Part shown: piece after piece, positions 1 to 64,000 of the stretch | How the letters are laid out: each line of letters begins with the position of its first letter | Numbering within the stretch: the stretch's first letter is position 1 | Assembly (NCBI GenBank): GCA_002719955.1 | Contig: PBFW01000056.1 | Location: forward strand, 62,001 to 126,000 | Length of the DNA: 64,000 bases | DNA from: Deltaproteobacteria bacterium | Lineage (GTDB): Bacteria > Myxococcota_A > UBA9160 > UBA4427 | Direction of reading: 5' to 3' | Program-made: the position numbers and the translations under genes | The notes under the pieces: generated by a model | Databases searched by the model: none | What the model saw: the letters and a program-made list of their open reading frames with translations, nothing else | What the model was told of the DNA's origin: nothing

Positions 1-406
1 GCTCGGGATAGGCCTCGGCCACTTCCTCGATGTCGATGCCGCCCATATCGCTGAAGACACAGACCGGTCGCTTTGCACGGCCGTCCCAGGTGATCGCGAC
101 GAAATATTCCTGTGCGATTGGAGATTTTTCTTCGACGAGGATCGAACGGCACCTCTGGCCGTTGACCTCGATTGGCTTGATCGCTTCGGCCGCCGCTGTC
201 GCTTCCTCGGCGTCGTCAGCGAATTTTACCGCGCCGGCTTTCATGCGTCCGCCGGAGAGCACCTGACTCTTGAGGACGACGGGGACTCCTCCGAGATTTT
301 CGAAGGCCGCCGTCGCGCCCGCGGCGTCCTGCACGATCTCGCTCTTTGCGAGCGGCAACCCGTGACGTCTGAAGAGGGCCTTGGCTTCGTATTCGTAGAA
401 TCGCAT
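1..406 (-). CDS. ATP-grasp succinyl-CoA synthetase beta-type subunit (N-terminal part)
   Basis: The first 135 codons of a gene that runs off the left edge of the window, so the C-terminal part is not visible. The start MRFYEYEAKALFRRHGLPL is the usual opening of succinyl-CoA synthetase beta chains and their malate-CoA or acyl-CoA ligase relatives. The segment VLKSQVLSGGRMKAGAVKF corresponds to the ATP-grasp nucleotide-binding strand-loop (in SucC the loop is GGRGKAGG). The family forms an acyl-CoA from a carboxylate, ATP and CoA together with an alpha subunit. The substrate cannot be told from this part. The ATG at 406 is the only convincing start. The partner alpha subunit would lie outside the window. 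Confidence 0.75.
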   Translation of the reverse strand, partial: MRFYEYEAKALFRRHGLPLAKSEIVQDAAGATAAFENLGGVPVVLKSQVLSGGRMKAGAVKFADDAEEATAAAEAIKPIEVNGQRCRSILVEEKSPIAQEYFVAITWDGRAKRPVCVFSDMGGIDIEEVAEAYPE

Positions 407-874
407 GGTTGTGTGGCTCCGAACTCCGGGATTCGCTCTGAAGCGGCATCGGGATGCGCGCCCGGTCGAACTCCGGTTCTCGTTTTCCCAGGGGCGAACC
501 GGGTCCGCTGAAAAACTGCGGCGCGCGGGACCCCCCGGGCGGGTGTTGTGGCCGTCCAAGTCTCGCTTGTCTCGCGTGGGCGTCGGTTTCTAGGGCGACC
601 CGGGTCCGCCCCGGAGGGACGAATCGTCTCGTAAGGCCGCGAACTCTATGATTTTTCGCGCCGAGCGGCAACAACGGGGCCGCTGACTCGCGTTCCGCGT
701 GCAAAGGGGGAGCAGCCTTTTCGGAATCGTCCTTTCGCCCCCCGCCCCCTCAACCGGGCTCTCCAATGCACCGATCAGAGAGCCCTCTCCGCGCTCCGCC
801 GCGGTCCGTCCCGTCCGGAAGTCGGCGGGCGAAATCCTCGACCGGAGCGCCGAGGGCAAGACGAAGGGGAGCGT
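407..874. other. Intergenic stretch without a recognisable gene
   Basis: No frame on either strand gives a protein-like translation here; the open frames are arginine/proline-rich shadows. It must hold the promoter of the leftward ATP-grasp gene and probably that of the rightward CheX-like gene. I see no convincing sigma-70 boxes or terminator. The missing N-terminal half of the receiver described next is not in any frame here. Confidence 0.5.
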
Positions 875-1063
875 GTGGCTCGAAAGATCCAGGTCGCGAT
901 GGTGTCCTCGCTGAGCGGCGATGCAGCGAAGGCCGACCAAGCGTTTCGCCCAGGAGCCTCTCGGGCCTTCGGGAAGCCCTTCGACCCCGAAATCACCGGA
1001 TCCCTCATCGAAGACGCCCGTGGCTCCTTGCCAAGAATAGGTGCGGAGGGGGAGCGGATCTGA
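875..1063 (+). pseudogene. Remnant of a response-regulator receiver domain (C-terminal half only)
   Basis: A GTG-started frame of 62 codons. It contains VAMVSSLSGDAAKA, then GASRAFGKPFDPE. These match strand beta-4 (MVS..SG), helix 4, the GA turn and the conserved lysine of beta-5 (KPF) of CheY-like receivers. The phosphoacceptor aspartate, the acidic pocket and strands 1-3 are absent, and I cannot find them upstream in any frame. The stop TGA overlaps the ATG of the next gene (TGATG), the arrangement expected if a full receiver had once been translated just before the CheX-like gene. A short functional peptide is possible but unlikely. Confidence 0.5.
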
Positions 1064-1905
1064 TGTCGGTCAAATTGTTTGGGCAATTTCTGATCGATCA
1101 GGGCGAGGTCGACGCGAGCCATGTGCGTGAGGCCCTCCTGCTGATGGAAGGCGAGAACGCGTCGCTCGCTGAACTCGCCATCTGTCGGGGCTTCATGACC
1201 CGGAGCCAGGCGCTCAGCGTTAGCGCCGAGCAGCGAAATCGCGATCTGGACTTCGCTGAGTTGGCGGTCGAACTGGGCTTCTTGACGCCCGACCAGCTCG
1301 TCGAGGTGCGGCGGGGGCGGCGCAGCCGGCGGCTCCGGATCGGCGAGGCCCTCGTGCGTCGGGGTGCCATCCAGCGCGATCGCCTCGGGACCTTGCTCGA
1401 CGCCTACAAGGCGGATCAGGCCCAATACGAGTTCGCCGAGCTCGCTGAGGTCGACCTGCCCGATGACCTCGCGAGTCATCCCGTGACGCACGACCTGCTC
1501 GAGCTCCTGCCTCGCCTTCTGATGAGGGTCGCGCGGCTGCGGGCCAAGCTGGGTGAGATTCGCGAATTTGATTCGGCGCCCGATTTTGCCGAGGTCGGGG
1601 TGTCGGTTTCGCTCGAGGGCGTTTGCGGATTGGAGGTCGCCCTCGTGTCGGATCTCGATTTCGCCGAGGCGCTGGCGATCGCCGTGTGTGGGACCTCGCT
1701 GGGTGATCTCGATCTTGAGATGATCGCCGACGGTGTGGGAGAATTCTTGACCGTGCTCGGCGGTCACGCGGCCAGCGCGACGACTCGCAGGGGACACCGT
1801 GTCGAACTCGGACCGCCCGACTACGAAGCGGAGCTCTGTGATGGCTGGAGCGTCGATCTCGCCGTCGGGACGGGACGCGCGGCATTGGTCCTCCGCAGCT
1901 TCTGA
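1063..1905 (+). CDS. GspE-N-like / CheX-like chemotaxis phosphatase domain protein
   Basis: A 280-residue soluble protein. The N-terminal half carries two copies of a helical motif (GQFLIDQGEVDASHVREAL near residue 6 and GEALVRRGAIQRDRL near 90) resembling the GspE N-terminal domain of type II secretion and type IV pilus ATPases. The C-terminal half (about 150-280) resembles the CheC/CheX phosphatase fold. At the place of the family's E-x-x-N active-site motif it reads GEFLTVLGG, so the glutamate is kept but the asparagine is replaced by threonine. Such proteins usually act on or sense a partner receiver. Here the partner immediately upstream is only a remnant with an overlapping stop/start. 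Start chosen at ATG 1063; a longer in-frame extension is arginine-rich and unlikely. Confidence 0.65.
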   Translation: MSVKLFGQFLIDQGEVDASHVREALLLMEGENASLAELAICRGFMTRSQALSVSAEQRNRDLDFAELAVELGFLTPDQLVEVRRGRRSRRLRIGEALVRRGAIQRDRLGTLLDAYKADQAQYEFAELAEVDLPDDLASHPVTHDLLELLPRLLMRVARLRAKLGEIREFDSAPDFAEVGVSVSLEGVCGLEVALVSDLDFAEALAIAVCGTSLGDLDLEMIADGVGEFLTVLGGHAASATTRRGHRVELGPPDYEAELCDGWSVDLAVGTGRAALVLRSF

Positions 1906-1983
1906 TTCGCGGATCCCCCCCGGTTCGCGCCGATGCCGATCCGGAAGCCCGAACGGCACAGTTTCCGTGTTACGCTCGCTCCC

Positions 1984-2712
1984 ATGAGCCAGCGGGATCA
2001 CGCGAGCACGCTCGAGAAGTGGACGACATCGGGAAAAGAGGGATTGCCGCCGGTACTCGCTGCGACCGTGATCCTGCTTCGCGACGGTTCGACGGGTCTC
2101 GAGACCCTGATGTTGAGGCGCAACTCGAAGATCGTGTTCGGTGGGATGTGGGTCTTCCCGGGCGGTCGCCTCGATCCCAAGGATTGGGAGGGTGTGGACG
2201 AGGGCGATGAACTCGGCGCTTCTCGGCGCGCCGCCGAGCGCGAGGCCATCGAGGAGACCGGTCTCGAGATCGATCCCCGCCAGATGCTGCCCTTCTCCCA
2301 TTGGACGCCGCCGCCGATCACCCCCAAGCGTTTCCTGACGTGGTTCTTTGTGGCTCGAGCGGGCGATGGCAGGGTCGAGATCGATCACGGTGAGATCCAT
2401 GAATCGGATTGGATGTCGGCGGCGGAGGCCTTGCGGCGCCAGCGCGCACAGGAGATCGAGCTGGCGCCACCGACTTTTGTGACCCTGAGTGAACTCTCGG
2501 TGTGGTCATCGGTCGACGAGGCGTTGGCTTCGGTGGGGGACCGCGTGCCGGAACGATTCCAGACCCGGATCTCCGTTGTCGAAGATGTCGGGCCGGTGAC
2601 GCTGTGGCACGGCGATGCGGGCTACGAACAGAGCGACGCCACGGTCGAGGGTCCTCGACATCGGCTGACCATGACGAAGGGTGGACCCTGGCGCTACGAC
2701 CGGACCCCCTGA
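1984..2712 (+). CDS. Nudix hydrolase
   Basis: A 242-residue protein that probably hydrolyses a nucleoside diphosphate linked to another moiety (CoA, sugar or nucleotide). The Nudix box lies at about residues 60-100. Its glycine is in VFPGGRLD, and the catalytic helix reads REAIEETGLEI, matching the REUXEEXGU pattern, with an insertion between the two. The core is followed by a long C-terminal part with no recognisable domain, as in the larger CoA-type Nudix proteins. ATG 1984 is preferred over the upstream ATG at 1933, whose extra 17 residues are not domain-like. It stands alone, convergent with the decarboxylase-like gene. Confidence 0.85.
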   Translation: MSQRDHASTLEKWTTSGKEGLPPVLAATVILLRDGSTGLETLMLRRNSKIVFGGMWVFPGGRLDPKDWEGVDEGDELGASRRAAEREAIEETGLEIDPRQMLPFSHWTPPPITPKRFLTWFFVARAGDGRVEIDHGEIHESDWMSAAEALRRQRAQEIELAPPTFVTLSELSVWSSVDEALASVGDRVPERFQTRISVVEDVGPVTLWHGDAGYEQSDATVEGPRHRLTMTKGGPWRYDRTP

Positions 2713-2772
2713 TCGATCGATCGTTGGCGGCCAGCGCGACGTGGGTCCAGGAGCTGAAGCCGCCGGTCCGGT

Positions 2773-3597
2773 TCAGACCGCCGGAGGCGCGCCGTTCTCG
2801 CCGGGCCAGCGTGATCCGCCGATTGTGTCCGCGAAAGGCCAGAACTTGTCCGGGTCGATGGGATCGCCGAGGCTGATCTTGCGATCGAGGAACGCGGGAG
2901 TCCAGAGATGGGCCGAGACCTGCTCGCGTTTGGGGAGTAGCGTCGCGATCGGATCCCATCGGCTATCGCGCAGGATCAGCTCGCCCTCGACTTTTTCGAG
3001 ATGCGTCGTCTTGAACCGGGTGTAGACGTTGACGAAATGCGGATCGAAATCAAATTTACCCGGCGTGAGATCACAGTCGCGCATGTATTTGACCCAGAAT
3101 TCACGCTGCTCGGCTTCGTCCAGGGGCGCCTGCTGGCCAACGACTTCGCCCTTGAACTCCGCAAAGGTATGCCCGTAGTGGATCGTGCGGGCTTCGACGA
3201 CATTGCCGAGCCGCCAGTACTGGGTCTCGGCATGGAACTTGGGTTGGCCCCATCGCTCCTTGCTGGGATAGACGACGGTCTCCTGGTTGATCCCGATGCC
3301 TAGCGTGTACTCACCCGCCGTCCCCTTGTAGTTGGCGGCGACATTGATGGCGATCCCGTATTCGGGTGCATTCTGGATCGGCAGGTTGTAGAAGGTGACT
3401 AGGACGAGCGAAGAATCGTCGGGCTCGAGTCCGGGCGGGAGCAGCGAGGCGATGCGATCCCTGTCGGTTCGGTAGGCGATCTTGAGCATCGGCCAATTCG
3501 CGAGCTCGCCGGGACTCTGTAGCGGCCCATCGGCCTCGACCAGCGGATTGTCGTAGGCAGCCGCGAGCAGCCTGTTCTGCGTCGTCGTCGTACTCAT
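2773..3597 (-). CDS. Acetoacetate decarboxylase-family protein
   Basis: A 274-residue cytoplasmic protein of the acetoacetate decarboxylase fold. In that family an active-site lysine forms a Schiff base with a beta-keto acid or related carbonyl substrate. The region GINQETVVYPSKERWGQPK matches the family segment ending in the PK motif, and the lysine after GQP is the likely catalytic residue. The usual second lysine of the clostridial enzyme is not kept (PKF), so the reaction may be an aldolase/dehydratase variant. A good ribosome site (AGAGGGG, 6 bases before ATG) supports the start. It lies just downstream of a MaoC hydratase on the same strand, suggesting one transcript for acyl or keto-acid metabolism. 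Confidence 0.8.
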   Translation of the reverse strand: MSTTTTQNRLLAAAYDNPLVEADGPLQSPGELANWPMLKIAYRTDRDRIASLLPPGLEPDDSSLVLVTFYNLPIQNAPEYGIAINVAANYKGTAGEYTLGIGINQETVVYPSKERWGQPKFHAETQYWRLGNVVEARTIHYGHTFAEFKGEVVGQQAPLDEAEQREFWVKYMRDCDLTPGKFDFDPHFVNVYTRFKTTHLEKVEGELILRDSRWDPIATLLPKREQVSAHLWTPAFLDRKISLGDPIDPDKFWPFADTIGGSRWPGENGAPPAV

Positions 3598-3709
3598 GTG
3601 GGGCCCCTCTCGCAGTGGAGCCCCGGAGTATAGTCACCGTCCGGGGACACCGCAGGCGTTCCCACTGATCCCAGACCCTTCGCGCCCCGCCTCGGCGAGG
3701 AACCCCCAA

Positions 3710-4834
3710 TCATGCGTAATGCGAGCGCCTCTTGACCGCGATCTGCCGGTCGAGCTCGAAGATCTGAACCTTTTTCCAGCCTTCGGGTGCGTCTCCAGAC
3801 GTCTCCCCCTCGGCGCGTACGAATTTATGTCCGAAGAGTCGCGTCGAAACGACTCCGAGATCGTCCCGACCGGGCAGATCACATTTGTCGAGGATCTGTG
3901 TGGCGGCAAAGACCGTATCTCCGGCCTGGAGAGGCGCCGTGTGACGTCCCGTCGTGTAGATGATGTCCCCGAGCGCGTTGTCCCCGACATCGGGGCAGGA
4001 GAGGCCGAGGCAGAGTGTGAAGGGAATGCCGCCGAAGATGATCAGCTGACCCCCTACATATTGTTTGGGGTCGAGGTCGATCATGTATTGGTTGCAGTGG
4101 ACCTGGCTGGTGTTGTCGAGGATCGCCGTCATCGAGATGTGCTCGTCGGTCACAGTCCGTCCACGCGAATGCTCGATCCGGCTCCCGATTTCGAGATCCT
4201 CAAAATAGCTGTCGCCACTGGTCAGGTGGGCCATCCCAGAGAGCTGGGCGCCCGCGTCGTAGGGCGGAATGAAGAGCTCACATTCGATCTCGTCCGCGTC
4301 GGCTGAAAAATTTTCGACGACCGCGTCATCGGCGCCCTTGTAGACCTGCACCTTGCGTTGCCAGGTGGCCACGATGGCCTCACTGGCATCGCCGATATTC
4401 TTGCGGGCGGTCGATTGGACATGGACGATGCCCAGGTTCGGGCGACTCGCGGAGACGCGCACGCCGAGAACTTTCGTTTCGACCTCGAGGGTGTCGCCGA
4501 TGTAGACCGGGGCACCGAATTTCATGTCGATATACTCGAGATTCGCGCGGGCATTCTCGGAAACGTCTTCGACGGTTTGGCTGAAGGCCACGAGCATGAC
4601 GACGCCGGGGGGGCAGACCAGCCCCTCGAAACCGTAGGCCCGCGCATAGCGAGCGTTCTTGGCGAAGGGGTGGGTCGTCATCGCGAACTCGGTGAATGTC
4701 GTGAAGAGGCCCTCGGTGATCGTCTTGCCGCCCTTGTGGCGGAAGATCTGACCGGGCTCGAAGTCTTCCAGGAAATGGCCGGTCTTCTTGCGGATGATCC
4801 GGGTCGGTTCAGGCGTCTCGTCGGGCTTGGGCAT
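3710..4834 (-). CDS. Double-hotdog MaoC-like enoyl-CoA hydratase
   Basis: 374 residues with two hotdog domains, as in mesaconyl-CoA hydratases and other MaoC dehydratases that add water to enoyl-CoA thioesters. The second domain has VTDEHISMTAILDNTSQVH. The D and H flanking N-T-S-Q-V correspond to the catalytic Asp/His pair of R-specific hydratases. The first domain (FTTFTEFAMTTHPFAKN) lacks the aspartate and is probably structural. The start at 4834 has AGCGAGGA upstream; a longer frame reaching 5254 is arginine-rich and overlaps the divergent hydrolase. Exact substrate unknown; a branched or C4-C5 enoyl-CoA is plausible from the family. Confidence 0.8.
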   Translation of the reverse strand: MPKPDETPEPTRIIRKKTGHFLEDFEPGQIFRHKGGKTITEGLFTTFTEFAMTTHPFAKNARYARAYGFEGLVCPPGVVMLVAFSQTVEDVSENARANLEYIDMKFGAPVYIGDTLEVETKVLGVRVSASRPNLGIVHVQSTARKNIGDASEAIVATWQRKVQVYKGADDAVVENFSADADEIECELFIPPYDAGAQLSGMAHLTSGDSYFEDLEIGSRIEHSRGRTVTDEHISMTAILDNTSQVHCNQYMIDLDPKQYVGGQLIIFGGIPFTLCLGLSCPDVGDNALGDIIYTTGRHTAPLQAGDTVFAATQILDKCDLPGRDDLGVVSTRLFGHKFVRAEGETSGDAPEGWKKVQIFELDRQIAVKRRSHYA

Positions 4835-5058
4835 GGGGTTTCCTCGCTGGGGGCCTCGCAGGGGTGGCGACGGGGCGGCGAGTCTAGTCAGCGCCCACCC
4901 GCGTTGCCAGCGACTCGCGGTTCGCGGCTGAGAGCGCCGTGGTCGACCCGCGCGGGATGGAATCTGCGGCACAAGGCGGATAGCGTCGGGCAGGCCGGCG
5001 TTCGGACGGGCGCCGCCCAACCGTCTGCGCTTGCACCGGTATTCCCAGGGAGATCGAC

Positions 5059-5787
5059 ATGACGAGGCCCACGCGCGTTCAGGACGGGGCGTTCGGAGGT
5101 TTTCATCTACCCGCAGTGGGCGACTCCTTTCCGGGGCTGGTCCTGATCCACGATGTCTGGGGTCCCTCCGATCACAGCCGGGCCCTCGCGGAAGAATTGG
5201 CCAGCGAGGGCTTCGCGGTCGTCGAAATCGATCTCTATCGTGAAATGGCGCCACTCTCGATCGAGGATCCCGGGGCGCATATCCGTTCGCTCTCGGATCC
5301 GGCGATCGTGGCGGATCTCGAGGCCGCTGCGGATTGGCTGGCGGCGCAGCCGTGTTGCGAGGGACGCAAGATCGGGGTCATGGGCGTCTGTATGGGTGGG
5401 ACGTTTACGCTGCTCGCTGCTTGTCTCGGCCAGCGTTTCGCGGCGGCTGTGGCGTTCTACGGAATCCTTTCCTACGAAGAGGGGATGCTCGCGCAGCCCT
5501 CGGGTCGGGATCGTATCCGCAAGCCGCTCTCACCGATCGAAGCCGGTGGTCGGCTCACGACGCCGCTTCTGGCTTCCTTCGGTCACGAAGACACATTCAT
5601 CCCACTCGAGGATGTGGCTGCGCTCGAGGCGGCGCTCTCGAAGAGCGGCGTGTCTTTCGAGATCGATCGCTATCCGGGAGCCGGGCATGCCTTCCTGAAT
5701 CGGTCGCGACCAGAGGCCTATCGGGAGGATGCGGCTGCTGCTGCCTGGGCCCGCGTCATCCCCTTCCTTCACGCGGAGCTCGACTGA
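5059..5787 (+). CDS. Dienelactone hydrolase family protein
   Basis: A 242-residue alpha/beta hydrolase. The nucleophile elbow is GVCMGG near residue 115, with cysteine in place of serine as in carboxymethylenebutenolidase. The aspartate lies in GHEDTFIP and the histidine in GAGHAFLN near residue 210, completing the Cys-Asp-His triad. These enzymes open lactones such as dienelactone in aromatic degradation, though many homologues have unknown substrates. The start has AGGGAG 7 bases upstream. Its end overlaps the convergent PAS-protein gene by 19 bases. No aromatic-pathway genes are adjacent, so the lactone is unknown. Confidence 0.88.
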   Translation: MTRPTRVQDGAFGGFHLPAVGDSFPGLVLIHDVWGPSDHSRALAEELASEGFAVVEIDLYREMAPLSIEDPGAHIRSLSDPAIVADLEAAADWLAAQPCCEGRKIGVMGVCMGGTFTLLAACLGQRFAAAVAFYGILSYEEGMLAQPSGRDRIRKPLSPIEAGGRLTTPLLASFGHEDTFIPLEDVAALEAALSKSGVSFEIDRYPGAGHAFLNRSRPEAYREDAAAAAWARVIPFLHAELD

Positions 5788-6602
5788 ATCCCATCGGTCG
5801 GGTCGGTGAGATTTGCGCTCGTGCCCGGTCGCGCCTCGACCAGGCTGTGGACCTTCGTGTCCGGTCGCGCGATCACGAGGGCGAGGGTTCGGTTGCTGCG
5901 CAGATAGCGTGTCGCCGAGGCTTCGAGCCGCAGCTGCTGTCCTCTGCGATCCTGCATCGAGGCGACGAAGACGATGCTCTCCTGTCCTTCGGCGATCGTG
6001 TCGAGCGAGGTCCACCAGGGGCTTTGCGAATCGGTTGGAACGAAGGCGTTGAACTCGATTCCGATCAGCGCGTCCCGCGCCACGCCTAGCGCCGAACCCG
6101 CCGCCGGGTTGGCGTCCAGGATCTCGCCCGAGTCGACGTCGATCGCGAAATAGAGATCGGCGACGCGATCGATGGCGGCGCTGATCGCACGGCGGGTGGC
6201 CCTCGGTCGACCGCTGGTCTTGCGCTTCGTCCCGGTCGTTCGGATCGAGAGTCGGAAGGCATCGAGGAGTGGAGCGAGCGCCTCGGCGACGACGGGCCCA
6301 TCGGGTCCGGCGAGTTCTGTCGCGGCTTGGGCCCAGGTCGTGAGCAGCGCCATCACGCGCCGCTCGTTCGGCCGCAATCCATCGAGGACCGGCCGTGGCG
6401 CCTCCCCGCGCATCAGCGCGGTCGAGGAAAAGGTGCGAAAGCGTCGCAGGGTTTCGGCTTCGGGACCGGAGGCGGCCGGTGCGGCCGCGCCGAGTTGGCC
6501 CTGCATGACCCGTTCGATCTCGAGTCGCTGCGACACGAGCCAGCTAGCCAAGTCGCGATTCACACTCCCCACAACTGCGTCATCAATATTTTTCACGGGC
6601 AC
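5769..6602 (-). CDS. PAS-domain protein
   Basis: 277 residues, soluble. Residues about 145-260 form a PAS domain (DRVADLYFAIDVDSGEILDAN, then GIEFNAFVP and a beta-rich stretch ending LALVIAR). The first 130 residues are helical with no motif I know. No kinase, GGDEF, EAL or DNA-binding output domain follows, so it is a single sensor module that would act by protein contact. Start is GTG 6602, with another GTG at 6596; no clear ribosome site. Divergent from the PilZ gene, so both may share the intergenic control region. Confidence 0.75.
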   Translation of the reverse strand: MPVKNIDDAVVGSVNRDLASWLVSQRLEIERVMQGQLGAAAPAASGPEAETLRRFRTFSSTALMRGEAPRPVLDGLRPNERRVMALLTTWAQAATELAGPDGPVVAEALAPLLDAFRLSIRTTGTKRKTSGRPRATRRAISAAIDRVADLYFAIDVDSGEILDANPAAGSALGVARDALIGIEFNAFVPTDSQSPWWTSLDTIAEGQESIVFVASMQDRRGQQLRLEASATRYLRSNRTLALVIARPDTKVHSLVEARPGTSANLTDPTDGIQSSSA

Positions 6603-6643
6603 AAACTAGCAGGCTCGATCGGATGCCCCCGTTCGAGGAAAAA

Positions 6644-6723
6644 AACGACCCGCCCGAGCTCACGATTTTGGTCGAGCCCCAGAACTGCATCCCCAAGGGG
6701 ATAAATCTATGTTTCGGGTCGTT
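6644..6723 (+). promoter_or_regulatory. Inverted repeat enclosing a small hairpin, upstream of the PilZ gene
   Basis: AACGACCCG at 6644-6652 is the exact reverse complement of CGGGTCGTT at 6715-6723. Between them, at 6689-6702, ATCCCCAAGGGGAT can form a 5-bp hairpin with a CAAG loop. In a transcript of the PilZ gene this would give a closing stem with at least one inner hairpin, ending about 40 bases before the start codon. It could equally be a protein-binding site for two half-sites. It does not match the cyclic-di-GMP or other riboswitch cores I know. Confidence 0.35.
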
Positions 6724-6764
6724 AAGCCCTCAATGCGAGCACGCGTCGATCCGATTTTCCGTGC

Positions 6765-7448
6765 ATGACCAAATTGAGTTCCGCCCCCACCCATGCGCCG
6801 CTGTCACCGAGCCGGACGATCATCTATCACGCCTCGGGCGACGCGCTCGGACCGATGACCGACGTGATCCTGAGCCGACTCGGCTATCAGATGCTGCTGC
6901 CGGAGACCTTCGCCACGCTGCAGACCGCTCAGCCGGATTTGCGCGCCGACCTCCTGCTCGTCGACGAAAAGCGCATGCAGGAAGCCGTCGAAGCGGCGGA
7001 GCAGCGTGGCGAGCCGCACCTTCCGATCATTCTGTTGACCGGAAAGCAGGGAGCACCGGGGGACGATCCTCGCATCGTCGGTGCGGCCAAACGCCCTGCC
7101 GGGCTTCACGACCTCTATCGGCTGATCCAGCAGGTCTTCGAGGACAGGCCCCGCTCGACGCCGCGGGTGCCGACCCATCTTCGGGCGCTCTGCGAGTCTC
7201 GTGGTTCCCACTGGGAGGGTCGGGTCCTCTCGCTCTCCGAGAATGGCTGCCTGATTCGGAGCAGCGAGGCCATTCTACTGGGCCAGAAACTCCATCTCGA
7301 GCTCCTCTTTCCGCAATCCGCGTCGATCGTCGTCGAAGCCGAGGCGACGTACCAACTCCTCCCGGACACGGGCCTCGTGTTCAGCGCCGTCGAAGCGAGC
7401 CGTCGTGAGGCGCTCGGGCGCTTCGTCGCCGAGACCCTCCTGGCCTGA
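6765..7448 (+). CDS. PilZ-domain protein with an N-terminal degenerate receiver-like part
   Basis: 227 residues. The N-terminal 110 residues have the alternating strand/helix layout of a receiver (RTIIYHASGDALG, ADLLLVDE, LPIILLTGK) but no complete acidic phosphorylation pocket, so phosphorylation is doubtful. Residues about 125-220 form a PilZ domain. A basic patch around STPRVPTHLRA and LSLSENGCLIRS match the RxxxR and (D/N)xSxxG motifs that bind cyclic di-GMP, although the first arginines are irregular. Probably a cyclic-di-GMP effector for motility, adhesion or polysaccharide control. It has its own promoter region with an inverted repeat, opposite the PAS gene. Confidence 0.75.
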   Translation: MTKLSSAPTHAPLSPSRTIIYHASGDALGPMTDVILSRLGYQMLLPETFATLQTAQPDLRADLLLVDEKRMQEAVEAAEQRGEPHLPIILLTGKQGAPGDDPRIVGAAKRPAGLHDLYRLIQQVFEDRPRSTPRVPTHLRALCESRGSHWEGRVLSLSENGCLIRSSEAILLGQKLHLELLFPQSASIVVEAEATYQLLPDTGLVFSAVEASRREALGRFVAETLLA

Positions 7449-7543
7449 TCCGCGCGGAGGCCTTCTCCTGCTAGACTGCTCGCGGCCATCTGCCCGCGTT
7501 GCTGCGGCCATGATTGAGCGGATCCCGGATTTGAGATAGAGGC

Positions 7544-8443
7544 ATGAATCACGTGGGTGATCAGCAAGACCAGCGGAAGAAGATCAGTACGCAGAGCGGA
7601 TTCATCGCCGCGCTCGACCAGAGCGGTGGCAGCACCCCAAAGGCACTCTCGCTCTATGGCGTCGGCGAGGATGGCTATTCGAACGAAGCAGAGATGTTCG
7701 CGCGTGTTCACGAGATGCGCTGTCGGATCATCGAGAGCCCCGCTTTTGGGGGCGACCGGATCCTCGGTGCCATCCTCTTCGAGAATACCCTCGACGGAGA
7801 GATCGCCGGTTGCAATTCCGCTGAGTATCTCTGGCGTGAAAAAAATGTCGTCCCCTTTCTCAAGGTCGACAAGGGACTCGCGGACGAGGTCGAGGGTGTG
7901 CAGGTCATGAAGCCGATGCCCGACCTCGCGGCGCTGCTCGACAAGGCCAAGCGGCTCGGCGTCTTCGGGACCAAGATGCGTTCGGTCATCAAAAGTGCGA
8001 ACAAGACCGGGATCACGCGGGTCGTCGAGCAGCAATTCGAGGTCGGTCGCCAGATCTGCGCCGCGGGCCTCGTGCCGATCATCGAGCCCGAGGTCGATAT
8101 CCACGCGTCGGACAAAGCGGAGGCGGAGGCGCTCCTCGGCGAGCAACTCCTGGGCCAGCTCGACGCCCTCGATGATCAGACGGTGATGCTGAAATTGACG
8201 TTGCCCGAGGAGGTGAATCTTTATTCGTCGCATATCGCCCACGCGAGCGTCGCTCGTGTGGTGGCGCTCTCCGGCGGGTACTCGAGGGAAGAGGCCAATC
8301 GGCGACTCAGTGCGAATCGCGGCATGACCGCGAGCTTTTCGCGGGCGCTCACCGAGGGGCTCTCCGCGCAGCAGCCGGAAGACGAGTTCAACCGAACGCT
8401 CGACGCGTCGATCGAAGCCATCTGCAAGGCATCGCGAAGCTGA
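7544..8443 (+). CDS. Class I fructose-bisphosphate aldolase
   Basis: 299 residues, close to the usual length of the short bacterial class I aldolases that use a Schiff-base lysine rather than a metal. Family hallmarks are GFIAALDQSGGSTPKAL near residue 18, GAILFENTL, VPFLKVDKGLADE (the lysine that holds phosphate or Schiff base), GTKMRSVI and PIIEPEVDI. It cleaves fructose 1,6-bisphosphate to triose phosphates in glycolysis or does the reverse in gluconeogenesis. AGAGG precedes the ATG. The release-factor gene starts 3 bases after the stop, so the two are co-transcribed. Confidence 0.93.
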   Translation: MNHVGDQQDQRKKISTQSGFIAALDQSGGSTPKALSLYGVGEDGYSNEAEMFARVHEMRCRIIESPAFGGDRILGAILFENTLDGEIAGCNSAEYLWREKNVVPFLKVDKGLADEVEGVQVMKPMPDLAALLDKAKRLGVFGTKMRSVIKSANKTGITRVVEQQFEVGRQICAAGLVPIIEPEVDIHASDKAEAEALLGEQLLGQLDALDDQTVMLKLTLPEEVNLYSSHIAHASVARVVALSGGYSREEANRRLSANRGMTASFSRALTEGLSAQQPEDEFNRTLDASIEAICKASRS

Positions 8444-8446
8444 ATC

Positions 8447-10069
8447 GTGTCCGTCCCGGTGACCAACGAAATCCGCCGCGAGATCGAACGTCGGCGCACC
8501 TTCGCGATCATCTCGCATCCGGATGCGGGAAAGACGACCCTGACGGAGAAGCTCCTTCTCTACGGCGGCGCGCTTCGCGAAGCGGGTGCCGTACGCGCGC
8601 AAAAGGCCACACGCCATGCGACGAGCGATTGGCTCGAACTCGAGAAGCAGCGCGGAATCTCGGTCTCGAGTTCGGTGCTGCATTTCGAGTTCGACGAACA
8701 TCGGGTGAATATCCTCGATACGCCCGGTCATGCCGACTTCAGCGAGGACACCTACCGGACGCTGATGGCGGCGGATAGCGCCGTCATGTTGATCGACGCG
8801 GCGCGTGGTGTGGAACCCCAGACGCGAAAGCTCTGTGAGGTCTGCAAGCTGCGCAAGATTCCGATCTTTACCTTCGTCAACAAGATGGATCGCCACGGTC
8901 GTGATCCCCTCGACATCATGGGTGAGATCGAGGAAGTCCTCGGGATGGATGTCGTTCCGGTGAATTGGCCCGTGGGTGCGGGCAGCGATTTTCGCGGCGT
9001 CTACGACCGACTCGACCGCAGGCTGGTGACTTTCTCGGGCGGCGACCACGGAACCCATCGCGTCGATGAAACGGTCGTCGCGGGCGAGCCGGATTCCGAG
9101 GCCGTGATGGAGGCGATGGGCCCTTTCGCTCAGGATGCCCTGGACGGTCTGGAACTGCTCGAAGGTGCCGGTGCCGAATTCGATACCGAACTCGTCGCGA
9201 GCGGTCTGCAGACACCGATGTTCTTTGGCAGTGCGCTGACCAATTTCGGTGTGCACCCCTTCCTCGAGCGCTTTCTCGAAATGGCGCCGGGTCCCATGCC
9301 CCGGGTGAGTGCGGGCGAGCCGGTCGACCCCGTGGAACGTCCCTTCTCGGGTTTCGTGTTCAAGATCCAGGCGAATATGGATCCGGACCATCGCGATCGC
9401 ATCGCCTTCGTGCGGATCTGTTCGGGGCATTTCGTCAAGGGACTTCAGACCTCGCATGTGCGTACGGGCAAGTCGATTCGCTTGACGAACTCGACGCTCC
9501 TGATGGGCAAGGATCGCGCCGACGTAGACGAGGCCTTTGCGGGCGATGTCGTCGGCCTCTTCGATCCGGGCCTTTTCCGGATCGGTGACACGCTCGCCGA
9601 CGAGAAGAAGATCGTGTTCGCGGGCATCCCGATCTTTGCGCCCGAGTCCTATATGCGCGTCGAGGTGGCCGGGGTCCAGAAGCGCAAGGCGCTCGAGAAG
9701 GGGATCGGCCAATTGGTTCAGGAAGGGGTCGTTCAGCTCTTTAGCGATCCGGAGGGCGGTTCAGCGAGCTGGATCCTCGGCGCGATGGGCCCGCTCCAAT
9801 TCGATGTCATGAAACACCGACTCAAATCGGAATACGGTGTCGACCTCACGCTTTCGAGCCTGCCCTACACTTTGGCGCGTTGGCCACAGGCCGGTTTCGA
9901 TCCCGAGGACTTCAAGTATTCCGAGCGCATTCGTGTCGTGCACGATCGCGACGGCAACTGGGCACTTCTCGCACAGAGTCCGTGGGATTTCGACCGCTTG
10001 CTCGAACGAAACGAGTCGCTCGAGCTCGCAGAGACTCCGGATCCGTCCCTTTTCGAGAGCGCCCACTGA
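8447..10069 (+). CDS. prfC: Peptide chain release factor 3
   Basis: 540 residues, the normal length for RF3, the translational GTPase that recycles RF1 and RF2 after termination. The P loop is SHPDAGKTTLTE near residue 23, switch II is DTPGHADFSEDTYRT, and NKMD is the guanine-specificity motif. RQ/KG contacts and the RF3-type C-terminal domains follow (KALEKGIGQLVQEGVVQLF, LGAMGPLQFDVMKHRL). The only sensible start is GTG 8447, three bases after the aldolase stop and without a strong ribosome site, so translational coupling is likely. Pairing of prfC with an aldolase is incidental metabolic context. Confidence 0.97.
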   Translation: MSVPVTNEIRREIERRRTFAIISHPDAGKTTLTEKLLLYGGALREAGAVRAQKATRHATSDWLELEKQRGISVSSSVLHFEFDEHRVNILDTPGHADFSEDTYRTLMAADSAVMLIDAARGVEPQTRKLCEVCKLRKIPIFTFVNKMDRHGRDPLDIMGEIEEVLGMDVVPVNWPVGAGSDFRGVYDRLDRRLVTFSGGDHGTHRVDETVVAGEPDSEAVMEAMGPFAQDALDGLELLEGAGAEFDTELVASGLQTPMFFGSALTNFGVHPFLERFLEMAPGPMPRVSAGEPVDPVERPFSGFVFKIQANMDPDHRDRIAFVRICSGHFVKGLQTSHVRTGKSIRLTNSTLLMGKDRADVDEAFAGDVVGLFDPGLFRIGDTLADEKKIVFAGIPIFAPESYMRVEVAGVQKRKALEKGIGQLVQEGVVQLFSDPEGGSASWILGAMGPLQFDVMKHRLKSEYGVDLTLSSLPYTLARWPQAGFDPEDFKYSERIRVVHDRDGNWALLAQSPWDFDRLLERNESLELAETPDPSLFESAH

Positions 10070-10201
10070 GTTTGTGTTGGCGGTGGGGTGGGGCGAGTGG
10101 CGTGGCGGTCGAGCGATCCGCTGCGGACGGATTCGCGCTGGGCGCCACGCTTGGATCCGGGCGGCCTGACCGAGAACATCGATGCGCAACGAACTGTGCG
10201 G

Positions 10202-10570
10202 CTAATTCGTGCGGGCGAGGGCGGCGTCGATGGCGTTCGCCAGATCATCGAGAGCGAATGGCTTCTCCAGGAAGCCGTCGATCCTGACGCGTGCGGTTTC
10301 GGCTTGGAGATCTGCGGGCGGGAAGCCCGACATCAAGACGATTTGCAGATCGGGTCGCTGACGGCGCAGCGATTCCCCGACCTCGATCCCGTGCCTCTCG
10401 CAGCGCAGCATCCAATCGGCCAATAGGATATCCGGCGCGAATTCGTGGGCGATTTCGATCGTCCCGGTTCCGGTCTCGGCGGTTCTCACCCCCAGGCCCT
10501 TGCGGGCCAAGAATCGTTCGAGGTATTCGCGCTAGGTCGACTCGCCGTCGACGATCAGGATCCGGGTCAT
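10202..10570 (-). pseudogene. CheY-like receiver gene interrupted by an in-frame amber codon
   Basis: Read from ATG 10570 the frame gives MTRILIVDGEST, then TAG at 10532-10534, then REYLERFLARKGLGVRTAETG and a complete rest of a receiver. ADWML has the phosphoacceptor aspartate, LMSGFPP is the beta-4 region, and GFLEKPFALDDL holds the conserved lysine. Without the stop this is a single-domain receiver of 122 residues. The sense codon was probably CAG or TGG, one base away. A restart after the amber (the next ATG/GTG lies past helix 1) would lose the first strand and acidic pocket. The ordinary final stop is also TAG, so the codon is not reassigned. Sequencing error is the alternative. Confidence 0.75.
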
Positions 10571-10637
10571 CCGGAAAGACCACCGAGGTAGCCGCAAGAA
10601 TCGTTCCCAGTCGTCGGGCCCGTCGAGGCCGTGTCCC

Positions 10638-11738
10638 TCATCGAAGCCGTTCCTCCCGCTGGTCGGAGACCAGCACGACGAGCTTTCCGACTCCCTTGGC
10701 CTTGTTGCCCGCCAGGTCGAACGCCTCGTCGACCCCTTCGAGGGTTGCTCTGTGTGTGACCAATGGCCCGAGCGAGTCGCGATGTTCAGCCAGTCCGCGG
10801 GCCGCCCGCGCGAAGTCGGGGTCGCCCATGGTCCCGGTCTGATAGCAGTTCCCCCAGGACAGCCCGATTTCTTTTTGGAGTGCGAGTGACGGGTCGAAGG
10901 GCGGATCTCGATCGAAGATCCCCAGAACGACGACACGCGCCCCCGGGTTGGCCGCCTGGCAGGCCTCGATCAGGGTTTCGTTGGATCCCCCCACGGTTTC
11001 GATGACAAGATCGAAGCGGGATTCGAGACCGTCCTGGGAGATCGAGAGCGCGGCGTCGTGGGGGCGGGCCATGCCGAGGTCGAGCGCGAGCTGACGTTGA
11101 TGCGCGTAGCGGGCGCGAATCACGACTTCGGAGGCTCCTGAGGTCCGAGCCGCGAAGGCGCAGAGCAGTCCGATCGTTCCACCGCCCAATACGAGGACAC
11201 GCTCCCCCGAACGGAATTCCGCCCGATCGAGTGCGTGGAGTGCGACCGCCAGGGGCTCGACGAGGGTGGCGATGGCCGGGTCGATGCTGGGATCGACAGC
11301 GAAGACGCGCTTGGCGGGGACGACCACGAACTCGGCGAAGCCGCCGGGACGATGTACGCCGGCGATGCGGAGGTCGGGGCAGATGGAATCGCGTCCGGCT
11401 TGGCAGGCCCGACACCGGGAACAGGATTCGAGGGGTTCGACGACGACTGCGAGTCCGGAGGTCAGCGCTTGTCCGTCGCCACCCTTCCCGACGGATTCTC
11501 CCAGGCTTTCGATGCGTCCCGCGATCTCGTGGCCGGGGATCAGGCCGCGCGCCCAGCGGCCGCCCCGACGCGCGTGGAGATCGCTGCCGCAAAGACCGCA
11601 GGCATCGACCCGGAGCAGGACTTCGTGAGGGCCACAAACCGGGATCGGAACCGAGGCCGAGGAGATCGACCCGTCCTCGCCGACGACCGCCGCGCGCATC
11701 TGGCGAGGGGCATCGGCGTTCGCGGCGTACGTGCTCAT
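10638..11738 (-). CDS. Zinc-dependent medium-chain alcohol/polyol dehydrogenase
   Basis: 366 residues of the zinc MDR superfamily. Catalytic zinc ligands lie in CGLCGSDLH and GHEIAG near residues 45-75. The four-cysteine structural zinc lobe is CSRCRACQAGRDSIC near 110. The Rossmann motif VLVLGGGTIGLLCAFAA near 180 binds NAD(P). It would oxidise an alcohol or polyol or reduce the corresponding carbonyl; the substrate is not evident. It starts only 4 bases after the stop of the deoxyhypusine-synthase-like gene, so the two are surely one transcript, and the broken receiver follows. An in-frame ATG 13 codons later is a possible alternative start. Confidence 0.88.
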   Translation of the reverse strand: MSTYAANADAPRQMRAAVVGEDGSISSASVPIPVCGPHEVLLRVDACGLCGSDLHARRGGRWARGLIPGHEIAGRIESLGESVGKGGDGQALTSGLAVVVEPLESCSRCRACQAGRDSICPDLRIAGVHRPGGFAEFVVVPAKRVFAVDPSIDPAIATLVEPLAVALHALDRAEFRSGERVLVLGGGTIGLLCAFAARTSGASEVVIRARYAHQRQLALDLGMARPHDAALSISQDGLESRFDLVIETVGGSNETLIEACQAANPGARVVVLGIFDRDPPFDPSLALQKEIGLSWGNCYQTGTMGDPDFARAARGLAEHRDSLGPLVTHRATLEGVDEAFDLAGNKAKGVGKLVVLVSDQREERLR

Positions 11739-11742
11739 GGCA

Positions 11743-12816
11743 TCACCGGCCGGCTTTGCTTCCGGCCGGTCGTGATTCGAGCCGCTCGAGGACCGCGCGG
11801 ACGATGATGGGCCAGACGATCGTGGCGTCCACGTGGACTTCGGCATGGCGACCGCCCTCGCTTTCGGGCACGAATTTGCCCCAGGAAACGCCCTCGCTGT
11901 AGCTGCACCCCGAGAGCCCACCCCAATGTTCTGGCTCCGGGCAGATCCGCACCGCATATCGATAACGCCGGACGGGCTCGCCCGTTCCGAGACGATCTGC
12001 GCTGATTTCGAGATAGGGTGCGATCTGTTGGGCCCAATTGCGTGGGACGCCACCGCCGATCGTGAAGATGCCGAGGGTCTCGTGAGCGCGAATCCGGTCC
12101 GCGAAATCCTCGAGGTCGAGGAAGGGGTCGAATCCGAAAGGGGTCTTGCCCGCCTCTCGCAGCCGTCGGTTGTGGATCGCGAAGTCGAGGCCGAGTTCCG
12201 AGTCCGTGAAGGCCGGGACGTAGATCGGGACCGCCTTCTGGACGGCGCTGCGCAGGATGGCTCGTCCCGCATCGTCGTCCTCGAGCATCTGCCCGACGCG
12301 CGCGAGCAGGTCGTGGCTGCATATCGTCGTCCCCGGTTCGATCTTCGAGAGCACCGCGTCGAGCAGCGCCTCGGCGTCATCGAGATTCTTCTCGAGTTCG
12401 ATCGTGTCGTAGACGCGGTTGTAGCCGCGTTCGAAGAGATCCTCGTCGCGCATCGATGGGCGATGCTTGAAGTGGAGCATACCCGCGCCCTCGACGAAGC
12501 CGTGGGTCATCAGGGCGCCTGTCGCCACCACGGCCTGGACCCAGCCTCGCTCGATCATCTCGCAGAGCACGAGTCCCTGTTTGGCGATCGTCATGGCGCC
12601 TGAGATCGTGACGACCCGGAAACAGGACTCGTCGCGGATCATCGCCTCGAGAGTATCGGCGGCTTCGCCGAGTCGCCGACCGCCAAATGCAGTATTCGAC
12701 ATCGCCGAGACCAGGGCGTCTATAGAATCGAGTTGACCGAGATCGAGCGGGACCAGCGGCTCGAGGCCGTCGTCGTGGCCGGTTCCATAATTCTGGGCGT
12801 TGCGTTTCTTTTCCAT
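11743..12816 (-). CDS. Deoxyhypusine-synthase-like protein
   Basis: 357 residues, clearly of the deoxyhypusine synthase fold. NAD-binding segments include TISGAMTIAKQG, VVATGALMTHGF and the C-terminal FTIGGGVPRNWAQQ. The key active-site lysine, which forms the enzyme-aminobutyl imine, is kept in SYSEGVSWGKFVPES. Bacteria lack the eIF5A substrate. The bacterial branch is known or proposed to transfer the aminobutyl group of spermidine to putrescine, giving homospermidine. That role is inferred for this protein. First gene of a pair with a zinc dehydrogenase. Confidence 0.85.
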   Translation of the reverse strand: MEKKRNAQNYGTGHDDGLEPLVPLDLGQLDSIDALVSAMSNTAFGGRRLGEAADTLEAMIRDESCFRVVTISGAMTIAKQGLVLCEMIERGWVQAVVATGALMTHGFVEGAGMLHFKHRPSMRDEDLFERGYNRVYDTIELEKNLDDAEALLDAVLSKIEPGTTICSHDLLARVGQMLEDDDAGRAILRSAVQKAVPIYVPAFTDSELGLDFAIHNRRLREAGKTPFGFDPFLDLEDFADRIRAHETLGIFTIGGGVPRNWAQQIAPYLEISADRLGTGEPVRRYRYAVRICPEPEHWGGLSGCSYSEGVSWGKFVPESEGGRHAEVHVDATIVWPIIVRAVLERLESRPAGSKAGR

Positions 12817-12890
12817 CGTCTAATCCTGAGTCATGAGTTCGAAACCGGGGGTTCTCGCGAGCGATGGGTGTCGGGGTGGGAATGAGGGTG

Positions 12891-14987
12891 CTAGGCCATA
12901 GATCCGGCCTGGGGAACGAGATCGGCGACGAGTTCCGCCGGGTCGTGGACCGGGAGCGAACACGCTGCGCCGTGGCAGAGATAGGCCGTCGCGCGCGAAT
13001 GCATGGCCTCGCGTCCCTCGAGCCAGGTCTCCGCAAGCCCCTTCGGTGCCGGGGCCCCGGGTGCCGCGACGATGATCGCGTCGTCCGGTCGCAGGACTCG
13101 GCGGGCGCGATGCGCCAGGGCGCGGCCCTCTGCTGAATCCGGGTCTGCGATGATGACGGCGACCGAGACCCCTCTCGTTCGCAGGGCGATGGCACGCAGC
13201 AGCGTGGGGAAGGCCTGGGGAACGCGTTCTAGAAAGAGGCTCTGCTCAGCGATCGCGTGATCGACGAAGGCTTTGAGAGACGAGGCGTGCGAGAGGGCGG
13301 CGAGGCGGGTGAGGCCCAGAATTGCGAGCCCCGAGGCGTCTGGCGTCGCACCGTCGTGGTCTGACCGCGGGCGGTGAATCAGGCGATCAGTGTCCTTGTG
13401 TGCGAGGAAGAGTGCACCGTTTTCCCGATCTCCGAAACCTTCGAGGATCTCGTCTGCGAGCCGCTGCGCTTCTCCCAGGTAGTGATCGCCAGCACCCGCT
13501 CTCTGGAGGTCGAGGCAAGCGACGAGCATTGCCGCATGATCGTCGAGGAAGGCGGTGATGTGGGCGCGGCCCTCATTGTGAACGCGTTGGAGACGTCCCG
13601 TGTCGTCGCGCATCGACCCGAGGACAAAATTCGCGGCCCGCGTCGCATCGTCGAGGATCTCGGCATCGCCCAGGGCTGACGCGGCGCGCGCGAGTCCCGA
13701 GATCGCATAGCCGTTCCAGGCGGCGACGTGTTTTCGGTCCGTCTCCGGGGCGACCCGATCGCCCCGGGCGCTGAGCAGACGGGCTCGCGCCTCGGCGAAT
13801 TCGCCGCGTGGTGCACGGGCCTCGTCGATCAGATGAGTCGTTCCGTTTTCGAAGTTGCCCCCGCGTCGGACGCCGTAGGCGGTGCAGAAGCGATTCGCCT
13901 CGTCCCCGAGCAAGTCGGCGATCTGGTCTGGCGTCCACACGAAGAATTTTCCCTCGATGCCCTCGCTATCTGCATCCTGGCTCGCGTAGTAGGCGCCGTT
14001 CTCGGCGCGCATCTCGCGGCGGAGATAGTCGACGGTCTCGCTGATCGGCCAGGCGAGATCCGCTGGATCCTGGGCCCTGCGAGCGAGTTCGGCGTAGAAG
14101 GAAAGTAGCTGGCCCTGGTCGTAGAGCATCTTTTCGAAGTGGGGAATGGTCCAGTTGGCATCCACGCAATAGCGATGGAAGCCGCCCCCGAGTTGATCGT
14201 AGAGGCCGCGTCGCGACATCTCCTTCGCGGCCAAGGTCAGGAAACGAGCGATTTTCGACGCTTCCTTGTGCGGCAGGAAGTCGAGGGCGACCGCGAGAAA
14301 TTCGAGATTCGTGGCGGTCGGGAATTTCGGAGCTTTTCCGAAACCGCCATGGGACTGGTCCGCGCCGCGCATGATCATCTTTGCGGCTTTTTGAATCGCT
14401 TCCGGGCCCGCGACGAGTGTCACCTCGCCCTCGGGCCTCTTGACCAGGGCGGCGGCGATCTGGCCGGCGTGGTCCTCGACCTGGTCGCGTTGATCGTGCC
14501 ATGCGGTCATGACCGCATCGATCATTTCGGGGAAGCCGGGCGTATCGCCCCGTCGCTCCGGCGGAAAATAGGTGCCCACATAGAAGGGCCGTCCGTCCGG
14601 GGTGCAGATCGCATTCAGCGGCCAGCCGCCCTGACCATTCAGTTTGAGCGCCGTCTCCATGTAGATCTGGTCGACGTCGGGGCGTTCCTCGCGATCGACC
14701 TTGATGCAGACGAACGATTCGTTCATGCGAGCGGCGATTTCCGGGTTCTCGAAGGATTCGCGTTCCATCACATGGCACCAATGGCAGGCGCTGTACCCGA
14801 TCGATACAAGGAGCGGACGATCCTCCTCACGTGCGCGGTCGAGGGCCTCATCGCCCCACGGATACCAATCGACGGGGTTGTGGCGATGCTGTCGGAGATA
14901 GGCGCTCGTCTCCTGTCCGAGGCGGTTGACGGGCCTCTCTTCTCCGCGCGGGGAGGGAGGCGTATCGTGGGGGGGGGAATCGCTCAT
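12891..14987 (-). CDS. DUF255 thioredoxin-domain protein (YyaL / SPATA20 family)
   Basis: 698 residues, full length for the family. The N-terminal thioredoxin-like domain carries [14 protein letters not shown] with the CxxC motif near residue 68, after the hallmark [20 protein letters not shown]. The remainder is an (alpha/alpha)6 barrel as in N-acylglucosamine epimerases and glycoside hydrolases ([21 protein letters not shown]). The function is not settled in bacteria; a role in redox-linked carbohydrate or protein processing has been suggested from the fold. No signal peptide is visible, so cytoplasmic. It ends 74 bases before the deoxyhypusine-synthase-like start on the same strand and is divergent from the next gene. 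Confidence 0.93.
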
Positions 14988-15066
14988 GGATCGGGGCGGA
15001 GCTTAGCCGGCCAGGGCGGATCCGGGCAGGCGGCGGAGTGCGAGAAGTGCGACTACTTTCCCGCGC

Positions 15067-16017
15067 GTGAGCATCGTGCATCTCGACAAGAGCGAAGGGC
15101 GGGAAAGTGCCGCGCAGGACGCGGCGTTCATCGAGGCACTCCGGCGCCGCGCGGCGGAGTCACTCGAGCGCGCGTACCGTTTTCTCGAGACCCAGCCGGA
15201 TCGATGGGCGCTGTTGCGGGCCCAGGTGCTTTGTGCGGCGCGGCCCGCTGCAGATCTGGCCGCGAAGCTCGGGGAGACGCAGGCCGAGGACGGTCGTCTG
15301 TCGCTCGGCACTCTGGTCTCGGGCGGGGGGCTCGGTTTCCCCGCGACCGATCTGGCGGCGCTCGACGCGGATCAGTGTGGCATTGTGGGGACGCTCGAGG
15401 CGCTTCTCGTTGCGGGGGATGCGAAGTTCCTCCACGCGGCCTGGGTCGAAAGAGCCGTTCGCTTTGTCGAATCGCGTCAGGCTGAGGATGGCGCCTATCG
15501 GATCCCGAGCATCGGGGCCGATCGCGCTGCGCAGCAGGCGGATATCTTCTGGACCGGCATGGTCGCCGGCATTCTCGGGCGCACGCCGGTGTCGCGGCCG
15601 AGTCATCTCGAGGCGGCCGGTGATTTCCTCTCCGAGCGTTTCGAACCCGAAGCGGTCGAGCAGGGGGGGTATTCGGCACTGATCGCCTACGCTCATTTCT
15701 ACACCAATGTGCCCCACGAAGAGGCGGATCAGGCCCTGCAATGGTGTGGTCGCGCACTCGAGAAGGGGTTTCGCAGCCGGCAGCTCGATGCGGTTGCGGT
15801 GGTGCGGGTCCTGTTGACCTGTGATGCCCAGGCCATGCCCGGAGCGAGTTTCGATCTCGTCGAACTCCTGGAGCGCATGATGGAGGAGCAGGCCGGAGAT
15901 GGAGGTTTTGCGGAACTCTCGTTCGATGGCCCGACGGCCCGCACGACCCAGACCTTCGACGCGATGCTCGCGATCGTGCGCCTCTGCGGGGCGCTGGATT
16001 TGGGGCCAGACCTCTAG
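15067..16017 (+). CDS. Prenyltransferase/terpene-cyclase-like helical repeat protein
   Basis: 316 residues, predicted almost wholly helical, GTG start 78 bases from the divergent DUF255 gene. Short repeats of the type AEDGAYRIP (about residue 140) and AGDGGFAELSFDG (about 280) recall the QxxDGgw/F repeats of squalene-cyclase and prenyltransferase alpha-toroids. The cyclase catalytic aspartates (DXDD, DCTAE) are absent, so a scaffold or binding role is more likely than terpene cyclisation. No signal peptide. I do not recognise a characterised homologue. Confidence 0.6.
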   Translation: MSIVHLDKSEGRESAAQDAAFIEALRRRAAESLERAYRFLETQPDRWALLRAQVLCAARPAADLAAKLGETQAEDGRLSLGTLVSGGGLGFPATDLAALDADQCGIVGTLEALLVAGDAKFLHAAWVERAVRFVESRQAEDGAYRIPSIGADRAAQQADIFWTGMVAGILGRTPVSRPSHLEAAGDFLSERFEPEAVEQGGYSALIAYAHFYTNVPHEEADQALQWCGRALEKGFRSRQLDAVAVVRVLLTCDAQAMPGASFDLVELLERMMEEQAGDGGFAELSFDGPTARTTQTFDAMLAIVRLCGALDLGPDL

Positions 16018-16081
16018 CGGCTCCACTCACCGGCGGTCGAGGGCCTAGGCATCACGAGTCTTGGGAGATTCGCTCAGGCCC

Positions 16082-16789
16082 TCAGCCGAGTTCCGCGAAG
16101 AAAGCCCGGATTCGCGTCGCGTTGGCGCCCAGATCGCCCCTTCCGTCGCGAGATTTCGAGCGCACGTCGATTCGAGCGCCCGATCCATCGGGGCGAATCC
16201 GAACGACCACGTCATCCACGAAGCGAAAGATCGCCGAGACGTCATGCGCGTAGAACGCGCCGGCTCCGGCGTCCTTGGCGACCACCTCCCAGCCCAGTCC
16301 TTCGGCCGCAGCGACCGCGCGCACGAAGGTCTCTGTGGGTCCGACGTCGACCCGAAGCGCCTCGAGGTCGGGATAGGACTTGCGCACGATCGCGACGAAC
16401 TCCGCTGGATAGCTCATGTCGCGACCGGCGTATTCGGGCACGAGCGCGTTGTCCGCGAAGGCCGGCGGGTCGGTGAGATCGGTCGTGATGTCATTGATCG
16501 GCGGAGCATCTCCGCCGGTCGAGGCCGCCGCGAGAACGACGATGAGCAGGCCGAGCGCGATCGAAAGGCCGACGAGTGCCTGGGTGTGTCCGGCCGGGTC
16601 GCGGCCGCCACGGGTGAGGACGAGGCCGATCAGGGCGAGGGCGGTGCAGAAAAAACCACCGAGGAGCGTTCCGGCGACGAAGGTCTGAAAGCCCGCCATC
16701 GGTGAAAAGAAACCGAGATAGGCGCCGAGCAGGCCGACGAGGGCCAGGGCGAGGGCGATCAGCGAGAGTTTCGGGGCGGCGGCGGCCAT
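16082..16789 (-). CDS. DUF1499 membrane protein
   Basis: 235 residues. Three hydrophobic segments occupy residues about 8-30, 34-60 and 70-90. They are followed by a DUF1499 domain (NDITTDLTDPPAF at its start, IDVRSKSRDGRGDLGANATRI at its end). The terminal RSxSRxGxxDLGxN block is the signature of the family, whose biochemical role is unknown. The start is well placed: AGGAGA and CCTCC precede ATG 16789. Convergent with the helical-repeat gene across a 64-base gap. Confidence 0.88.
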   Translation of the reverse strand: MAAAAPKLSLIALALALVGLLGAYLGFFSPMAGFQTFVAGTLLGGFFCTALALIGLVLTRGGRDPAGHTQALVGLSIALGLLIVVLAAASTGGDAPPINDITTDLTDPPAFADNALVPEYAGRDMSYPAEFVAIVRKSYPDLEALRVDVGPTETFVRAVAAAEGLGWEVVAKDAGAGAFYAHDVSAIFRFVDDVVVRIRPDGSGARIDVRSKSRDGRGDLGANATRIRAFFAELG

Positions 16790-16984
16790 GGAGGTCTCCT
16801 GGAGGCGAATCGACGAATCCAGATCGAGCGATCGAGTCTATCACGCTCCCTCTCGCCGGCGGCACCCGAAACGCGCGGTCGACGCCTTGCCCTCCCGCGC
16901 TCGGCGCTGCAGGATGCGAAAGTCAGGCGGTGATGAGTCAGGCGGGTGACGAGCCAGCTGGGTGACGCAGACGAAGCGAAGAAG

Positions 16985-17227
16985 AGGGGTCCAGGAGGTC
17001 GGAGCGTGTTCATCTCGAGAAGCAGGGGGCGGCCGTCGCCGCTCGCGGACCCGTGGCGACCCGGCTCGCAAAGGAAATCATGCAGCAGGGGCAGGACGCC
17101 GATATTCGGCTCGTCCACGCTCTGGAGCAGCGCGCCTTCGGCCTCTTCTTCGCATCCGAGGATCGCATCGAGGGCACGACCGCTTGCGTCGAAAAGCGTG
17201 ATCCGGATTTCAAGCGACGCTAGGACC
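16985..17227 (-). pseudogene. Coding-like fragment downstream of leuD, no start codon
   Basis: The frame reads SLEIRITLFDASGRALDAI, then GCEEEAEGALLQSVDEPN and IGVLPLLHDFLCEPG. It is balanced in charge and hydrophobicity and GC-rich at third positions, unlike the arginine/serine-rich shadows in the other five frames. No ATG, GTG or TTG opens it sensibly, and the protein-like character fades after about 17000. It begins right after the leuD stop. I do not recognise the family. It may be the remnant of a gene once behind leuD. The rest of 16790-17239 shows nothing. Confidence 0.3.
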
Positions 17228-17239
17228 GTCCCGCCCTGA

Positions 17240-17854
17240 TCAGGCCGGTAGCTCAATATAGGGGAGCGCCGCTGCGGTCTTTTCGATTGCGTCCCCCGCG
17301 TCGAGCAGGACACGGGTCGCGTCCCAGGATCCTTCCAGGAATTGTTGCCGGACGCCCTCTGGTGCGCCCGCTTCCATCTCACCCGCGCGGGAGCTGACCC
17401 GGCGTGCCCGGAGGTCGATCGAGATCGTGTGCGTCGGGTCGAGTTCGACCGCATCCATCAGCTTCGTGAGATCCGCTTCGCCGAGTGTCACGCAGGGCAG
17501 GCCCAGACTGGTGCAATTGCCGGCGAAGATCTCTGCGAAGCTGCCACCGATGAATGCCTTGAATCCGAAGCGCATCAACGCCTGGGGGGCGTGCTCGCGG
17601 GACGAACCGCAGCCGAAATTCTGGCCGCAGATCAGGATCGAGGCATCCGAGAAACGCTCATCGTCGAGGGGGTGTTTGCCCTTGGCCGCTTTGCGGGCGT
17701 CCTCGAAGGCATGGCGACCCATATCGTCGAAGGTCACGACCTTCATGAAGCGTGCGGGAATGATGCGATCGGTGTCGACATCGTCGCCCCGGACGACGCA
17801 GCCCGTGCCCTCGACGGATTCGATCTTGATCAGGACGTCTTCGTTGCTGGCCAT
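17240..17854 (-). CDS. leuD: 3-isopropylmalate dehydratase small subunit
   Basis: 204 residues, the normal length. The aconitase-swivel domain is plain: DVDTDRIIPARFMK near residue 25 and ILICGQNFGCGSSREHAPQAL near 75, where the GCGSSREHA motif binds substrate. With LeuC it isomerises 2-isopropylmalate to 3-isopropylmalate in leucine synthesis in the cytoplasm. AGAGGA lies 6 bases before the ATG. It follows leuC by 55 bases, so the two are co-transcribed. leuA and leuB are not in the window. Confidence 0.96.
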   Translation of the reverse strand: MASNEDVLIKIESVEGTGCVVRGDDVDTDRIIPARFMKVVTFDDMGRHAFEDARKAAKGKHPLDDERFSDASILICGQNFGCGSSREHAPQALMRFGFKAFIGGSFAEIFAGNCTSLGLPCVTLGEADLTKLMDAVELDPTHTISIDLRARRVSSRAGEMEAGAPEGVRQQFLEGSWDATRVLLDAGDAIEKTAAALPYIELPA

Positions 17855-17909
17855 GTGATTTTCCTCTTCTCGGTGCTTCCCTCGGATTCTTCTCGGGGAA
17901 GAATCGGGC

Positions 17910-19319
17910 TCAAATGCATTTTTGGACGTCGACGACTTTCCCGGCGATTGCCGCGGCGGCGACCATGGCCGGCGACATCAGTAGGGTTCGTCCCGATGGC
18001 GATCCCTGGCGGCCCTTGAAGTTGCGGTTGCTCGAGGAAGCACAGACTTCGCGGCCGCGGAGCTTATCGGGGTTCATCGCCAGACACATCGAACAACCGG
18101 GCTCGCGCCACTGGAAACCCGCCGCCCGGAAGATCTCGTGGAGGCCCTCGGCTTCGGCTTGCTGTTTCACGGCCATCGAACCGGGAACCACCAATGCGCG
18201 CACGCCCTCTTTGACGCGGCCCGTCTGTGCCACCCGAGCGGCCTCTCGCAGATCCGAGATTCGGCCATTCGTGCACGAACCGATGAAGGCGACGTCGATC
18301 GGGGTGCCAGCGATCGAGGCGCCTGCGGTGAAGTCCATATATTCCAGCGCTTCTTCGACGCCCGCGCGCTCGTCGTTCGGAACGCTGTTGGGAGTCGGGA
18401 TCGCTTCGCTGACGCCGAGATTATGCCCGGGATGGATGCCCCAGGTGATCGAGGGTTCGATCGCCGATCCATCGATTTCGACGCGATCGTCGTAGTGGCA
18501 ATTCGGATCACTCGCCATCGCGAGCCAAGCCTGGGCCCGCGCGTCGAAAGCCTCGTCATTCGGCGTGTAGCGTCGTCCGCGCAGGTACTCGACGGTCTTT
18601 TCGTCGGGATTTACGTAGCCACATCGTGCTCCGCCTTCGATCGACATGTTGCAGACCGTCATGCGCTCCTCGATCGACATCGCGTCCACGACCGGTCCCG
18701 CATATTCGTAGGCGTATCCCACACCGCCATTCACCCCGAGTTCGCGGAGAATCGCTAGGACGACGTCTTTGGCATAGACGCCGGGACGCAATTCGCCCGT
18801 CACCTCGATGCGGCGGACCTTCAAGGGGGAGATTGCCATCGACTGGGAGGCGAGCAGATCACGGACCTGGCTCGTTCCGATTCCGAAGGCAATCGCGCCG
18901 AAGGCGCCATGAGTCGAGGTGTGGGAGTCGCCGCAAGCAATCGTCATGCCGGGCTGGGTGAGGCCGAGTTCGGGACCGATCACGTGGACGATTCCCTGAG
19001 CGCCGGTCTCCGGTGAGAAGAGTTGGATGCTGTGGTCTCGGCAATTGCGTTCGAGTTCGCTCATCATGGTTTCCGCCAGGTCATCCTGCAGCGGTCGGGA
19101 TTGATCATCGGTTGGGATGATATGGTCGACGGTCGCAAAAGTGCGATTCGGGAAACGCACGGGCAGGCCGAGTTCTCGGATCATCGCGAAGGCCTGGGGA
19201 CTCGTGACCTCGTGGATCAGATGCGTTCCGATCAGCAGCTGAGTCTGGCCCGTGGGCAACTCGCGGACGCGATGGGCGTCCCAGACTTTCTGGAAGAGAC
19301 TCTCGGGTTTGTCGGTCAT
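17910..19319 (-). CDS. leuC: 3-isopropylmalate dehydratase large subunit
   Basis: 469 residues, full length. [18 protein letters not shown] opens the protein; DHIIPT and [19 protein letters not shown] follow, and the three 4Fe-4S cysteines are in GSCTNGR and [11 protein letters not shown]. It carries the iron-sulfur active site that dehydrates and rehydrates isopropylmalate together with LeuD. ATG 19319 is the start expected from family alignment; the open frame extends far upstream, but that part is not protein-like. Leucine synthesis here contrasts with the leucine breakdown genes near 51-57 kb. Confidence 0.97.
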
Positions 19320-19721
19320 ATTATTGTCCCCATACGCAGCGCACTCGCTAGGCGAGTCCGCTGCCCTGCGGTCGGGAGAACGGTCCCGGATTCGTGGCAC
19401 CCACGTGGTTCCACGCGGAGGGTTCCGTTCTGGAAGTCTGTTCTCGTCTGCGCCGGGACTCGCTTCACTCGGTCGCCCCAGTTGGGCCGGAGCTTCGGAT
19501 GATCCGCACGGACCATCCGAGGTCGAGAATTCGAGGAGTCGCATGAATTCATCGGGGTGGCTTCGATTTTCGGCCCCGTATGGATAGCACGACCCGGCGA
19601 GCCCTGTACCCTCCGGCGCGCTGCGTCTCGGGCGATTTTGAATGCTACAGGCCCAGGGGGGAATCGTTTGGCCGGCTGGCCAACTTCCCGATGATTCGCA
19701 ACGAAGAGGAGACTGAGATCG
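19320..19721. promoter_or_regulatory. 402-base divergent control region of leuC and the esterase gene
   Basis: No gene-like frame. It holds two dyads: ACTCGC-TAG-GCGAGT near 19344-19358 and CCACGTGG near 19408. On the leuC side these could be operators or leader hairpins. I looked for a T-box or a leucine-rich leader peptide and saw neither. The esterase side ends with GAGGAG nine bases before its ATG. Confidence 0.35.
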
Positions 19722-20396
19722 ATGGAACTCATGCATACCGCCCATATTCCCGCTGGCGCGGGCCCTTTCCCGACGATCCTTGCGCTGCATGGATTTGGGG
19801 CGAGCGCCCACGATCTGCTCGGAATCGCGCCCCTCGTTGGGCAGGCGGTCCAGGGAGACGGGGTCCTCTTTCTGTGTCCCCAGGGTCCGATCGAAATCGA
19901 GCCCGCTTCCGGGCAGGTGGCCTACGCGTGGTTCCCGCTTTCGGGCGGCGGGGAGATCGAATTGGTTTCGTTGGTCGCTGCGCGCGGAGTGCTCGAAGCT
20001 TTCGTCGAGGACGCGATCGCGGCCTACCCGATCGATCCGGAACGCATCGTGATCATGGGATTCAGCCAGGGCGGCGTGATGGCGTACGACCTGGCACTCG
20101 GCCGGCCGGAACGATTCAAAGCGCTGGTCGCACTCTCGACCTGGCTGCCGGATCTGATCGTCGATGGACTCCAGCCGGATCCGGCGCGGGCGGCCCTCGT
20201 GACTCTGCTCGTTCACGGAACGCAGGATCCGATGGTCGCCATCGAAAAGGGCCGGGATTCGCAGGCGAAGCTCGAATCCCTCGGTATTCAAGCCGCCTGG
20301 GGCGAATACGAAATGGGCCACGAGATCAATCAGAATGCGCTTCGGGACCTGCTTGGGTGGCTCGTGCAGGCGCCCTTCGCTCCGCCCGAAGATTAG
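19722..20396 (+). CDS. Phospholipase/carboxylesterase family hydrolase
   Basis: 224 residues of the small alpha/beta-hydrolase esterase group related to YpfH and acyl-protein thioesterases. The oxyanion region is ALHGFGAS near residue 21, the nucleophile [11 protein letters not shown] near 110, the aspartate in VHGTQDPMV and the histidine in MGHEI, all in the expected order. No signal peptide, so cytoplasmic. GAGGAG precedes the ATG. Right after the stop, TTCTTTC-TGGC-GAAAGAA forms a 7-bp A/T-rich hairpin at 20400-20417, and a tRNA gene follows. Substrate unknown; a short or medium acyl ester is likely from the family. Confidence 0.88.
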
Positions 20397-20510
20397 GTCT
20401 TCTTTCTGGCGAAAGAATATGAGGCCTTCGATCGGTTAGACTGATGGGGACCGACCCGTCCTCATCCCCGCGGCTCGAAGGGGGCGTTGGGGTTGTGATT
20501 GGCGTCGTTT

Positions 20511-20585
20511 CGGGGTGTAGCTCAGTGGTAGAGTCTGAACTTTGGGGGTTCAGTGTCGGGAGTTCGAATCTCCCCACCCCGACCA
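20511..20585 (+). tRNA. tRNA-Pro(UGG)
   Basis: A full cloverleaf can be folded by eye. Acceptor CGGGGTG pairs with CACCCCG, with the C1-G72 pair typical of bacterial proline tRNA. The D stem is GCTC/GAGT, the anticodon stem TGAAC/GTTCA with loop TTTGGGG giving anticodon UGG and G37. The T arm is GGGAG-TTCGAAT-CTCCC. The discriminator is A, and the CCA end is encoded. No integrase or displaced tRNA 3' copy lies nearby, so it is not obviously used as an attachment site. Confidence 0.97.
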
Positions 20586-20591
20586 CTCCCG

Positions 20592-20792
20592 TCACACGCG
20601 AAGTCGAGGCGCCGCTTTCGCGGACGCGCCTCGACGGTCGTCCCCGCCCGGCCTTCCGGATCGCCGCGTATCCGGGTTGCCCGAGCGACGATCCGGCCCG
20701 GTCGAGAGCCCGATCAGCCAGCCGATGGTCCAATGCCGAAACCCGCGTTCGACGTCGATGACGCCGAGCGGTGCGAAGGGTTCGGTCTCCAA
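20592..20792 (-). CDS. Possible small protein, very uncertain
   Basis: A TTG-started frame of 66 codons directly behind the dihydropteroate-synthase-like gene. The first 30 residues (APLGVIDVERGFRHWTIGWL within them) look protein-like; the rest is arginine-rich and overlaps the tRNA-downstream hairpin. No family is recognised. Listed only because the other frames of this gap look worse. Confidence 0.2.
   Translation of the reverse strand: METEPFAPLGVIDVERGFRHWTIGWLIGLSTGPDRRSGNPDTRRSGRPGGDDRRGASAKAAPRLRV
20603..20635 (+). terminator. Strong hairpin just downstream of tRNA-Pro
   Basis: GTCGAGGCGC at 20603-20612 pairs perfectly with GCGCCTCGAC at 20626-20635. Inside it CGC-TTTC-GCG adds three more pairs. 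It starts 17 bases after the tRNA CCA end. There is no run of T after it, so it may stop RNA processing or degradation or act as an atypical terminator rather than a textbook intrinsic one. Confidence 0.45.
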
Positions 20793-20819
20793 TCGCGTGG
20801 GCTACCGCGCTTCGCCGTT

Positions 20820-21602
20820 TCAGCGCTTCCCCTGGTGCAGCCGCCAGATCATCTCCGGTGTATGCGTCCGTATATAGTCCGGGCCCGCGTGCAGGACCGC
20901 TGAGGCCATCATGATACGTGCCAGGCGCTCGGGTTTTCGCGCTGCGTACAGGAGGATGGGGCAAGCGAGCGCGCGCAGCGCGTCGAGGTTCCAGACGATC
21001 GCGAGTTGTTGATGGATCTTCTGGTAGTCGTCGGTGGTCGGGTGGATGATGCCCAGGTTCGGATCGATGACGATCTTCTCGACACCGGCGTGTCGGGCGG
21101 CCTCGACCTTCGGACCGAGATGGTCCAGAACGGCCTCCAGCCCGACCGACTTCGGTTCGGCATCGCGCATCGAGTAGGCATTTTCGTAGGGCATGAACGT
21201 CACGAAGAGCGTCGCGTTTCGACTGGCCACGGCGTCGAGGAGGGGTTCGGGGAGGCTCCTTCCGGTGAAGTTGATGCCATCCGCCCCCTGCTCCAATCCG
21301 AAGCGCGCGGTCTCCGGGCTCCAGGTATCGACGGAGACCCGATAGTGGAAATGCTCCGAACCGGGTGCCTTGAGCAGATCGAGGGCCGGGCCTAGCCTGT
21401 GCTGTTCCTGTGCATCGTCGATCATCGGGGCGTCGGGCGTGATCGATCGACCTCCGAGGTCGATCCAGTCCGCACCGGTTCGCGCGAGGGTTGCTGCGCG
21501 ATGGCTGATCGCCTCCGGACCGATCGCGATCGAGTCTTCGACCATCGACTCGGGAGAGAGATTCAAGACACCGAGGATCTGAGGTGCGTTCTGAGCCGTC
21601 AT
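20820..21602 (-). CDS. Dihydropteroate-synthase-like protein (pterin-binding fold)
   Basis: 260 residues with the TIM-barrel layout of dihydropteroate synthase and methyltetrahydrofolate-binding proteins. GVLNLSPESMVEDS stands where FolP has the NVTPDSFSD loop, DLGGRSITPDAP matches the DIGGESTRPGA region, and RVSVDTWSPETARFGLEQGA matches the ISIDT strand. At the FolP loop DPGIGFGK it reads DPNLGIIH, so the lysine that binds pterin or pABA is missing. It may bind a pterin without making dihydropteroate, or make a different pterin such as a methanopterin-like cofactor. Divergent from a PTPS-like gene, which strengthens a pterin role. Confidence 0.75.
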   Translation of the reverse strand: MTAQNAPQILGVLNLSPESMVEDSIAIGPEAISHRAATLARTGADWIDLGGRSITPDAPMIDDAQEQHRLGPALDLLKAPGSEHFHYRVSVDTWSPETARFGLEQGADGINFTGRSLPEPLLDAVASRNATLFVTFMPYENAYSMRDAEPKSVGLEAVLDHLGPKVEAARHAGVEKIVIDPNLGIIHPTTDDYQKIHQQLAIVWNLDALRALACPILLYAARKPERLARIMMASAVLHAGPDYIRTHTPEMIWRLHQGKR

Positions 21603-21715
21603 CGACGAGAGCTTCCGGGCTTGGAGCGCCCGGGTCAAGCCGAGGTTCGGAGACCCGGGTCGATGTCGGATTGTGTCATACTGGGCGAATGCGGACCGAA
21701 CGCTGGGCAATCCAC

Positions 21716-22192
21716 ATGCACAAAGAGTATTTCAAATTCTCTTGCGCGCATTTCCTGATCTTTCCCGACGGCTCGAAAGAGCGGCTCCACGGCCATAACT
21801 ACTACGTCGATGCCAAGATCGAAGGGCAGTTGACGGACAAGGGAATCGTGATCGATTTCACCCAGGTCAAGCCCGTGATTCGCGAACTCTGTGACAGCCT
21901 CGATGAGTATTGGCTCGTCCCGGGCGAACATTCCGGGCTCACTGTCGAGCCCCATGACGATGGACATACTGAAATCTGCTATCGCGAGTGCCGATATCTC
22001 GTCCCCTCCGACGAGATCATCGTCCTTCCGATCAACAACACCTCGGCCGAGAATCTGGCGGCTTGGATCGGTCGCGAACTCGTGAAGCGCATCGGCGAGC
22101 GATTCGGAAAGAGTCAGATCCAGCGGCTCGAGCTCGCTGTCTCCGAGGCCTCGGGGCAATGGGGCGTCTACCATTATTCGGAATCCGATTAG
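21716..22192 (+). CDS. 6-pyruvoyl-tetrahydropterin synthase / QueD family protein
   Basis: 158 residues from ATG 21716 (an in-frame ATG at 21689 would add nine). The three zinc histidines are in CAHF and LHGHNY, and GIVIDFTQVKPVIR and INNTSAENLAAWI are family blocks. The catalytic cysteine that in E. coli QueD lies four residues before HGH is replaced: the run is SKERLHGH, with lysine there and glutamate next to it. PTPS-III enzymes use glutamate in place of that cysteine, so it may be a PTPS-III-like aldolase/lyase for folate- or pterin-type cofactors. The C-terminal ELAVSEASGQWGVY is typical. Confidence 0.85.
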   Translation: MHKEYFKFSCAHFLIFPDGSKERLHGHNYYVDAKIEGQLTDKGIVIDFTQVKPVIRELCDSLDEYWLVPGEHSGLTVEPHDDGHTEICYRECRYLVPSDEIIVLPINNTSAENLAAWIGRELVKRIGERFGKSQIQRLELAVSEASGQWGVYHYSESD

Positions 22193-22288
22193 GACGATTC
22201 GTCGCGCCGTGTCGCCCGCCTCTCCCTTCCCGGCGCGGGAGGTCATAGGGTCGATGCCTGGCTCCCTTCATTGCTGCAAAGGACTCTC

Positions 22289-23212
22289 ATGAACTCATGC
22301 CGCGTTGGATTTCGAGGCTCGAGGAGGGGGCGACCCCTGATTTGGTTGCTCACTTTTCTGCTTTTCTGCACGACGATCGGATCGCCGAGGGCCCACGGTG
22401 CCGAACCCGAGGTGTCGAAGAAGGCAGCGGATGGGAGCGAGCGTCGCGAGGATTATCTCGTCCTTCCGCGCGGCGAGCTCTTCGAGCCCCTGGTCGCCGA
22501 TGTCCAGTGGCCGCGGATCTCCGGTGAGTATCAATGGCGGCTCGGGACGGATCAATTCGATCGAGTCGCGGCCGTCAGCTTCGGTGAGAGTTTCGCCTTC
22601 GTGCGGAGCCCACAAACTGATTGGGGCGAATGGGAATTTGGATTTCAGGCGATGGTCGATGCGATCTTCGACATGGGCTCGTCGTCCTTCGATCTCTCGA
22701 ACGAGGATTATTTCATCGGCTTTGCGGGCAGCGTACTCACGCAAGGTGTGACGACGCAGATCCGCATCTACCATATCAGCTCACATGTCGGTGACGAGTA
22801 TCTGATCGAGAACGGGCTCACGCGCAAGAGCGTGTCCTTCGAAGTGATCGATCTTCTCGCTTCCTACGAACCCCGCGGCTGGCTGCGTCTCTATGGCGGT
22901 GGCGGAATCATGGTCAAGCCACACCCCTCCTACGATCCGATCGTGACGCAATTCGGCGTGGAAATGACGAGCCCGACGAGTTTTGCCTCGGGATTGCTGA
23001 GGCCGATCTTCGCAACCGATCTTCAGCTCAGACAAGAGAACGACTGGATCCCGGAGGTCTCCGTCCTGGCGGGCCTTCGGCTGGCGAGCCCCGAGGACGA
23101 CGTGCGTCGGATCGAATTCATTATTCGCTACTACCACGGGCGATCGCCGGAAGGCCAGTTCTTCGACGAGACGATCGATTCGCTCGGGTTGGGGGTGAGG
23201 CTCGGGCTCTAG
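22289..23212 (+). CDS. DUF1207 outer-membrane protein
   Basis: 307 residues. An N-terminal signal sequence has the hydrophobic core PLIWLLTFLLFCTT and a likely cleavage after RAHGA. The mature part starts with the DUF1207 hallmark PRGELFEPLVADVQWPR, followed by alternating beta-strand segments ending SLGLGVRLGL, consistent with a small outer-membrane barrel. The function of DUF1207 is unknown. AGGA lies upstream of ATG 22289; a TTG 18 bases earlier is less likely. Confidence 0.88.
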   Translation: MNSCRVGFRGSRRGRPLIWLLTFLLFCTTIGSPRAHGAEPEVSKKAADGSERREDYLVLPRGELFEPLVADVQWPRISGEYQWRLGTDQFDRVAAVSFGESFAFVRSPQTDWGEWEFGFQAMVDAIFDMGSSSFDLSNEDYFIGFAGSVLTQGVTTQIRIYHISSHVGDEYLIENGLTRKSVSFEVIDLLASYEPRGWLRLYGGGGIMVKPHPSYDPIVTQFGVEMTSPTSFASGLLRPIFATDLQLRQENDWIPEVSVLAGLRLASPEDDVRRIEFIIRYYHGRSPEGQFFDETIDSLGLGVRLGL

Positions 23213-23263
23213 AAAGGGCCTGAGCCATCGGAGTGCTGCCCGATCCCGGCGGCAGAGCGCGAA

Positions 23264-23817
23264 CTAATGGGCCTGGGGTGATCCCTCCCCTCCAGCATTG
23301 ACGGTCGTTAGGCGATTGCTCCAGGCCGTCGCTTCGAGTTCGGCCTGCTCGAGGTCTTCCCAGGTGAGGTCGAGTTTGCCCAGGAACTGATCGACGGCCT
23401 CGAAACCTCCCTCTTCTCGTTTCTCGATCGAGTAGTCGAGAGAGAGCTTCTGGACCATCTCCTAGGGTGTAGATCCATGAGTGTTGGCGTCAGCGAGAGG
23501 ATTTCCGTCAGGCCCGCGCGATCTGGATCGGCCCCACCCGTTTGCGCCTTGGTCAACGATTTAATGATCGTGCTTCGCTCGCTCGAGAGTTGACACAGGA
23601 GCTCCGTAAATCCGTTGGAATCGTCGCTCGCAAAGAGGAGGAGATGCAGCCAGCGCGCGAGTCGCTTGTGGCCGAGCATGACGAGCGCCTGCTGCATCGA
23701 TTCGATCCGCTGTCTCGGGGCCGTGCGGAGCAGGTTTGCCGTTTCGGGAAGCTGCCGGACGACCTCATCCGTTTCGTCTGCCCTCCGGCCGGAGAGCCGA
23801 GACAGAACGTGATCCAA
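23264..23817 (-). pseudogene. HDOD-domain signalling protein remnant with a frameshift
   Basis: The upper frame gives ESMQQALVMLGHKRLARWL and the helical ILSLTPTLMDLHP, matching the HDOD part of YuxH-type proteins (family form IRHALVLLG..ELRRWL). At 23461-23467 the frame breaks: CACCCTAGGAGATGGTC reads on as arginine-rich nonsense. In the next frame EMVQKLSLDYSIEKREEGGF continues as a plausible HDOD end. One missing G (CCT-GAG-GAG) would join them. The segment between LLRTAP and RQRIES is also shorter than in the family, and no EAL or other N-terminal domain is left upstream. The start would be TTG 23817. Decay is more likely than a single sequencing error because other parts are missing too. 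Confidence 0.55.
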
Positions 23818-23961
23818 CGCACCGCAGATCTCCTCTCGTCTCCTCGGAACAGATCTTTCGCCCTGGATGAGAATCGGGGATTCTGCCTACGCGTTACGCC
23901 GGGTCGAGGAAATTGGCTGCTCGCGATACCCGGTGGCGTCGCGCCGCGTCGCCGACGCGGC

Positions 23962-24864
23962 TCAGCCCTGCGGTTTTCGGAAGGGGTTCGGGTAGACGAC
24001 CGCCTCTTTGAATGCGGTATTCATTTCTTCGAAAGCCACGTCCAGATCCCACACGCCCTGGGTCGTGACTTCGCGCTCGACGGCCGGCTCATTGATCAGG
24101 CCAATGCGGCCATTGCCGCATTGAATGATCCGACCATTCATCCACGCGCTCTCTTCCGCGGCGAGCCAGACGACCGGGGGGACGACGTTCCTGGTCGAGA
24201 TCTTTTCGTTGCTGGCGCTGTAATTCATGACGGTCGACTTCCCTTCCAGAGCGGCCGTCATGCGGGTGAAAGCGACCGGGGCGATGCAATTCGAGGTGAC
24301 GCCGTAGCCGTTCAGCGCGGAGGCGCAGCTATTCGAGAGTCCGACGATGCCCATCTTGGCGGCGGCATAATTCGGTTGGGCCGGTGCGCCCCATAGGCCC
24401 GAGCCCGAGATGAAGTTGATGATGCGGTACTCGCCGCCACGATGACCGCGCCAATATTCGGAGGCGTGTCGTATGGTGTTGAAGGTGCCTTTGAGGTGCA
24501 CGGCGATGACCGCGTCCCACTGCTTCTCCTCCATCTTGAAGATCATGCCGTCGCGCAGGATTCCCGCGACGTTCACCACGATGTCGAGTTTTCCGAATTC
24601 GTCGATGGCTTGACCGATCAGATTCTTGACTGCGGCGTGATCGGTCACATCGCAGTTGTTCGCGGCGGCCTTGCCCCCCACAGCCACGATTTCCCGGGTG
24701 ACCTCTTCGGCGGGGGTGCCTTCGTTGTCGCTGCCGTCGAGGCTCGCGCCGAGGTCATTGACGACGACGCACGCGCCCTCGGCGGCAAAGGTGCGCGCGA
24801 CCTCGGCGCCGATTCCCTGTCCAGCCCCGGTCACCACCGCAACGCGTCCGTCGAGTTTGCCCAT
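23962..24864 (-). CDS. Short-chain dehydrogenase (hydroxyacyl-CoA dehydrogenase-like SDR)
   Basis: 300 residues. Cofactor motif VVTGAGQGIGAEVART near residue 10, NVAGIL near 98, catalytic serine in INFISGSGLWG and the YxxxK pair in NYAAAKMGIVGL. The length and the VVNDLGASLDG segment resemble the (3R)-hydroxyacyl-CoA dehydrogenase domain of multifunctional protein 2/HSD17B4-type enzymes, so an acyl-CoA or steroid-like substrate is likely. AGGAGA lies upstream of ATG 24864. It follows a thioesterase on the same strand by 135 bases. Confidence 0.88.
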   Translation of the reverse strand: MGKLDGRVAVVTGAGQGIGAEVARTFAAEGACVVVNDLGASLDGSDNEGTPAEEVTREIVAVGGKAAANNCDVTDHAAVKNLIGQAIDEFGKLDIVVNVAGILRDGMIFKMEEKQWDAVIAVHLKGTFNTIRHASEYWRGHRGGEYRIINFISGSGLWGAPAQPNYAAAKMGIVGLSNSCASALNGYGVTSNCIAPVAFTRMTAALEGKSTVMNYSASNEKISTRNVVPPVVWLAAEESAWMNGRIIQCGNGRIGLINEPAVEREVTTQGVWDLDVAFEEMNTAFKEAVVYPNPFRKPQG

Positions 24865-24999
24865 CTGAGTCTCCTGTCATCGCTTCCTGCCCGGAAGCCG
24901 CTGCCCGATTCTTCGGAGTTGATTTTGCCGGGCGGGATCTTACCCGTTCTGGCCATATCCGCTGCCTTCTCCGAGCGGAGTGAAAGGCCGGCGCCGCTT

Positions 25000-25815
25000 T
25001 CAGCGGCGATCGAGTAGCAGGCACGCCTGGGCCTGGCCGATCGGACCCTCGAGGTCGTGGAGGGTCGCGTGGCTCAGTCCGATGCCATCGGCCGAGCGGT
25101 GGCTCACGCCTTGTAGCCCGATCCAGTCCGAGCGGGGCTCCCGCAGCACGTTGATCGAGAGGTCCGGATTGATCGAGGTGAATTTCGTGTAGTCCATCAC
25201 GTTCCCGGTCCCGCTCATGAAATCGACCAGAGCGGCCAACTGGACCACGGGGGCCGTCTTTTCGCCCTCGACCACCTTGCATCGTAGCCTCACCCAGGTC
25301 GTCGTGATCTCGCCACATTCCCTTGGGCGCCCAGGGATGAGTTCGACCGCCCGAACGAAGGGCGGGATCTCTGCGACGCCGGAGCGCAATTCGAACTCGG
25401 GGACGACCTTGGGCGGACGACCCACCTCCGGATCCAGATCTGGGAATGTTTCGAGTTCGCGAATCGAATGATCGCTCCGAATCCGCAAGCCCGTCGCGCG
25501 GGCGACCTGGGTGTCGCCGTCGAAGAGATTGGCCTCGACCGATTGGATTCGCCGGCCGCCCCGGACGACGCGCGTCTCGATCCGCAGGGGCGTGAGGGGG
25601 ACGCCCCGAAACATGTCGATCGTTATTCGGGCAAGCCGCATCTTCGCCGGCGTCCCGATTCGATCGAGCGAGCGAGTGAGCAGCGCAGAGATGGCTCCCC
25701 CGTGCTGGTGGGCCGCATTCCATGGACCACCGGTGTAGGCCGAGGGATGAATCTCGGAAAAGTCGTCGTGGTCGCTAATGCGAAAGAGATGATTTTCGGG
25801 TTGCGCGTTTTCCAT
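25000..25815 (-). CDS. Acyl-CoA thioesterase-like double-hotdog protein
   Basis: 271 residues from the ATG at 25815 (an in-frame ATG at 25863 would add 16). The first hotdog begins ISDHDDFSEIHPSAYTGGPW and has NAAHQHGGAISALLTRSLDR, the long helix of TesB-type thioesterases. The second has VVQLAALVDFMSGTGNVMD, where the aspartate is a catalytic candidate. It would hydrolyse an acyl-CoA to free acid and CoA. Placed before an SDR on the same strand, consistent with acyl-CoA turnover. Divergent from the formate dehydrogenase operon. Confidence 0.75.
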   Translation of the reverse strand: MENAQPENHLFRISDHDDFSEIHPSAYTGGPWNAAHQHGGAISALLTRSLDRIGTPAKMRLARITIDMFRGVPLTPLRIETRVVRGGRRIQSVEANLFDGDTQVARATGLRIRSDHSIRELETFPDLDPEVGRPPKVVPEFELRSGVAEIPPFVRAVELIPGRPRECGEITTTWVRLRCKVVEGEKTAPVVQLAALVDFMSGTGNVMDYTKFTSINPDLSINVLREPRSDWIGLQGVSHRSADGIGLSHATLHDLEGPIGQAQACLLLDRR

Positions 25816-25931
25816 GGCCGGCAGAACGTAGGGCTTCTGGGCGGATGCGGTCGAATATTTCAAAGGCGCTTGGAGGTGCAGGTGAGCGACTTCGATGGGG
25901 TAGACTGTCGTGATTCCGACGTGAGTGCGGA

Positions 25932-27560
25932 GTGGGTCGTCCCGGGGGTTCCGTCTTGAGTGAGATCATTCGCGCTCTGGATGCGCTACAGAAAGAGGAG
26001 GGATGGCTCTCGTCGTCGAGTCTCACAGCGTTGGCCACGCGCTTGCGGCTCCCCCTCCATCGGCTCGAGAGCATTTCTACCTTCTATACCCGCTTCAAGC
26101 GCGAGAAGCCCGAGGGCGTCGAGGTCGAAGTCTGCCGCGATCTTTCATGTCGACTGGCGGGGGCCGAATCCGCGAGTGCCGCTCTGCGAGGCCGGGCGGT
26201 GGCAGGCGGATTCGAGGTCCAGGAGGTCTCCTGCCTCGGGCGTTGCGATCGGGCGCCCGCGGCGGCGATCGGTGATCGGGTGCTCGATGCCTCGGATCTC
26301 GAAGGGGTCTCCCGAGCGGCCGGCGAGGGCCCGCGGGGGGCCGTCGTACGCCCTATTAGGGGTTGGGCGGCCGCGGATCCCTATTCCTCACAGGGAGGGG
26401 ATCGCACAGATTTTCGCATTCTTCGTTCGGTTCTGGCGGGAACGCGCGAAGCTCCGATCGAGCGACTCGAGGCCGCGGGCCTTCGCGGCATGGGCGGTGC
26501 AGCTTTTCCGACCGCACGTAAATGGTCGCTCGTCGCCGCCGAACCCGCGATGCCCAAACACGTGGTGTGCAACGCGGACGAGAGCGAGCCCGGTACTTTT
26601 AAGGATCGGGAAATTCTGCACGATCTGCCGCACCTCGTGATCGAGGGCATGGCGATTGCGGCCTACTGCGTCGGTGCGGAACGCGGCACCGTCTTCATCC
26701 GGCACGAGTACGGTGCGGAGCGGGAACGCCTCGAAGCGGCGCTCTGCTCGGCGCGAAGGTTGGGGGCCCTGGGCGAGCGGATCTTCGGAACGGACTTCTC
26801 CTTCGAGGTCGATCTCTTCGTTTCGCCGGGGGGCTATATCCTCGGTGAGGAGACGGCTCTGCTCGAATGCCTGGAGGGCCGGCGTGGTGAACCGCGAAAT
26901 AAGCCCCCCTTTCCGGGCACGGCCGGGCTCTACGGTCGGCCGACCCTGATCAATAATGTCGAAACTCTCGTGCACGCGGCTTCGATCGTGCATCACGGTT
27001 CCGATTGGTGGCATGGGCTCGGGCTGGAGGGTTATTCGGGGCACAAGTTCATCTCGGTGAGCGGCGATGTCGCCGCACCCGGCGTTTCGCTCCTGCCAGT
27101 CGGGACATGCTTCTCCGACGTTCTCGCAGCACATGGAGGGATGCGCGATGGCGCGAAGGTCGGGGCCCTTGCGCCCGGTGGGGCCTCGAGTCATTTCCTC
27201 GGGCCCGAAGCGCTCGACCTGGCGCTCGACTTCGATGCGCTTCAGGCAGCGGGGTCGATGCTCGGTTCGGGTGCAGCGGTCTTCGTCGCCGAGGATCGGG
27301 ATCTGTTGGATATCGCTCTGTCGATCACACGTTTTTTTCGTAACGAGTCCTGTGGGAAATGTGTTCCCTGCCGGGTGGGCTCCGAGAAAGCGGTGTCCAT
27401 CATCGAAAAGGGGGGTCTCCCCGACGAAGCGCTGCTTCGTTCACTCGCCGAGACGATGCAGCAGACGAGCATCTGTGGGCTTGGGCAGGTGGCGCTCGCG
27501 CCCCTGCTCTCGATCCTGTCGCGCTTCCCCGATCGGATCCGGCGTGCCGGATTGGACTGA
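25932..27560 (+). CDS. fdsB: NAD-dependent formate dehydrogenase beta subunit (fused NuoE/NuoF type)
   Basis: 542 residues. The N-terminal 125 form a NuoE-like thioredoxin-fold domain with a 2Fe-2S set (VCRDLSC and SCLGRCDRAPA). The rest is NuoF-like: GLRGMGGAAFPTARKW near residue 185 binds NADH/FMN, GGYILGEETALLECLEG follows, and ESCGKCVPCRVGSEK near 485 with a distant SICGLGQ cysteine holds a 4Fe-4S cluster. It moves electrons from the catalytic subunit to NAD. The separate gamma subunit of other enzymes is fused here, as in Methylorubrum FDH1. The start is GTG 25932 or TTG 25956. First gene of a three-gene operon. Confidence 0.9.
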   Translation: MGRPGGSVLSEIIRALDALQKEEGWLSSSSLTALATRLRLPLHRLESISTFYTRFKREKPEGVEVEVCRDLSCRLAGAESASAALRGRAVAGGFEVQEVSCLGRCDRAPAAAIGDRVLDASDLEGVSRAAGEGPRGAVVRPIRGWAAADPYSSQGGDRTDFRILRSVLAGTREAPIERLEAAGLRGMGGAAFPTARKWSLVAAEPAMPKHVVCNADESEPGTFKDREILHDLPHLVIEGMAIAAYCVGAERGTVFIRHEYGAERERLEAALCSARRLGALGERIFGTDFSFEVDLFVSPGGYILGEETALLECLEGRRGEPRNKPPFPGTAGLYGRPTLINNVETLVHAASIVHHGSDWWHGLGLEGYSGHKFISVSGDVAAPGVSLLPVGTCFSDVLAAHGGMRDGAKVGALAPGGASSHFLGPEALDLALDFDALQAAGSMLGSGAAVFVAEDRDLLDIALSITRFFRNESCGKCVPCRVGSEKAVSIIEKGGLPDEALLRSLAETMQQTSICGLGQVALAPLLSILSRFPDRIRRAGLD

Positions 27561-27578
27561 TCGAGTGGGAGATGTCGC

Positions 27579-28442
27579 GTGAGCCGCGCAGGGATCGTGT
27601 TATGTGGTGGACGTTCTTCGCGAATGGGACGTGCGAAGGCCCGGCTTCCCTGGTTCGGCCGGTCGATGGTCGAACACGTGGTGGCACAGCTCGCCTCGGC
27701 GGTGGATGAGATCATCGTCGTTGGCTCCGCGTTCCTGGATCTGCCCGAGATGCCTGTGCGCATCGTTCGGGATCGCGATCCCGAACGGGGTCCACTCGCT
27801 GGCCTCCGGGAGGGTCTGGAGGCCATCCGGTCGGAGTTCGCATTCGTGACGAGCACCGATGCGCCCTACCTCACCGGGTCGTTCGTCTCGGCCATGTTGG
27901 ATCGAGAGACGCCGTGCGCCCCGGTTGCGGAGGGTCGTGTTCAGGTGCTCTGCGCGGTCTATCCCGCTGCGGCCTGGAAGGAGGCCGAGCGGCTGCTCGA
28001 TGCCGGTATCGGGCGTCCTCTTCGGTTACTCGAAGCGCTCGATTTCGAAGCGGTCGACTTCGAAGGACCCGTGCCGTCGCCGCCATGGTTCGGTTTCAAC
28101 CATCCGCAGGCCTACCTCGAGTGCGTGCGGGCGCTGGATTCCGGGGCGAGCGCCGAACTCGAGTTTGGCGACTGCGCTGCACTCGCATTGAAGGGGCAGA
28201 GGCATCGGGTCCCGGTGGGAACCCTCGGCGAAATCCTCGCGCGCTGGCCCGAAACCCAGAGACTCGTCGCCGACGGATACCTCTCCCCAGCGTTTATGGC
28301 GTCGCTCGGGGAACACGATCGCGCGCGCGATCTGAGCGTGCCCGTCGGGCCGGGTGAGTGCGTGAAGATCATCGACGAAAGGTCGTCGCGGAACTCGAAG
28401 CCACGCGGAGTTCCGGGGCGTGTCGGGGAGTCGGATCGATGA
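27579..28442 (+). CDS. MobA-type nucleotidyltransferase with a C-terminal MoaD/ThiS-like tail
   Basis: 287 residues. Residues 1-190 are a MobA guanylyltransferase: GIVLCGGRSSRMGRAKARL is the GTP-binding loop, ERGPLAGLREGLEAI and VTSTDAPYLTG the following motifs, and WFGFNHPQAY the end. MobA attaches GMP to molybdopterin (Mo or W). Residues about 200-270 look like a ubiquitin-fold domain: VPVGTLGEILARWP, then FMASLGEHDRARDL and VGPGECVKIID, matching the ThiS/MoaD TL.ell, l.g and GDev.ii blocks. The diglycine end used for sulfur transfer is absent. It sits between the two formate dehydrogenase genes, and its stop overlaps the next start (ATGA). Confidence 0.8.
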   Translation: MSRAGIVLCGGRSSRMGRAKARLPWFGRSMVEHVVAQLASAVDEIIVVGSAFLDLPEMPVRIVRDRDPERGPLAGLREGLEAIRSEFAFVTSTDAPYLTGSFVSAMLDRETPCAPVAEGRVQVLCAVYPAAAWKEAERLLDAGIGRPLRLLEALDFEAVDFEGPVPSPPWFGFNHPQAYLECVRALDSGASAELEFGDCAALALKGQRHRVPVGTLGEILARWPETQRLVADGYLSPAFMASLGEHDRARDLSVPVGPGECVKIIDERSSRNSKPRGVPGRVGESDR

Positions 28443-31252
28443 AGCTCAGCATCGACGGGATCGAGATCGAAGCGAGCGAGGGGCGGACGATTCTCGAGGC
28501 GGCCACCTCTGCGGGGATCGAAATCCCGACCCTCTGCCACACGGCGAGTCTCGATCCGGTCGGCGTCTGCCGGATCTGTGTCGTCGACGTTGGCGAGCGG
28601 GTGAAGGCCGCCGCCTGTGTACGGCAGTGTGAGCCGGGGATGCAGGTGACGACGGACTCCGAGGAGCTCGAGTGTCATCGCGCGACGATTACGGATCTCT
28701 TGATGTGTGACCAGCCGACGCCGCCCGATGCCGATCGACGTGAGACACGCTTGGCGGACAACGAATTGCTGGCCCTCGCTCGACGCTACGAGGTGACGGG
28801 CGAGCGGTTTCCGCCCCGGGACGAAACGTCTGCAGCGACCCCGCGCGGCGTCGATGCGAGCTCGAAAGTGATCGAGGTCGATCATCGTGCCTGCATTCTG
28901 TGTGATCGCTGCGTGCGCGCCTGCGATGATCTTCAGAGCAATGAGGTGATCGGACGCAGTGGCAAGGGCTATGGCACGCGGATCGCCTTCGACTTGAACG
29001 AGGAGATGGGTGAGAGCAGCTGCGTGTCCTGCGGCGAATGCGCGGCCACTTGTCCGACGGGCGCGCTCGTCGACAGGCCGATTCATCTACCTCTGCGACC
29101 GCGTGCCGAACTCGACCAGGTCGACAGCGTATGCCCCTATTGCGGCGTTGGTTGCGCGCTGATCTATCATGTGGATCGGGAGAAGAACGCGATCGTCTTC
29201 GCGGAGGGACGCGAGAGCCCCGTCAATCAGGGGCGTCTCTGCGTGAAGGGGCGCTATGGCTGGGATTATTCGGTGCATCCCCAGCGACTGCTTCGCCCGC
29301 TGATCCGGCGCGAGGAGGCCTATCCGAAGGGAGCGCTCTCGAGGGATGTTCGGGGCGAGGGGGACGGCCGTCGCAAGCCCGGTGGGATCGTCGATGACGC
29401 CGAAGTCCTGCCGGCCTTTCGTGAAGCGAGCTGGGAAGAGGCGCTCGATCTCGTGGCACGTCGCCTCGCGGAGATCCGCGATCGGGATGGCGGAAACGCC
29501 CTCGCGGGATTCGGAAGCGCGAAATGTTCGAACGAAGAGGCGTACCTCTTCCAGAAGCTGATTCGCGCGGGCTTTCGGACGAATAACGTCGATCACTGTA
29601 CACGGCTCTGTCATGCCTCGAGCGTCGCTGCACTTCTCGAATCGATCGGGAGCGGGGCCGTGACGACGACCTTCGGTGACATCGAGAACGCCGATGCCGC
29701 GCTGATCACCGGGACGAATACGACCTCGAATCACCCGGTCGCCGCCACCTTCTTCAAGGCGGCGAAGAAGCTCGGGACGAAGCTGATCGTCGTCAATCCG
29801 AGGCGTGAGACAATCGCGGACCATGCTGATCACCATTGTCGAATCAAGCCGGGGACCGACGTCGCTTTCTACAACGCGATGATGCAGGTCATCATCGAAG
29901 AAGGGCTCACGGACGAAGTGTTCGTTGCGGAGAGGACGGAGGATTTCGAAGTGCTTCGGCAGAGGGTCAGCGCCTATCCTCCGGAGCGCGTAGCCAAGAT
30001 CTGTGGCGTCGAAGCCGAGAAGATTCGTGAGGTGGCCCGGGTCTTCGGTCATGCGAAGAATGCGATCCTGTTCTGGGGGATGGGGATCTCTCAGCACGTC
30101 TACGGTACGAATAATGCCCGCTGCTTGATTTCACTCGCGCTTCTCACGGGGAATGTCGGGAAGGCGGGGGCGGGTCTGCATCCATTGCGCGGGCAGAATA
30201 ATGTTCAGGGGGCGAGCGACGCAGGGCTGATTCCGATGGTCTATCCCGACTATCAACCCGTCGGAGATCCCGATATCCGCGCAAAATTCGAGGCGGCCTG
30301 GGAATGCGAACTCTCGCCCGACCCCGGGCTCACTGTCGTCGAGATCACCCACGCGGCGCTCGAGGGGCAGATTCGCGGGATGTATATCATGGGCGAGAAC
30401 CCTTTTCTTTCGGACCCCAATATCAACAAGGTCCGCCGGGCTCTTGCCAATCTCGATTTCCTCGTCGTCCAGGACATCTTCTTGACCGAGACCGCAGAGT
30501 TCGCGGACGTCATTTTCCCGGCGAGCGCCTATCTCGAGAAGGAGGGGACTTTCACGAATACGGATCGACGGGTGCAGCTAGGCCGCCCCGCGGTCGAGCT
30601 GCCGGGAGAGGCGCGCCTCGACTGGCAGATCATTCAGGACATTTCGAATCGCATCGGGTATCCGATGAACTACTCCGGGAGCGAAGAGATCTTCGAGGAG
30701 TTCGTCGGTCTGACGACCAGCTATGCGACGCTTCGCCATCAGAATCTCGGACCCTTTGGAAAGCTCTGGCCCAATCCGGATCCAGATTTCGAGGAGGGAC
30801 CAAAGGTCCTTTTCGAGGACGCCTTCCCGACGCCGAATGGTCGTGCGAAGCTGGTGTCCGCCGAGTGGACGGCGGCACCGGAATTGCCGGACGAGGAGTA
30901 TCCGCTCGTCCTGAATACCGGCCGCTTGCTCGAGCATTGGCATACCGGCGTGATGACCCGTCGGGCGAGCGCGCTCGACGCGATCGAGCCGGCGGCGTTC
31001 GCGGCGATCCATCCCGAGGATGCGGCGGAACTCGGCGTCGACGACGGCGATTGGATTGAAATCGAGAGCCGCCGCGGCCGAATCCGCCTGATCGCTCGAT
31101 TGACGGCCCGGGAGAGCCGCGGCGCGGTCTTCGTGCCTTTCCATTTCCGGGAGGCGGCGGCCAATCTATTGACCCTCGACGAGCTCGATCCGGACGGAAA
31201 GATCCCGGAGTTCAAGTTCTGCGCGGTGCGTGTGACACGCTGCGACCAATGA
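28439..31252 (+). CDS. fdsA: NAD-dependent formate dehydrogenase alpha subunit (Mo/W-bis-MGD)
   Basis: 937 residues. A 2Fe-2S domain (PTLCHTASLDPVGVCRICVV) is followed by NuoG-like 4Fe-4S clusters (CILCDRCVRACDD, SCVSCGECAATCPTGAL), then the catalytic part with CPYCGVGCALIYHV and QGRLCVKGRYGWD. The probable Mo/W cysteine is in HCTRLCHASSVA. Oxidises formate to CO2 in the cytoplasm and passes electrons to the beta subunit. A C-terminal molybdopterin dinucleotide domain is complete (EEYPLVLNTGRLLEHWHTG). ATG 28439 overlaps the stop of the MobA gene by four bases. Cysteine rather than selenocysteine: there is no in-frame TGA. Confidence 0.95.
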   Translation: MKLSIDGIEIEASEGRTILEAATSAGIEIPTLCHTASLDPVGVCRICVVDVGERVKAAACVRQCEPGMQVTTDSEELECHRATITDLLMCDQPTPPDADRRETRLADNELLALARRYEVTGERFPPRDETSAATPRGVDASSKVIEVDHRACILCDRCVRACDDLQSNEVIGRSGKGYGTRIAFDLNEEMGESSCVSCGECAATCPTGALVDRPIHLPLRPRAELDQVDSVCPYCGVGCALIYHVDREKNAIVFAEGRESPVNQGRLCVKGRYGWDYSVHPQRLLRPLIRREEAYPKGALSRDVRGEGDGRRKPGGIVDDAEVLPAFREASWEEALDLVARRLAEIRDRDGGNALAGFGSAKCSNEEAYLFQKLIRAGFRTNNVDHCTRLCHASSVAALLESIGSGAVTTTFGDIENADAALITGTNTTSNHPVAATFFKAAKKLGTKLIVVNPRRETIADHADHHCRIKPGTDVAFYNAMMQVIIEEGLTDEVFVAERTEDFEVLRQRVSAYPPERVAKICGVEAEKIREVARVFGHAKNAILFWGMGISQHVYGTNNARCLISLALLTGNVGKAGAGLHPLRGQNNVQGASDAGLIPMVYPDYQPVGDPDIRAKFEAAWECELSPDPGLTVVEITHAALEGQIRGMYIMGENPFLSDPNINKVRRALANLDFLVVQDIFLTETAEFADVIFPASAYLEKEGTFTNTDRRVQLGRPAVELPGEARLDWQIIQDISNRIGYPMNYSGSEEIFEEFVGLTTSYATLRHQNLGPFGKLWPNPDPDFEEGPKVLFEDAFPTPNGRAKLVSAEWTAAPELPDEEYPLVLNTGRLLEHWHTGVMTRRASALDAIEPAAFAAIHPEDAAELGVDDGDWIEIESRRGRIRLIARLTARESRGAVFVPFHFREAAANLLTLDELDPDGKIPEFKFCAVRVTRCDQ

Positions 31253-31294
31253 GCCGCATTCCTTCGACGAGCGCCCCGCCTTCACGAACGCGAT

Positions 31295-32791
31295 CTATGC
31301 CTCGGCCTTCCGGGCGCGGATCCGGGCCCAGTAGGAATCGAGATCTGCGCGTAGCTCTGGTGCGAGAAAGTAGAGCCCGATCAGATTGGCGAAGGCCATT
31401 GCGAAGATCATCGCGTCCGCGAATTTCAGGATCGCAGCGAGCGTCGTCGTGCAGCCTACGATCGCGCAGAGGCAGTAGAAGAGGTTGAAGGTTATGCGCA
31501 CGCCACGAGATGAGCCAAATAGATAGACGCACCCCTCGAGACCATAATAGGACCACGAAATCAGTGTCGAGTAGGCGAAGAGGAAGACGACGACCGAGAG
31601 CACGGGCGGGAACCAGGATACGACGCGCGCGAAGGCCGCGGAGGTCAGTTCTACACCGTGCACGGCCCCTGTCCCCAACTCGTGTGCCTCGAGGCCGGTC
31701 GTGATGACGAGGGCGGTGATCGAGCAGACGATGACCGTGTCGATGAAGGGCTCGAGCATGGCGACGAAGCCCTGGGTCATGGGCTCTTTGGTCTTGACGG
31801 CCGAATGGGCGATCGACGAGGAACCGATGCCCGCCTCGTTCGAAAAGGCGGCGCGACGAAAGCCGAGCACGATCACGCCGAGTGCGCCGCCCGCCGCACC
31901 TTCCGGCGAGAACGCTTGCGCGACGATCCGCGAGAGAGCATCCGGAAGTCGATCGAAATTGCTGCCGATCACGAAAAGACCTGCACCGATATAGAGCGCG
32001 GCCATGGCGGGTACGAGCCTGGAGGTCACGCTCGCGATCACCCGGATTCCGCCCAGGATCACGGCGGCGACGCTGATTGCCAGGAACAGCCCGAAGAAGA
32101 GGCCCTGATCCGCGGCGAAACTCCCTTGCTCTCCGGTCGCCGCTACGAACTGAACGAAGGCCTGGTTCGCCTGAAACATTCCAATACCGACGCTGCCTAA
32201 CAGAATACAGACGCCGTAGTAGAGTGCGAGGCCACGGCCGAGTCGGGGCCAGCCACGATCGGCGAGGCCGCGTGTGAGGAAATACATCGGTCCACCGGAA
32301 AACGATCCGTCGGCATTCTGACGACGATATTTCACACCGAGCGCGCACTCGGCAAATTTAGAGGCCATGCCGAGGAACCCGGCGACGACGAGCCAGAAGG
32401 CCGCACCGGGGCCGCCCACGGAGACCGCGACGGCGACATGGGCGATATTTCCGACGCCGACCGTTCCGGAGACCGCGGTCGTGAGCGCCTGGAAATGCGA
32501 GACATCTCCGGGATCGCCCTTCTCGTCCTCGAGGCCGCGGACGATGCGCAAGGCGTGGCGGAAGCCGCGGAGATTGATCCCGCCGAGATAGACAGTGAAG
32601 AAGCTGGCGCCCGCGATCAGCCAGACCACGATCAGGGGCAGGTCGACATCGCCGACGGGGACGCTCACCATCACGATCCCGGAGAAGCCATCCGCGATCC
32701 ACTGGAATTGTTGGTCGATGAGCTGGCCGATCGGCAGGGAGCCAGCCGGTTCGGCTGCTGCGGCGATCGGGGAGGAGGGCGCGTTGGGCAC
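31295..32791 (-). CDS. Sodium:alanine/glycine symporter (AGCS family)
   Basis: 498 residues with about ten membrane segments. Family signatures are FQALTTAVSGTVGVGNIAHV near residue 100, GGPGAAFWLVVAGFLGMASKFAE, FSGGPMYFLTRG and FRRAAFSNEAGIGSSSIAHS near 305. AGCS proteins import alanine or glycine with sodium across the inner membrane. Unusually long helical N-terminus (about 45 residues) before the first membrane segment. Start is GTG; no strong ribosome site. I looked for a glycine riboswitch in the 120 bases upstream and did not see one. Convergent with the formate dehydrogenase operon. Confidence 0.92.
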   Translation of the reverse strand: MPNAPSSPIAAAAEPAGSLPIGQLIDQQFQWIADGFSGIVMVSVPVGDVDLPLIVVWLIAGASFFTVYLGGINLRGFRHALRIVRGLEDEKGDPGDVSHFQALTTAVSGTVGVGNIAHVAVAVSVGGPGAAFWLVVAGFLGMASKFAECALGVKYRRQNADGSFSGGPMYFLTRGLADRGWPRLGRGLALYYGVCILLGSVGIGMFQANQAFVQFVAATGEQGSFAADQGLFFGLFLAISVAAVILGGIRVIASVTSRLVPAMAALYIGAGLFVIGSNFDRLPDALSRIVAQAFSPEGAAGGALGVIVLGFRRAAFSNEAGIGSSSIAHSAVKTKEPMTQGFVAMLEPFIDTVIVCSITALVITTGLEAHELGTGAVHGVELTSAAFARVVSWFPPVLSVVVFLFAYSTLISWSYYGLEGCVYLFGSSRGVRITFNLFYCLCAIVGCTTTLAAILKFADAMIFAMAFANLIGLYFLAPELRADLDSYWARIRARKAEA

Positions 32792-32911
32792 GAAGTGGAT
32801 CTCCGATCGCGTAGCTTGGGAGGTTTCCGGGTTGCGGGGATGGATTCAGGGTTCGTACCCGGCCGGGTGAGCGATCTTAGCCTGGACCGATTCGGACGGG
32901 AGAAGTGAATC

Positions 32912-33207
32912 GTGCGCTTCGAGACCCTCGACCAGTTTCTGCGCGTCCATCGCCGGGAGCGGTCGGGGGATCGGTGGTTTCTATCGGGGAGCGGAATCGG
33001 TCCTCGTCTACGAGATGGACCCCGCGGAGGTGCTGCGTTCGATCGAGGCGCGGCGGGTGATGAATGCGCTCTTCTTTCCGGCGGTCTTGCAGATCCTGAG
33101 TGGCCACCCCGATGCTGAGAAGACCGATTTCAGCACGCTCGGGAAAGATCCTGAAGACGGAATTGCGCAAGCCCTATCGGAAGGATCGGGCGCGTCGGGT
33201 GAACTAG
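32912..33207 (+). pseudogene. Decayed acyl-CoA synthetase (AMP-binding) gene, three scraps in three frames
   Basis: About 300 bases keep three recognisable pieces of an acyl-CoA synthetase in correct order but different frames. A GTG start and TLDQFLRVHRRERSGD come from the N-terminus. GGFYRGAESVLVYE, then DPAEVLRSIEARRVMNALFF and PAVLQILSGHPDAEKTDFS come from the middle (family form DPxxVLxxIExxxVTxxxxVPxxLxxLLxHP). SGKILKTELRKPYRKDRARR then VN-stop is the family's C-terminal end with its catalytic lysine. About 1.2 kb of an intact gene (normally about 1.6 kb) has been lost by internal deletions. Flanked by intact genes. Confidence 0.8.
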
Positions 33208-33248
33208 TATCGGGCACCCGAGGTGGAAGAGCGGGGCGCTCGAACAGC

Positions 33249-34208
33249 TCAGCGAGTCTTCCGACCCTTCCATCGGAATTCGATCCCCGAGGCGATGGTC
33301 AGGACGATTCCGGAGGGCTGCGCCGAGAAGTTGGCCTGGTTGAAATTGACGGTCGGCGTCGGGTTCATTCCGGAAAAACTCGCCTTGCGTTCGGTCAGCA
33401 GCCATGCGGCGCGGGCGTTGAGAAAGAGCCTTGCCGCGAGCCAGTCGGCCTCCCAGACATCGACTTCGAGTCCCAGACCGGCTGCGACCCCATGGATGAA
33501 CTCGGTCTGGCTCTTTTCGGAAATGACGCGAGGATCGTCTTCGGTACCGAGGCCCTGCGAGAGCGTTACTCCAAATGTCCCTTCGGATTCGAACGCCTGG
33601 CCAAAATATTCGAGCGTCGGCACGATATGATATTGGCCGTCGGCGATCGGCAATCGGAAATCGGACCCGATTCCGAAATGCCAGTTGGCTAGGATATCCA
33701 CGAATATCCTCGCTTCGTAGGAGCAGAGCGTCGTCGGTGGAACCTCCGGACAGAAATCGCTGACATCCCCGGTCGTGGTTCCGAAATCGAGAATGTCGAC
33801 ATCGAAATTGTACCGGCCGGCGATGAAGCCGTCGTCGAGCGGCGTCTCGACTCCGGCCTGCGCGAAGAGGCGAGGCGCGCCCTCTCCGAGGAGATTTTCC
33901 GGTGCGTAGAGTCGCATGCCAACGCGAATGAATTCGGTCACGGCGGAGTCGCCGGGGGCGTTGGCGGAACTTCGGTCGGGCTCCCCCGGCAGGGTCGGAG
34001 GGTTGCGGATGGGATCGAGCGAGTCCGGCGAGGAGGCGCTGCCATTCAGGCCCTGCACATGGACGCCGACTCCCAGGCGAAGGGCTGGAACCCAGCCCTC
34101 TGCCTCTTTCTTCTCGGCTGCAGTCTCAGCCGCAACCGAGGGGGCATTCGCCATGGCGAGACCCGCGCACGCGAGGAAGCACAAGGCAAGGCGTCGACGA
34201 ATCCGCAT
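33249..34208 (-). CDS. Outer-membrane beta-barrel-like secreted protein
   Basis: 319 residues. A signal peptide (RIRRRLALCFLACAGLAMAN, cleavage after SVAA) is followed by alternating strands of aromatic and polar residues (RYNFDVDILDFGTTTGD, NWHFGIGSDFRLP, IVLTIASGIEFRWKG), typical of a small outer-membrane barrel. Two cysteines in CPEVPPTTLC could form an extracellular disulfide. No known family. A strong ribosome site (GGGAGGTCC before ATG 34208) fixes the start. Last of a co-directional series, 65 bases behind the helical lipoprotein, so probably in the same operon. Confidence 0.7.
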   Translation of the reverse strand: MRIRRRLALCFLACAGLAMANAPSVAAETAAEKKEAEGWVPALRLGVGVHVQGLNGSASSPDSLDPIRNPPTLPGEPDRSSANAPGDSAVTEFIRVGMRLYAPENLLGEGAPRLFAQAGVETPLDDGFIAGRYNFDVDILDFGTTTGDVSDFCPEVPPTTLCSYEARIFVDILANWHFGIGSDFRLPIADGQYHIVPTLEYFGQAFESEGTFGVTLSQGLGTEDDPRVISEKSQTEFIHGVAAGLGLEVDVWEADWLAARLFLNARAAWLLTERKASFSGMNPTPTVNFNQANFSAQPSGIVLTIASGIEFRWKGRKTR

Positions 34209-34273
34209 GGACCTCCCGACCAACGAGCGGGCGACGCTCGAAGAGGTCTCGCCCATTCTTGAACGCCAAAGGA

Positions 34274-35587
34274 TCATTTTATTTCCGGGTTCTTTTTTCG
34301 AGATGCATTCATGGATCGGCCGAGGTTGAGGTATTTGCGCACCGACCCGGAAATGACGTTCTTCGCGAGATAGGCGTCGAGCCCGTCCGGATCTAGCCGG
34401 GCCCAACGCACGAGGCCCTGTTTCAGGACGGTCTCGCGCTCCTTGAGATCGGGAAGCTGCTTTGCCAGCTCCATGGCCTCCGCGATTTCGCGGACCATCA
34501 TGTATTGCACCAGCGGAAAGATGGCCGAACTCATCGTCGGGTCCTGGTTGACCGCCTTGCCGAGCTCGACCCGAGCGGTGCCCGGGTCCTGCTTCAGCCA
34601 GAGATAGGCCGCCGCCCGTTTGGCGGAACTGGGGTTCTCGGACTCGGGTCGCTGCCTGATGAATTTCATTGCGGCAGCCGGGTCATCCTGTCCCCATATT
34701 TGCACGATGATCAAGAGCGCGTCTCCGGCATACCCTTCGTGCGCGATCTTCGGATACCATGCAAGGCCCTCTTCGAGATTGCGTCCGGCTTCAAGCTGAG
34801 TCGCCTGCATGGCGAGCGCATACCTCAGTTCGATGGCGACCGAATCGTCATCCTTGACCTGCTCGACCCATCGGGCAAATCCGTGTCGATCGGCTCTGGT
34901 GATTTCGATGGCCGTGAGCGCGATCAGTCGTTTTTGATGATCGGTGTCCTCGAGCTCTTGCAGTAATTCGAGCAGCGTTTCGAGCTGCTGATGGCGGCTG
35001 AGCGCAACGGCCAGCGATTCCTGCCCGAGCTTCAATACACCGTCCGGAAGCTCGGCCGAGGAATCACGAAGGGCCTGAATGGCCACTTCCCCCTTCGCGC
35101 CCTGTGCCAGGACGCTCATGATCTCCTCGGAAGCGAACTTGTGGGCTCTGGAACTCTTCCACTTCATGACTTCACGCGCCGCGCCCTGCGCATCGACCTT
35201 GGCCCAGAGGTTCCCGAAAACGCGCGCCTCGTTTGCGCCGCGCGCGTCCAGCTTCCCCTCGAAGGCTTCACGAAATTCCGAGAAGTTGGAAGCGTCGATC
35301 CGTCCATACACGGAGGCGAGAAGCATGTGGCGAACGAATGGATCTACTTCGCTGAGCGCCTTCAGGTAGGCGGGTCCGATCTCCAGGCTTTGATCTGCCG
35401 TCATCCGCTCCGCGATCCTTTCGGAATCGATACGCATTTCGTCGATCGAATCGAGTTGCGATTCGGAATTGCACCCGGACAGAGCGAGCAAGGTCGGGGG
35501 GAGAAGGATTGCTACCGCAACAAGAAACGCCTTGGCCCCATGACGGCACCATTCGTCTGGCTGGGCTCCTTTTCTGTCGGATATCAT
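34274..35587 (-). CDS. Helical-repeat lipoprotein
   Basis: 437 residues. A lipoprotein signal with core AFLVAVAILLPPTLLALSGC, where LSGC is the lipobox. The mature part is a chain of helix pairs like TPR/HEAT solenoids (EALLIIVQIWG..DPAAAMKFI, AKRAAAYLWLKQDPGTARVEL), likely a periplasmic or outer-membrane scaffold. No enzymatic motif. The start ATG overlaps the stop of the TonB-dependent receptor by one base (TGATG), so translation is coupled to it. Not recognised beyond the fold. It probably serves the receptor or the complex around it. Confidence 0.75.
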   Translation of the reverse strand: MISDRKGAQPDEWCRHGAKAFLVAVAILLPPTLLALSGCNSESQLDSIDEMRIDSERIAERMTADQSLEIGPAYLKALSEVDPFVRHMLLASVYGRIDASNFSEFREAFEGKLDARGANEARVFGNLWAKVDAQGAAREVMKWKSSRAHKFASEEIMSVLAQGAKGEVAIQALRDSSAELPDGVLKLGQESLAVALSRHQQLETLLELLQELEDTDHQKRLIALTAIEITRADRHGFARWVEQVKDDDSVAIELRYALAMQATQLEAGRNLEEGLAWYPKIAHEGYAGDALLIIVQIWGQDDPAAAMKFIRQRPESENPSSAKRAAAYLWLKQDPGTARVELGKAVNQDPTMSSAIFPLVQYMMVREIAEAMELAKQLPDLKERETVLKQGLVRWARLDPDGLDAYLAKNVISGSVRKYLNLGRSMNASRKKNPEIK

Positions 35588-38286
35588 CAGAACGTCACTT
35601 TCACGGACATGCCGTAGGTTCGGGGATCGCCAATGGCATAGAGAATCGACCCGCGAAACCGGGCCAGGTTGAAGACGTCGAGCGTGTAGGTCTGATCCGT
35701 CAGGTTCTCCACCCAGCCGGAGATCTCGATATTTTCGCTCGGAGCTTTGTACGTGAGCCGAAGGTTCATCAGCCATAATGCCTTCTGCCCGACCAATTCA
35801 GAGTTCTCCGGGCTGAAAAAGATGTCGTCCTTGAAGGACCAGTCGAAGCGTGGCACGAAAGTACCGTGGGCCGTCGGCAGGATCCATTGGGTATATCCGA
35901 CGAAAGAGAATTCTGGCGAGTTGACGAGCTGAGCTCCCGAGTAGTCGATCGTCGTCGAGACGGTGATCGGAGGGACCCCTCCCGGACTCGACTTGATCGT
36001 GTTCACGAAGTCGGTGTAGGCGCTGTCCAACCACGCAAACGATGCGAATAGGTTGAAGCCATCGAGAATGGGTGGACCGATCCCCTCGAAAGGTCGCAGG
36101 TCGATATCGAATTCGATTCCGAGGACATCTGCATCCTTCGCGTTGATCAGTTGATTGACGGGCAACCCGCCAGACGTGTTCCGCAGTCGGAATACCTGGA
36201 GATCGTTGTAGTCATAGTAGAAGGCCGCAAAATTTGCCTTGACGCGGGCGTCCCACCAGAGGGTCTTGGCTCCGAATTCAACGGAGTCGATCTGTTCGGG
36301 ATCGACCGGCGTTGTGAGCGACTCGCCTGAACTCACGGTCGCGTTTGAGAGCACGAGGCCGTTGATATGGGGTCCCTTCCAGCCTCGCGCATATTTCGTG
36401 TAGAAGGTGACGTCATCCGTGGGCAGGTAGCTGAACGTGATGTCCCAGGCGACGCCGGGCTCTTTTGCTTCACTCTTCTCGTTCTGGATGAAGTTGGTGA
36501 AATCACCATTCGGATTGATGAGCTGGGCTAGCCGGCTGATCCCGCGGCCGGCCAGCTTCATCTCCTTGTTCTCATGATTGAAGCGCCCGCCGACATGCAC
36601 AGTCAAGAATTCGCTGGGTTCCCAGTCGAGCTCCCCATAGACCGAATAATATCGAGTCCACATCTCGTACGATTGGAGCCGGGTGTCCAAGAAGTTGATC
36701 TCGAACTCGTTGTCCACGTCGAGCGATTCGTAAAGGAACATTCCGGCGAGCTGGAGGCTCAATCCGTCCGCTGCGTCCCAGCCGACGCGCCCCTCTCCCG
36801 TCACCTGCCAGGAGGTATTCTCGAGAATGGGCTCGAGGCTCGGGAAGGGATTGCCGTCCAGATTGAGCGTGACATCACGCTGATTCCACTCGTACCCGAG
36901 GATGAGTTTGTGGGTCCAATCTCCGGCGGTAAGCGTGGTCGAGATGCTGGTCCCGAAAAGATCGAGTTTCTCCTTTTCGACGTTGTTGTAGTCGCCTTCG
37001 AAGGGCTTGCCGCCAAAGGGATCTCGAATGATTCCGTTCAGCGGGCCCCCTCCGATTTCCGGGTCGTGGAACTCATTATCCGGGTCTGCATATCCGCTGG
37101 GAAAGTCCCTGTTTGCGATCGAGTTGTCGATGCGAGGCTCTCTCGCCCCCGCCGCCTGTCTCGCTCCGATCAGCTGGAATTGCCGCGCGTCGCCGCGATT
37201 CTGTCCGCCATGAAAGTTGACGAGAATGTCGAGCCCGTCCAGGAGGTCGAGTTCCGCCCGAAAGAGCGCTCGGATCGCCCAGTTGCTGACGTCGTTGACC
37301 CGTTCTTTGACCGGTGGGGTCGTTCCAGGCGTCCAGCCGAGCCCGCCGTACATCGTCGATGCAGTTGCACTCGGGTTGAAGCACTGTAAATGCACTCGCT
37401 GCCTGAAGGAGGTGAGGCCGAGTTCGCCGGGAAACGGACTATTGAAATTGGGATCCCCACAACGATTCTTGGTGTGTCCACCGCGTCGGCTGAGCTTTCC
37501 GGAGATGCGCATCGACAGGATTTCGGGAACCAGCGCAGCTTCGGCTGCCCCCTCGAGGTCGATCTGCTGAAAACGACCGTAGGTTGCGCTGACGTAGCCT
37601 CCGGGCGTCCCCGTCGGCTTTCGGCTGATGACGCGGATCGCTCCTGCCGAGGCGTTGCGCCCGTAGATCCCGCCCTGTGGACCGCGCAGGACGTCCACGT
37701 TGGCGACATCGAAGAGCTGGGCGAGCTGCCCCGCCGGCGAATTCATATAGATGTCGTCGTTGTACACGGCCACCGAGGACGACGAATTGGCATTGAAGTC
37801 GCGCAGACCGACTCCGCGAATGAAGAGCGTCGGATTCGAGGCCGCGAAGGGCGTGCGGATCTCGAGGTTCGGAGTGAACTGCGAAATGTCGGAAAGGTCG
37901 CTTGCCCCGAGTGCCTCCAGATAGTCGGAATCGAATCCGACGACCGAGACTTCCTCGCTCTGGAGGAGCGATGCGGATGTCGTGCCGACGACGATCATCT
38001 CCTCGATCCCGGCGAAGGGATCGACCCCCGCTTCCTGGGCCGAGGCCGAATCGGCGAAAAGCGCCGACAAGAGGATGGCGCCAGCGATCCAGGTGTTGGC
38101 GAGTCGACGGGGGCTGAGCGTTCGGGGGCCGACGCGATTGCGCCTAGGGGCCAGCAAGCGCTCCTTGTTGAGCGCAAGGCCTCGAATCAACGACCTTAGA
38201 GACGGTGGGTGGTCCGGAAAGCAATACGAATAACAAAAGGCGTCGACTGCACTTCCGGCGCGCACCGATTGAGATAGCAAGGTCAT
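35587..38286 (-). CDS. TonB-dependent outer-membrane receptor
   Basis: 899 residues. After a long N-terminal extension the signal hydrophobic core is NTWIAGAILLSALFADSASA. A TonB-box-like EEMIVVGT follows, then the plug (FTPNLEIRT, NPTLFIRGVGLRDF, VDVLRGPQGGIYGRNASAGA) and the barrel, ending SVKVTF with the aromatic C-terminal residue. Imports a bulky substrate (siderophore, glycan, lipid or similar) across the outer membrane with TonB energy; the SusC-type signature is absent. Start ATG overlaps the stop of the sulfatase gene by one base (TAATG). The barrel sequence is of the kind common in sphingomonads and marine bacteria, of mostly unknown specificity. Confidence 0.93.
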   Translation of the reverse strand: MTLLSQSVRAGSAVDAFCYSYCFPDHPPSLRSLIRGLALNKERLLAPRRNRVGPRTLSPRRLANTWIAGAILLSALFADSASAQEAGVDPFAGIEEMIVVGTTSASLLQSEEVSVVGFDSDYLEALGASDLSDISQFTPNLEIRTPFAASNPTLFIRGVGLRDFNANSSSSVAVYNDDIYMNSPAGQLAQLFDVANVDVLRGPQGGIYGRNASAGAIRVISRKPTGTPGGYVSATYGRFQQIDLEGAAEAALVPEILSMRISGKLSRRGGHTKNRCGDPNFNSPFPGELGLTSFRQRVHLQCFNPSATASTMYGGLGWTPGTTPPVKERVNDVSNWAIRALFRAELDLLDGLDILVNFHGGQNRGDARQFQLIGARQAAGAREPRIDNSIANRDFPSGYADPDNEFHDPEIGGGPLNGIIRDPFGGKPFEGDYNNVEKEKLDLFGTSISTTLTAGDWTHKLILGYEWNQRDVTLNLDGNPFPSLEPILENTSWQVTGEGRVGWDAADGLSLQLAGMFLYESLDVDNEFEINFLDTRLQSYEMWTRYYSVYGELDWEPSEFLTVHVGGRFNHENKEMKLAGRGISRLAQLINPNGDFTNFIQNEKSEAKEPGVAWDITFSYLPTDDVTFYTKYARGWKGPHINGLVLSNATVSSGESLTTPVDPEQIDSVEFGAKTLWWDARVKANFAAFYYDYNDLQVFRLRNTSGGLPVNQLINAKDADVLGIEFDIDLRPFEGIGPPILDGFNLFASFAWLDSAYTDFVNTIKSSPGGVPPITVSTTIDYSGAQLVNSPEFSFVGYTQWILPTAHGTFVPRFDWSFKDDIFFSPENSELVGQKALWLMNLRLTYKAPSENIEISGWVENLTDQTYTLDVFNLARFRGSILYAIGDPRTYGMSVKVTF

Positions 38287-39674
38287 TAGTCCTCAATCGA
38301 ATAACCAAGCGCTCGTAGCTGCCGCAGGTGCATGTCATCGAGTTCGATCTCAGGAGCACCACCCTCCCAGGGTGATGTCTGAGCGAGATATGCGTCAGCT
38401 CGGGCGCGAAGAGCCGCCACGATACCACGAAACGAACTCGCGACATCCTCGAATTCGCCGGGGTCTGCATCGAGGTCGAAGAGGAGGTCCCGATCCGGGG
38501 ACTGAGAGTCATGTATGAGGCGGTACGCACCATCCCGGATTCCGACAACGGGGATCGGGTCCCGGTCCTTTTGACCCCACGTGCGATCGAGGTGAGAAAT
38601 CGTCAGGTTCTGGTTCGGTGCTGTGCGTCGTTCGAGCAGCAGCGGCAAGAGCGATGTGCCGTCCATCTGGTCGGGGCCGGCCACGCCGATGAGATCGTAG
38701 AGGGTGGGCCAGACATCGATGTTCTGTGTGGGAAAGGGAACGATGATCCCTGTCTTCATGAGAAAGGGGGGGATCAGTATGAAGGGTGTGCGCACCACCT
38801 CGCTGTGCACATTTCGTGCGTGCCCCTCCGACCCGTGCTCGCCGAAGGCCTCGCCGTGATCGGAAACGAGGACGACGAGTGTCTTCTTTGCGAGATCGAG
38901 CGCGTGCAGCTCGGTCAAGATCATCTCGACCTGCTTATCGGTCCAACGAACGGAATTATCGTACGCGTCCGAGTAGGTCGATCCGAAGAGCGCGTGTTCT
39001 GGGGTCGTGATGTACTGATGAAGATCCATCATGTGCAGGTAGAGAAACCAGCGGCGGTCGCCATTGGCGCGCATAAACTCGATCGCGGAAAAAACGAGAT
39101 CGATGTCCGTGCCATCGATGCGGCCAGCCCCCGTCGGCCGACGCATCGTCGAAGGCGCCTGCTGACCCGTCGGCGTCATGTAGACCTCGAAACCCTGGCC
39201 GAATCCAAAATTGGGGGCGACCCAGCCATTGCGCCAGATCCCGGCGGTGGCGAAACCCGCGGCGCTCAGGATTTCGGCGGGTAGTTCAGCTGCGGGCGCA
39301 ATGACATCGCGATGGTTCAGCACTTCGGTGCGGGCCGGGTAGAGACTCGTCCAAAGAGAGGCCATGGACGTTTTCGTCCATGAGGACTGGGCCCAGTGTT
39401 CGTCGAAGCGGATGCCGGTTCGGGCGAAATATTCGAGCGATGGGGTGGTCTCCCGTTCGTAGCCATAGGCGCTCATGCGATCGGCGCGCAATGTGTCGAC
39501 CAGAATGAAGAGGATATTGAGATCGTCGCGATCCGGAAGGCTCGAAAGATCTTCGAGCGAGCCGATCGGTCGCGTGTCGGGATTCTCGAAGTCACTCGAG
39601 GGGCAAGCGAGGCCCAGGAGCGCGATCGTCGTCAGCGCATGGACGAGGGCCGAACGAGAGCACGCGGAACTCAT
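38286..39674 (-). CDS. Sulfatase-fold lipoprotein (alkaline-phosphatase superfamily)
   Basis: 462 residues. A lipoprotein signal (TTIALLGLAC, lipobox LGLAC) precedes the sulfatase fold. LFILVDTLRADRMSAYGY supplies the first metal aspartates, VVLVSDHGEAFGEHGSEGH the later metal ligands, and the C-terminal LFDLDADPGEFEDV is typical. The segment where true sulfatases have C/S-x-P-S-R is SSWTKTSMASLWTSLYP, so there is no cysteine or CxPSR for formylglycine. A serine/threonine nucleophile makes a phosphotransferase or other hydrolase as likely as a sulfatase. Its ATG overlaps the TPR stop by four bases (ATGA); the receptor follows with a TAATG overlap. Confidence 0.85.
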   Translation of the reverse strand: MSSACSRSALVHALTTIALLGLACPSSDFENPDTRPIGSLEDLSSLPDRDDLNILFILVDTLRADRMSAYGYERETTPSLEYFARTGIRFDEHWAQSSWTKTSMASLWTSLYPARTEVLNHRDVIAPAAELPAEILSAAGFATAGIWRNGWVAPNFGFGQGFEVYMTPTGQQAPSTMRRPTGAGRIDGTDIDLVFSAIEFMRANGDRRWFLYLHMMDLHQYITTPEHALFGSTYSDAYDNSVRWTDKQVEMILTELHALDLAKKTLVVLVSDHGEAFGEHGSEGHARNVHSEVVRTPFILIPPFLMKTGIIVPFPTQNIDVWPTLYDLIGVAGPDQMDGTSLLPLLLERRTAPNQNLTISHLDRTWGQKDRDPIPVVGIRDGAYRLIHDSQSPDRDLLFDLDADPGEFEDVASSFRGIVAALRARADAYLAQTSPWEGGAPEIELDDMHLRQLRALGYSIED

Positions 39675-42298
39675 TGATCCACCTCTGAACGAAGTGCGGC
39701 GAGCATGTCGCGCGCCTCGCCTGCTTCTGGAAAATCACCCACGCGCAGCGCCTCTTCGAAGGCCTCGGCGGCTCGATTTCGCTCGCCGAGTTCGACCAGG
39801 GCACGACCCATCAGGAATGACAGCCTCGGATCGACACTTGCCGTCGACTCGATCGCGACCGCGATCGCGGCCGCGGCCTCGCGCGGCTCGCTCCGCGCGA
39901 GCCGGAGTTCGGCGAGCAGTGAGGCGCCGCTCGCGGGATCGCCCTCGTTGAACCGCGCGGCCCATCGAGCCCAGACGAGTGTCTGCTCACCGAAGTCGTC
40001 GCGCTCGAAGCCGATGCGCGCCAGCGCACGCGCCGCTCGGCTATGCCAGGGATGCTCGACCAACGCCCTGCGGTACCTTCTTTCGGCCTCCTCACGATCC
40101 TCTGCCAGCATCGCCGCGTCCGCGCGCCCCATCACAGCACCGAGAAGGCTGGGTTCTATGTCGAGCACGCGTTGGAAGGCGCTTGCCGCCTCCTCCGGCT
40201 CGCCAGCGTCCAGCAGGAGGCGCCCGAGTTCGATCCCGGCTGGGAGCAGTTTCGGATCGCGTTCCACCGCGAGGCGAGCCGCTGTGATCGCCTTCTCGGG
40301 TTCGCCCATCGAGCGATAGATACGCGCCCATGCGAGCTCGATACCCGCCGAATCGGAGGCTTCGGTGCGAAGCGCACTCAGGCGATCGAGCGCCGTCGTC
40401 CGCTCGGGCTCGCCGCCCTCCGCTTTCAATCGGAACCATAGAAAAAGAGACTCGTGGTGGCCGGGCTGCTCGAATAATCCGGCGTTCTCGAGGCCGGCGA
40501 TGGCCGCCTCTCGGCCCGCCGTGCCCAGCTTCTCTGCGGCTTGATCGGCAAGCATCTGATCCCGCCATCCGAAGCGACTGACGAGCTCGATTCGCGCCCC
40601 TTCTGCGACCTCGAACGCGCCGATCGCCGAGGTCAGGTTGCCGAAGAGACGGAGTGCCTCGGGGTTTTCCTTCGTCTCCCCGAGCAGTGTGGATAGCGAG
40701 TCTATCGCCGCCCCGACGCGCCCGAGCGCGATCTGCATGCGCGTGAGGACCAGGCCTGCGTCGGATTGGCGGGGATCCGCCCGGAACGCATCCTGATAGA
40801 GGCTCATCCCGCGGTCGAAATCGCCGATCTCCATCGCTGCGCGACCCGCGAGATAGCGGGCCCCCACATTCGATGGCCAATATTGGAACGATTCCTCGAA
40901 GTGGGAAAGCGCCTTCTCGGGCGTGCCTCGTTCGAGCGCCAGGCGCGCGTTCAGCAGAAGCGGAAAGACCACTTCCTGGGCGTCTTCTTCGAGGCTCTCG
41001 ATGATCTGCGCGGCTTCGTCGTGCTGGTTCGCGCGGATCAGGATGTCGCCGAACGCGAAGCGAAAATTCCGGGGCAGGGAGGACCACGAAAAGTCGGGGC
41101 TGCCGGGCGCGTGACCGACCTGCCTCTCGACGGCCCGGTGTACAGCCTCACGCGCGCCCTCAAAGTCCTCCCACGCCACCCGGTGATCGGCGAGGGTCAG
41201 GAGCGGTTGGTGAGAGTCTAGGTCTTCTGCAGCCTGATTCAGTTCGCGTGTGGCGTCCTCGCGCCGACCGTTCGCGCTATAGCGGTCGGCCAGGGCGATT
41301 CGTAATCGTTGCCTCAGTCGCCCCGCTCCGGAGGAGGCCTTCTCGAGCGCCGCCGTCGCCTCGTCCTCCTCGCCTTCGGCATCGAGGAAGAGGATCCAGG
41401 GAAGCACGACGTCGGGTTCCGCGGGATAGACCTCGAGGCACGCGAGAAGCATCCGTCTCGCGCGATCGGTTTCGTCTTGCTGGTGTTCGAAGAGGGCTGC
41501 CGCCGCGCAATGCCGTCCCCTCGCGGTGATCGTGCCGCCATGGGCCTCAAGCCCCAGGCCGAGCTCAGCGATCGCCTCTCGCGCCTCCTGGACGCGGTCG
41601 AGCTTCTTGAGCAGCTCGATGCGTGCCTCGTGCGCGGTGAGTTCGCCCGGTACCAGGCCGATCAGGAGGTCCAGATCCTCCACGGCCTTCTCATGGGTGA
41701 GGTGACGTTTGTGGGCGTGGGCGCGCAGGCGAATCAATCGAGGCGTCGCCGGCACGAGGGCGATCAAGCGATCGAGTTCTCGGATCGCTGCTCCGGCGTC
41801 GCCGCCCGCAAAGAGCGCTTGCGCGTGATCGAAAACGACGTCGGATTCCGGTGGTGCGCCCTCGGCGGCGCGGGCGAGTGCCCAGAGGGCGAGGCTCGGC
41901 TTGTTGCTCTTGAGGAGGGCCAGACCGTACTTCGCGAGAGCGGTCGGCGGGACATTCTCCAAAGAGACGACCGGCATGAGCAGATCGACCGCCGCCTGGA
42001 ATTGAGTCGCTTCGATCAGGCGATTCGCACCTTCGATCCGGCGCGTGATCTGATGTGGAGACAGCTCACCCGCGGCCTTTGCGGCCTCCCCAAGGGGTGT
42101 TATCCGATCGCCGTCGGCGTTCCGATCGCACGCAATCGAACCGAGCGCGACCAGAAGACAGCTGGCAACGATCGCGGGCAGAACGCGTGCGCGGCGCGGC
42201 GCGGCATCACGTCTGTCGAGGCGAAATGAATACGAATACAGTGACTCTGCGTCAGCAAGGGGGCGTCTAGCCCGCACGATTCCGATGGACTTTTTCAT
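39671..42298 (-). CDS. Large TPR-repeat lipoprotein, possibly PrsT-like
   Basis: 875 residues from ATG 42298. After an unusually long polar start, a hydrophobic core (VLPAIVASCLLVALGSIAC) ends in a lipobox. The remainder is TPR repeats throughout (for example NVGARYLAGRAAMEIGDFDR, then AWARIYRSMGEPEKAITAAR). Size and architecture are those of the TPR lipoprotein (PrsT) associated with exosortase/PEP-CTERM systems, and a PEP-CTERM gene is divergent next door. That identity is inference; no exosortase gene is in the window. Its end overlaps the sulfatase-fold gene by four bases, opening a four-gene coupled series. Confidence 0.8.
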   Translation of the reverse strand: MKKSIGIVRARRPLADAESLYSYSFRLDRRDAAPRRARVLPAIVASCLLVALGSIACDRNADGDRITPLGEAAKAAGELSPHQITRRIEGANRLIEATQFQAAVDLLMPVVSLENVPPTALAKYGLALLKSNKPSLALWALARAAEGAPPESDVVFDHAQALFAGGDAGAAIRELDRLIALVPATPRLIRLRAHAHKRHLTHEKAVEDLDLLIGLVPGELTAHEARIELLKKLDRVQEAREAIAELGLGLEAHGGTITARGRHCAAAALFEHQQDETDRARRMLLACLEVYPAEPDVVLPWILFLDAEGEEDEATAALEKASSGAGRLRQRLRIALADRYSANGRREDATRELNQAAEDLDSHQPLLTLADHRVAWEDFEGAREAVHRAVERQVGHAPGSPDFSWSSLPRNFRFAFGDILIRANQHDEAAQIIESLEEDAQEVVFPLLLNARLALERGTPEKALSHFEESFQYWPSNVGARYLAGRAAMEIGDFDRGMSLYQDAFRADPRQSDAGLVLTRMQIALGRVGAAIDSLSTLLGETKENPEALRLFGNLTSAIGAFEVAEGARIELVSRFGWRDQMLADQAAEKLGTAGREAAIAGLENAGLFEQPGHHESLFLWFRLKAEGGEPERTTALDRLSALRTEASDSAGIELAWARIYRSMGEPEKAITAARLAVERDPKLLPAGIELGRLLLDAGEPEEAASAFQRVLDIEPSLLGAVMGRADAAMLAEDREEAERRYRRALVEHPWHSRAARALARIGFERDDFGEQTLVWARWAARFNEGDPASGASLLAELRLARSEPREAAAAIAVAIESTASVDPRLSFLMGRALVELGERNRAAEAFEEALRVGDFPEAGEARDMLAALRSEVDQ

Positions 42299-42567
42299 CG
42301 CGTCGGGCGTAGACTGATTCTCGTGTTGTGCGCGGTCCTCATAACTCGACGTTGTTCTGTCGGGCAACGTGATGGCCACGCTGGCGGAGGAGGGGAGTCA
42401 TCGGGCTCGGGGCTCTCTTGAGGGTGCATCTGTATTGGGAGATTCGGGGCGTTACGCGAGTTCACAGCGTTCATGTCATTTCGGAATTTCACCTCTAGGA
42501 TGCCTCCAATCGATTTGGGGAGCCGTTAAATCTGGAGCGACAACGGTGTCGCATAGGGGCGTAACAT
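42299..42567. promoter_or_regulatory. Divergent control region between the TPR lipoprotein and PEP-CTERM genes
   Basis: 269 bases with no gene-like frame, more A/T-rich than its surroundings near 42470-42530. It must contain promoters for both directions. AGGGG eight bases before ATG 42568 is a fair ribosome site for the PEP-CTERM gene. I could not identify sigma-54 or clear sigma-70 boxes with confidence. Confidence 0.35.
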
Positions 42568-43923
42568 ATGCAATCGACAGATCCGAGGATGAGCCGGGTG
42601 CTCGCCATTATCGTCTCGGTCACGTTCACATTTTTCGCGTTCGCGATGCCAGCCTTTTCCCAGGTTGCTTCGGGCGTTTCCCTTTACAAAGGAACTCTAG
42701 CGATCGGCTTCGGTGACCCGGAGAATCAGCCCGGAGGTACGAAGCTCGGTACCGGTGTGGCGCCCGACCTCGCCAATAACGGGCTTCCGGCCTGTGCACA
42801 AACGAATCCCTACGCCCCGGGGACGTTCGCGACGATCGGTTTCTTCGGTTTTGCAACGCAGGGCTCAAGTTCGCCGGCTTCGGTGATGTTCGCCGGCTAC
42901 TCGCCCTTGAATATGACCGCGATGACCGGAGGCGGCCAGGCGCCCGTGGCTTGCGTCCTTGTTTTTCCGCCGTGGCTTGCCAATAACCAACTTCGGTCCA
43001 GGGCGCAGCACGGCACACAGGTCTGGCCTGGAAACGCGGTCAACGCAGCGCACACGGCAGTTACCGGTGCGGCTGGCGGGACCGTCAGTGCGGGCGGCGG
43101 TTTTACCACGAATACGTCGTTTACGCCCACCGGCTTCTACGATCCCTTGAGGTCCGGCATGCAGACGATTACGCCCGGCCCGAACGCTTTCGGCGGCGGC
43201 GTCCCGGTGAACAATGCAGGCCATGTCCAGCTCGGGCAAAATACCGGGGGCGGTCTGAATTTGACCGGTGCCCCTCTCAGGACCTTTGGTGTCAGACAAT
43301 ACATTGATGGTTTCCTACCCTCTGGTCCTGCAATTTTCGGGACGGCGGCTACGACCACCGCCAATGCGGGCATTCCGGTCGGTGTCGAAGTGGGTTTCCC
43401 CTACACGGTTCGCCTGCGCACCCCCGGACCTACCACGACCAATATGGCTGTCTACCCGGGTAGCGTCCAACTTCCCTACACGGCGAATTTTGGCTGGAGC
43501 CACGGGGCGCAAGTCAACGCCGGAGGGTTCCCTGTTACTACGATGGGTGATTTCAAGGGGATTTTTCAGAAATGGACCACGGGCCGGGTCGTACACACCG
43601 ACCACGAAGGTAGCTATGTAACGGACCGGACTGCCACGGGTCATGACTGGACGACAGCCGAATTTGCCGCCAACAGCACGACCGGGCAGCACGGTACGAC
43701 ACGAAAGCTACAGCTCGTGACTCCTTGGTCGGCGAGCATTTCGGTGCGCCAAACCGGGCCCTTCGCGGGCGTACTGGGTGGCCTCCCGGACTTCGGCTTC
43801 GGCGGTGTCGCGGTCCTCACGCTCGACCTGCAGCCGGCTCCCGAGCCGGGCACGGCGTCGATGCTGGCGTTCGGCGCGGCTGGCCTGATCGGACTCGGAG
43901 CGCTGCGGCGACGCAACGGCTAG
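42568..43923 (+). CDS. PEP-CTERM sorting-domain surface protein
   Basis: 451 residues. An N-terminal signal peptide (VLAIIVSVTFTFFAFAMPAF, cleavage near SQ) is followed by about 380 residues rich in Gly, Ala, Thr and Asn with few charges, typical of surface or matrix proteins. The C-terminus is a clear PEP-CTERM signal: APEPGTASM (Pro-Glu-Pro), a hydrophobic helix AFGAAGLIGLGAL and a basic RRRNG end. Such proteins are processed by an exosortase and passed to the cell surface or exopolysaccharide. It is transcribed alone and ends at a strong terminator. Substrate-binding domains are not recognised. Confidence 0.93.
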   Translation: MQSTDPRMSRVLAIIVSVTFTFFAFAMPAFSQVASGVSLYKGTLAIGFGDPENQPGGTKLGTGVAPDLANNGLPACAQTNPYAPGTFATIGFFGFATQGSSSPASVMFAGYSPLNMTAMTGGGQAPVACVLVFPPWLANNQLRSRAQHGTQVWPGNAVNAAHTAVTGAAGGTVSAGGGFTTNTSFTPTGFYDPLRSGMQTITPGPNAFGGGVPVNNAGHVQLGQNTGGGLNLTGAPLRTFGVRQYIDGFLPSGPAIFGTAATTTANAGIPVGVEVGFPYTVRLRTPGPTTTNMAVYPGSVQLPYTANFGWSHGAQVNAGGFPVTTMGDFKGIFQKWTTGRVVHTDHEGSYVTDRTATGHDWTTAEFAANSTTGQHGTTRKLQLVTPWSASISVRQTGPFAGVLGGLPDFGFGGVAVLTLDLQPAPEPGTASMLAFGAAGLIGLGALRRRNG

Positions 43924-43951
43924 CGCTTCGAACGGGCTCGGCCGATTATAT

Positions 43952-44000
43952 AGGGCGGTGGTCTCCTTCCTGTTCCTGGGGACCGCCGCCCTCTTTTTTT
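43952..44000 (+). terminator. Intrinsic terminator of the PEP-CTERM gene
   Basis: A 15-bp stem: AGGGCGGTGGTCTCC at 43952-43966 pairs with GGGGACCGCCGCCCT at 43978-43992 through two G-T wobbles, with an 11-base loop. It is followed by C and seven T residues. It starts 28 bases after the stop codon. The best intrinsic terminator in the window. Confidence 0.93.
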
Positions 44001-44052
44001 AGGAGTCGCCTCTGGAGCCCGTCGAATCTCAGCTCGAACCCGCCCTTCATCG

Positions 44053-45222
44053 ATGGGCATCGACATTTCGTCGGGGGGTGGGCTTTTCGGTCGGCGTCCG
44101 ACCCGTGCTGGCCTCATCGTGAGCGATGTCGTGGAGGATCGACGGGGAGTGGACCGGGTCGGTTCGCAGGCTCGAGCCGTAACGACACCCTTTTGGGATG
44201 GCCTCCTGACCGGTGGTCTCTCTCTGGTCGGGATGAGCGCGATCCTCCTCTATATCGCGTTTGGGGGCGAGGTCGGCTTCGTCGAGGCCAACTGGTTCGC
44301 TCTGGCGATCCTGATCAATTCACCCCATTTCATGGCGTCGTACCGCCTCCTCTACTCCTCGGCCGCCGAGATCCGCGCGAATCCCTGGTCGACGATCTAT
44401 GTCCCGGCTGCGCTGGTCGCGATCCTCGGCTTCTGCTTCTTTGCGGCGAGGCCCGGTGCCCTCGTCCAGTGGCTCGTCCTGATCAGCTCGATCTATCTGG
44501 CCTGGCATTACACCGGACAGACCTGGGGAATGGTCGCCTCCTTCAGCCATCTGCACGGCGTCCGATACTCGGACAGGGAGCGCTTCCTGATCCGCTCCGG
44601 ACCGCGGAGCCTGCTCGTCCTCCACGTGCTCTTCGCGCTCACCGGTCGTCTCCCCCCCGGCGGCTACATCGCGCCGGATACCTACGTCGCGGCCTATAGC
44701 GCGGTCTTCGTTGCGACCTGCGCGACGATCGGCGCCAGCGTGATCGCGGGTGGGTGGGCCTTCGTCTCCGCCTACCGACGGGGCGAGCAGATTCCGATCC
44801 AGGTGATCCTGCCCTGGGCCTCGCTTTTTCTCTGGTACCCGTTCTGGTATTTCGTTCCGGGAGGGTTTTTCTGGCTGCAGCTCTCTCACGCGCTGCAATA
44901 CCTGGCCTTTCCGCTGCGGGTCGAGGTGAATCGATATTCCGAGGCCGCGCCGCGGACGCCGGGGCAGAGGAACCTGTGGGCCCTGTTGCTCTACGCCGGG
45001 CTCGTCCTCGTCGGCGCGGTCATCCTGCACGGTCCGCCAATCGCCGCCCACGCTTTCGGCGACGGCTGGTACTCGACGCCCAGGGCGAAGGTCCTCCTGC
45101 TGGCCCTGACGACCTGCATCGCGATCCATCATTTCTTCATCGATGGTGCGGTCTGGAAGCTCAGGAATCCGCGGGTCCGCCAGAGCCTTTTCAGCCATGT
45201 GGAGACGCGCACCCCGGTTTGA
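44053..45222 (+). CDS. Multi-pass membrane protein of unknown function
   Basis: 389 residues with about nine to ten hydrophobic segments starting near residue 48 (LLTGGLSLVGMSAILLYIAF). Conserved-looking polar patches inside membrane regions are INSPHFMASYRLLYSS, LAWHYTGQTWGM, QLSHALQYLAFPLRVEVNRY and IHHFFIDGAVWKLRNP. The repeated histidines in membrane-facing positions suggest a metal- or haem-dependent membrane enzyme or a carotenoid-type oxygenase. That is a guess from pattern only. The first 45 residues may not be translated; GTG 44119 is an alternative start. Stands alone after the PEP-CTERM terminator. Confidence 0.75.
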   Translation: MGIDISSGGGLFGRRPTRAGLIVSDVVEDRRGVDRVGSQARAVTTPFWDGLLTGGLSLVGMSAILLYIAFGGEVGFVEANWFALAILINSPHFMASYRLLYSSAAEIRANPWSTIYVPAALVAILGFCFFAARPGALVQWLVLISSIYLAWHYTGQTWGMVASFSHLHGVRYSDRERFLIRSGPRSLLVLHVLFALTGRLPPGGYIAPDTYVAAYSAVFVATCATIGASVIAGGWAFVSAYRRGEQIPIQVILPWASLFLWYPFWYFVPGGFFWLQLSHALQYLAFPLRVEVNRYSEAAPRTPGQRNLWALLLYAGLVLVGAVILHGPPIAAHAFGDGWYSTPRAKVLLLALTTCIAIHHFFIDGAVWKLRNPRVRQSLFSHVETRTPV

Positions 45223-45228
45223 CCTCAT

Positions 45229-45267
45229 CGCCCTCCCCAGATCGATTGGGCTGGGAAGGCGAGGGCG
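45229..45267 (+). terminator. Hairpin between convergent genes
   Basis: CGCCCTC-CCCAG at 45229-45240 can pair with CTGGG and GAGGGCG at 45251-45267 with a five-base bulge. It lies seven bases after the stop of the membrane-protein gene and before the convergent small gene. No T run follows, so it is a structured 3' end rather than a standard intrinsic terminator. Confidence 0.3.
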
Positions 45268-45321
45268 GTGTCCTGGGGGCTGAGCGCGTGAGGCGATTCG
45301 CCGGCGCGTCGTCCGTGGACT

Positions 45322-45639
45322 TCAGTTCCCTGCCAGGTCTGTTCCGAGCGGGCGGGTGAAACCGAATTCGTAGGGCTCGATCAGATAGCGGTCGAGATCC
45401 TCTCTGAAAACGGTCTTGTCGCGGTTGATCGGGTACATGATCGCGTGGAGGAGAGAACTCGGGACCAGTAACAAGCCACCCGCGACCAATCGGAATGCGC
45501 CCAGAGGCCGAAGGAAGACCACGTCGACGGTTTTTGCGGCCACGCTGTCGAGATCCGCGGACGTGCCCGGTCGCGCGGCTGCGACGAGCGTCATGGCCAC
45601 GAAGAGGATGATCGCAGCACGCTTGATTCCGGCTCTCAT
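45322..45639 (-). CDS. Small exported protein of unknown function
   Basis: 105 residues. Signal peptide (AAIILFVAMTLVAAARPGTS), then DVVFLRPLGAFRLVAGGLLLVPSS with a second hydrophobic stretch and a polar C-terminus (DRYLIEPYEFGFTRPLG). The RPLG...RLVAGG...PLG pattern occurs in small conserved envelope proteins of proteobacteria, but I cannot name a family. Transcribed alone towards the membrane-protein gene; a 176-base gap separates it from the protease gene upstream on the same strand. Confidence 0.7.
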   Translation of the reverse strand: MRAGIKRAAIILFVAMTLVAAARPGTSADLDSVAAKTVDVVFLRPLGAFRLVAGGLLLVPSSLLHAIMYPINRDKTVFREDLDRYLIEPYEFGFTRPLGTDLAGN

Positions 45640-45776
45640 CTCGATTCCTCCGTCTACGATCTATGAGTGGTCGATGATAACCCGGACGGGTGGAGATGGC
45701 CCTCGCTCAGCCCCACGAGCGGGTGGCAGGCGAGAGGCGGTCGCTCGAGTCGATCGCTGATCCCGATGTCGGTTGC

Positions 45777-45792
45777 GAGCCCAGCTGGGCTC
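45777..45792. repeat. 16-bp perfect palindrome
   Basis: GAGCCCAGCTGGGCTC reads the same on both strands. It lies 24 bases downstream of the S2P-protease stop and upstream of the small exported gene, so it could be an operator for the latter or a hairpin at the end of the former. No T run follows on either strand. Confidence 0.4.
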
Positions 45793-45815
45793 CCTGAGGG
45801 TCAGGCGCTCGATCT

Positions 45816-46520
45816 TCAACCGTATGGGACGCCCGGATAGATCAGGCCGATCGCCGCGAAGAAAAGGGGTCGGAAGAGTTCCCCGATCACGTTCCACACG
45901 ATCACGATCCCGATGATGGAAAACATCGGCTGCTGCACGATCCGTCGATATCCAGCCAGCCAACCTTCCGGCAGCAGCAGGGGGATGGCGCCGCTTCCGT
46001 CCAGGGGGGGCAGCGGGATCATATTGAGCACGAAGAGCAACAGATTCATCGAGAAGAAGATGCTGAGCAGGAAGGCCGCACCCGCAGCGAGGCTCGAGGG
46101 ATCGCCGGCTGTCACGGTGATCTGATCGAAACTGATGCTATTCGGTGTTTCGAAATGCCCGAGGGCGAGGCCGATTCGGACCAGGAGCCCCGCGGCGATG
46201 ACCATCGCCAGATTCGCCCCCGGCCCCGCGAGCGCCATCCACGCAGCGCGCTGGGGATATCGCTCCGCCCAGGCGGGGTTGTAGGGGGCGCTCGCATAAC
46301 CGAAGGGCCAGCCCGACATCGCGACGCTCAAGATCGGCAGCACGACCATGCCGAAGGGCTCACGCTTCATATGGGGAATTGGATCGATCGAGACCTGCCC
46401 CCCGCGGTAGGCCGTCGGGTCACCGCCGATCAAGGCGGCCCAGGCATGGGCGGCTTCGTGAACCGTGACGGCCAGGACGAAGACGGCGTAGTAGGCGATC
46501 GCCTGGATCGGGTCGGTCAA
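45816..46520 (-). CDS. Site-2-protease-type membrane metalloprotease (M50)
   Basis: 234 residues, about five membrane segments. The zinc motif HEAAH is in the first helix (TVHEAAHAWAALIGGD). The second metal aspartate is in LNMIPLPPLDGSGAIPLL, where LDG corresponds to the NPDG/LDG motif of the family. These proteases cut within membranes, often activating anti-sigma factors or pheromones. This short form without a PDZ domain is the rhomboid-sized YwhC-like group. No anti-sigma gene is adjacent. Start ATG 46520. Confidence 0.9.
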   Translation of the reverse strand: MTDPIQAIAYYAVFVLAVTVHEAAHAWAALIGGDPTAYRGGQVSIDPIPHMKREPFGMVVLPILSVAMSGWPFGYASAPYNPAWAERYPQRAAWMALAGPGANLAMVIAAGLLVRIGLALGHFETPNSISFDQITVTAGDPSSLAAGAAFLLSIFFSMNLLLFVLNMIPLPPLDGSGAIPLLLPEGWLAGYRRIVQQPMFSIIGIVIVWNVIGELFRPLFFAAIGLIYPGVPYG

Positions 46521-46641
46521 TGGGTGGGCCTCGGCGCCGATTCGCAGGGGCTGCGGTCGCGGCGCTCTCGAGGGGGTGGCCGGAGTCTAGGTGATCCTGG
46601 ATGGGACGCTGCTCGCCGGATGTCGAGCGGCGATCGTACAC

Positions 46642-47550
46642 TCATTCGGGGAGAGGGCCCTTCGAAATGGTCGTCTCGCCGAGGGCTCGGGTCTCCATCA
46701 TCGTCAGGTTTCGTTCCGCCGATCCGAAGGCGGTATCGAGTTCGACCGCTCGACGATAGGCGTCGCGGGCTTCGTCGAAGCGGCCGAGCTTCGAGAGCGC
46801 GATTCCGAGGTTGTTCCAGGCGCGGCCGAGTTCGGGTTCGATCCGCGTCGCGAGGTCGAAACCCGCTGCGGCTCTTTGCCAGGCCGCCACGCTTGCCGTC
46901 GCGTGCTCGCTCATGACGATCTGGGCGGACAGGTTGTTGAGAATATGTGCGTAGGCCGTCAGATCGTCGATCGGGCGGACGCTGTAGAGTTCATCGAGCG
47001 GGCCTGCAAAATCGATGATCATCTGGACGCTCCTGGCCACGACGAGGACGGCCATATGGTCGCTGAGCGCGACGACCTCCTCGAAGGCCTGGGTTTCGGG
47101 TCTTTGGGGGCGCGCTTCGGCATAGAAGATCGGCCAGTCGAGGGCGCGCCCGAGGCCGACGAGGACGGACGCTAGGGCGATGCAATTCCCCCGGCCGCGT
47201 TCGATCGTGCGGGCGGCGGTGCCGGAAACGCTCCAGTCGTAGACGAGTCCGAGACCCTCGGGCTCGGGGGCGGACAGAAAATCGACTAGGGCCTGAATGC
47301 GCGCCGGGCCGCGGGCTATCGCCGTCACGTGTCGACGGGCACGTTCGATCGTGGCCTCGTCGATCTCGTGCGGAGCGTGGGAGAGTCCGGGGCTGATCTC
47401 CGGAACCCGTGCGACGATCGTCGCACGAAAAGTGTCCGCGTCGTAGGCGAGAGTGGGCTTCTCGCGTGAGAGTCCAGCGCAGCCCATGAGTCCCATCAGG
47501 ATCGAGAGCATCAAGGTGTGAGCAGCGGCGACAACCCGATCGCAGCCCAT
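46642..47550 (-). CDS. Transglutaminase-like / TPR lipoprotein
   Basis: 302 residues. Signal with LMLSILMGLMGC (lipobox LMGC). Residues about 95-200 resemble a transglutaminase-like cysteine-protease fold: GRGNCIALASVLVGLGRALD has the nucleophile cysteine and the following helix, and VALSDHMAVLV the histidine. Residues 220-295 are two TPR repeats (AWNNLGIALSKLGRFDEARD). Such proteins sit at the outer or inner membrane and trim or cross-link proteins; function unproven here. It is divergent from the MBL-fold gene and 121 bases upstream of the protease gene on the same strand. Confidence 0.8.
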   Translation of the reverse strand: MGCDRVVAAAHTLMLSILMGLMGCAGLSREKPTLAYDADTFRATIVARVPEISPGLSHAPHEIDEATIERARRHVTAIARGPARIQALVDFLSAPEPEGLGLVYDWSVSGTAARTIERGRGNCIALASVLVGLGRALDWPIFYAEARPQRPETQAFEEVVALSDHMAVLVVARSVQMIIDFAGPLDELYSVRPIDDLTAYAHILNNLSAQIVMSEHATASVAAWQRAAAGFDLATRIEPELGRAWNNLGIALSKLGRFDEARDAYRRAVELDTAFGSAERNLTMMETRALGETTISKGPLPE

Positions 47551-47644
47551 GCCCCATTATACCGAGGCTCTGGCGAGGAGCGCCGACGGGTCGTTCGACA
47601 CGTCGAAGCTTCGGATGCGTCGGGCTAGCGCTACGCTTCGATGC

Positions 47645-48661
47645 ATGTCGAAACGACCCCTTCTCGCGTCACTCGGCTTCATTCTGCTCGGGTTCGGGGC
47701 CGCGGCGGTTTATTTTCTCGCCACTTTCGCGCCCGTCCCTGTCGATCCCGCCTGGGCGGTAGAGGGCGATGCGACGATTCCTCCCGGTTCGGTCACCGTT
47801 CGATTCACGGGGACCTCGACGCTTCTCTTCGATGATGGTGAGACGGCCTGGATGGTGGACGGCTGGTTCTCGCGTTTCGGGCCGTTGGCGCTTCTGGGGG
47901 GCAAGATCGCCCCCGATCGGTCCGCGATCGAGGCGGGGCTCGCGAGAAACGAGGTCGACCGACTCGCGGTCGTCATTCCGGTTCACTCGCATTTCGATCA
48001 TGCGATGGATGCACCGGAGGTCGCGAAGAGAACCGGCGCGATCCTGTTGGGCTCGGAGTCGACCGCGAATATCGGGCGAGGCTGGGGGCTCGACGAGCGT
48101 CGGATTCGCGTCGCGGTCGACCGGCAGCCGCTGCGCTTCGGAGCCTTCACGCTGACCCTGATCGAGACGAAGCATTTCGAATTCCCGGATCCCGCCGTCC
48201 GGGAACAGGCGCTCGCGGATCCAAGGATCAGCGAGCCCCTCGTGCCACCGGTCGGCGCTTTCGATTATCGGGTGGGGCAGCCCTACGCGATCCATGTGCT
48301 TCATCCCCACGGCTCCTTTCTGATCCAGGCCAGTGCGGGCTACCAGGAGGGGGGGCTTGCAGGCTTCGCAGCCGACGTCGTCTTTCTCGGGATCGGGGGG
48401 CTCGGGACGCAGACGGCGGATTATCGCGAGTCCTATTGGCGCGAGACCGTGGACACGAGCGGAGCGCACGATGTGGTTCTGATTCATTGGGATGCGCTGA
48501 CCGGGCCGATCGAAGGGCCCTTCACGGGTGAGGTTCGTGCCGCGAGTTTCTTGTCGAGCGGCTCGGAGGAGACCCGCACCTTCCTCGAGGAGAAGCGGGC
48601 GCGCGATCCGCAGCTTCGTTTCAGGACCCTGCCACGATACGACGAAGTCGTGCTCTTCTGA
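47645..48661 (+). CDS. Membrane-anchored metallo-beta-lactamase-fold hydrolase
   Basis: 338 residues. One N-terminal membrane anchor or signal (LLASLGFILLGFGAAAVYFL), then the MBL fold: TSTLLFDDGETAWMVDGWF, the HxHxDH motif in PVHSHFDHAMD, and later metal ligands LIETKHFE and VLIHWDAL. The active side would be periplasmic. Substrate unknown; related enzymes hydrolyse phosphodiesters, lactones or acyl-ethanolamides. ATG 47645 was chosen because it directly precedes the anchor. Followed by the DUF3604 gene on the same strand, 118 bases away. Confidence 0.82.
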   Translation: MSKRPLLASLGFILLGFGAAAVYFLATFAPVPVDPAWAVEGDATIPPGSVTVRFTGTSTLLFDDGETAWMVDGWFSRFGPLALLGGKIAPDRSAIEAGLARNEVDRLAVVIPVHSHFDHAMDAPEVAKRTGAILLGSESTANIGRGWGLDERRIRVAVDRQPLRFGAFTLTLIETKHFEFPDPAVREQALADPRISEPLVPPVGAFDYRVGQPYAIHVLHPHGSFLIQASAGYQEGGLAGFAADVVFLGIGGLGTQTADYRESYWRETVDTSGAHDVVLIHWDALTGPIEGPFTGEVRAASFLSSGSEETRTFLEEKRARDPQLRFRTLPRYDEVVLF

Positions 48662-48779
48662 GGGGCGCCGCGGGGATTTTGCCCATCGGATTTTGCGTCC
48701 CCGTCCCCGATCGGCAGGCCTTGACCGCTCGTCGCAGGCGAGTCCTGCCCGCTGCGCGCCGAGCCTCTATGCTCCCGCC

Positions 48780-50834
48780 ATGAACGATCCCCGCGCGTCT
48801 GTCCTCCGGATTCTGCCCACCCTGCTGGCCATCCTGGTCCTTGCGCCCCCCATGGGTTCAGCGAAACCGCCCTTCGAGCGCACGGAGGAGAGGGAACCCT
48901 GTGCGGACTACGATCGGCTGCGGCGACCGATGTTTGGCGATCTCCACGTCCATAGCAGCTACTCCTTCGACTCCTATATCTCGAGCCAGAGAAACGATCC
49001 GGCAGACGCGTATCGTTATGCGATGGGCGGAGCCATCACGCTCCCCGACGAAGACGGAAACCAGTCGATCGTGGCCAGGATCCAGCGCCCTCTCGATTTC
49101 GCCTCCGTGACGGACCATTCCGAATTTCTGGCACCGATCGATATCTGCACCCAGGATGCCGGCCGTCTCGGCTACTGGTGGCCCCATTGCATCATGACGC
49201 GTGCCTCGCATTACTGGACCCAGCTTCTGGCGGCGAGCTGGTGGACATCACTCAGCGGTATCAGCAGCGAAGAAGTCAGCGAATCTTTTGCGTGCATCCT
49301 TTCGGATTGCGACGAAGCGGGGGGCAACGCCTGGAAGCGAATCCAGTCGGCGACCGAGGAGGCCTACGACCGCTCCGCGGAATGCCGGTTCACGAGCTTC
49401 GTCGGCTACGAATACACCGACGCCCCCAACGCCTTCAACATGCATCGCAATGTTATTTTCAGAAACGAGAATGTTCCGGCATTGCCAATCTCGACCTACG
49501 ACACCGGGAGCTACAAATTTCCAATCCTCTGGGAGCTCTTGCAGGAGCGCTGCCTCGATGCCGGGATAGGCTGTGATGTTCTGGCGATTCCGCATAACCC
49601 GAATCTCGCGGGCGGCCTGATGTTCCGGGATCCGCTGACCCCTCGGGAGGCGAGTGACCGACTCCGCTTCGAGCCCCTCGTCGAGTTGACCCAACACAAG
49701 GGCGCCTCCGAGTGTCGCTTCGATCGCCTGGCTGGTCGTGGCGTCCTGACGGAGGACGAGCTCTGCAACTTCGAGCAGGTCGTCGCGGACAACCTGACGA
49801 TGTTGGGTTCCGTCCACGGTGAAGTCATGACCGAGTTGGCGGCGCCCGTGCCCCTTGATGAATTCGCGGAGCGGAACATGGTCCGCAACGTCCTCAAGGA
49901 TGGACTCGAACTCGCTCGGAAAGAAGGTACGAATCCCTTCCAGATGGGCTTCATCGGGAGTACCGATACCCACAGCGCAACGCCAGGTGGTGCAGAGGAG
50001 GACAATTACGTCGGCCATCTCGGCCGGCGCGATGCTGGCTACCGGAATGTGCAGGATCATTTCTTCTCGAATCCGGGTGGGCACGCGGTCGTTTGGGCGG
50101 AAGAGAACTCACGCGATTCGATCTTCGAGGCGATGCGCCGCAAAGAAACCTATGCCACGAGCGGAACCCGCCCGGTGGTGCGCTTCTTCGGGGGGCCGGA
50201 TCTCGATCCCAGTCTCTGCGAAGCGCCGGACATGATCGAACGCGCCTATGCCCGGGGTACGCCGATGGGCGGCCGGATCGAGGGGGCCGGTGGCGGTTCA
50301 TCGATGCGATTTCTCGTGAGTGCACTCAAGGATGCGGGCGTTCCGGAACATCCCGGAACCGATCTTCAGCGAATCCAGATCATCAAGGGATGGATCGATG
50401 TGGCAGGAGAGACTCACGAGCGCGTGGTCGACGTGGCGGGCGATGCCGACAATGGTGCTTCGGTGGACCCGAATTCCTGTCGGCCGACGGGTGCCGGCTT
50501 CGATTCGTTATGCGCGGTCTGGGAAGATCCGGATTTCGATGCGGCCCAGGCGAGCTTCTACTATGTGCGTGTCGTCGAGAATCCGACCTGTCGTTGGAGC
50601 ACGCTCCAATGCCAGGCCGCCGGTGTGAACCCCTTCGTGGAGAATTGCTCGGAGCAGGCGCAGGCGGCCACCGACGAAGCTCACGAGCGAGGCGCCCAGG
50701 GCGACGTCTTCGGGAAATGTTGTCTGGACCCCGAGGAAGAGCCCTTCTATACCCCGATCATCCAGGAGCGAGCCTGGACTTCGCCGATCTGGTATTCGCC
50801 GGGACTCGCCGATGAGGCGGCGGCCTCCCTCTGA
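48780..50834 (+). CDS. DUF3604 PHP-type metal-dependent exported protein
   Basis: 684 residues. A signal peptide (LRILPTLLAILVLAPPMGSA) precedes the catalytic part, which has PHP-like metal motifs: FGDLHVHSSYSFDSY at the start, FASVTDHSEFL next, and GFIGSTDTHSATPGG late. DUF3604 proteins are full-length at about 600-700 residues; the reaction is not known, but the fold points to a metal-dependent phosphoesterase or hydrolase. Several cysteines (CRWSTLQC, GKCCLDPEE) suggest a disulfide-bonded periplasmic protein. The upstream open part before ATG 48780 is not protein-like. Confidence 0.9.
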   Translation: MNDPRASVLRILPTLLAILVLAPPMGSAKPPFERTEEREPCADYDRLRRPMFGDLHVHSSYSFDSYISSQRNDPADAYRYAMGGAITLPDEDGNQSIVARIQRPLDFASVTDHSEFLAPIDICTQDAGRLGYWWPHCIMTRASHYWTQLLAASWWTSLSGISSEEVSESFACILSDCDEAGGNAWKRIQSATEEAYDRSAECRFTSFVGYEYTDAPNAFNMHRNVIFRNENVPALPISTYDTGSYKFPILWELLQERCLDAGIGCDVLAIPHNPNLAGGLMFRDPLTPREASDRLRFEPLVELTQHKGASECRFDRLAGRGVLTEDELCNFEQVVADNLTMLGSVHGEVMTELAAPVPLDEFAERNMVRNVLKDGLELARKEGTNPFQMGFIGSTDTHSATPGGAEEDNYVGHLGRRDAGYRNVQDHFFSNPGGHAVVWAEENSRDSIFEAMRRKETYATSGTRPVVRFFGGPDLDPSLCEAPDMIERAYARGTPMGGRIEGAGGGSSMRFLVSALKDAGVPEHPGTDLQRIQIIKGWIDVAGETHERVVDVAGDADNGASVDPNSCRPTGAGFDSLCAVWEDPDFDAAQASFYYVRVVENPTCRWSTLQCQAAGVNPFVENCSEQAQAATDEAHERGAQGDVFGKCCLDPEEEPFYTPIIQERAWTSPIWYSPGLADEAAASL

Positions 50835-51135
50835 AGAGCGAGGTTGATCGACCCGGGGTGGGAACCCCCGCTCGGCGGTGCCGGCTTGTGAGGGCGATCA
50901 GGCCGAGCATTGCCGCCCAGGCGAAGGATGCGCCCGGAGTAAATTGGGTTTGGGCCGTGCTGGGTGTGACGATGGCAGGGAATTCGACGTGGTCGGAGCC
51001 GGGCATAACGTCTGCGGCGGGTACGATCCAGCTATCCGTCTCGCGGCTCTCGCCAAGCACGCTGAACGTCATGTCTCCGAGCGCGTTGATCTCGGCCAGC
51101 GATAGAAAACCCTCACAGGGCTCGGAGGGGATCAC
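50758..51135 (-). CDS. Possible remnant of a secreted protein with a C-terminal sorting-like tail
   Basis: An open frame with a GTG start and no good ribosome site. Between about 51150 and 50870 it is protein-like: FLSLAEINALGDMTFSVLGE, ETDSWIVPAADVMPG. It ends in TPGASFAWAAMLGLIALTS followed by RHRR, a hydrophobic helix plus basic end that looks like a degenerate PEP-CTERM or similar sorting signal. After that the frame turns arginine-rich and overlaps the DUF3604 end. No intact N-terminus is present. It may be the last exon-like scrap of a lost surface protein. The rest of 50835-51222 shows nothing else. Confidence 0.3.
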   Translation of the reverse strand: MIPSEPCEGFLSLAEINALGDMTFSVLGESRETDSWIVPAADVMPGSDHVEFPAIVTPSTAQTQFTPGASFAWAAMLGLIALTSRHRRAGVPTPGRSTSLFRGRPPPHRRVPANTRSAKSRLAPG

Positions 51136-51222
51136 TATCCCAGCCGGGATTCGGGAATTTGTCCAGTTGAGCGAATGAAGTGGGTCTCGGTCACGTTTTG
51201 GACACCGTTCCGCCCGCTGCTC

Positions 51223-52833
51223 TCACAGCCGCAGGACACCGTAGCTCGGCTCTTCGATCGGCGTGTTGAGCGAGGCGCTGATCGCGACACCGAGGGCGTT
51301 TCGCGTGTCGACCGGGTCGATGATCCCGTCGTCCCAGAGCTGCGATGTTGCGTAATAGGCGCTCGACTCCCGAGCGTAGGATTCGATTACGGGTCCGCGG
51401 ATCGCCTCGATCTCTTCGCTCGACGGCGTCTGTCCCGCACGTTCCAGTTGACGGATCTTGACGTCGGCGAGGGTATTCGCGGCTTGCTCTGCCCCCATGA
51501 TGCCGATCTGGTGATTCGGCCAGGTGAAGATGAAGCGACCGTCGAAGGCGCGACCGCACATGCCGTAGTTGCCCGCACCGAAGGAGCCGTTGACCATGAC
51601 GGTGAATTTCGGAACCGAAGCCCCAGCTTGCACCATGATGAATTTTGCCCCGTCCTTGCAGATTCCGCGCGCCTCGTATTCGCGTCCGACCATGAAGCCG
51701 GTGATATTCTGGAGGAATACGAGTGGCGTGCGGTTCTTGTCGCAGAGCTCGATGAAATGAGCGCCCTTGAGCGAGGAGTCGTTGAAGAGGACCCCGTTGT
51801 TGGCGAGGAGGCCGACCTTGTGGCCCCAGATATAGGCGTATCCGCAGACGAGGCTCGTGCCGTAGTCGGGCTGGTATTCGTGGAAATAGCTGCCGTCGAC
51901 GACGCGCGCGATCACCTCCCGCATGTCGAATTGGATCTTGATATCGTCGGGGATGATTCCGTAGAGCTCCTCGGGGTCGTAATGGGGCGCTTCGGGTTCG
52001 CGTCTCTCGATGGATGTCTTCTCCGGTCGCGTCCATTGCGAGACGATTTCACGACCGAGCAGGATCGCCTCCTCCTCGGAGTTCGCCGCATAGTCCGCAA
52101 CCCCGCTCACCTGTGTGTGCACGTCCGCTCCGCCGAGCGTATCGGCGTCGACGATCTCGCCGGTCGCCGCCTTGACCAGGGGGGGGCCGCCGAGGAAGAT
52201 GCCGCCGTTGCCGCGGAGAATGACCGCGTAGTCCGAGAGGGAAGGGATATAGGCGCCACCCGCGGTGCATTGCCCGAAAACCAGGGAGAGCTGGGGAATT
52301 CCCATCTTGGACAGGATGGCCTGGTTGCGGAAGATTCGGCCCGCGGAGACGCGATCGGCGAATAGCTCTGCCTGGAGCGGGAGAAAGCCGCCGGCGCTGT
52401 CGCATATATGAACGACCGGCAGTCGGTTTTCGATCGCGATGTCGAGGCAGCGTATATTTTTCTTGACCGTCAGGGGATACCAGGCGCCGCCCTTGATGCT
52501 CGGGTCGTCGGCGCGAACGATGACCTCACGGCCGCTCACGATCCCGATGCCCGTGACCACGCTGCCGCCTTTCGAATCGCCGTCATATTCACTGTTTGCG
52601 GCGAGGGAGGAGAGCTCGAGGAAGGGCGTTCCCGGATCGAGGAGCTGCTTGATCCGGTCGCGGACGAAATGTTTGCCGTGGTGCGCCAGGCGATCGAAAT
52701 CGCGCTGTGGCCGCTCGAAGCGTGCCTCCTCCTGGCGATGCCGAAACTCGTCGACACGTTCGAGGTTGGCTTCGCGGAATCGTTTGAAATCGGCGCTGTG
52801 CGGGTCAATACGGCTTTCGATGCGTCTCATCAT
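51223..52833 (-). CDS. liuB: 3-methylcrotonyl-CoA carboxylase-type carboxyltransferase (beta) subunit
   Basis: 536 residues, full length for MCC or geranyl-CoA carboxylase beta chains. KGGAWYPLTVKKNIRCLDIA, GGAYIPSLSDYAVI, NITGFMVGREYEARGICKDG and GSFGAGNYGMCGRAFDGRF are characteristic of the MCC/GCC group rather than the propionyl-CoA group. Transfers CO2 from biotin to the acyl-CoA. Its ATG (52833) overlaps the stop of the carrier gene (ATGA). With the isovaleryl-CoA dehydrogenase nearby, 3-methylcrotonyl-CoA is the likely substrate, which places it in leucine breakdown. Confidence 0.93.
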   Translation of the reverse strand: MMRRIESRIDPHSADFKRFREANLERVDEFRHRQEEARFERPQRDFDRLAHHGKHFVRDRIKQLLDPGTPFLELSSLAANSEYDGDSKGGSVVTGIGIVSGREVIVRADDPSIKGGAWYPLTVKKNIRCLDIAIENRLPVVHICDSAGGFLPLQAELFADRVSAGRIFRNQAILSKMGIPQLSLVFGQCTAGGAYIPSLSDYAVILRGNGGIFLGGPPLVKAATGEIVDADTLGGADVHTQVSGVADYAANSEEEAILLGREIVSQWTRPEKTSIERREPEAPHYDPEELYGIIPDDIKIQFDMREVIARVVDGSYFHEYQPDYGTSLVCGYAYIWGHKVGLLANNGVLFNDSSLKGAHFIELCDKNRTPLVFLQNITGFMVGREYEARGICKDGAKFIMVQAGASVPKFTVMVNGSFGAGNYGMCGRAFDGRFIFTWPNHQIGIMGAEQAANTLADVKIRQLERAGQTPSSEEIEAIRGPVIESYARESSAYYATSQLWDDGIIDPVDTRNALGVAISASLNTPIEEPSYGVLRL

Positions 52834-53381
52834 GAGGATTCTTCTCCCTTGGATGGGCCCGTCGGGTCTGTGGAATCTTCTTCCTGCGCTTCGAGACGGA
52901 CGAGGGGGGTGCCCTGATCGAACTGGGCACCAGCGGGCACGTAAATCTCGGCGACCCGGGCGGCGTGGGGTGCGGTGATCGCGGTCTCGAGCTTCATGCT
53001 CTCGATCGTCAGGAGAAGCGCTCCGGCCTCGACCGCCTGACCGGCGAGGGCGGCGACCTCGATGACGGTTCCGGGCATGGGTGCCCGCAGAATTTCGGCG
53101 CCGCCGGTCGGTTTGGCGGCGCGACGCGCACGGTCGAGCGCATTGATCGCCTCGACGCGATGGGCGCGGCCACGCCAATGAATGAAATGAAGATCGCCTC
53201 GGCTCGCGACGAAGACGTGCTCACGCCTTCCGGCGATCTCGAGGAAATACTCGCCGATCCCCAATCCCGACGAGAGCGTGGCTTGAAAAGCCTGTCCCTC
53301 GATCGAGAGCGTGGCGGGGCTGCGATCGTGGATCGGATGGACGGTGAAGGTTTCGTCGTCGAGCGCGAAGTCGTATCCCAT
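52830..53381 (-). CDS. Biotin carboxyl carrier protein of the carboxylase
   Basis: 183 residues as a separate protein; in most MCC enzymes this part is fused to the biotin carboxylase. The C-terminal biotinyl domain is clear: GAEILRAPMPGTVIEV, then LLLTIESMKLETAITAP, where the lysine of ESMKLE is the biotin site (family EAMKM), and VPAGAQFDQGTPLV. The N-terminal 95 residues would be the BT domain that joins carboxylase and transferase. Twenty-one bases follow the biotin carboxylase stop, and four bases overlap the transferase start. Confidence 0.93.
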   Translation of the reverse strand: MGYDFALDDETFTVHPIHDRSPATLSIEGQAFQATLSSGLGIGEYFLEIAGRREHVFVASRGDLHFIHWRGRAHRVEAINALDRARRAAKPTGGAEILRAPMPGTVIEVAALAGQAVEAGALLLTIESMKLETAITAPHAARVAEIYVPAGAQFDQGTPLVRLEAQEEDSTDPTGPSKGEESS

Positions 53382-53402
53382 GAGGTGTCCCTTCCTTGCG
53401 GA

Positions 53403-54890
53403 TCAGTTCTGCCACGCGCCCATCGACGCGTGGGGCTCGGGAACGGCTTCGACCCGTTCGATGAAGTCGCGATTCGAGAGGGCGGCGGTGGCGAGGATCG
53501 TCGCGCGCTCGGTTCGATCCAGCGGCGGGCTCGCGAGCGCTTCCGCGTGCTTCGGGATGAAGCCCGTTTCGACCTTGCCCGCCGCGAAGTCCGGGTGGCC
53601 GAGGATCCGCTCGAGATAGGCGGCGTTGGTCGAACAACCGAGGATGATGGTCTCGGAGAGTGCCCTGCGCATGCGCTCGATCGCTTCCGCGCGACTCGCT
53701 CCGTGGACGATCACCTTCGCGAGCATCGGGTCGAAGGCCGTCGTCACGTGTTGGCCCGTCGCGATGCCGGCATCGAAACGCACGCCCGGGCCTTCGGGCG
53801 GTCGAACCAGGAGAAGCTCACCGACCGCGGGTCGGAAGTCCTCGTCGGGATCTTCCGCACAAAGGCGACATTCGATCGACGCCCCCTCGAAGCCGATCTC
53901 CTCCTGGGAGAGAGTGAGATTTTCGCCGGCGGCCACGCGAATCTGCTCTTCGACGAGGTCGATGCCCGTGACCATTTCGCTGACGGGGTGTTCGACCTGA
54001 AGACGGGTATTCATCTCGAGGAAATAGAACTCGCCGTCGGGTGCGAGGAGGAACTCCACGGTTCCAGCGTTTCGATAGTCCGCGGCGCGCGCGATCGCGA
54101 CGGCCTGATCCCGGATCTTCGTGCGCAGGTCGTCGCTCAAGGCCGGGGCGGGGGTCTCCTCGATGAGTTTCTGGAAGCGGCGCTGAATCGAGCAATCGCG
54201 TTCGCCCAGATGCAGGACCTTTCCATGTGCATCGGCGAGGATCTGGACCTCGATATGTCTCGGCTCCTCGACATAGCGCTCGGCGTAGATCCGCCCATCG
54301 GCGAAATAGCGCTCGGCCTCGGAACGGGCGCGATCGATCGCCGGAGCGAGCTCGCCCGCTTCCCGAACGATCTGCATCCCCTTGCCCCCGCCGCCGGCGG
54401 AGGCCTTGATCAAGAGCGGGAAGCCGATCTTCTCGGCTCGAGCCGCAAAGGTCGTCGGGTCGTCCTCCTCGCTCGCGGAAGGCGTGAGAGGATGCCCCGC
54501 GCTCCCCAGGAATCGGCGCGACTCGATCTTGTCCCCCATGAGCCGGATCGCGTCGGGCGAGGGGCCGATCCATTTCAGGCCGGCGGATTCGACGGCTTGG
54601 GCGAAATCCGCGTTCTCGGCCAGGAATCCGTAGCCGGGGTGGAGGGCGTCGGCGTGGACGCGCCGAGCGGCCGCGATGATTTGATCCGCGTCGAGATAGG
54701 CCGCGACCGGTGTTTCGGCGTCGATCCGGCAGACCTCGTCGACCGCTGCTGCCGCTGGACTCTCGGCATCGTCGACATGGACGATGGCCGCACTCGCGAT
54801 CTGGAGCCTTCGAAGGGTGCGAGCGACGCGGAGCGCGATCTCGCCGCGATTCGCGATGAGGACTTTCTCGATTCCGGGTACCTGTGTCAT
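53403..54890 (-). CDS. liuD: Biotin carboxylase subunit of the acyl-CoA carboxylase
   Basis: 495 residues: a stand-alone biotin carboxylase with an ATP-grasp core. KVLIANRGEIALRVARTLRR at the start, LIKASAGGGGKGMQIV as the ATP loop, ERDCSIQRRFQKLIEETPAP, and FLEMNTRLQVEHPVSEMVTG at the active site. Uses ATP and bicarbonate to carboxylate biotin on the carrier encoded next. Usual MCC alpha chains are about 660-670 residues because the carrier is fused. The start has GGAGA before the ATG. The symbol follows the leucine-utilisation naming and rests on context. Confidence 0.93.
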   Translation of the reverse strand: MTQVPGIEKVLIANRGEIALRVARTLRRLQIASAAIVHVDDAESPAAAAVDEVCRIDAETPVAAYLDADQIIAAARRVHADALHPGYGFLAENADFAQAVESAGLKWIGPSPDAIRLMGDKIESRRFLGSAGHPLTPSASEEDDPTTFAARAEKIGFPLLIKASAGGGGKGMQIVREAGELAPAIDRARSEAERYFADGRIYAERYVEEPRHIEVQILADAHGKVLHLGERDCSIQRRFQKLIEETPAPALSDDLRTKIRDQAVAIARAADYRNAGTVEFLLAPDGEFYFLEMNTRLQVEHPVSEMVTGIDLVEEQIRVAAGENLTLSQEEIGFEGASIECRLCAEDPDEDFRPAVGELLLVRPPEGPGVRFDAGIATGQHVTTAFDPMLAKVIVHGASRAEAIERMRRALSETIILGCSTNAAYLERILGHPDFAAGKVETGFIPKHAEALASPPLDRTERATILATAALSNRDFIERVEAVPEPHASMGAWQN

Positions 54891-54965
54891 TGCATCTCCT
54901 TCGGATCGTCGGCCTTCGATTGAATTGGGGTTCGATCTCAGATCGTCCCTACGCTCGTGCTCGTG

Positions 54966-55658
54966 TCAGCCGCCGAGATTCGACTCGAGCCTGGCAACCG
55001 CCCGTTCGAGTCGAAGGAGCGTCGCATCGGATGGCGGGTTCGGGGCCTTCACGATTCCCCCGAGCAATGCGTCCGCCAATTGATCCGCGAGCTGCCCCGC
55101 ATCGAGCTCGCCGTCGCTGAAGACGAAACGCCAGACCGCGTGTTCGATTCCGCCGTAGAGAAGATCGCGGATCACGCTCGGAACGAGATCGTCGCGAAGA
55201 CTCCCTCTCGCGACCCCTTCTTCGAGGACCCGAAGGGCGAAGCCCGTATAGCGACGATTCAGCTCGAGGATCGCTTCGTCATAGAGGGCGATGTCGGGCC
55301 GCGCCTCCCGGATGATCACGCGACACAGACCGAGATCCGAGGTGAAGGTGTCGAGGTGACGACGGATGACGAAGCGGAGTTGATTCTCGGTGCCGCGGAT
55401 GGCGCTCAGACTCGACTCGGTGTCCGCGATCAGGTCTTCGTAGAAGCCCTTCATGACCGCGATCAGGAGCGCTCGCTTGGTTTCGAAATAGCTATAGACC
55501 GTGCCTTCGACGACGCCGGCGCGGCCCGCGATCTCGGCGACCGCGGCCGCTCCGTAACCCCGCTCGGCGAAGACCGCCCGAGCGGCATCGAGGATTTCCG
55601 CTTCGCGCTCGGCACGCGGCCTGCGAGTGCGGCGTTTCGTGGGGACAGGGGCCGCCAA
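54966..55658 (-). CDS. TetR-family regulator
   Basis: 230 residues, TTG start with AGAGGA about nine bases upstream. The N-terminal helix-turn-helix is REAEILDAARAVFAERGYGA, then AVAEIAGRAGVVEGTVYSYF and ETKRALLIAVMKGF, all canonical for TetR. A variable ligand-binding domain follows. It lies 75 bases before the biotin carboxylase gene on the same strand, and a strong palindrome lies in the intergenic region upstream. Repression of its own operon and of the divergent dehydrogenase gene, relieved by an acyl-CoA, is the likely role; that is inference from layout. Confidence 0.93.
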   Translation of the reverse strand: MAAPVPTKRRTRRPRAEREAEILDAARAVFAERGYGAAAVAEIAGRAGVVEGTVYSYFETKRALLIAVMKGFYEDLIADTESSLSAIRGTENQLRFVIRRHLDTFTSDLGLCRVIIREARPDIALYDEAILELNRRYTGFALRVLEEGVARGSLRDDLVPSVIRDLLYGGIEHAVWRFVFSDGELDAGQLADQLADALLGGIVKAPNPPSDATLLRLERAVARLESNLGG

Positions 55659-55661
55659 GTC

Positions 55662-55895
55662 TCAATTCCTCTCGAAATGGGGTGAGCACTCTTCGCGAAA
55701 AGTCCTGCAGCCCCCTTTGGCATCCCGCGTTCGCGCCGCCCCGGAAAACCACCGCTGGAGAAGCTTTCGTCCTGGCAGCGCGCGCCGCAGGTCGGCCCGG
55801 CAGTCGGCGCCGGCCAAGGCGATCCCGCGCACCTCGGGCACCCGCGCGAAGCGGGGAAGGTCTTCGGCGAGCGGGGTCGGCTCCGTCATGTTCAT
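55662..55895 (-). CDS. Possible small leader-like protein before the TetR gene
   Basis: A 77-residue frame starting MNMTEPTPLAEDLPRFARVP, with a good AGGAG four bases before ATG 55895 and a stop three bases before the TetR start. Acidic at the start, then arginine/cysteine-rich (EECSPHFERN end). No family recognised. The ribosome site and coupling make it plausible; the composition of the second half does not. Confidence 0.3.
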   Translation of the reverse strand: MNMTEPTPLAEDLPRFARVPEVRGIALAGADCRADLRRALPGRKLLQRWFSGAARTRDAKGGCRTFREECSPHFERN

Positions 55896-55956
55896 CGCTC
55901 TCCTGCGCTTGCTTCAGCCGTTTTCGATCCGCTCATGGCCATTGAATAGATCGTCT

Positions 55957-55977
55957 TTACTGAGTAAGACTCAATAA
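55957..55977. promoter_or_regulatory. TetR-type operator candidate
   Basis: TTACTGAGT-AAG-ACTCAATAA: the two nine-base arms are inverted repeats with one mismatch, and the inner TGAGT/ACTCA is perfect. Length and spacing are right for one TetR dimer. It lies between the TetR gene and the divergent isovaleryl-CoA dehydrogenase gene, in an A/T-rich island expected to hold both promoters. Confidence 0.6.
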
Positions 55978-55989
55978 AAAAGAGGCGCA

Positions 55990-56035
55990 AGTCAAGATAT
56001 TTAGGGGGAATTGTGAAATACTAGTCAAGAATATT
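55990..56035 (+). repeat. Direct repeat AGTCAAGA in the divergent control region
   Basis: AGTCAAGATATTT (55990-56002) and AGTCAAGAATATT (56023-56035) are near copies 33 bases apart, three turns of helix. They may be activator or second-repressor half-sites, or promoter elements. A/T-rich for this genome. Confidence 0.35.
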
Positions 56036-56075
56036 GAGGAGTTCTCGATCTGTTTAGAGGGTCCCGATTTCGAGA

Positions 56076-56117
56076 ATCCCGATCCCGATCCCGATCCCGA
56101 TCCCGATCCGGATCGGG
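56076..56117. repeat. ATCCCG tandem hexamer array ending in a 16-bp palindrome
   Basis: Five perfect ATCCCG units (56076-56105) and one ATCCGG copy. The last part forms the perfect palindrome CCCGATCCGGATCGGG at 56102-56117. It ends 14 bases before the ATG of the dehydrogenase and lies in its 5' leader, next to the ribosome site GGGAGGGG. Likely slippage-prone, and the hairpin could affect translation. Confidence 0.85.
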
Positions 56118-56131
56118 AGTAAGGGAGGGGC

Positions 56132-57304
56132 ATGTCAGCCGGATTCAGCTTGAACGAAGATCAGCGGGCGATCCTCGACGCGGCGGATCAATACGCCCGG
56201 GAGCAGCTCGCCCCGCTGGCCCAGCGGATGGATGGCGAGGAGTGGTGGCCCGATGAAGCCTTCCGCGCCCTCGGCCCGGCGGGCTATCTCGGCATCACGG
56301 TCCCGGCCAATCTCGGCGGTGTCGCCCTCGATCTCTTTTCCAGCGGGCTCGTGCTCCAGGCATTCTCGCGTTGGAATCATGCGCTGGGTCTCTCCTGGGT
56401 CGCCCACGAGAACCTGTGTATGAATAATATCCTGCGCAACGGCTCAGCCGATCAGGTGAAGCGTTATGTCCCGGGGCTCTCGGATGGAACCTCGATCGGT
56501 TGCCTCGGCCTGACGGAGCCGGGCGCAGGCTCGGATGCGCTCGGCTCGATGGCGACGACCGCGATTCGGGATGGCGATGATTATGTCATCAACGGCCGCA
56601 AGCTCTTCATCACGAACGGGCCCGTCGCAGATCTCTGTCTGCTCTATGCCAAGACGGATCTCGACCGGGGCAGCCAGGGGATCACGGCCTTCGTGGTCGA
56701 CATGCATTCGCCGAGCGTCACCGTCGCACAGAAGATGATCAAGATGGGCTTCCGTGGTTCACAGACGGCGGAACTCGTATTCGACGATTGTCGGGTCCCG
56801 GCGGCGAACGTGATCGGCCGAGAAAACGAAGGCGTTAAATGCGTGATGAGCGGCCTCGATCTCGAGCGCGCCATGATCTCGCCGATCGGAGTCGGCATGG
56901 CGGAACGCGCCCTCGATCTCTCGATCGCCCATGCGAAGGAGCGCAAACAATTCGGGGAGCCGATCGCCAGTTTCCAGATGATCCAGTCGCGACTCGCAGA
57001 GATGGCCACACTCGTCGACACGATGAAGATCTACAACTACTATGCGCTCGGCGCGCTGAATGATCTCCCACCCGGCGAGGGCGGGCGCGGAGAGGTTCAC
57101 AAGATCGCCGCGACCTCCGTCATGTACGTGGCGGATTCGCTCAACAGGGTTCTCGATCACGCCTCGCAGATCCACGGTGGGGTCGCCTATATCTGGGAGA
57201 CCGAGATCAACCGGCTCTATCGGGGGATCAAGTTGCTCGAGATCGGCGCCGGAACGACCGAAGTGCGGAAGCTGATCATCGCGCAGGAGCTATTGAAGGG
57301 CTGA
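56132..57304 (+). CDS. liuA: Isovaleryl-CoA dehydrogenase-type acyl-CoA dehydrogenase
   Basis: 390 residues, flavoprotein. LTEPGAGSDALGSMATTA and GRKLFITNGP are the FAD/substrate signatures. The catalytic base position distinguishes subgroups: the SGLDLERAMISPIGVG segment keeps the glutamate used by isovaleryl-CoA dehydrogenases. The other usual site (the YEG region near the C-terminus) reads EIGAGTTEVRK without glutamate, as in isovaleryl-CoA dehydrogenase. Converts isovaleryl-CoA to 3-methylcrotonyl-CoA, the substrate of the carboxylase encoded across the divergent region. Ribosome site GGGAGGGG. Followed by an MFS gene after 10 bases. Confidence 0.92.
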   Translation: MSAGFSLNEDQRAILDAADQYAREQLAPLAQRMDGEEWWPDEAFRALGPAGYLGITVPANLGGVALDLFSSGLVLQAFSRWNHALGLSWVAHENLCMNNILRNGSADQVKRYVPGLSDGTSIGCLGLTEPGAGSDALGSMATTAIRDGDDYVINGRKLFITNGPVADLCLLYAKTDLDRGSQGITAFVVDMHSPSVTVAQKMIKMGFRGSQTAELVFDDCRVPAANVIGRENEGVKCVMSGLDLERAMISPIGVGMAERALDLSIAHAKERKQFGEPIASFQMIQSRLAEMATLVDTMKIYNYYALGALNDLPPGEGGRGEVHKIAATSVMYVADSLNRVLDHASQIHGGVAYIWETEINRLYRGIKLLEIGAGTTEVRKLIIAQELLKG

Positions 57305-57314
57305 AACGGCATCG

Positions 57315-58571
57315 ATGATGGAGGAATCCGAGTTCACCGGTGCCCGACGTCGGCGCGCCCAGTGGTCGCTGGCGATGCTCGTCGTCGTCAATGTGATGAG
57401 CCAGCTCGATCGCCAGATCATGAGCGTTCTGGTGGAGCCGATTCGCAAGGATCTGCAGCTCTCGGATACCGAGATCGGTGTCCTCGTCGGGATCGCATTC
57501 GCCTTCTTCTACACGCTCGCGGGTCTTCCGATCGCGCGGATCGCGGACCGTGGAAATCGCCGCAATCTGATCGCGGTGGCGCTCACTCTCTGGAGCCTGA
57601 TGACGGCGGCCTGCGGGCTCGCACGCAGCTATGTCGAACTCTTCGCAGCGCGCGTCGGTGTCGGCGTCGGAGAAGCGGGTTGTGCGCCGCCCGCGCAGTC
57701 GATCCTCTCCGATACCTTCCCCCTGAGCCGCCGTGGTCGTGCGCTCGCGACCTATCAATTGGGTGTACCGATCGGACTTCTCCTGGGCCTGAGTGGCGGT
57801 GGGTATCTGGCGGACGTCCTGCATTGGCGCACGGTCTTCTTCGTGGTCGGGTTGCCGGGGATCGCGGTTGCGATCGTCACGCGCTTCGTCCTGCGCGAGC
57901 CGCCGCGGGCAAGAGGGGAAGATGTCGAACCGGTCGGAGTCGTCTTGGGTTACCTGTGGGCGCTGCGTTCGATGCGCCACCACATCCTCGCCTCTTCGCT
58001 TCACACCCTGACGCTGGCCGCAACGGCGACCTTCAATTTCCCCTTCCTCGTCCGGGTGCACGGGTTCTCGAGCACCGAGGCGGGGATCACGATCGGGTTG
58101 CTGACGGGCGTCGCGGGGGGGTTGGGAACCTACCTCGGCGGTTGGCTCGGGGATCGCCACGCGCCGCGTGATCCGAGATGGCGAATCTGGACACTCGCGA
58201 TAGGCGCTCTGGCCTCGGTCCCCTTTTCGCTGGTGGGATATCTCACCGAACACGTCTCGCTCTCGGTGGCTGCGCTCACGTTCGGTGTCTTCGGGAGCTA
58301 CATGTATGCCGGCGCCGGGCACGCGGTCGCGCAGTCGCTCGTGAAGCCGCGCATGCGGGCGATGACGGCGGCCGTGATGCTCTTCTCGATGAATCTTTTC
58401 GGCTACGGCCTGGGGCCGGCGCTCGCGGGAGGGATCAGTGATGCCCTCGGCGGAGAGGGAGCGCTTCGTCATGCATTGGCCGCTATGAACCTCGTATTGC
58501 TCTGGGCTGCGCTCCATTACGGGCTGGCGGCTCGGAGCTACCGAGCCGACCTGGAGGCGCAGCACGCATAG
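57315..58571 (+). CDS. Major facilitator superfamily transporter
   Basis: 418 residues with twelve predicted membrane helices. MSQLDRQIMSVLVEPIRKDL in helix 1 is the pattern of the sugar-phosphate/anion-type (ACS/spinster-like) MFS. ARIADRGNRRNLI in the loop between helices 2 and 3 is the MFS motif A, and ARVGVGVGEAGCAPPAQSIL follows. Probably imports or exports an organic acid. It is in an operon with the isovaleryl-CoA dehydrogenase, ten bases downstream, so branched-chain keto- or fatty-acid transport is a reasonable guess, not shown. Convergent with the CoA-transferase gene (15-base gap). Confidence 0.88.
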   Translation: MMEESEFTGARRRRAQWSLAMLVVVNVMSQLDRQIMSVLVEPIRKDLQLSDTEIGVLVGIAFAFFYTLAGLPIARIADRGNRRNLIAVALTLWSLMTAACGLARSYVELFAARVGVGVGEAGCAPPAQSILSDTFPLSRRGRALATYQLGVPIGLLLGLSGGGYLADVLHWRTVFFVVGLPGIAVAIVTRFVLREPPRARGEDVEPVGVVLGYLWALRSMRHHILASSLHTLTLAATATFNFPFLVRVHGFSSTEAGITIGLLTGVAGGLGTYLGGWLGDRHAPRDPRWRIWTLAIGALASVPFSLVGYLTEHVSLSVAALTFGVFGSYMYAGAGHAVAQSLVKPRMRAMTAAVMLFSMNLFGYGLGPALAGGISDALGGEGALRHALAAMNLVLLWAALHYGLAARSYRADLEAQHA

Positions 58572-58586
58572 CCGGCGGGGTGCAGA

Positions 58587-61100
58587 TCAGCTGGGCTCCC
58601 AAGGAGAAATCGCGACCCTGTCCGGATCCCCGGAGAGCGCCGGATAGACCGTCTCGTCCCCCACCGCGCCCGCCGCAAAGAGCGCATTCGTGCTCGTCTC
58701 ATCGAAGCCGAGATCCGCGAGGATCTCGCGCGTATTCTCACCGACGAGCAGGGGGCCGCCCTGAACCGTCGCAGGGGTGTCGGAGAACTGACAGGCGAGG
58801 CCGGGATGGCCGAGTTTGCCGACCATACGATGATCGTATTGGGTGATCAGCTGATCTTCGGAGAGCTTGTTCTCCCGCCAGAGCCGAATGGCCGCATCCC
58901 CGGGCGCGAGTTCACAGGGGACGCCCGCTCGGTCGAGCTTCTCGAAGGCCAATGCTCCGGCCGTGGTCGAGAGTGCATGCTCGAGCAATTTGGCGACCTC
59001 CTCGTCGTTCGCGGCGCGCGCCTCCGCGGTTGCGAATCGTCCCCCCGCCCGGAGTTCAGCCAGCGCGAAGGTGTCCGCGAGCGCTCCCCAATGCGCGTCG
59101 GTCGTGAGGGATAGACAGATCCATTCGTCGGCCGTCGGGTAGAGCCGCACCCCCGCGGAGAAACCGGTCTGCATGCCGTCGAGCATGGGGCGCGGGATCG
59201 GCGTGCCATCGGGTCTTGCGATCGCGTAGCTCGTATTGAAGAGTTGGGCGTTCACGATCGCCGTCTCGCACCACTGTCCCCGACCCGTCTTCTCGCGCTC
59301 GAAGAGCGCTTGGCAGACCGCGATGGCGGCGAGGAAGCCATTGCCGGTGTCGCCCATATTGGTGAGCGACCACATCGGGCGCCCGCCACGCCCGCAGCCG
59401 CCATCCTCGTATTCGACGCCCGCGAGGCAGGCACCGGTCTGGTCATTGCCCGGGAGTTCTTCGCGCGGTCCGTGTTCGAATCCACGAGTGTGGCAATAGA
59501 CGAGCCTGGGGTAGCGCTCCTTCAGCGAGGCGTAGTCGATGCCCAATTTGATGGCGGCTCGATAGCGCATATTATGTATGACGACGTCCGCGGACTCGAG
59601 CAATTTGCCGATGACCTCGCGGGATCTTTCGTGCTTCAGATCGATGGCGATGCTGCTCTTACCACGATTGCAGCACATCGCGATCTGGGTCGAATGCCAA
59701 TACCAGTCATAGAGCGCGTTGACCTTGATCACTTCCGCGCCGAGATCCGAGAGGACCTGCCCCGCGTAGGGACCCGCGACAGCGAGTCCGAAATCGAGCA
59801 CCCGAATGCCGTCGAGGGGGCCCTTGGGGAGCTTCTTGCCCGTATCGGTTGCTTGATTGGGCGTCGCTCTTCGCGCCTCTTCTCGAATCTCTTCGGTGTG
59901 CTGGCCGAGGGTCGGTGCGGGGCCGCGGATTTCGCCGGGTGAGGTGTCGAGGTTGTAGAGGACGCCCACCGTTCGGATCGCTCCGAGTTCGGGATCATCG
60001 ATCTCTGCGATGATGCCATCGTCGAGCAGAAGCGGGTCCGTGAGTCCCTCCTCGGGCGTCCTGATCTTCTGCATGCAGACGCCCGCGATCGCGGCGGCTT
60101 CGGTCCACTCGTCCGCCGTGAATTTCTTGATGGCCTGGGCCATCGGCTCGTAGTAGTGATCGAGGACGAACATCTCTTCGACGCCGAGCCCGAGCCGTTC
60201 CGGGTCCTCGCGCAAAGTCAGGTCCGGTGTCGCGTTGAGCGTGTCACCCTCGGCGGCCGTGAGGATGAAGCGGGGGTTCGGCGGCCAGGCATGGACCCAG
60301 CGACCGTCCTTGCATTCGAAAAGGCCCTTGGGCGATCGGCTGTCGCCGATCCAGGACATGAAATGTTCGGCGTCGAGATTCTCGGCGACGCCGAAAGCCA
60401 TGACGCCCGCGGCGAGCGCACCCTGGAGAAGCGATGTGTCGACACGTTGGCCGCGGCCGGTCTGTTCGCGCGCACGGAGTGCGGCGCTTATCCCGGCGGT
60501 GGCCGCATAGGCGGCGCCGAGGCTCGGGAAGCGAGAGGCGGGGAAGATCGGTCCCTCGCGCGGCGGGCCCTGCAGTCGGTCGTAATGGATTTCGAAATCC
60601 GGAAAGAGCGGGTCTCGGCCCGCGAGGTGCGGTGCGGATCCGCCGACCCAACCGCGCTGTTCCCATTGCAATCCCGAGCGCGCCGCGACGAGCGCGTCAT
60701 AACCCGGACGATCCGAGTGGCTGTTGCCGCGTCCATAGCCGGTGATCGAACAATAGATGAGGCGTGGGTTCGTGTTCGCGAGCGAGTCGTAGTCGATGCC
60801 GAGCCGCTCCACCGTACCGGGGGCGAAGCTCTCGAGGACGACATCGGCCTGGGCGGCGAGGGCGAGAAAGCTCTGCTTGTCGCTCTCCTGCTTCAGGTCG
60901 AGAAGAGCGCTGCGTTTTCCTCGATTCCAAGCCCGGTACCCCAGTTGCGCGCGAAAGGGATCTTCACCGGGTGCTTCGACGCGTACGACATCCGCTCCGT
61001 GATCGCTGAGCAACATCGTGGCCATCGGTCCGGAGATCCCTCGAGTGAGATCCAGTACGCGAATTCCGTCCAGAACGCCTGCCATCTTCGTCGTCTCCAT
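58587..61100 (-). CDS. Tandem two-domain CaiB/BaiF (class III) CoA transferase
   Basis: 837 residues, twice the usual length: two complete CaiB-like domains, 1-400 and about 430-830, joined by a short linker. Each starts with the family opening (GIRVLDLTRGISGPMATMLL; GIRVLDFGLAVAGPYAGQVL) and has the TGRGQ block. Counting back from TGRGQ, the second domain has the catalytic aspartate (NMGDTGNGF) and the first has serine (RFPSLGAAY), so only the second should form the acyl anhydride. Moves CoA between carboxylic acids. ATG 61085 is a slightly better start (GGAGA upstream). It follows the amidohydrolase by 48 bases. Confidence 0.9.
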   Translation of the reverse strand: METTKMAGVLDGIRVLDLTRGISGPMATMLLSDHGADVVRVEAPGEDPFRAQLGYRAWNRGKRSALLDLKQESDKQSFLALAAQADVVLESFAPGTVERLGIDYDSLANTNPRLIYCSITGYGRGNSHSDRPGYDALVAARSGLQWEQRGWVGGSAPHLAGRDPLFPDFEIHYDRLQGPPREGPIFPASRFPSLGAAYAATAGISAALRAREQTGRGQRVDTSLLQGALAAGVMAFGVAENLDAEHFMSWIGDSRSPKGLFECKDGRWVHAWPPNPRFILTAAEGDTLNATPDLTLREDPERLGLGVEEMFVLDHYYEPMAQAIKKFTADEWTEAAAIAGVCMQKIRTPEEGLTDPLLLDDGIIAEIDDPELGAIRTVGVLYNLDTSPGEIRGPAPTLGQHTEEIREEARRATPNQATDTGKKLPKGPLDGIRVLDFGLAVAGPYAGQVLSDLGAEVIKVNALYDWYWHSTQIAMCCNRGKSSIAIDLKHERSREVIGKLLESADVVIHNMRYRAAIKLGIDYASLKERYPRLVYCHTRGFEHGPREELPGNDQTGACLAGVEYEDGGCGRGGRPMWSLTNMGDTGNGFLAAIAVCQALFEREKTGRGQWCETAIVNAQLFNTSYAIARPDGTPIPRPMLDGMQTGFSAGVRLYPTADEWICLSLTTDAHWGALADTFALAELRAGGRFATAEARAANDEEVAKLLEHALSTTAGALAFEKLDRAGVPCELAPGDAAIRLWRENKLSEDQLITQYDHRMVGKLGHPGLACQFSDTPATVQGGPLLVGENTREILADLGFDETSTNALFAAGAVGDETVYPALSGDPDRVAISPWEPS

Positions 61101-61148
61101 CGATCGGGTCGGGGTCGCCAGATCGCTCGTCGCGCGATTCGATTGGGA

Positions 61149-62222
61149 CTATTCGATTCCGTACATATTGGCACCGTTCTGCCAGGTGATCTTGTGGACG
61201 TCATCGGCGGGCACACCCTCGAAGAGCGTATCGATTTTCTTGCTGGCGTCCGGCCAGTTGCAGACCGGATGCGGGAAATCCGAGGACCACAGGATATTCT
61301 CGACGCCGAGGGCATGGCGCTGCTCGACCGCCTCGGGCTCGTAGACGAAGGTGGCCGCCATCTGGCGCTTGAAATACTCCGAGGGTAGGAGCTTTACGCC
61401 GGGGAACTCGTAGTGCTCGTCCATCCGGCTATCGAGGAAGCGGATGAAGCCCGGGAGCCAGAAGAGACCCGGCTCCACGAAGACCACGCGAAGCCCGGGA
61501 TGTCGTTCGAGAACGCCGGTCAGGATATACCAGCCGAGGGTCTCGGCGAGGGCGAAGCCAGGAAGCGATGTGAAGATGCCTTTTTGCGGTGTGCAATCCC
61601 GACGGAAAACCTCCCAGAGCGCGTTCTTGAGTGTGAGGTGGTTTGCGACGACGATGCCCGTCTCCTCGAACGCACTCCACAGCTTCTCGTAGCGCTTGTC
61701 ATGGTAGTCGGGCATACCGAGCTCACTCGGAAAATTTGGGATCTGGATCGAGCGAGCACCGAGATCCGCGAGTCGATGGATCTCCGAGATCGCGTAGTCG
61801 ACGTCGATCAGTGGCATCTGATAGGTGATGAGGATTCGCTTGGGATCCACGGAGGCGAATTCGTAGAGCGAGTTGTTATAGGCACTCGCGCATTCCTTCC
61901 AGTCGTCTCCGATCTGGTAGACCTTGCTGGTGAAATCGAATTCCGAGTACATGACCTCGCACTGGACGCCGTCCGCATCCATCGCCTTCAGTCGTTCGGC
62001 TGAATCGAAATAGCCGGGGTGTCTGGCGGCTTCGAGGTCGACGAAATCTTCGAGCTCGAGTTTGTCGCCCGCCTGGAGTTCGTCGAGCTTGGCGTCAAAT
62101 TTCGCTATGCCGTCGTCCCACGCCTGGTGGTATTTGGTCGCGAGGTTCTTCTTGACGTGTTCCGTCGTGATGACGCAGTGGGAGTCGGCTGAAAAGAGGC
62201 GACGCTCTTGGTTGGCGCTCAT
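61149..62222 (-). CDS. Amidohydrolase-2-family metal-dependent hydrolase/decarboxylase
   Basis: 357 residues with the TIM-barrel amidohydrolase-2 fold. SADSHCVITTEH is at the site of the usual DxHxH start, where one histidine is replaced by valine or isoleucine. SIQIPNFPSELG, VVANHLTLKN, VVFVEPGLFWLPGFIRFLD and the terminal ILWSSDFPHPVCNWPDA (metal aspartate and histidine) follow. In the family these are hydrolases or decarboxylases of ring acids. The near-absence of the first metal histidine pair suggests one-metal or altered chemistry. AGGAGA precedes the ATG. Upstream of and co-directional with the CoA-transferase gene. Confidence 0.85.
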   Translation of the reverse strand: MSANQERRLFSADSHCVITTEHVKKNLATKYHQAWDDGIAKFDAKLDELQAGDKLELEDFVDLEAARHPGYFDSAERLKAMDADGVQCEVMYSEFDFTSKVYQIGDDWKECASAYNNSLYEFASVDPKRILITYQMPLIDVDYAISEIHRLADLGARSIQIPNFPSELGMPDYHDKRYEKLWSAFEETGIVVANHLTLKNALWEVFRRDCTPQKGIFTSLPGFALAETLGWYILTGVLERHPGLRVVFVEPGLFWLPGFIRFLDSRMDEHYEFPGVKLLPSEYFKRQMAATFVYEPEAVEQRHALGVENILWSSDFPHPVCNWPDASKKIDTLFEGVPADDVHKITWQNGANMYGIE

Positions 62223-62348
62223 GGGAGTCTCCTGTGGATCGACGAAGATCGGACCGGGGCGGTGGTGCGGCGCGGGACGCGAGGATATCTCGGATCCGGC
62301 TCGAGGCGTTCCGAGATCCTGGGCCGCAGGCCGAACTCGGATTCGAAA

Positions 62349-62378
62349 ATAATAAAGTAATTTTTGTTAAAAGGACAA
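62349..62378 (-). promoter_or_regulatory. Candidate sigma-70 promoter of the amidohydrolase-CoA transferase unit
   Basis: In the only A/T-rich island of this gap the minus strand has TTGTCC (62373-62378), an 18-base spacer and TATTAT (62349-62354), a good match to the -35 and -10 boxes. The leader to the ATG would be about 120 bases. No other promoter in the area is as good. Confidence 0.4.
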
Positions 62379-62433
62379 GGGTTCGTCGGCGAGGCCGCTG
62401 TGCGTCGCGTGGGCCCTCGAGACGGCCGCATGG

Positions 62434-62619
62434 GTGGCTCAGCGCTGGAGGGGGCCGCTGTACGCTAATTTCTCGAGGGGTGCAGGGGTCCCCTCCCGGG
62501 AAGTCGGGGCGCTCTTGCAGGTTCGGAAATATCCGAGCGTGCTCGGGCTCCTCGCGGTGGGAGCGACGGTGATGCTCGTGAGCGCCCTCCTCGTCGCTCT
62601 CGGTGGCGCGTCTTCGTGA
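62434..62619 (+). CDS. Possible small membrane protein, uncertain
   Basis: A 61-codon GTG-started frame. The last 26 residues (VLGLLAVGATVMLVSALLVA) are a convincing single membrane helix; the first 30 are less so. No ribosome site, no family. The rest of 62223-62693 holds the promoter region above and nothing else that I can see. Confidence 0.3.
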   Translation: MAQRWRGPLYANFSRGAGVPSREVGALLQVRKYPSVLGLLAVGATVMLVSALLVALGGASS

Positions 62620-62693
62620 TGCGGGAACGATGCTGCGAAGGAATGGCCCGGCCCCAGGATTCCCCTTCGAAGAGATTCCGTCGTCGGTGCCGA

Positions 62694-63452
62694 TTATTGG
62701 ACTACGGATCCGTTCTCGGTCCCGTCTGTCTCCGCTTCCTCTGAATGGAGCGGCGTTTCCTCGGGTTGCGGCTGGAACACTAGTCGGATCACTTGCCGCG
62801 AACTTTCGGAGCCCTTGGCGTCCCGCGTGTAATGCCACTCGCGAACGGCGCGGAGCGCGACCCCGTCGAAGATCAGCGGCGGGCGCGAATCGACGACGGT
62901 CGGCGCATGGGTATCGCCGCGAGGGGTCACGCCGAATTCGACGACCGCGTAGCCCTCGATACCCGCCCGTCGGGCGAGGGGGGGGAAGGCGGCTGGGGTC
63001 CGTTCGACCGGGACGCGGGAGCTGCTTCCGGAAGCCGCTCGATCGTGGGCGGCGTCCACCCATGCGGGATAGTCGGGGTCGCGTTCGAAGAGGCGCAAGA
63101 TTCGCAAGCGTTCTCTGGCATCATCGGAGGCGAAGGAGAGAGGCGCGTCTCGAATCAGGCTCCGGTAGGTCTCGATCGCGGCGCCCGCAGATCCAGCGAG
63201 TTCCTGGCAAAAGCCATGGAGGAGCAGCAGCGAGTACCGGATCTCGGTTCTTTCCCAGGATTCGATCTCTTCCCGATCGACCCGGTGCGTGACGGCCTCG
63301 CAGTCCCCGCGTTCGTAGGCGAGGTAGGCATCGGTTGCCTGCTCGGCCGATCGGGACATGGCGTCGGTGGGGGTCAGCCGTCGGGCCTGGCAGCCGTTGA
63401 GAAGTGCCGTGCCAATCAACAGGCCGACCCAGAAAGCAGGTGTTCTCATCAT
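62694..63452 (-). CDS. Lipoprotein with a TonB C-terminal-like domain
   Basis: 252 residues. A lipoprotein signal (FWVGLLIGTALLNGC, lipobox LNGC) instead of TonB's usual transmembrane anchor. Residues 35-130 are helical, TPR-like (AGAAIETYRSLIRDAPL). Residues about 150-235 match the TonB C-terminal domain: FPPLARRAGIEGYAVVEFGV, DSRPPLIFDGVALRAVREWH. A lipid anchor cannot couple to ExbB/ExbD, so it more likely acts as an outer-membrane or periplasmic binding protein than as an energy transducer. Start ATG 63452 or the next codon. Confidence 0.78.
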   Translation of the reverse strand: MMRTPAFWVGLLIGTALLNGCQARRLTPTDAMSRSAEQATDAYLAYERGDCEAVTHRVDREEIESWERTEIRYSLLLLHGFCQELAGSAGAAIETYRSLIRDAPLSFASDDARERLRILRLFERDPDYPAWVDAAHDRAASGSSSRVPVERTPAAFPPLARRAGIEGYAVVEFGVTPRGDTHAPTVVDSRPPLIFDGVALRAVREWHYTRDAKGSESSRQVIRLVFQPQPEETPLHSEEAETDGTENGSVVQ

Positions 63453-63598
63453 TCGCGTTTCTCTCCCGACTTCGCCTGGATCGTCCCAATATACTCGAAC
63501 CCGCGCCGGAGAGAACGTGAGATCGTCCGCCGCAGGGTCGCAATCGCTCGCGGGCCGCCGGGGACCGCATCAGGGCGTTCGGGTCCTGCTCGCGAGGA

Positions 63599-64000
63599 TC
63601 AGAGTGCGGCGTGGACGAGGTTGGGGTCGTCACTCACCGGCCCGATTTCGACCTTTGCCGCGCCCGCGACGCGCTCCATCGATTCTCTGAAACGTCTGAC
63701 GAAGAGGTCCACGTCCGGGACGATATCGGGGTCGCAGTTGAAGCCGATGCCCATCGTCCCCGCGTAGCTCGTGAGCGCGATCCCGAGGCCCATCCCCTGC
63801 ATGAGCGGAACGGCCGGATAGATGGCCCGCAGGCGTGCACCGTGGAAATGGAGAGGTATCTGGGGGCCGGGGACATTGGTCACGATCGTATTGATCGGGC
63901 CCGACATCGCCTGGGCACCGAGGGAAAGCAGGGTCGAGGGGGTCCATTCCTGGACCTGGTTGATCATCTGGACACCGATCGCCTGGTTCGTCTCCTTGAG
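63599..64000 (-). CDS. Wax-ester synthase/DGAT-type acyltransferase (C-terminal part)
   Basis: The last 133 residues of a gene that continues beyond the right edge. INTIVTNVPGPQIPLHFHGA, AIYPAVPLMQGMGLGIALTS and YAGTMGIGFNCDPDIVPDV are the conserved C-terminal blocks of WS/DGAT proteins (DUF1298). Full-length enzymes (about 450-500 residues, HHxxxDG active site in the missing part) join acyl-CoA to diacylglycerol or fatty alcohols, forming storage lipid. Consistent with the lipid-oriented gene set. The catalytic half is not seen. Confidence 0.9.
   Translation of the reverse strand, partial: LKETNQAIGVQMINQVQEWTPSTLLSLGAQAMSGPINTIVTNVPGPQIPLHFHGARLRAIYPAVPLMQGMGLGIALTSYAGTMGIGFNCDPDIVPDVDLFVRRFRESMERVAGAAKVEIGPVSDDPNLVHAAL

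Follow-up and report, generated by a model that had tools for sequence, protein, structure and literature searches.

The locus considered here raises the question of what a sulfatase-fold lipoprotein, a TonB-dependent receptor and a TPR lipoprotein do together next to a protein with a PEP-CTERM sorting tail. It lies in a window of 64,000 nucleotides (the whole stretch of DNA that was analysed), which is part of contig C56 of a draft genome of 5.85 Mb. We call the exported PEP-CTERM protein P and the sulfatase-fold protein S, and list the features in Table 1. A sequence-only reading of this DNA had reported overlaps of stop and start codons on the minus strand between the TPR gene and S (ATGA, 39674-39671), S and the receptor (TAATG, 38288-38284), and the receptor and the helical lipoprotein (TGATG, 35589-35585). 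The coordinates confirmed all three, and added a fourth junction absent from that reading, between the helical lipoprotein and the barrel (ATGA, 34277-34274, minus strand). The divergent PEP-CTERM gene was likewise found where it had been described, 188 bp from the TPR gene. Domain scans matched the receptor to PF00593 (1.7e-32) and PF07715, matched S to PF00884 (3.2e-40) and confirmed the TPRs of the TPR lipoprotein, while the helical lipoprotein and the barrel matched no Pfam or NCBIfam model. Lipobox-like signals are present in the TPR protein (GSIAC), S (LGLAC) and the helical protein (LALSGC). The PEP-CTERM tail of P was borderline in the protein scan (20.6 against a cut-off of 20.7) and above cut-off in the genome search.

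Table 1. Positions of the cassette features in the window.
Feature	Position	Strand	Score or basis
P, exported protein of 451 aa: N-terminal signal, TTG/GxDxR/LV domain, PEP-CTERM tail	42568..43923	+	
P domain (W/F-TTG ... GxD ... GxIxLV), also in other cassette-linked exported proteins	43564..43734	+	profile E=5.9e-16
PEP-CTERM sorting tail (PEP, hydrophobic helix, RRR)	43834..43914	+	25.9 bits, above cut-off
Divergent intergenic region, presumed promoters for P and operon	42380..42567	.	position only
TPR lipoprotein, PrsT-like, under cut-off; start uncertain (ATG at 42298 also possible)	39671..42379	-	
S, sulfatase-fold (PF00884) lipoprotein, Thr at nucleophile position	38286..39674	-	
QSSWTKTSMASLW motif in S; T100 aligned to sulfatase Cys/Ser (formylglycine) residue	39351..39389	-	
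TonB-dependent receptor; nearest solved relative the pesticin receptor, distant	35587..38286	-	
Helical lipoprotein, WAxxDP-type repeats; AlphaFold all-helix solenoid	34274..35587	-	pLDDT 90
Outer-membrane barrel-type protein, family without Pfam model	33249..34277	-	

Overlapping genes in a single genome could be an accident of arrangement, and a search for the gene order in related genomes had been proposed as a check. Scanning 84,980 species genomes yielded 175 relatives of S, from which 79 loci were retained; these genomes are nearly all drafts, many of them binned, open reading frames were called by our own rules, and locus ends truncate many cassettes. With T for the TPR protein, R for the receptor, H for the helical lipoprotein and B for the barrel, the window shows the arrangement P- T+ S+ R+ H+ B+, which was met again in the same genus, in other genera and in another family of the same order; a chance arrangement is thereby excluded. 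The same six families were found in at least five gene orders, among them H+P-T-S+R-B+ or P-H+T-S+R-B+, P+S+R-H+T-, R+H+T-P+S+B-, R+H+T+S+B+, T+P+S+R+H+B+ and a receptor-less T-T-P+S+. The genome containing the window itself encodes four cassettes that differ in gene order, and up to six copies of S occur per genome. Families that keep company despite changed order are stronger evidence for a shared function than a single inherited operon would be. The six families thus form one recurring unit, as the sequence-only reading had held in saying that the genes belong together.

The phylogeny of S indicates which of the six are central. One clade of 13 sequences (support 100/99, in a tree rooted at its midpoint) has P or TPR neighbours and no receptor, some of these 13 loci ending close to S; in the remaining tree, architectures are clustered. 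Since P, S and the TPR protein co-occur in this clade without receptor, solenoid or barrel, we regard these three as the core of the cassette, a conclusion that is well supported, as is the assignment to P of the marks of an exosortase client. The receptor-less state may be ancestral. A view of the locus that centres on the receptor overlooks this core, and also that one whole S clade lacks the receptor.

P has what is expected of a PEP-CTERM client: a signal peptide, the PEP motif, a transmembrane helix, a basic tail and, as the sequence-only reading had asked to be checked, exosortases elsewhere in the genome. Of the 497 open reading frames within 6 kb of S, 59 have exosortase-type tails, compared with 3 among the 217 at greater distance (odds ratio 9.6, p=4e-7). 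Four exported families, apparently separate, adjoin S in first-pass clustering (PEPCT, fam0, fam8 and fam26); their tails are mostly of the PEP type, those of fam0 being mostly VPxLS-like and resembling IPTL-type tags. Directly before the tail lies a common domain, W/F-TTG-x-V ... G-x-D-x-R ... G-x-I-x-L/M-V, whose strict pattern is present in 44 of 68 proteins. P was joined to fam0, fam8 and fam26 through motif and HMM searches, and hhalign pairs that do not involve the P alignment gave 89-97% probability across the same 90 residues. A profile of the domain found 56 copies, in 12/12 genomes with S and 0/8 without; 32 of these copies are no more than 8 kb from an S gene, against 0.64 expected at random placement. 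P proteins matched no Pfam family except PEP-CTERM. The short domain is undescribed and, among the 20 genomes tested, was seen only in those that contain S. The AlphaFold model of P is poor (pLDDT 59), mostly strands between two terminal helices, and gave no significant PDB match to a known fold. A P-type protein occurs within 7 kb of S at 28 of 34 well-flanked loci and at 58 of 80 overall.

The active site of S bears on what the cassette may do. The sequence-only reading had called the nucleophile site unusual, and it is: Thr100 aligns gap-free with the formylglycine-precursor residue of a solved sulfatase, where sulfatases carry Cys or Ser. The motif Q-S-[S/T]-W-T-K-x-S-M-x-S-[L/M]-W is present in 80/80 sequences, an invariance that is partly built in, one of the two scan patterns having contained it; 16/16 seed S sequences, found via the helical-lipoprotein search, carry it as well. 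If the locus were an ordinary sulfatase locus for sulfated glycans, the PF00884 match, the adjoining TonB receptor and the formylglycine-generating-enzyme (FGE-type) homologues encoded in the genome would all be explained, but a sulfatase of this kind should carry Cys/Ser-x-Pro-x-Arg where all 80 sequences have Thr-Lys-x-Ser-Met, and the cassette is without a glycoside hydrolase. It is established that Thr cannot become formylglycine. S was therefore rejected as a formylglycine (S1) sulfatase despite its PF00884 fold, and the proposal that sulfatase and receptor together handle a sulfated glycan loses its support; we consider it very improbable. Thr also occupies this site in other sulfatase-fold proteins of the same genome (W-T-R-P-S-M, W-T-G-A-S-M), so that the Thr type is a wider group here and the residue alone is no marker of role.

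Residues D60, D272, H273 and H285 are invariant in 80/80 S sequences. D272-H273 followed by H285 gives the D-H-x11-H spacing of MCR-1 (D250, H251, H263) and EptA (H453 and H465), enzymes that transfer phosphoethanolamine through a Thr nucleophile (PMC7576196). Judged by sequence, S thus shares with the EptA/MCR, LtaS and YejM members of the alkaline phosphatase superfamily the Thr nucleophile, the acidic residue, the D-H metal ligands (with, as in EptA/MCR, a further His 12 residues on), and a periplasmic location with an anchor. It differs from them in having one anchor or a lipobox instead of their multi-helix membrane domain, and in its best full-length similarity, which is to sulfatases; the EptA/LtaS/YejM NCBIfam models score S at 40 bits or less, far under cut-offs of about 400 or more. 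When the N-termini of 82 S proteins were sorted by a simple rule, 70 had a single membrane anchor without Cys and 12, including the window clade, were lipobox-like. The single anchor without a lipobox points to periplasmic action for most members, while S of the window clade, now a lipoprotein, could possibly reside at either membrane.

The sequence-only reading had likened the TPR protein to PrsT, which accompanies exosortase systems. Its best NCBIfam model is indeed PrsT (TIGR02917), the best of 24 relatives reaches an E of 4.6e-71, and exosortases are present; the score of 143 bits, however, is below the curated cut-off of 312, and the identification as PrsT was rejected. Two other TPR regions of the genome match PrsT better, one of them on the exosortase contig C60, and none in the genome exceeds the cut-off. 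Like the PEP-CTERM/exosortase (EpsH) system with PrsT (PMC1569441), the cassette combines a PEP-CTERM client, a genomic exosortase and a TPR lipoprotein, to which it adds S, the TonB receptor, the solenoid and the barrel. The PEP-CTERM clients described by Haft et al. are mostly in single-gene operons (Haft 2006, PMC1569441), whereas the clients here sit in cassettes and have tails of differing kinds (PEP and VPxLS types).

Conservation is good within the receptor family, which is distant kin of pesticin, heme, siderophore and PQQ receptors. Its gene is directly followed by that of a helical lipoprotein, as in SusC/SusD pairs. The helical family is modelled as a confident solenoid, but the PDB comparison returned no match at E<=1e-3, its top-ranked entries being generic helical solenoids, and by sequence there are weak matches to designed PPR-type solenoids only. 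A SusD-like fold was rejected, no SusD-fold match having appeared in the PDB comparison, and the cassette is not a SusCD system. In the barrel family at most 2 of 27 members match outer-membrane-protein barrel models, weakly, and no solved relative was found. A TonB receptor is present in 51 of 80 S loci and several paralogous cassettes per genome each carry a different P, as would be expected if the cassettes were uptake systems for differing substrates. P would then be a surface capture protein, receptor and barrel would import, the helical and TPR proteins would be scaffolds, and S would be a periplasmic phosphoesterase acting on what is imported. A precedent, likened here by description, is the exoprotein ZepA, which mediates the uptake of zinc, has a PEP-CTERM tail and lies beside TonB transporters; no sulfatase or TPR partner is mentioned for it (PMC10957091). 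What speaks against uptake is the S clade that has P and TPR with no receptor nearby, the helical protein that lacks a SusD-like match, and the failure to recognise a recurring catabolic gene family next to the cassettes.

We tentatively prefer, at somewhat less than even probability, a cassette that serves an exosortase-sorted surface protein, namely P, with S and the TPR protein acting at its anchor and the receptor, solenoid and barrel moving P or its ligand; uptake is nearly as likely. P would be exported by Sec, its PEP-CTERM tail would be cut in the inner membrane by an exosortase of the genome, and its new C-terminus would be left on lipid. Exosortase-family enzymes seem to leave their clients membrane-attached (PMC11980579); ethanolamine-lipid anchors have been proposed for archaeosortase clients, and glycerophosphoethanolamine was reported for a rhombosortase case (PMC7157517). 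S, a presumably periplasmic enzyme with a Thr nucleophile, the alkaline-phosphatase/sulfatase fold and an EptA/MCR-like metal site, might act at the phosphodiester of the anchor, releasing P or transferring it to another acceptor. The TPR lipoprotein would be the scaffold that binds the client, a role that we infer together with the action of S at the lipid anchor. In fuller cassettes, of which the one in the window is an example, the receptor, solenoid and barrel may carry P, or a ligand that P has captured, through the outer membrane. We infer them to be an outer-membrane add-on for import or export, and their cargo and direction are the least certain part of the scheme. Set against serving P are the 6 of 34 well-flanked loci without P, the P copies that occur without a cassette (including a tandem run in G053:C4) and the cassettes' lack of an exosortase gene, exosortase loci lying on other contigs.

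In a more specific form, which we consider unlikely, S, the TPR protein and, where it occurs, the receptor/solenoid/barrel set would be the missing downstream machinery that brings the exosortase-processed protein from the inner membrane out through the outer one, S releasing a client held by an ethanolamine-type phospholipid, or transferring it to an acceptor on the surface, by phosphoryl transfer of the EptA kind and the receptor driving export. TonB receptors import in nearly all cases, which counts against export both here and in the preferred reading. A precedent for export in both is PopC of Myxococcus xanthus, which is not known as a PEP-CTERM protein. It is exported by the TonB transporter Oar (PMC6434023), a likeness by description. 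Rather improbable, in our estimate, is a surface or matrix structure in which P forms a structural coat or serves adhesion, the other proteins assembling it and S also modifying the matrix. Tandem arrays of P would suit it, and two reports link cyanoexosortase B and a PEP-CTERM gene to biofilm and floc formation in other bacteria (PMC12188702, PMC9850573), but such a structure needs no TonB receptor and the cassettes contain no glycan synthesis genes. Nor was any link to exopolysaccharide, to which the sequence-only reading had tied the substrate, seen at the cassettes.

The cassette bears on the question of how Gram-negative bacteria anchor exosortase-cut proteins and bring them past the outer membrane. 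By linking a defined client family with the same few partners it makes this question testable, and it may show how tagged surface proteins are completed, or put to use, on the cell surface. Three undescribed protein families (the P domain, the helical solenoid and the barrel) are placed in context as well, as is a distinct Thr-type clade currently labelled sulfatase. A literature search combining sulfatase, TonB-dependent receptor, TPR and PEP-CTERM, with most subscription journals outside its scope, found no earlier description of the cassette.

As far as sampled, the cassette is confined to one order of uncultured Myxococcota-like bacteria. Close relatives are metagenome-assembled genomes of Myxococcota/Deltaproteobacteria. 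At E<=1e-110 S was detected in 40 of the 45 genomes of this order that were searched, and in none of 192 from elsewhere in the phylum. Exosortase was found (E<=1e-8) in 39 of the 40 S-containing genomes and in a further 33 without S, which places S nested within the exosortase carriers. A few S loci bear other labels (Spirochaeta, Eisenbacteria and a proteobacterium), and these may be mislabelled bins.

Two genes near the PEP-CTERM gene were found to have counterparts around other cassettes of the sulfatase-fold gene and its partners. When the neighbours of the sulfatase-fold gene were clustered, the family of the small exported protein (fam2) appeared again next to cassettes at 12 loci. The hydrophobic protein, for which Pfam gave no match, has a counterpart that adjoins the PEP-CTERM gene at the same position in the closest relatives (L025/L045, L047). 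The same clustering placed a large membrane protein (fam1), which we take to resemble spermidine-synthase-like transporters, close to 16 cassettes, including L052, L065, L068, L070 and L106.

Window genes near the PEP-CTERM gene
Position	Strand	Product	Family
45322-45639	-	exported small protein, ~105 aa	fam2
44053-45222	+	conserved protein, many hydrophobic stretches	

A small exosortase-like gene lies at G000:C63:13067-13510 (locus L004), on a contig that also carries one cassette. Its product falls near the XrtH and archaeosortase B models, scoring 75.6 against XrtH where the cut-off is 86, and is a candidate partner for VPxLS-type tails. In G019:C68, for which no sulfatase-fold gene is listed, a single copy of the domain preceding the PEP-CTERM sorting tail (P domain) and an exosortase gene lie ~2 kb apart (22919 and 25011).

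The closest relative, L025, has a partial second cassette (14248-19628; H- S- T-, that is helical lipoprotein, sulfatase-fold and TPR genes) tail to tail with the first. At L120 (G024:C17), barrel, receptor and sulfatase-fold genes are followed by their mirror image at equal lengths, probably a palindrome arising from assembly.

The P-domain profile search also returned tandem arrays, namely eight consecutive genes at G053:C4:45705-54374, a contig without any listed sulfatase-fold gene, and five at G033:C25:154343-158740. These arrays suggest a surface protein that is diversifying.
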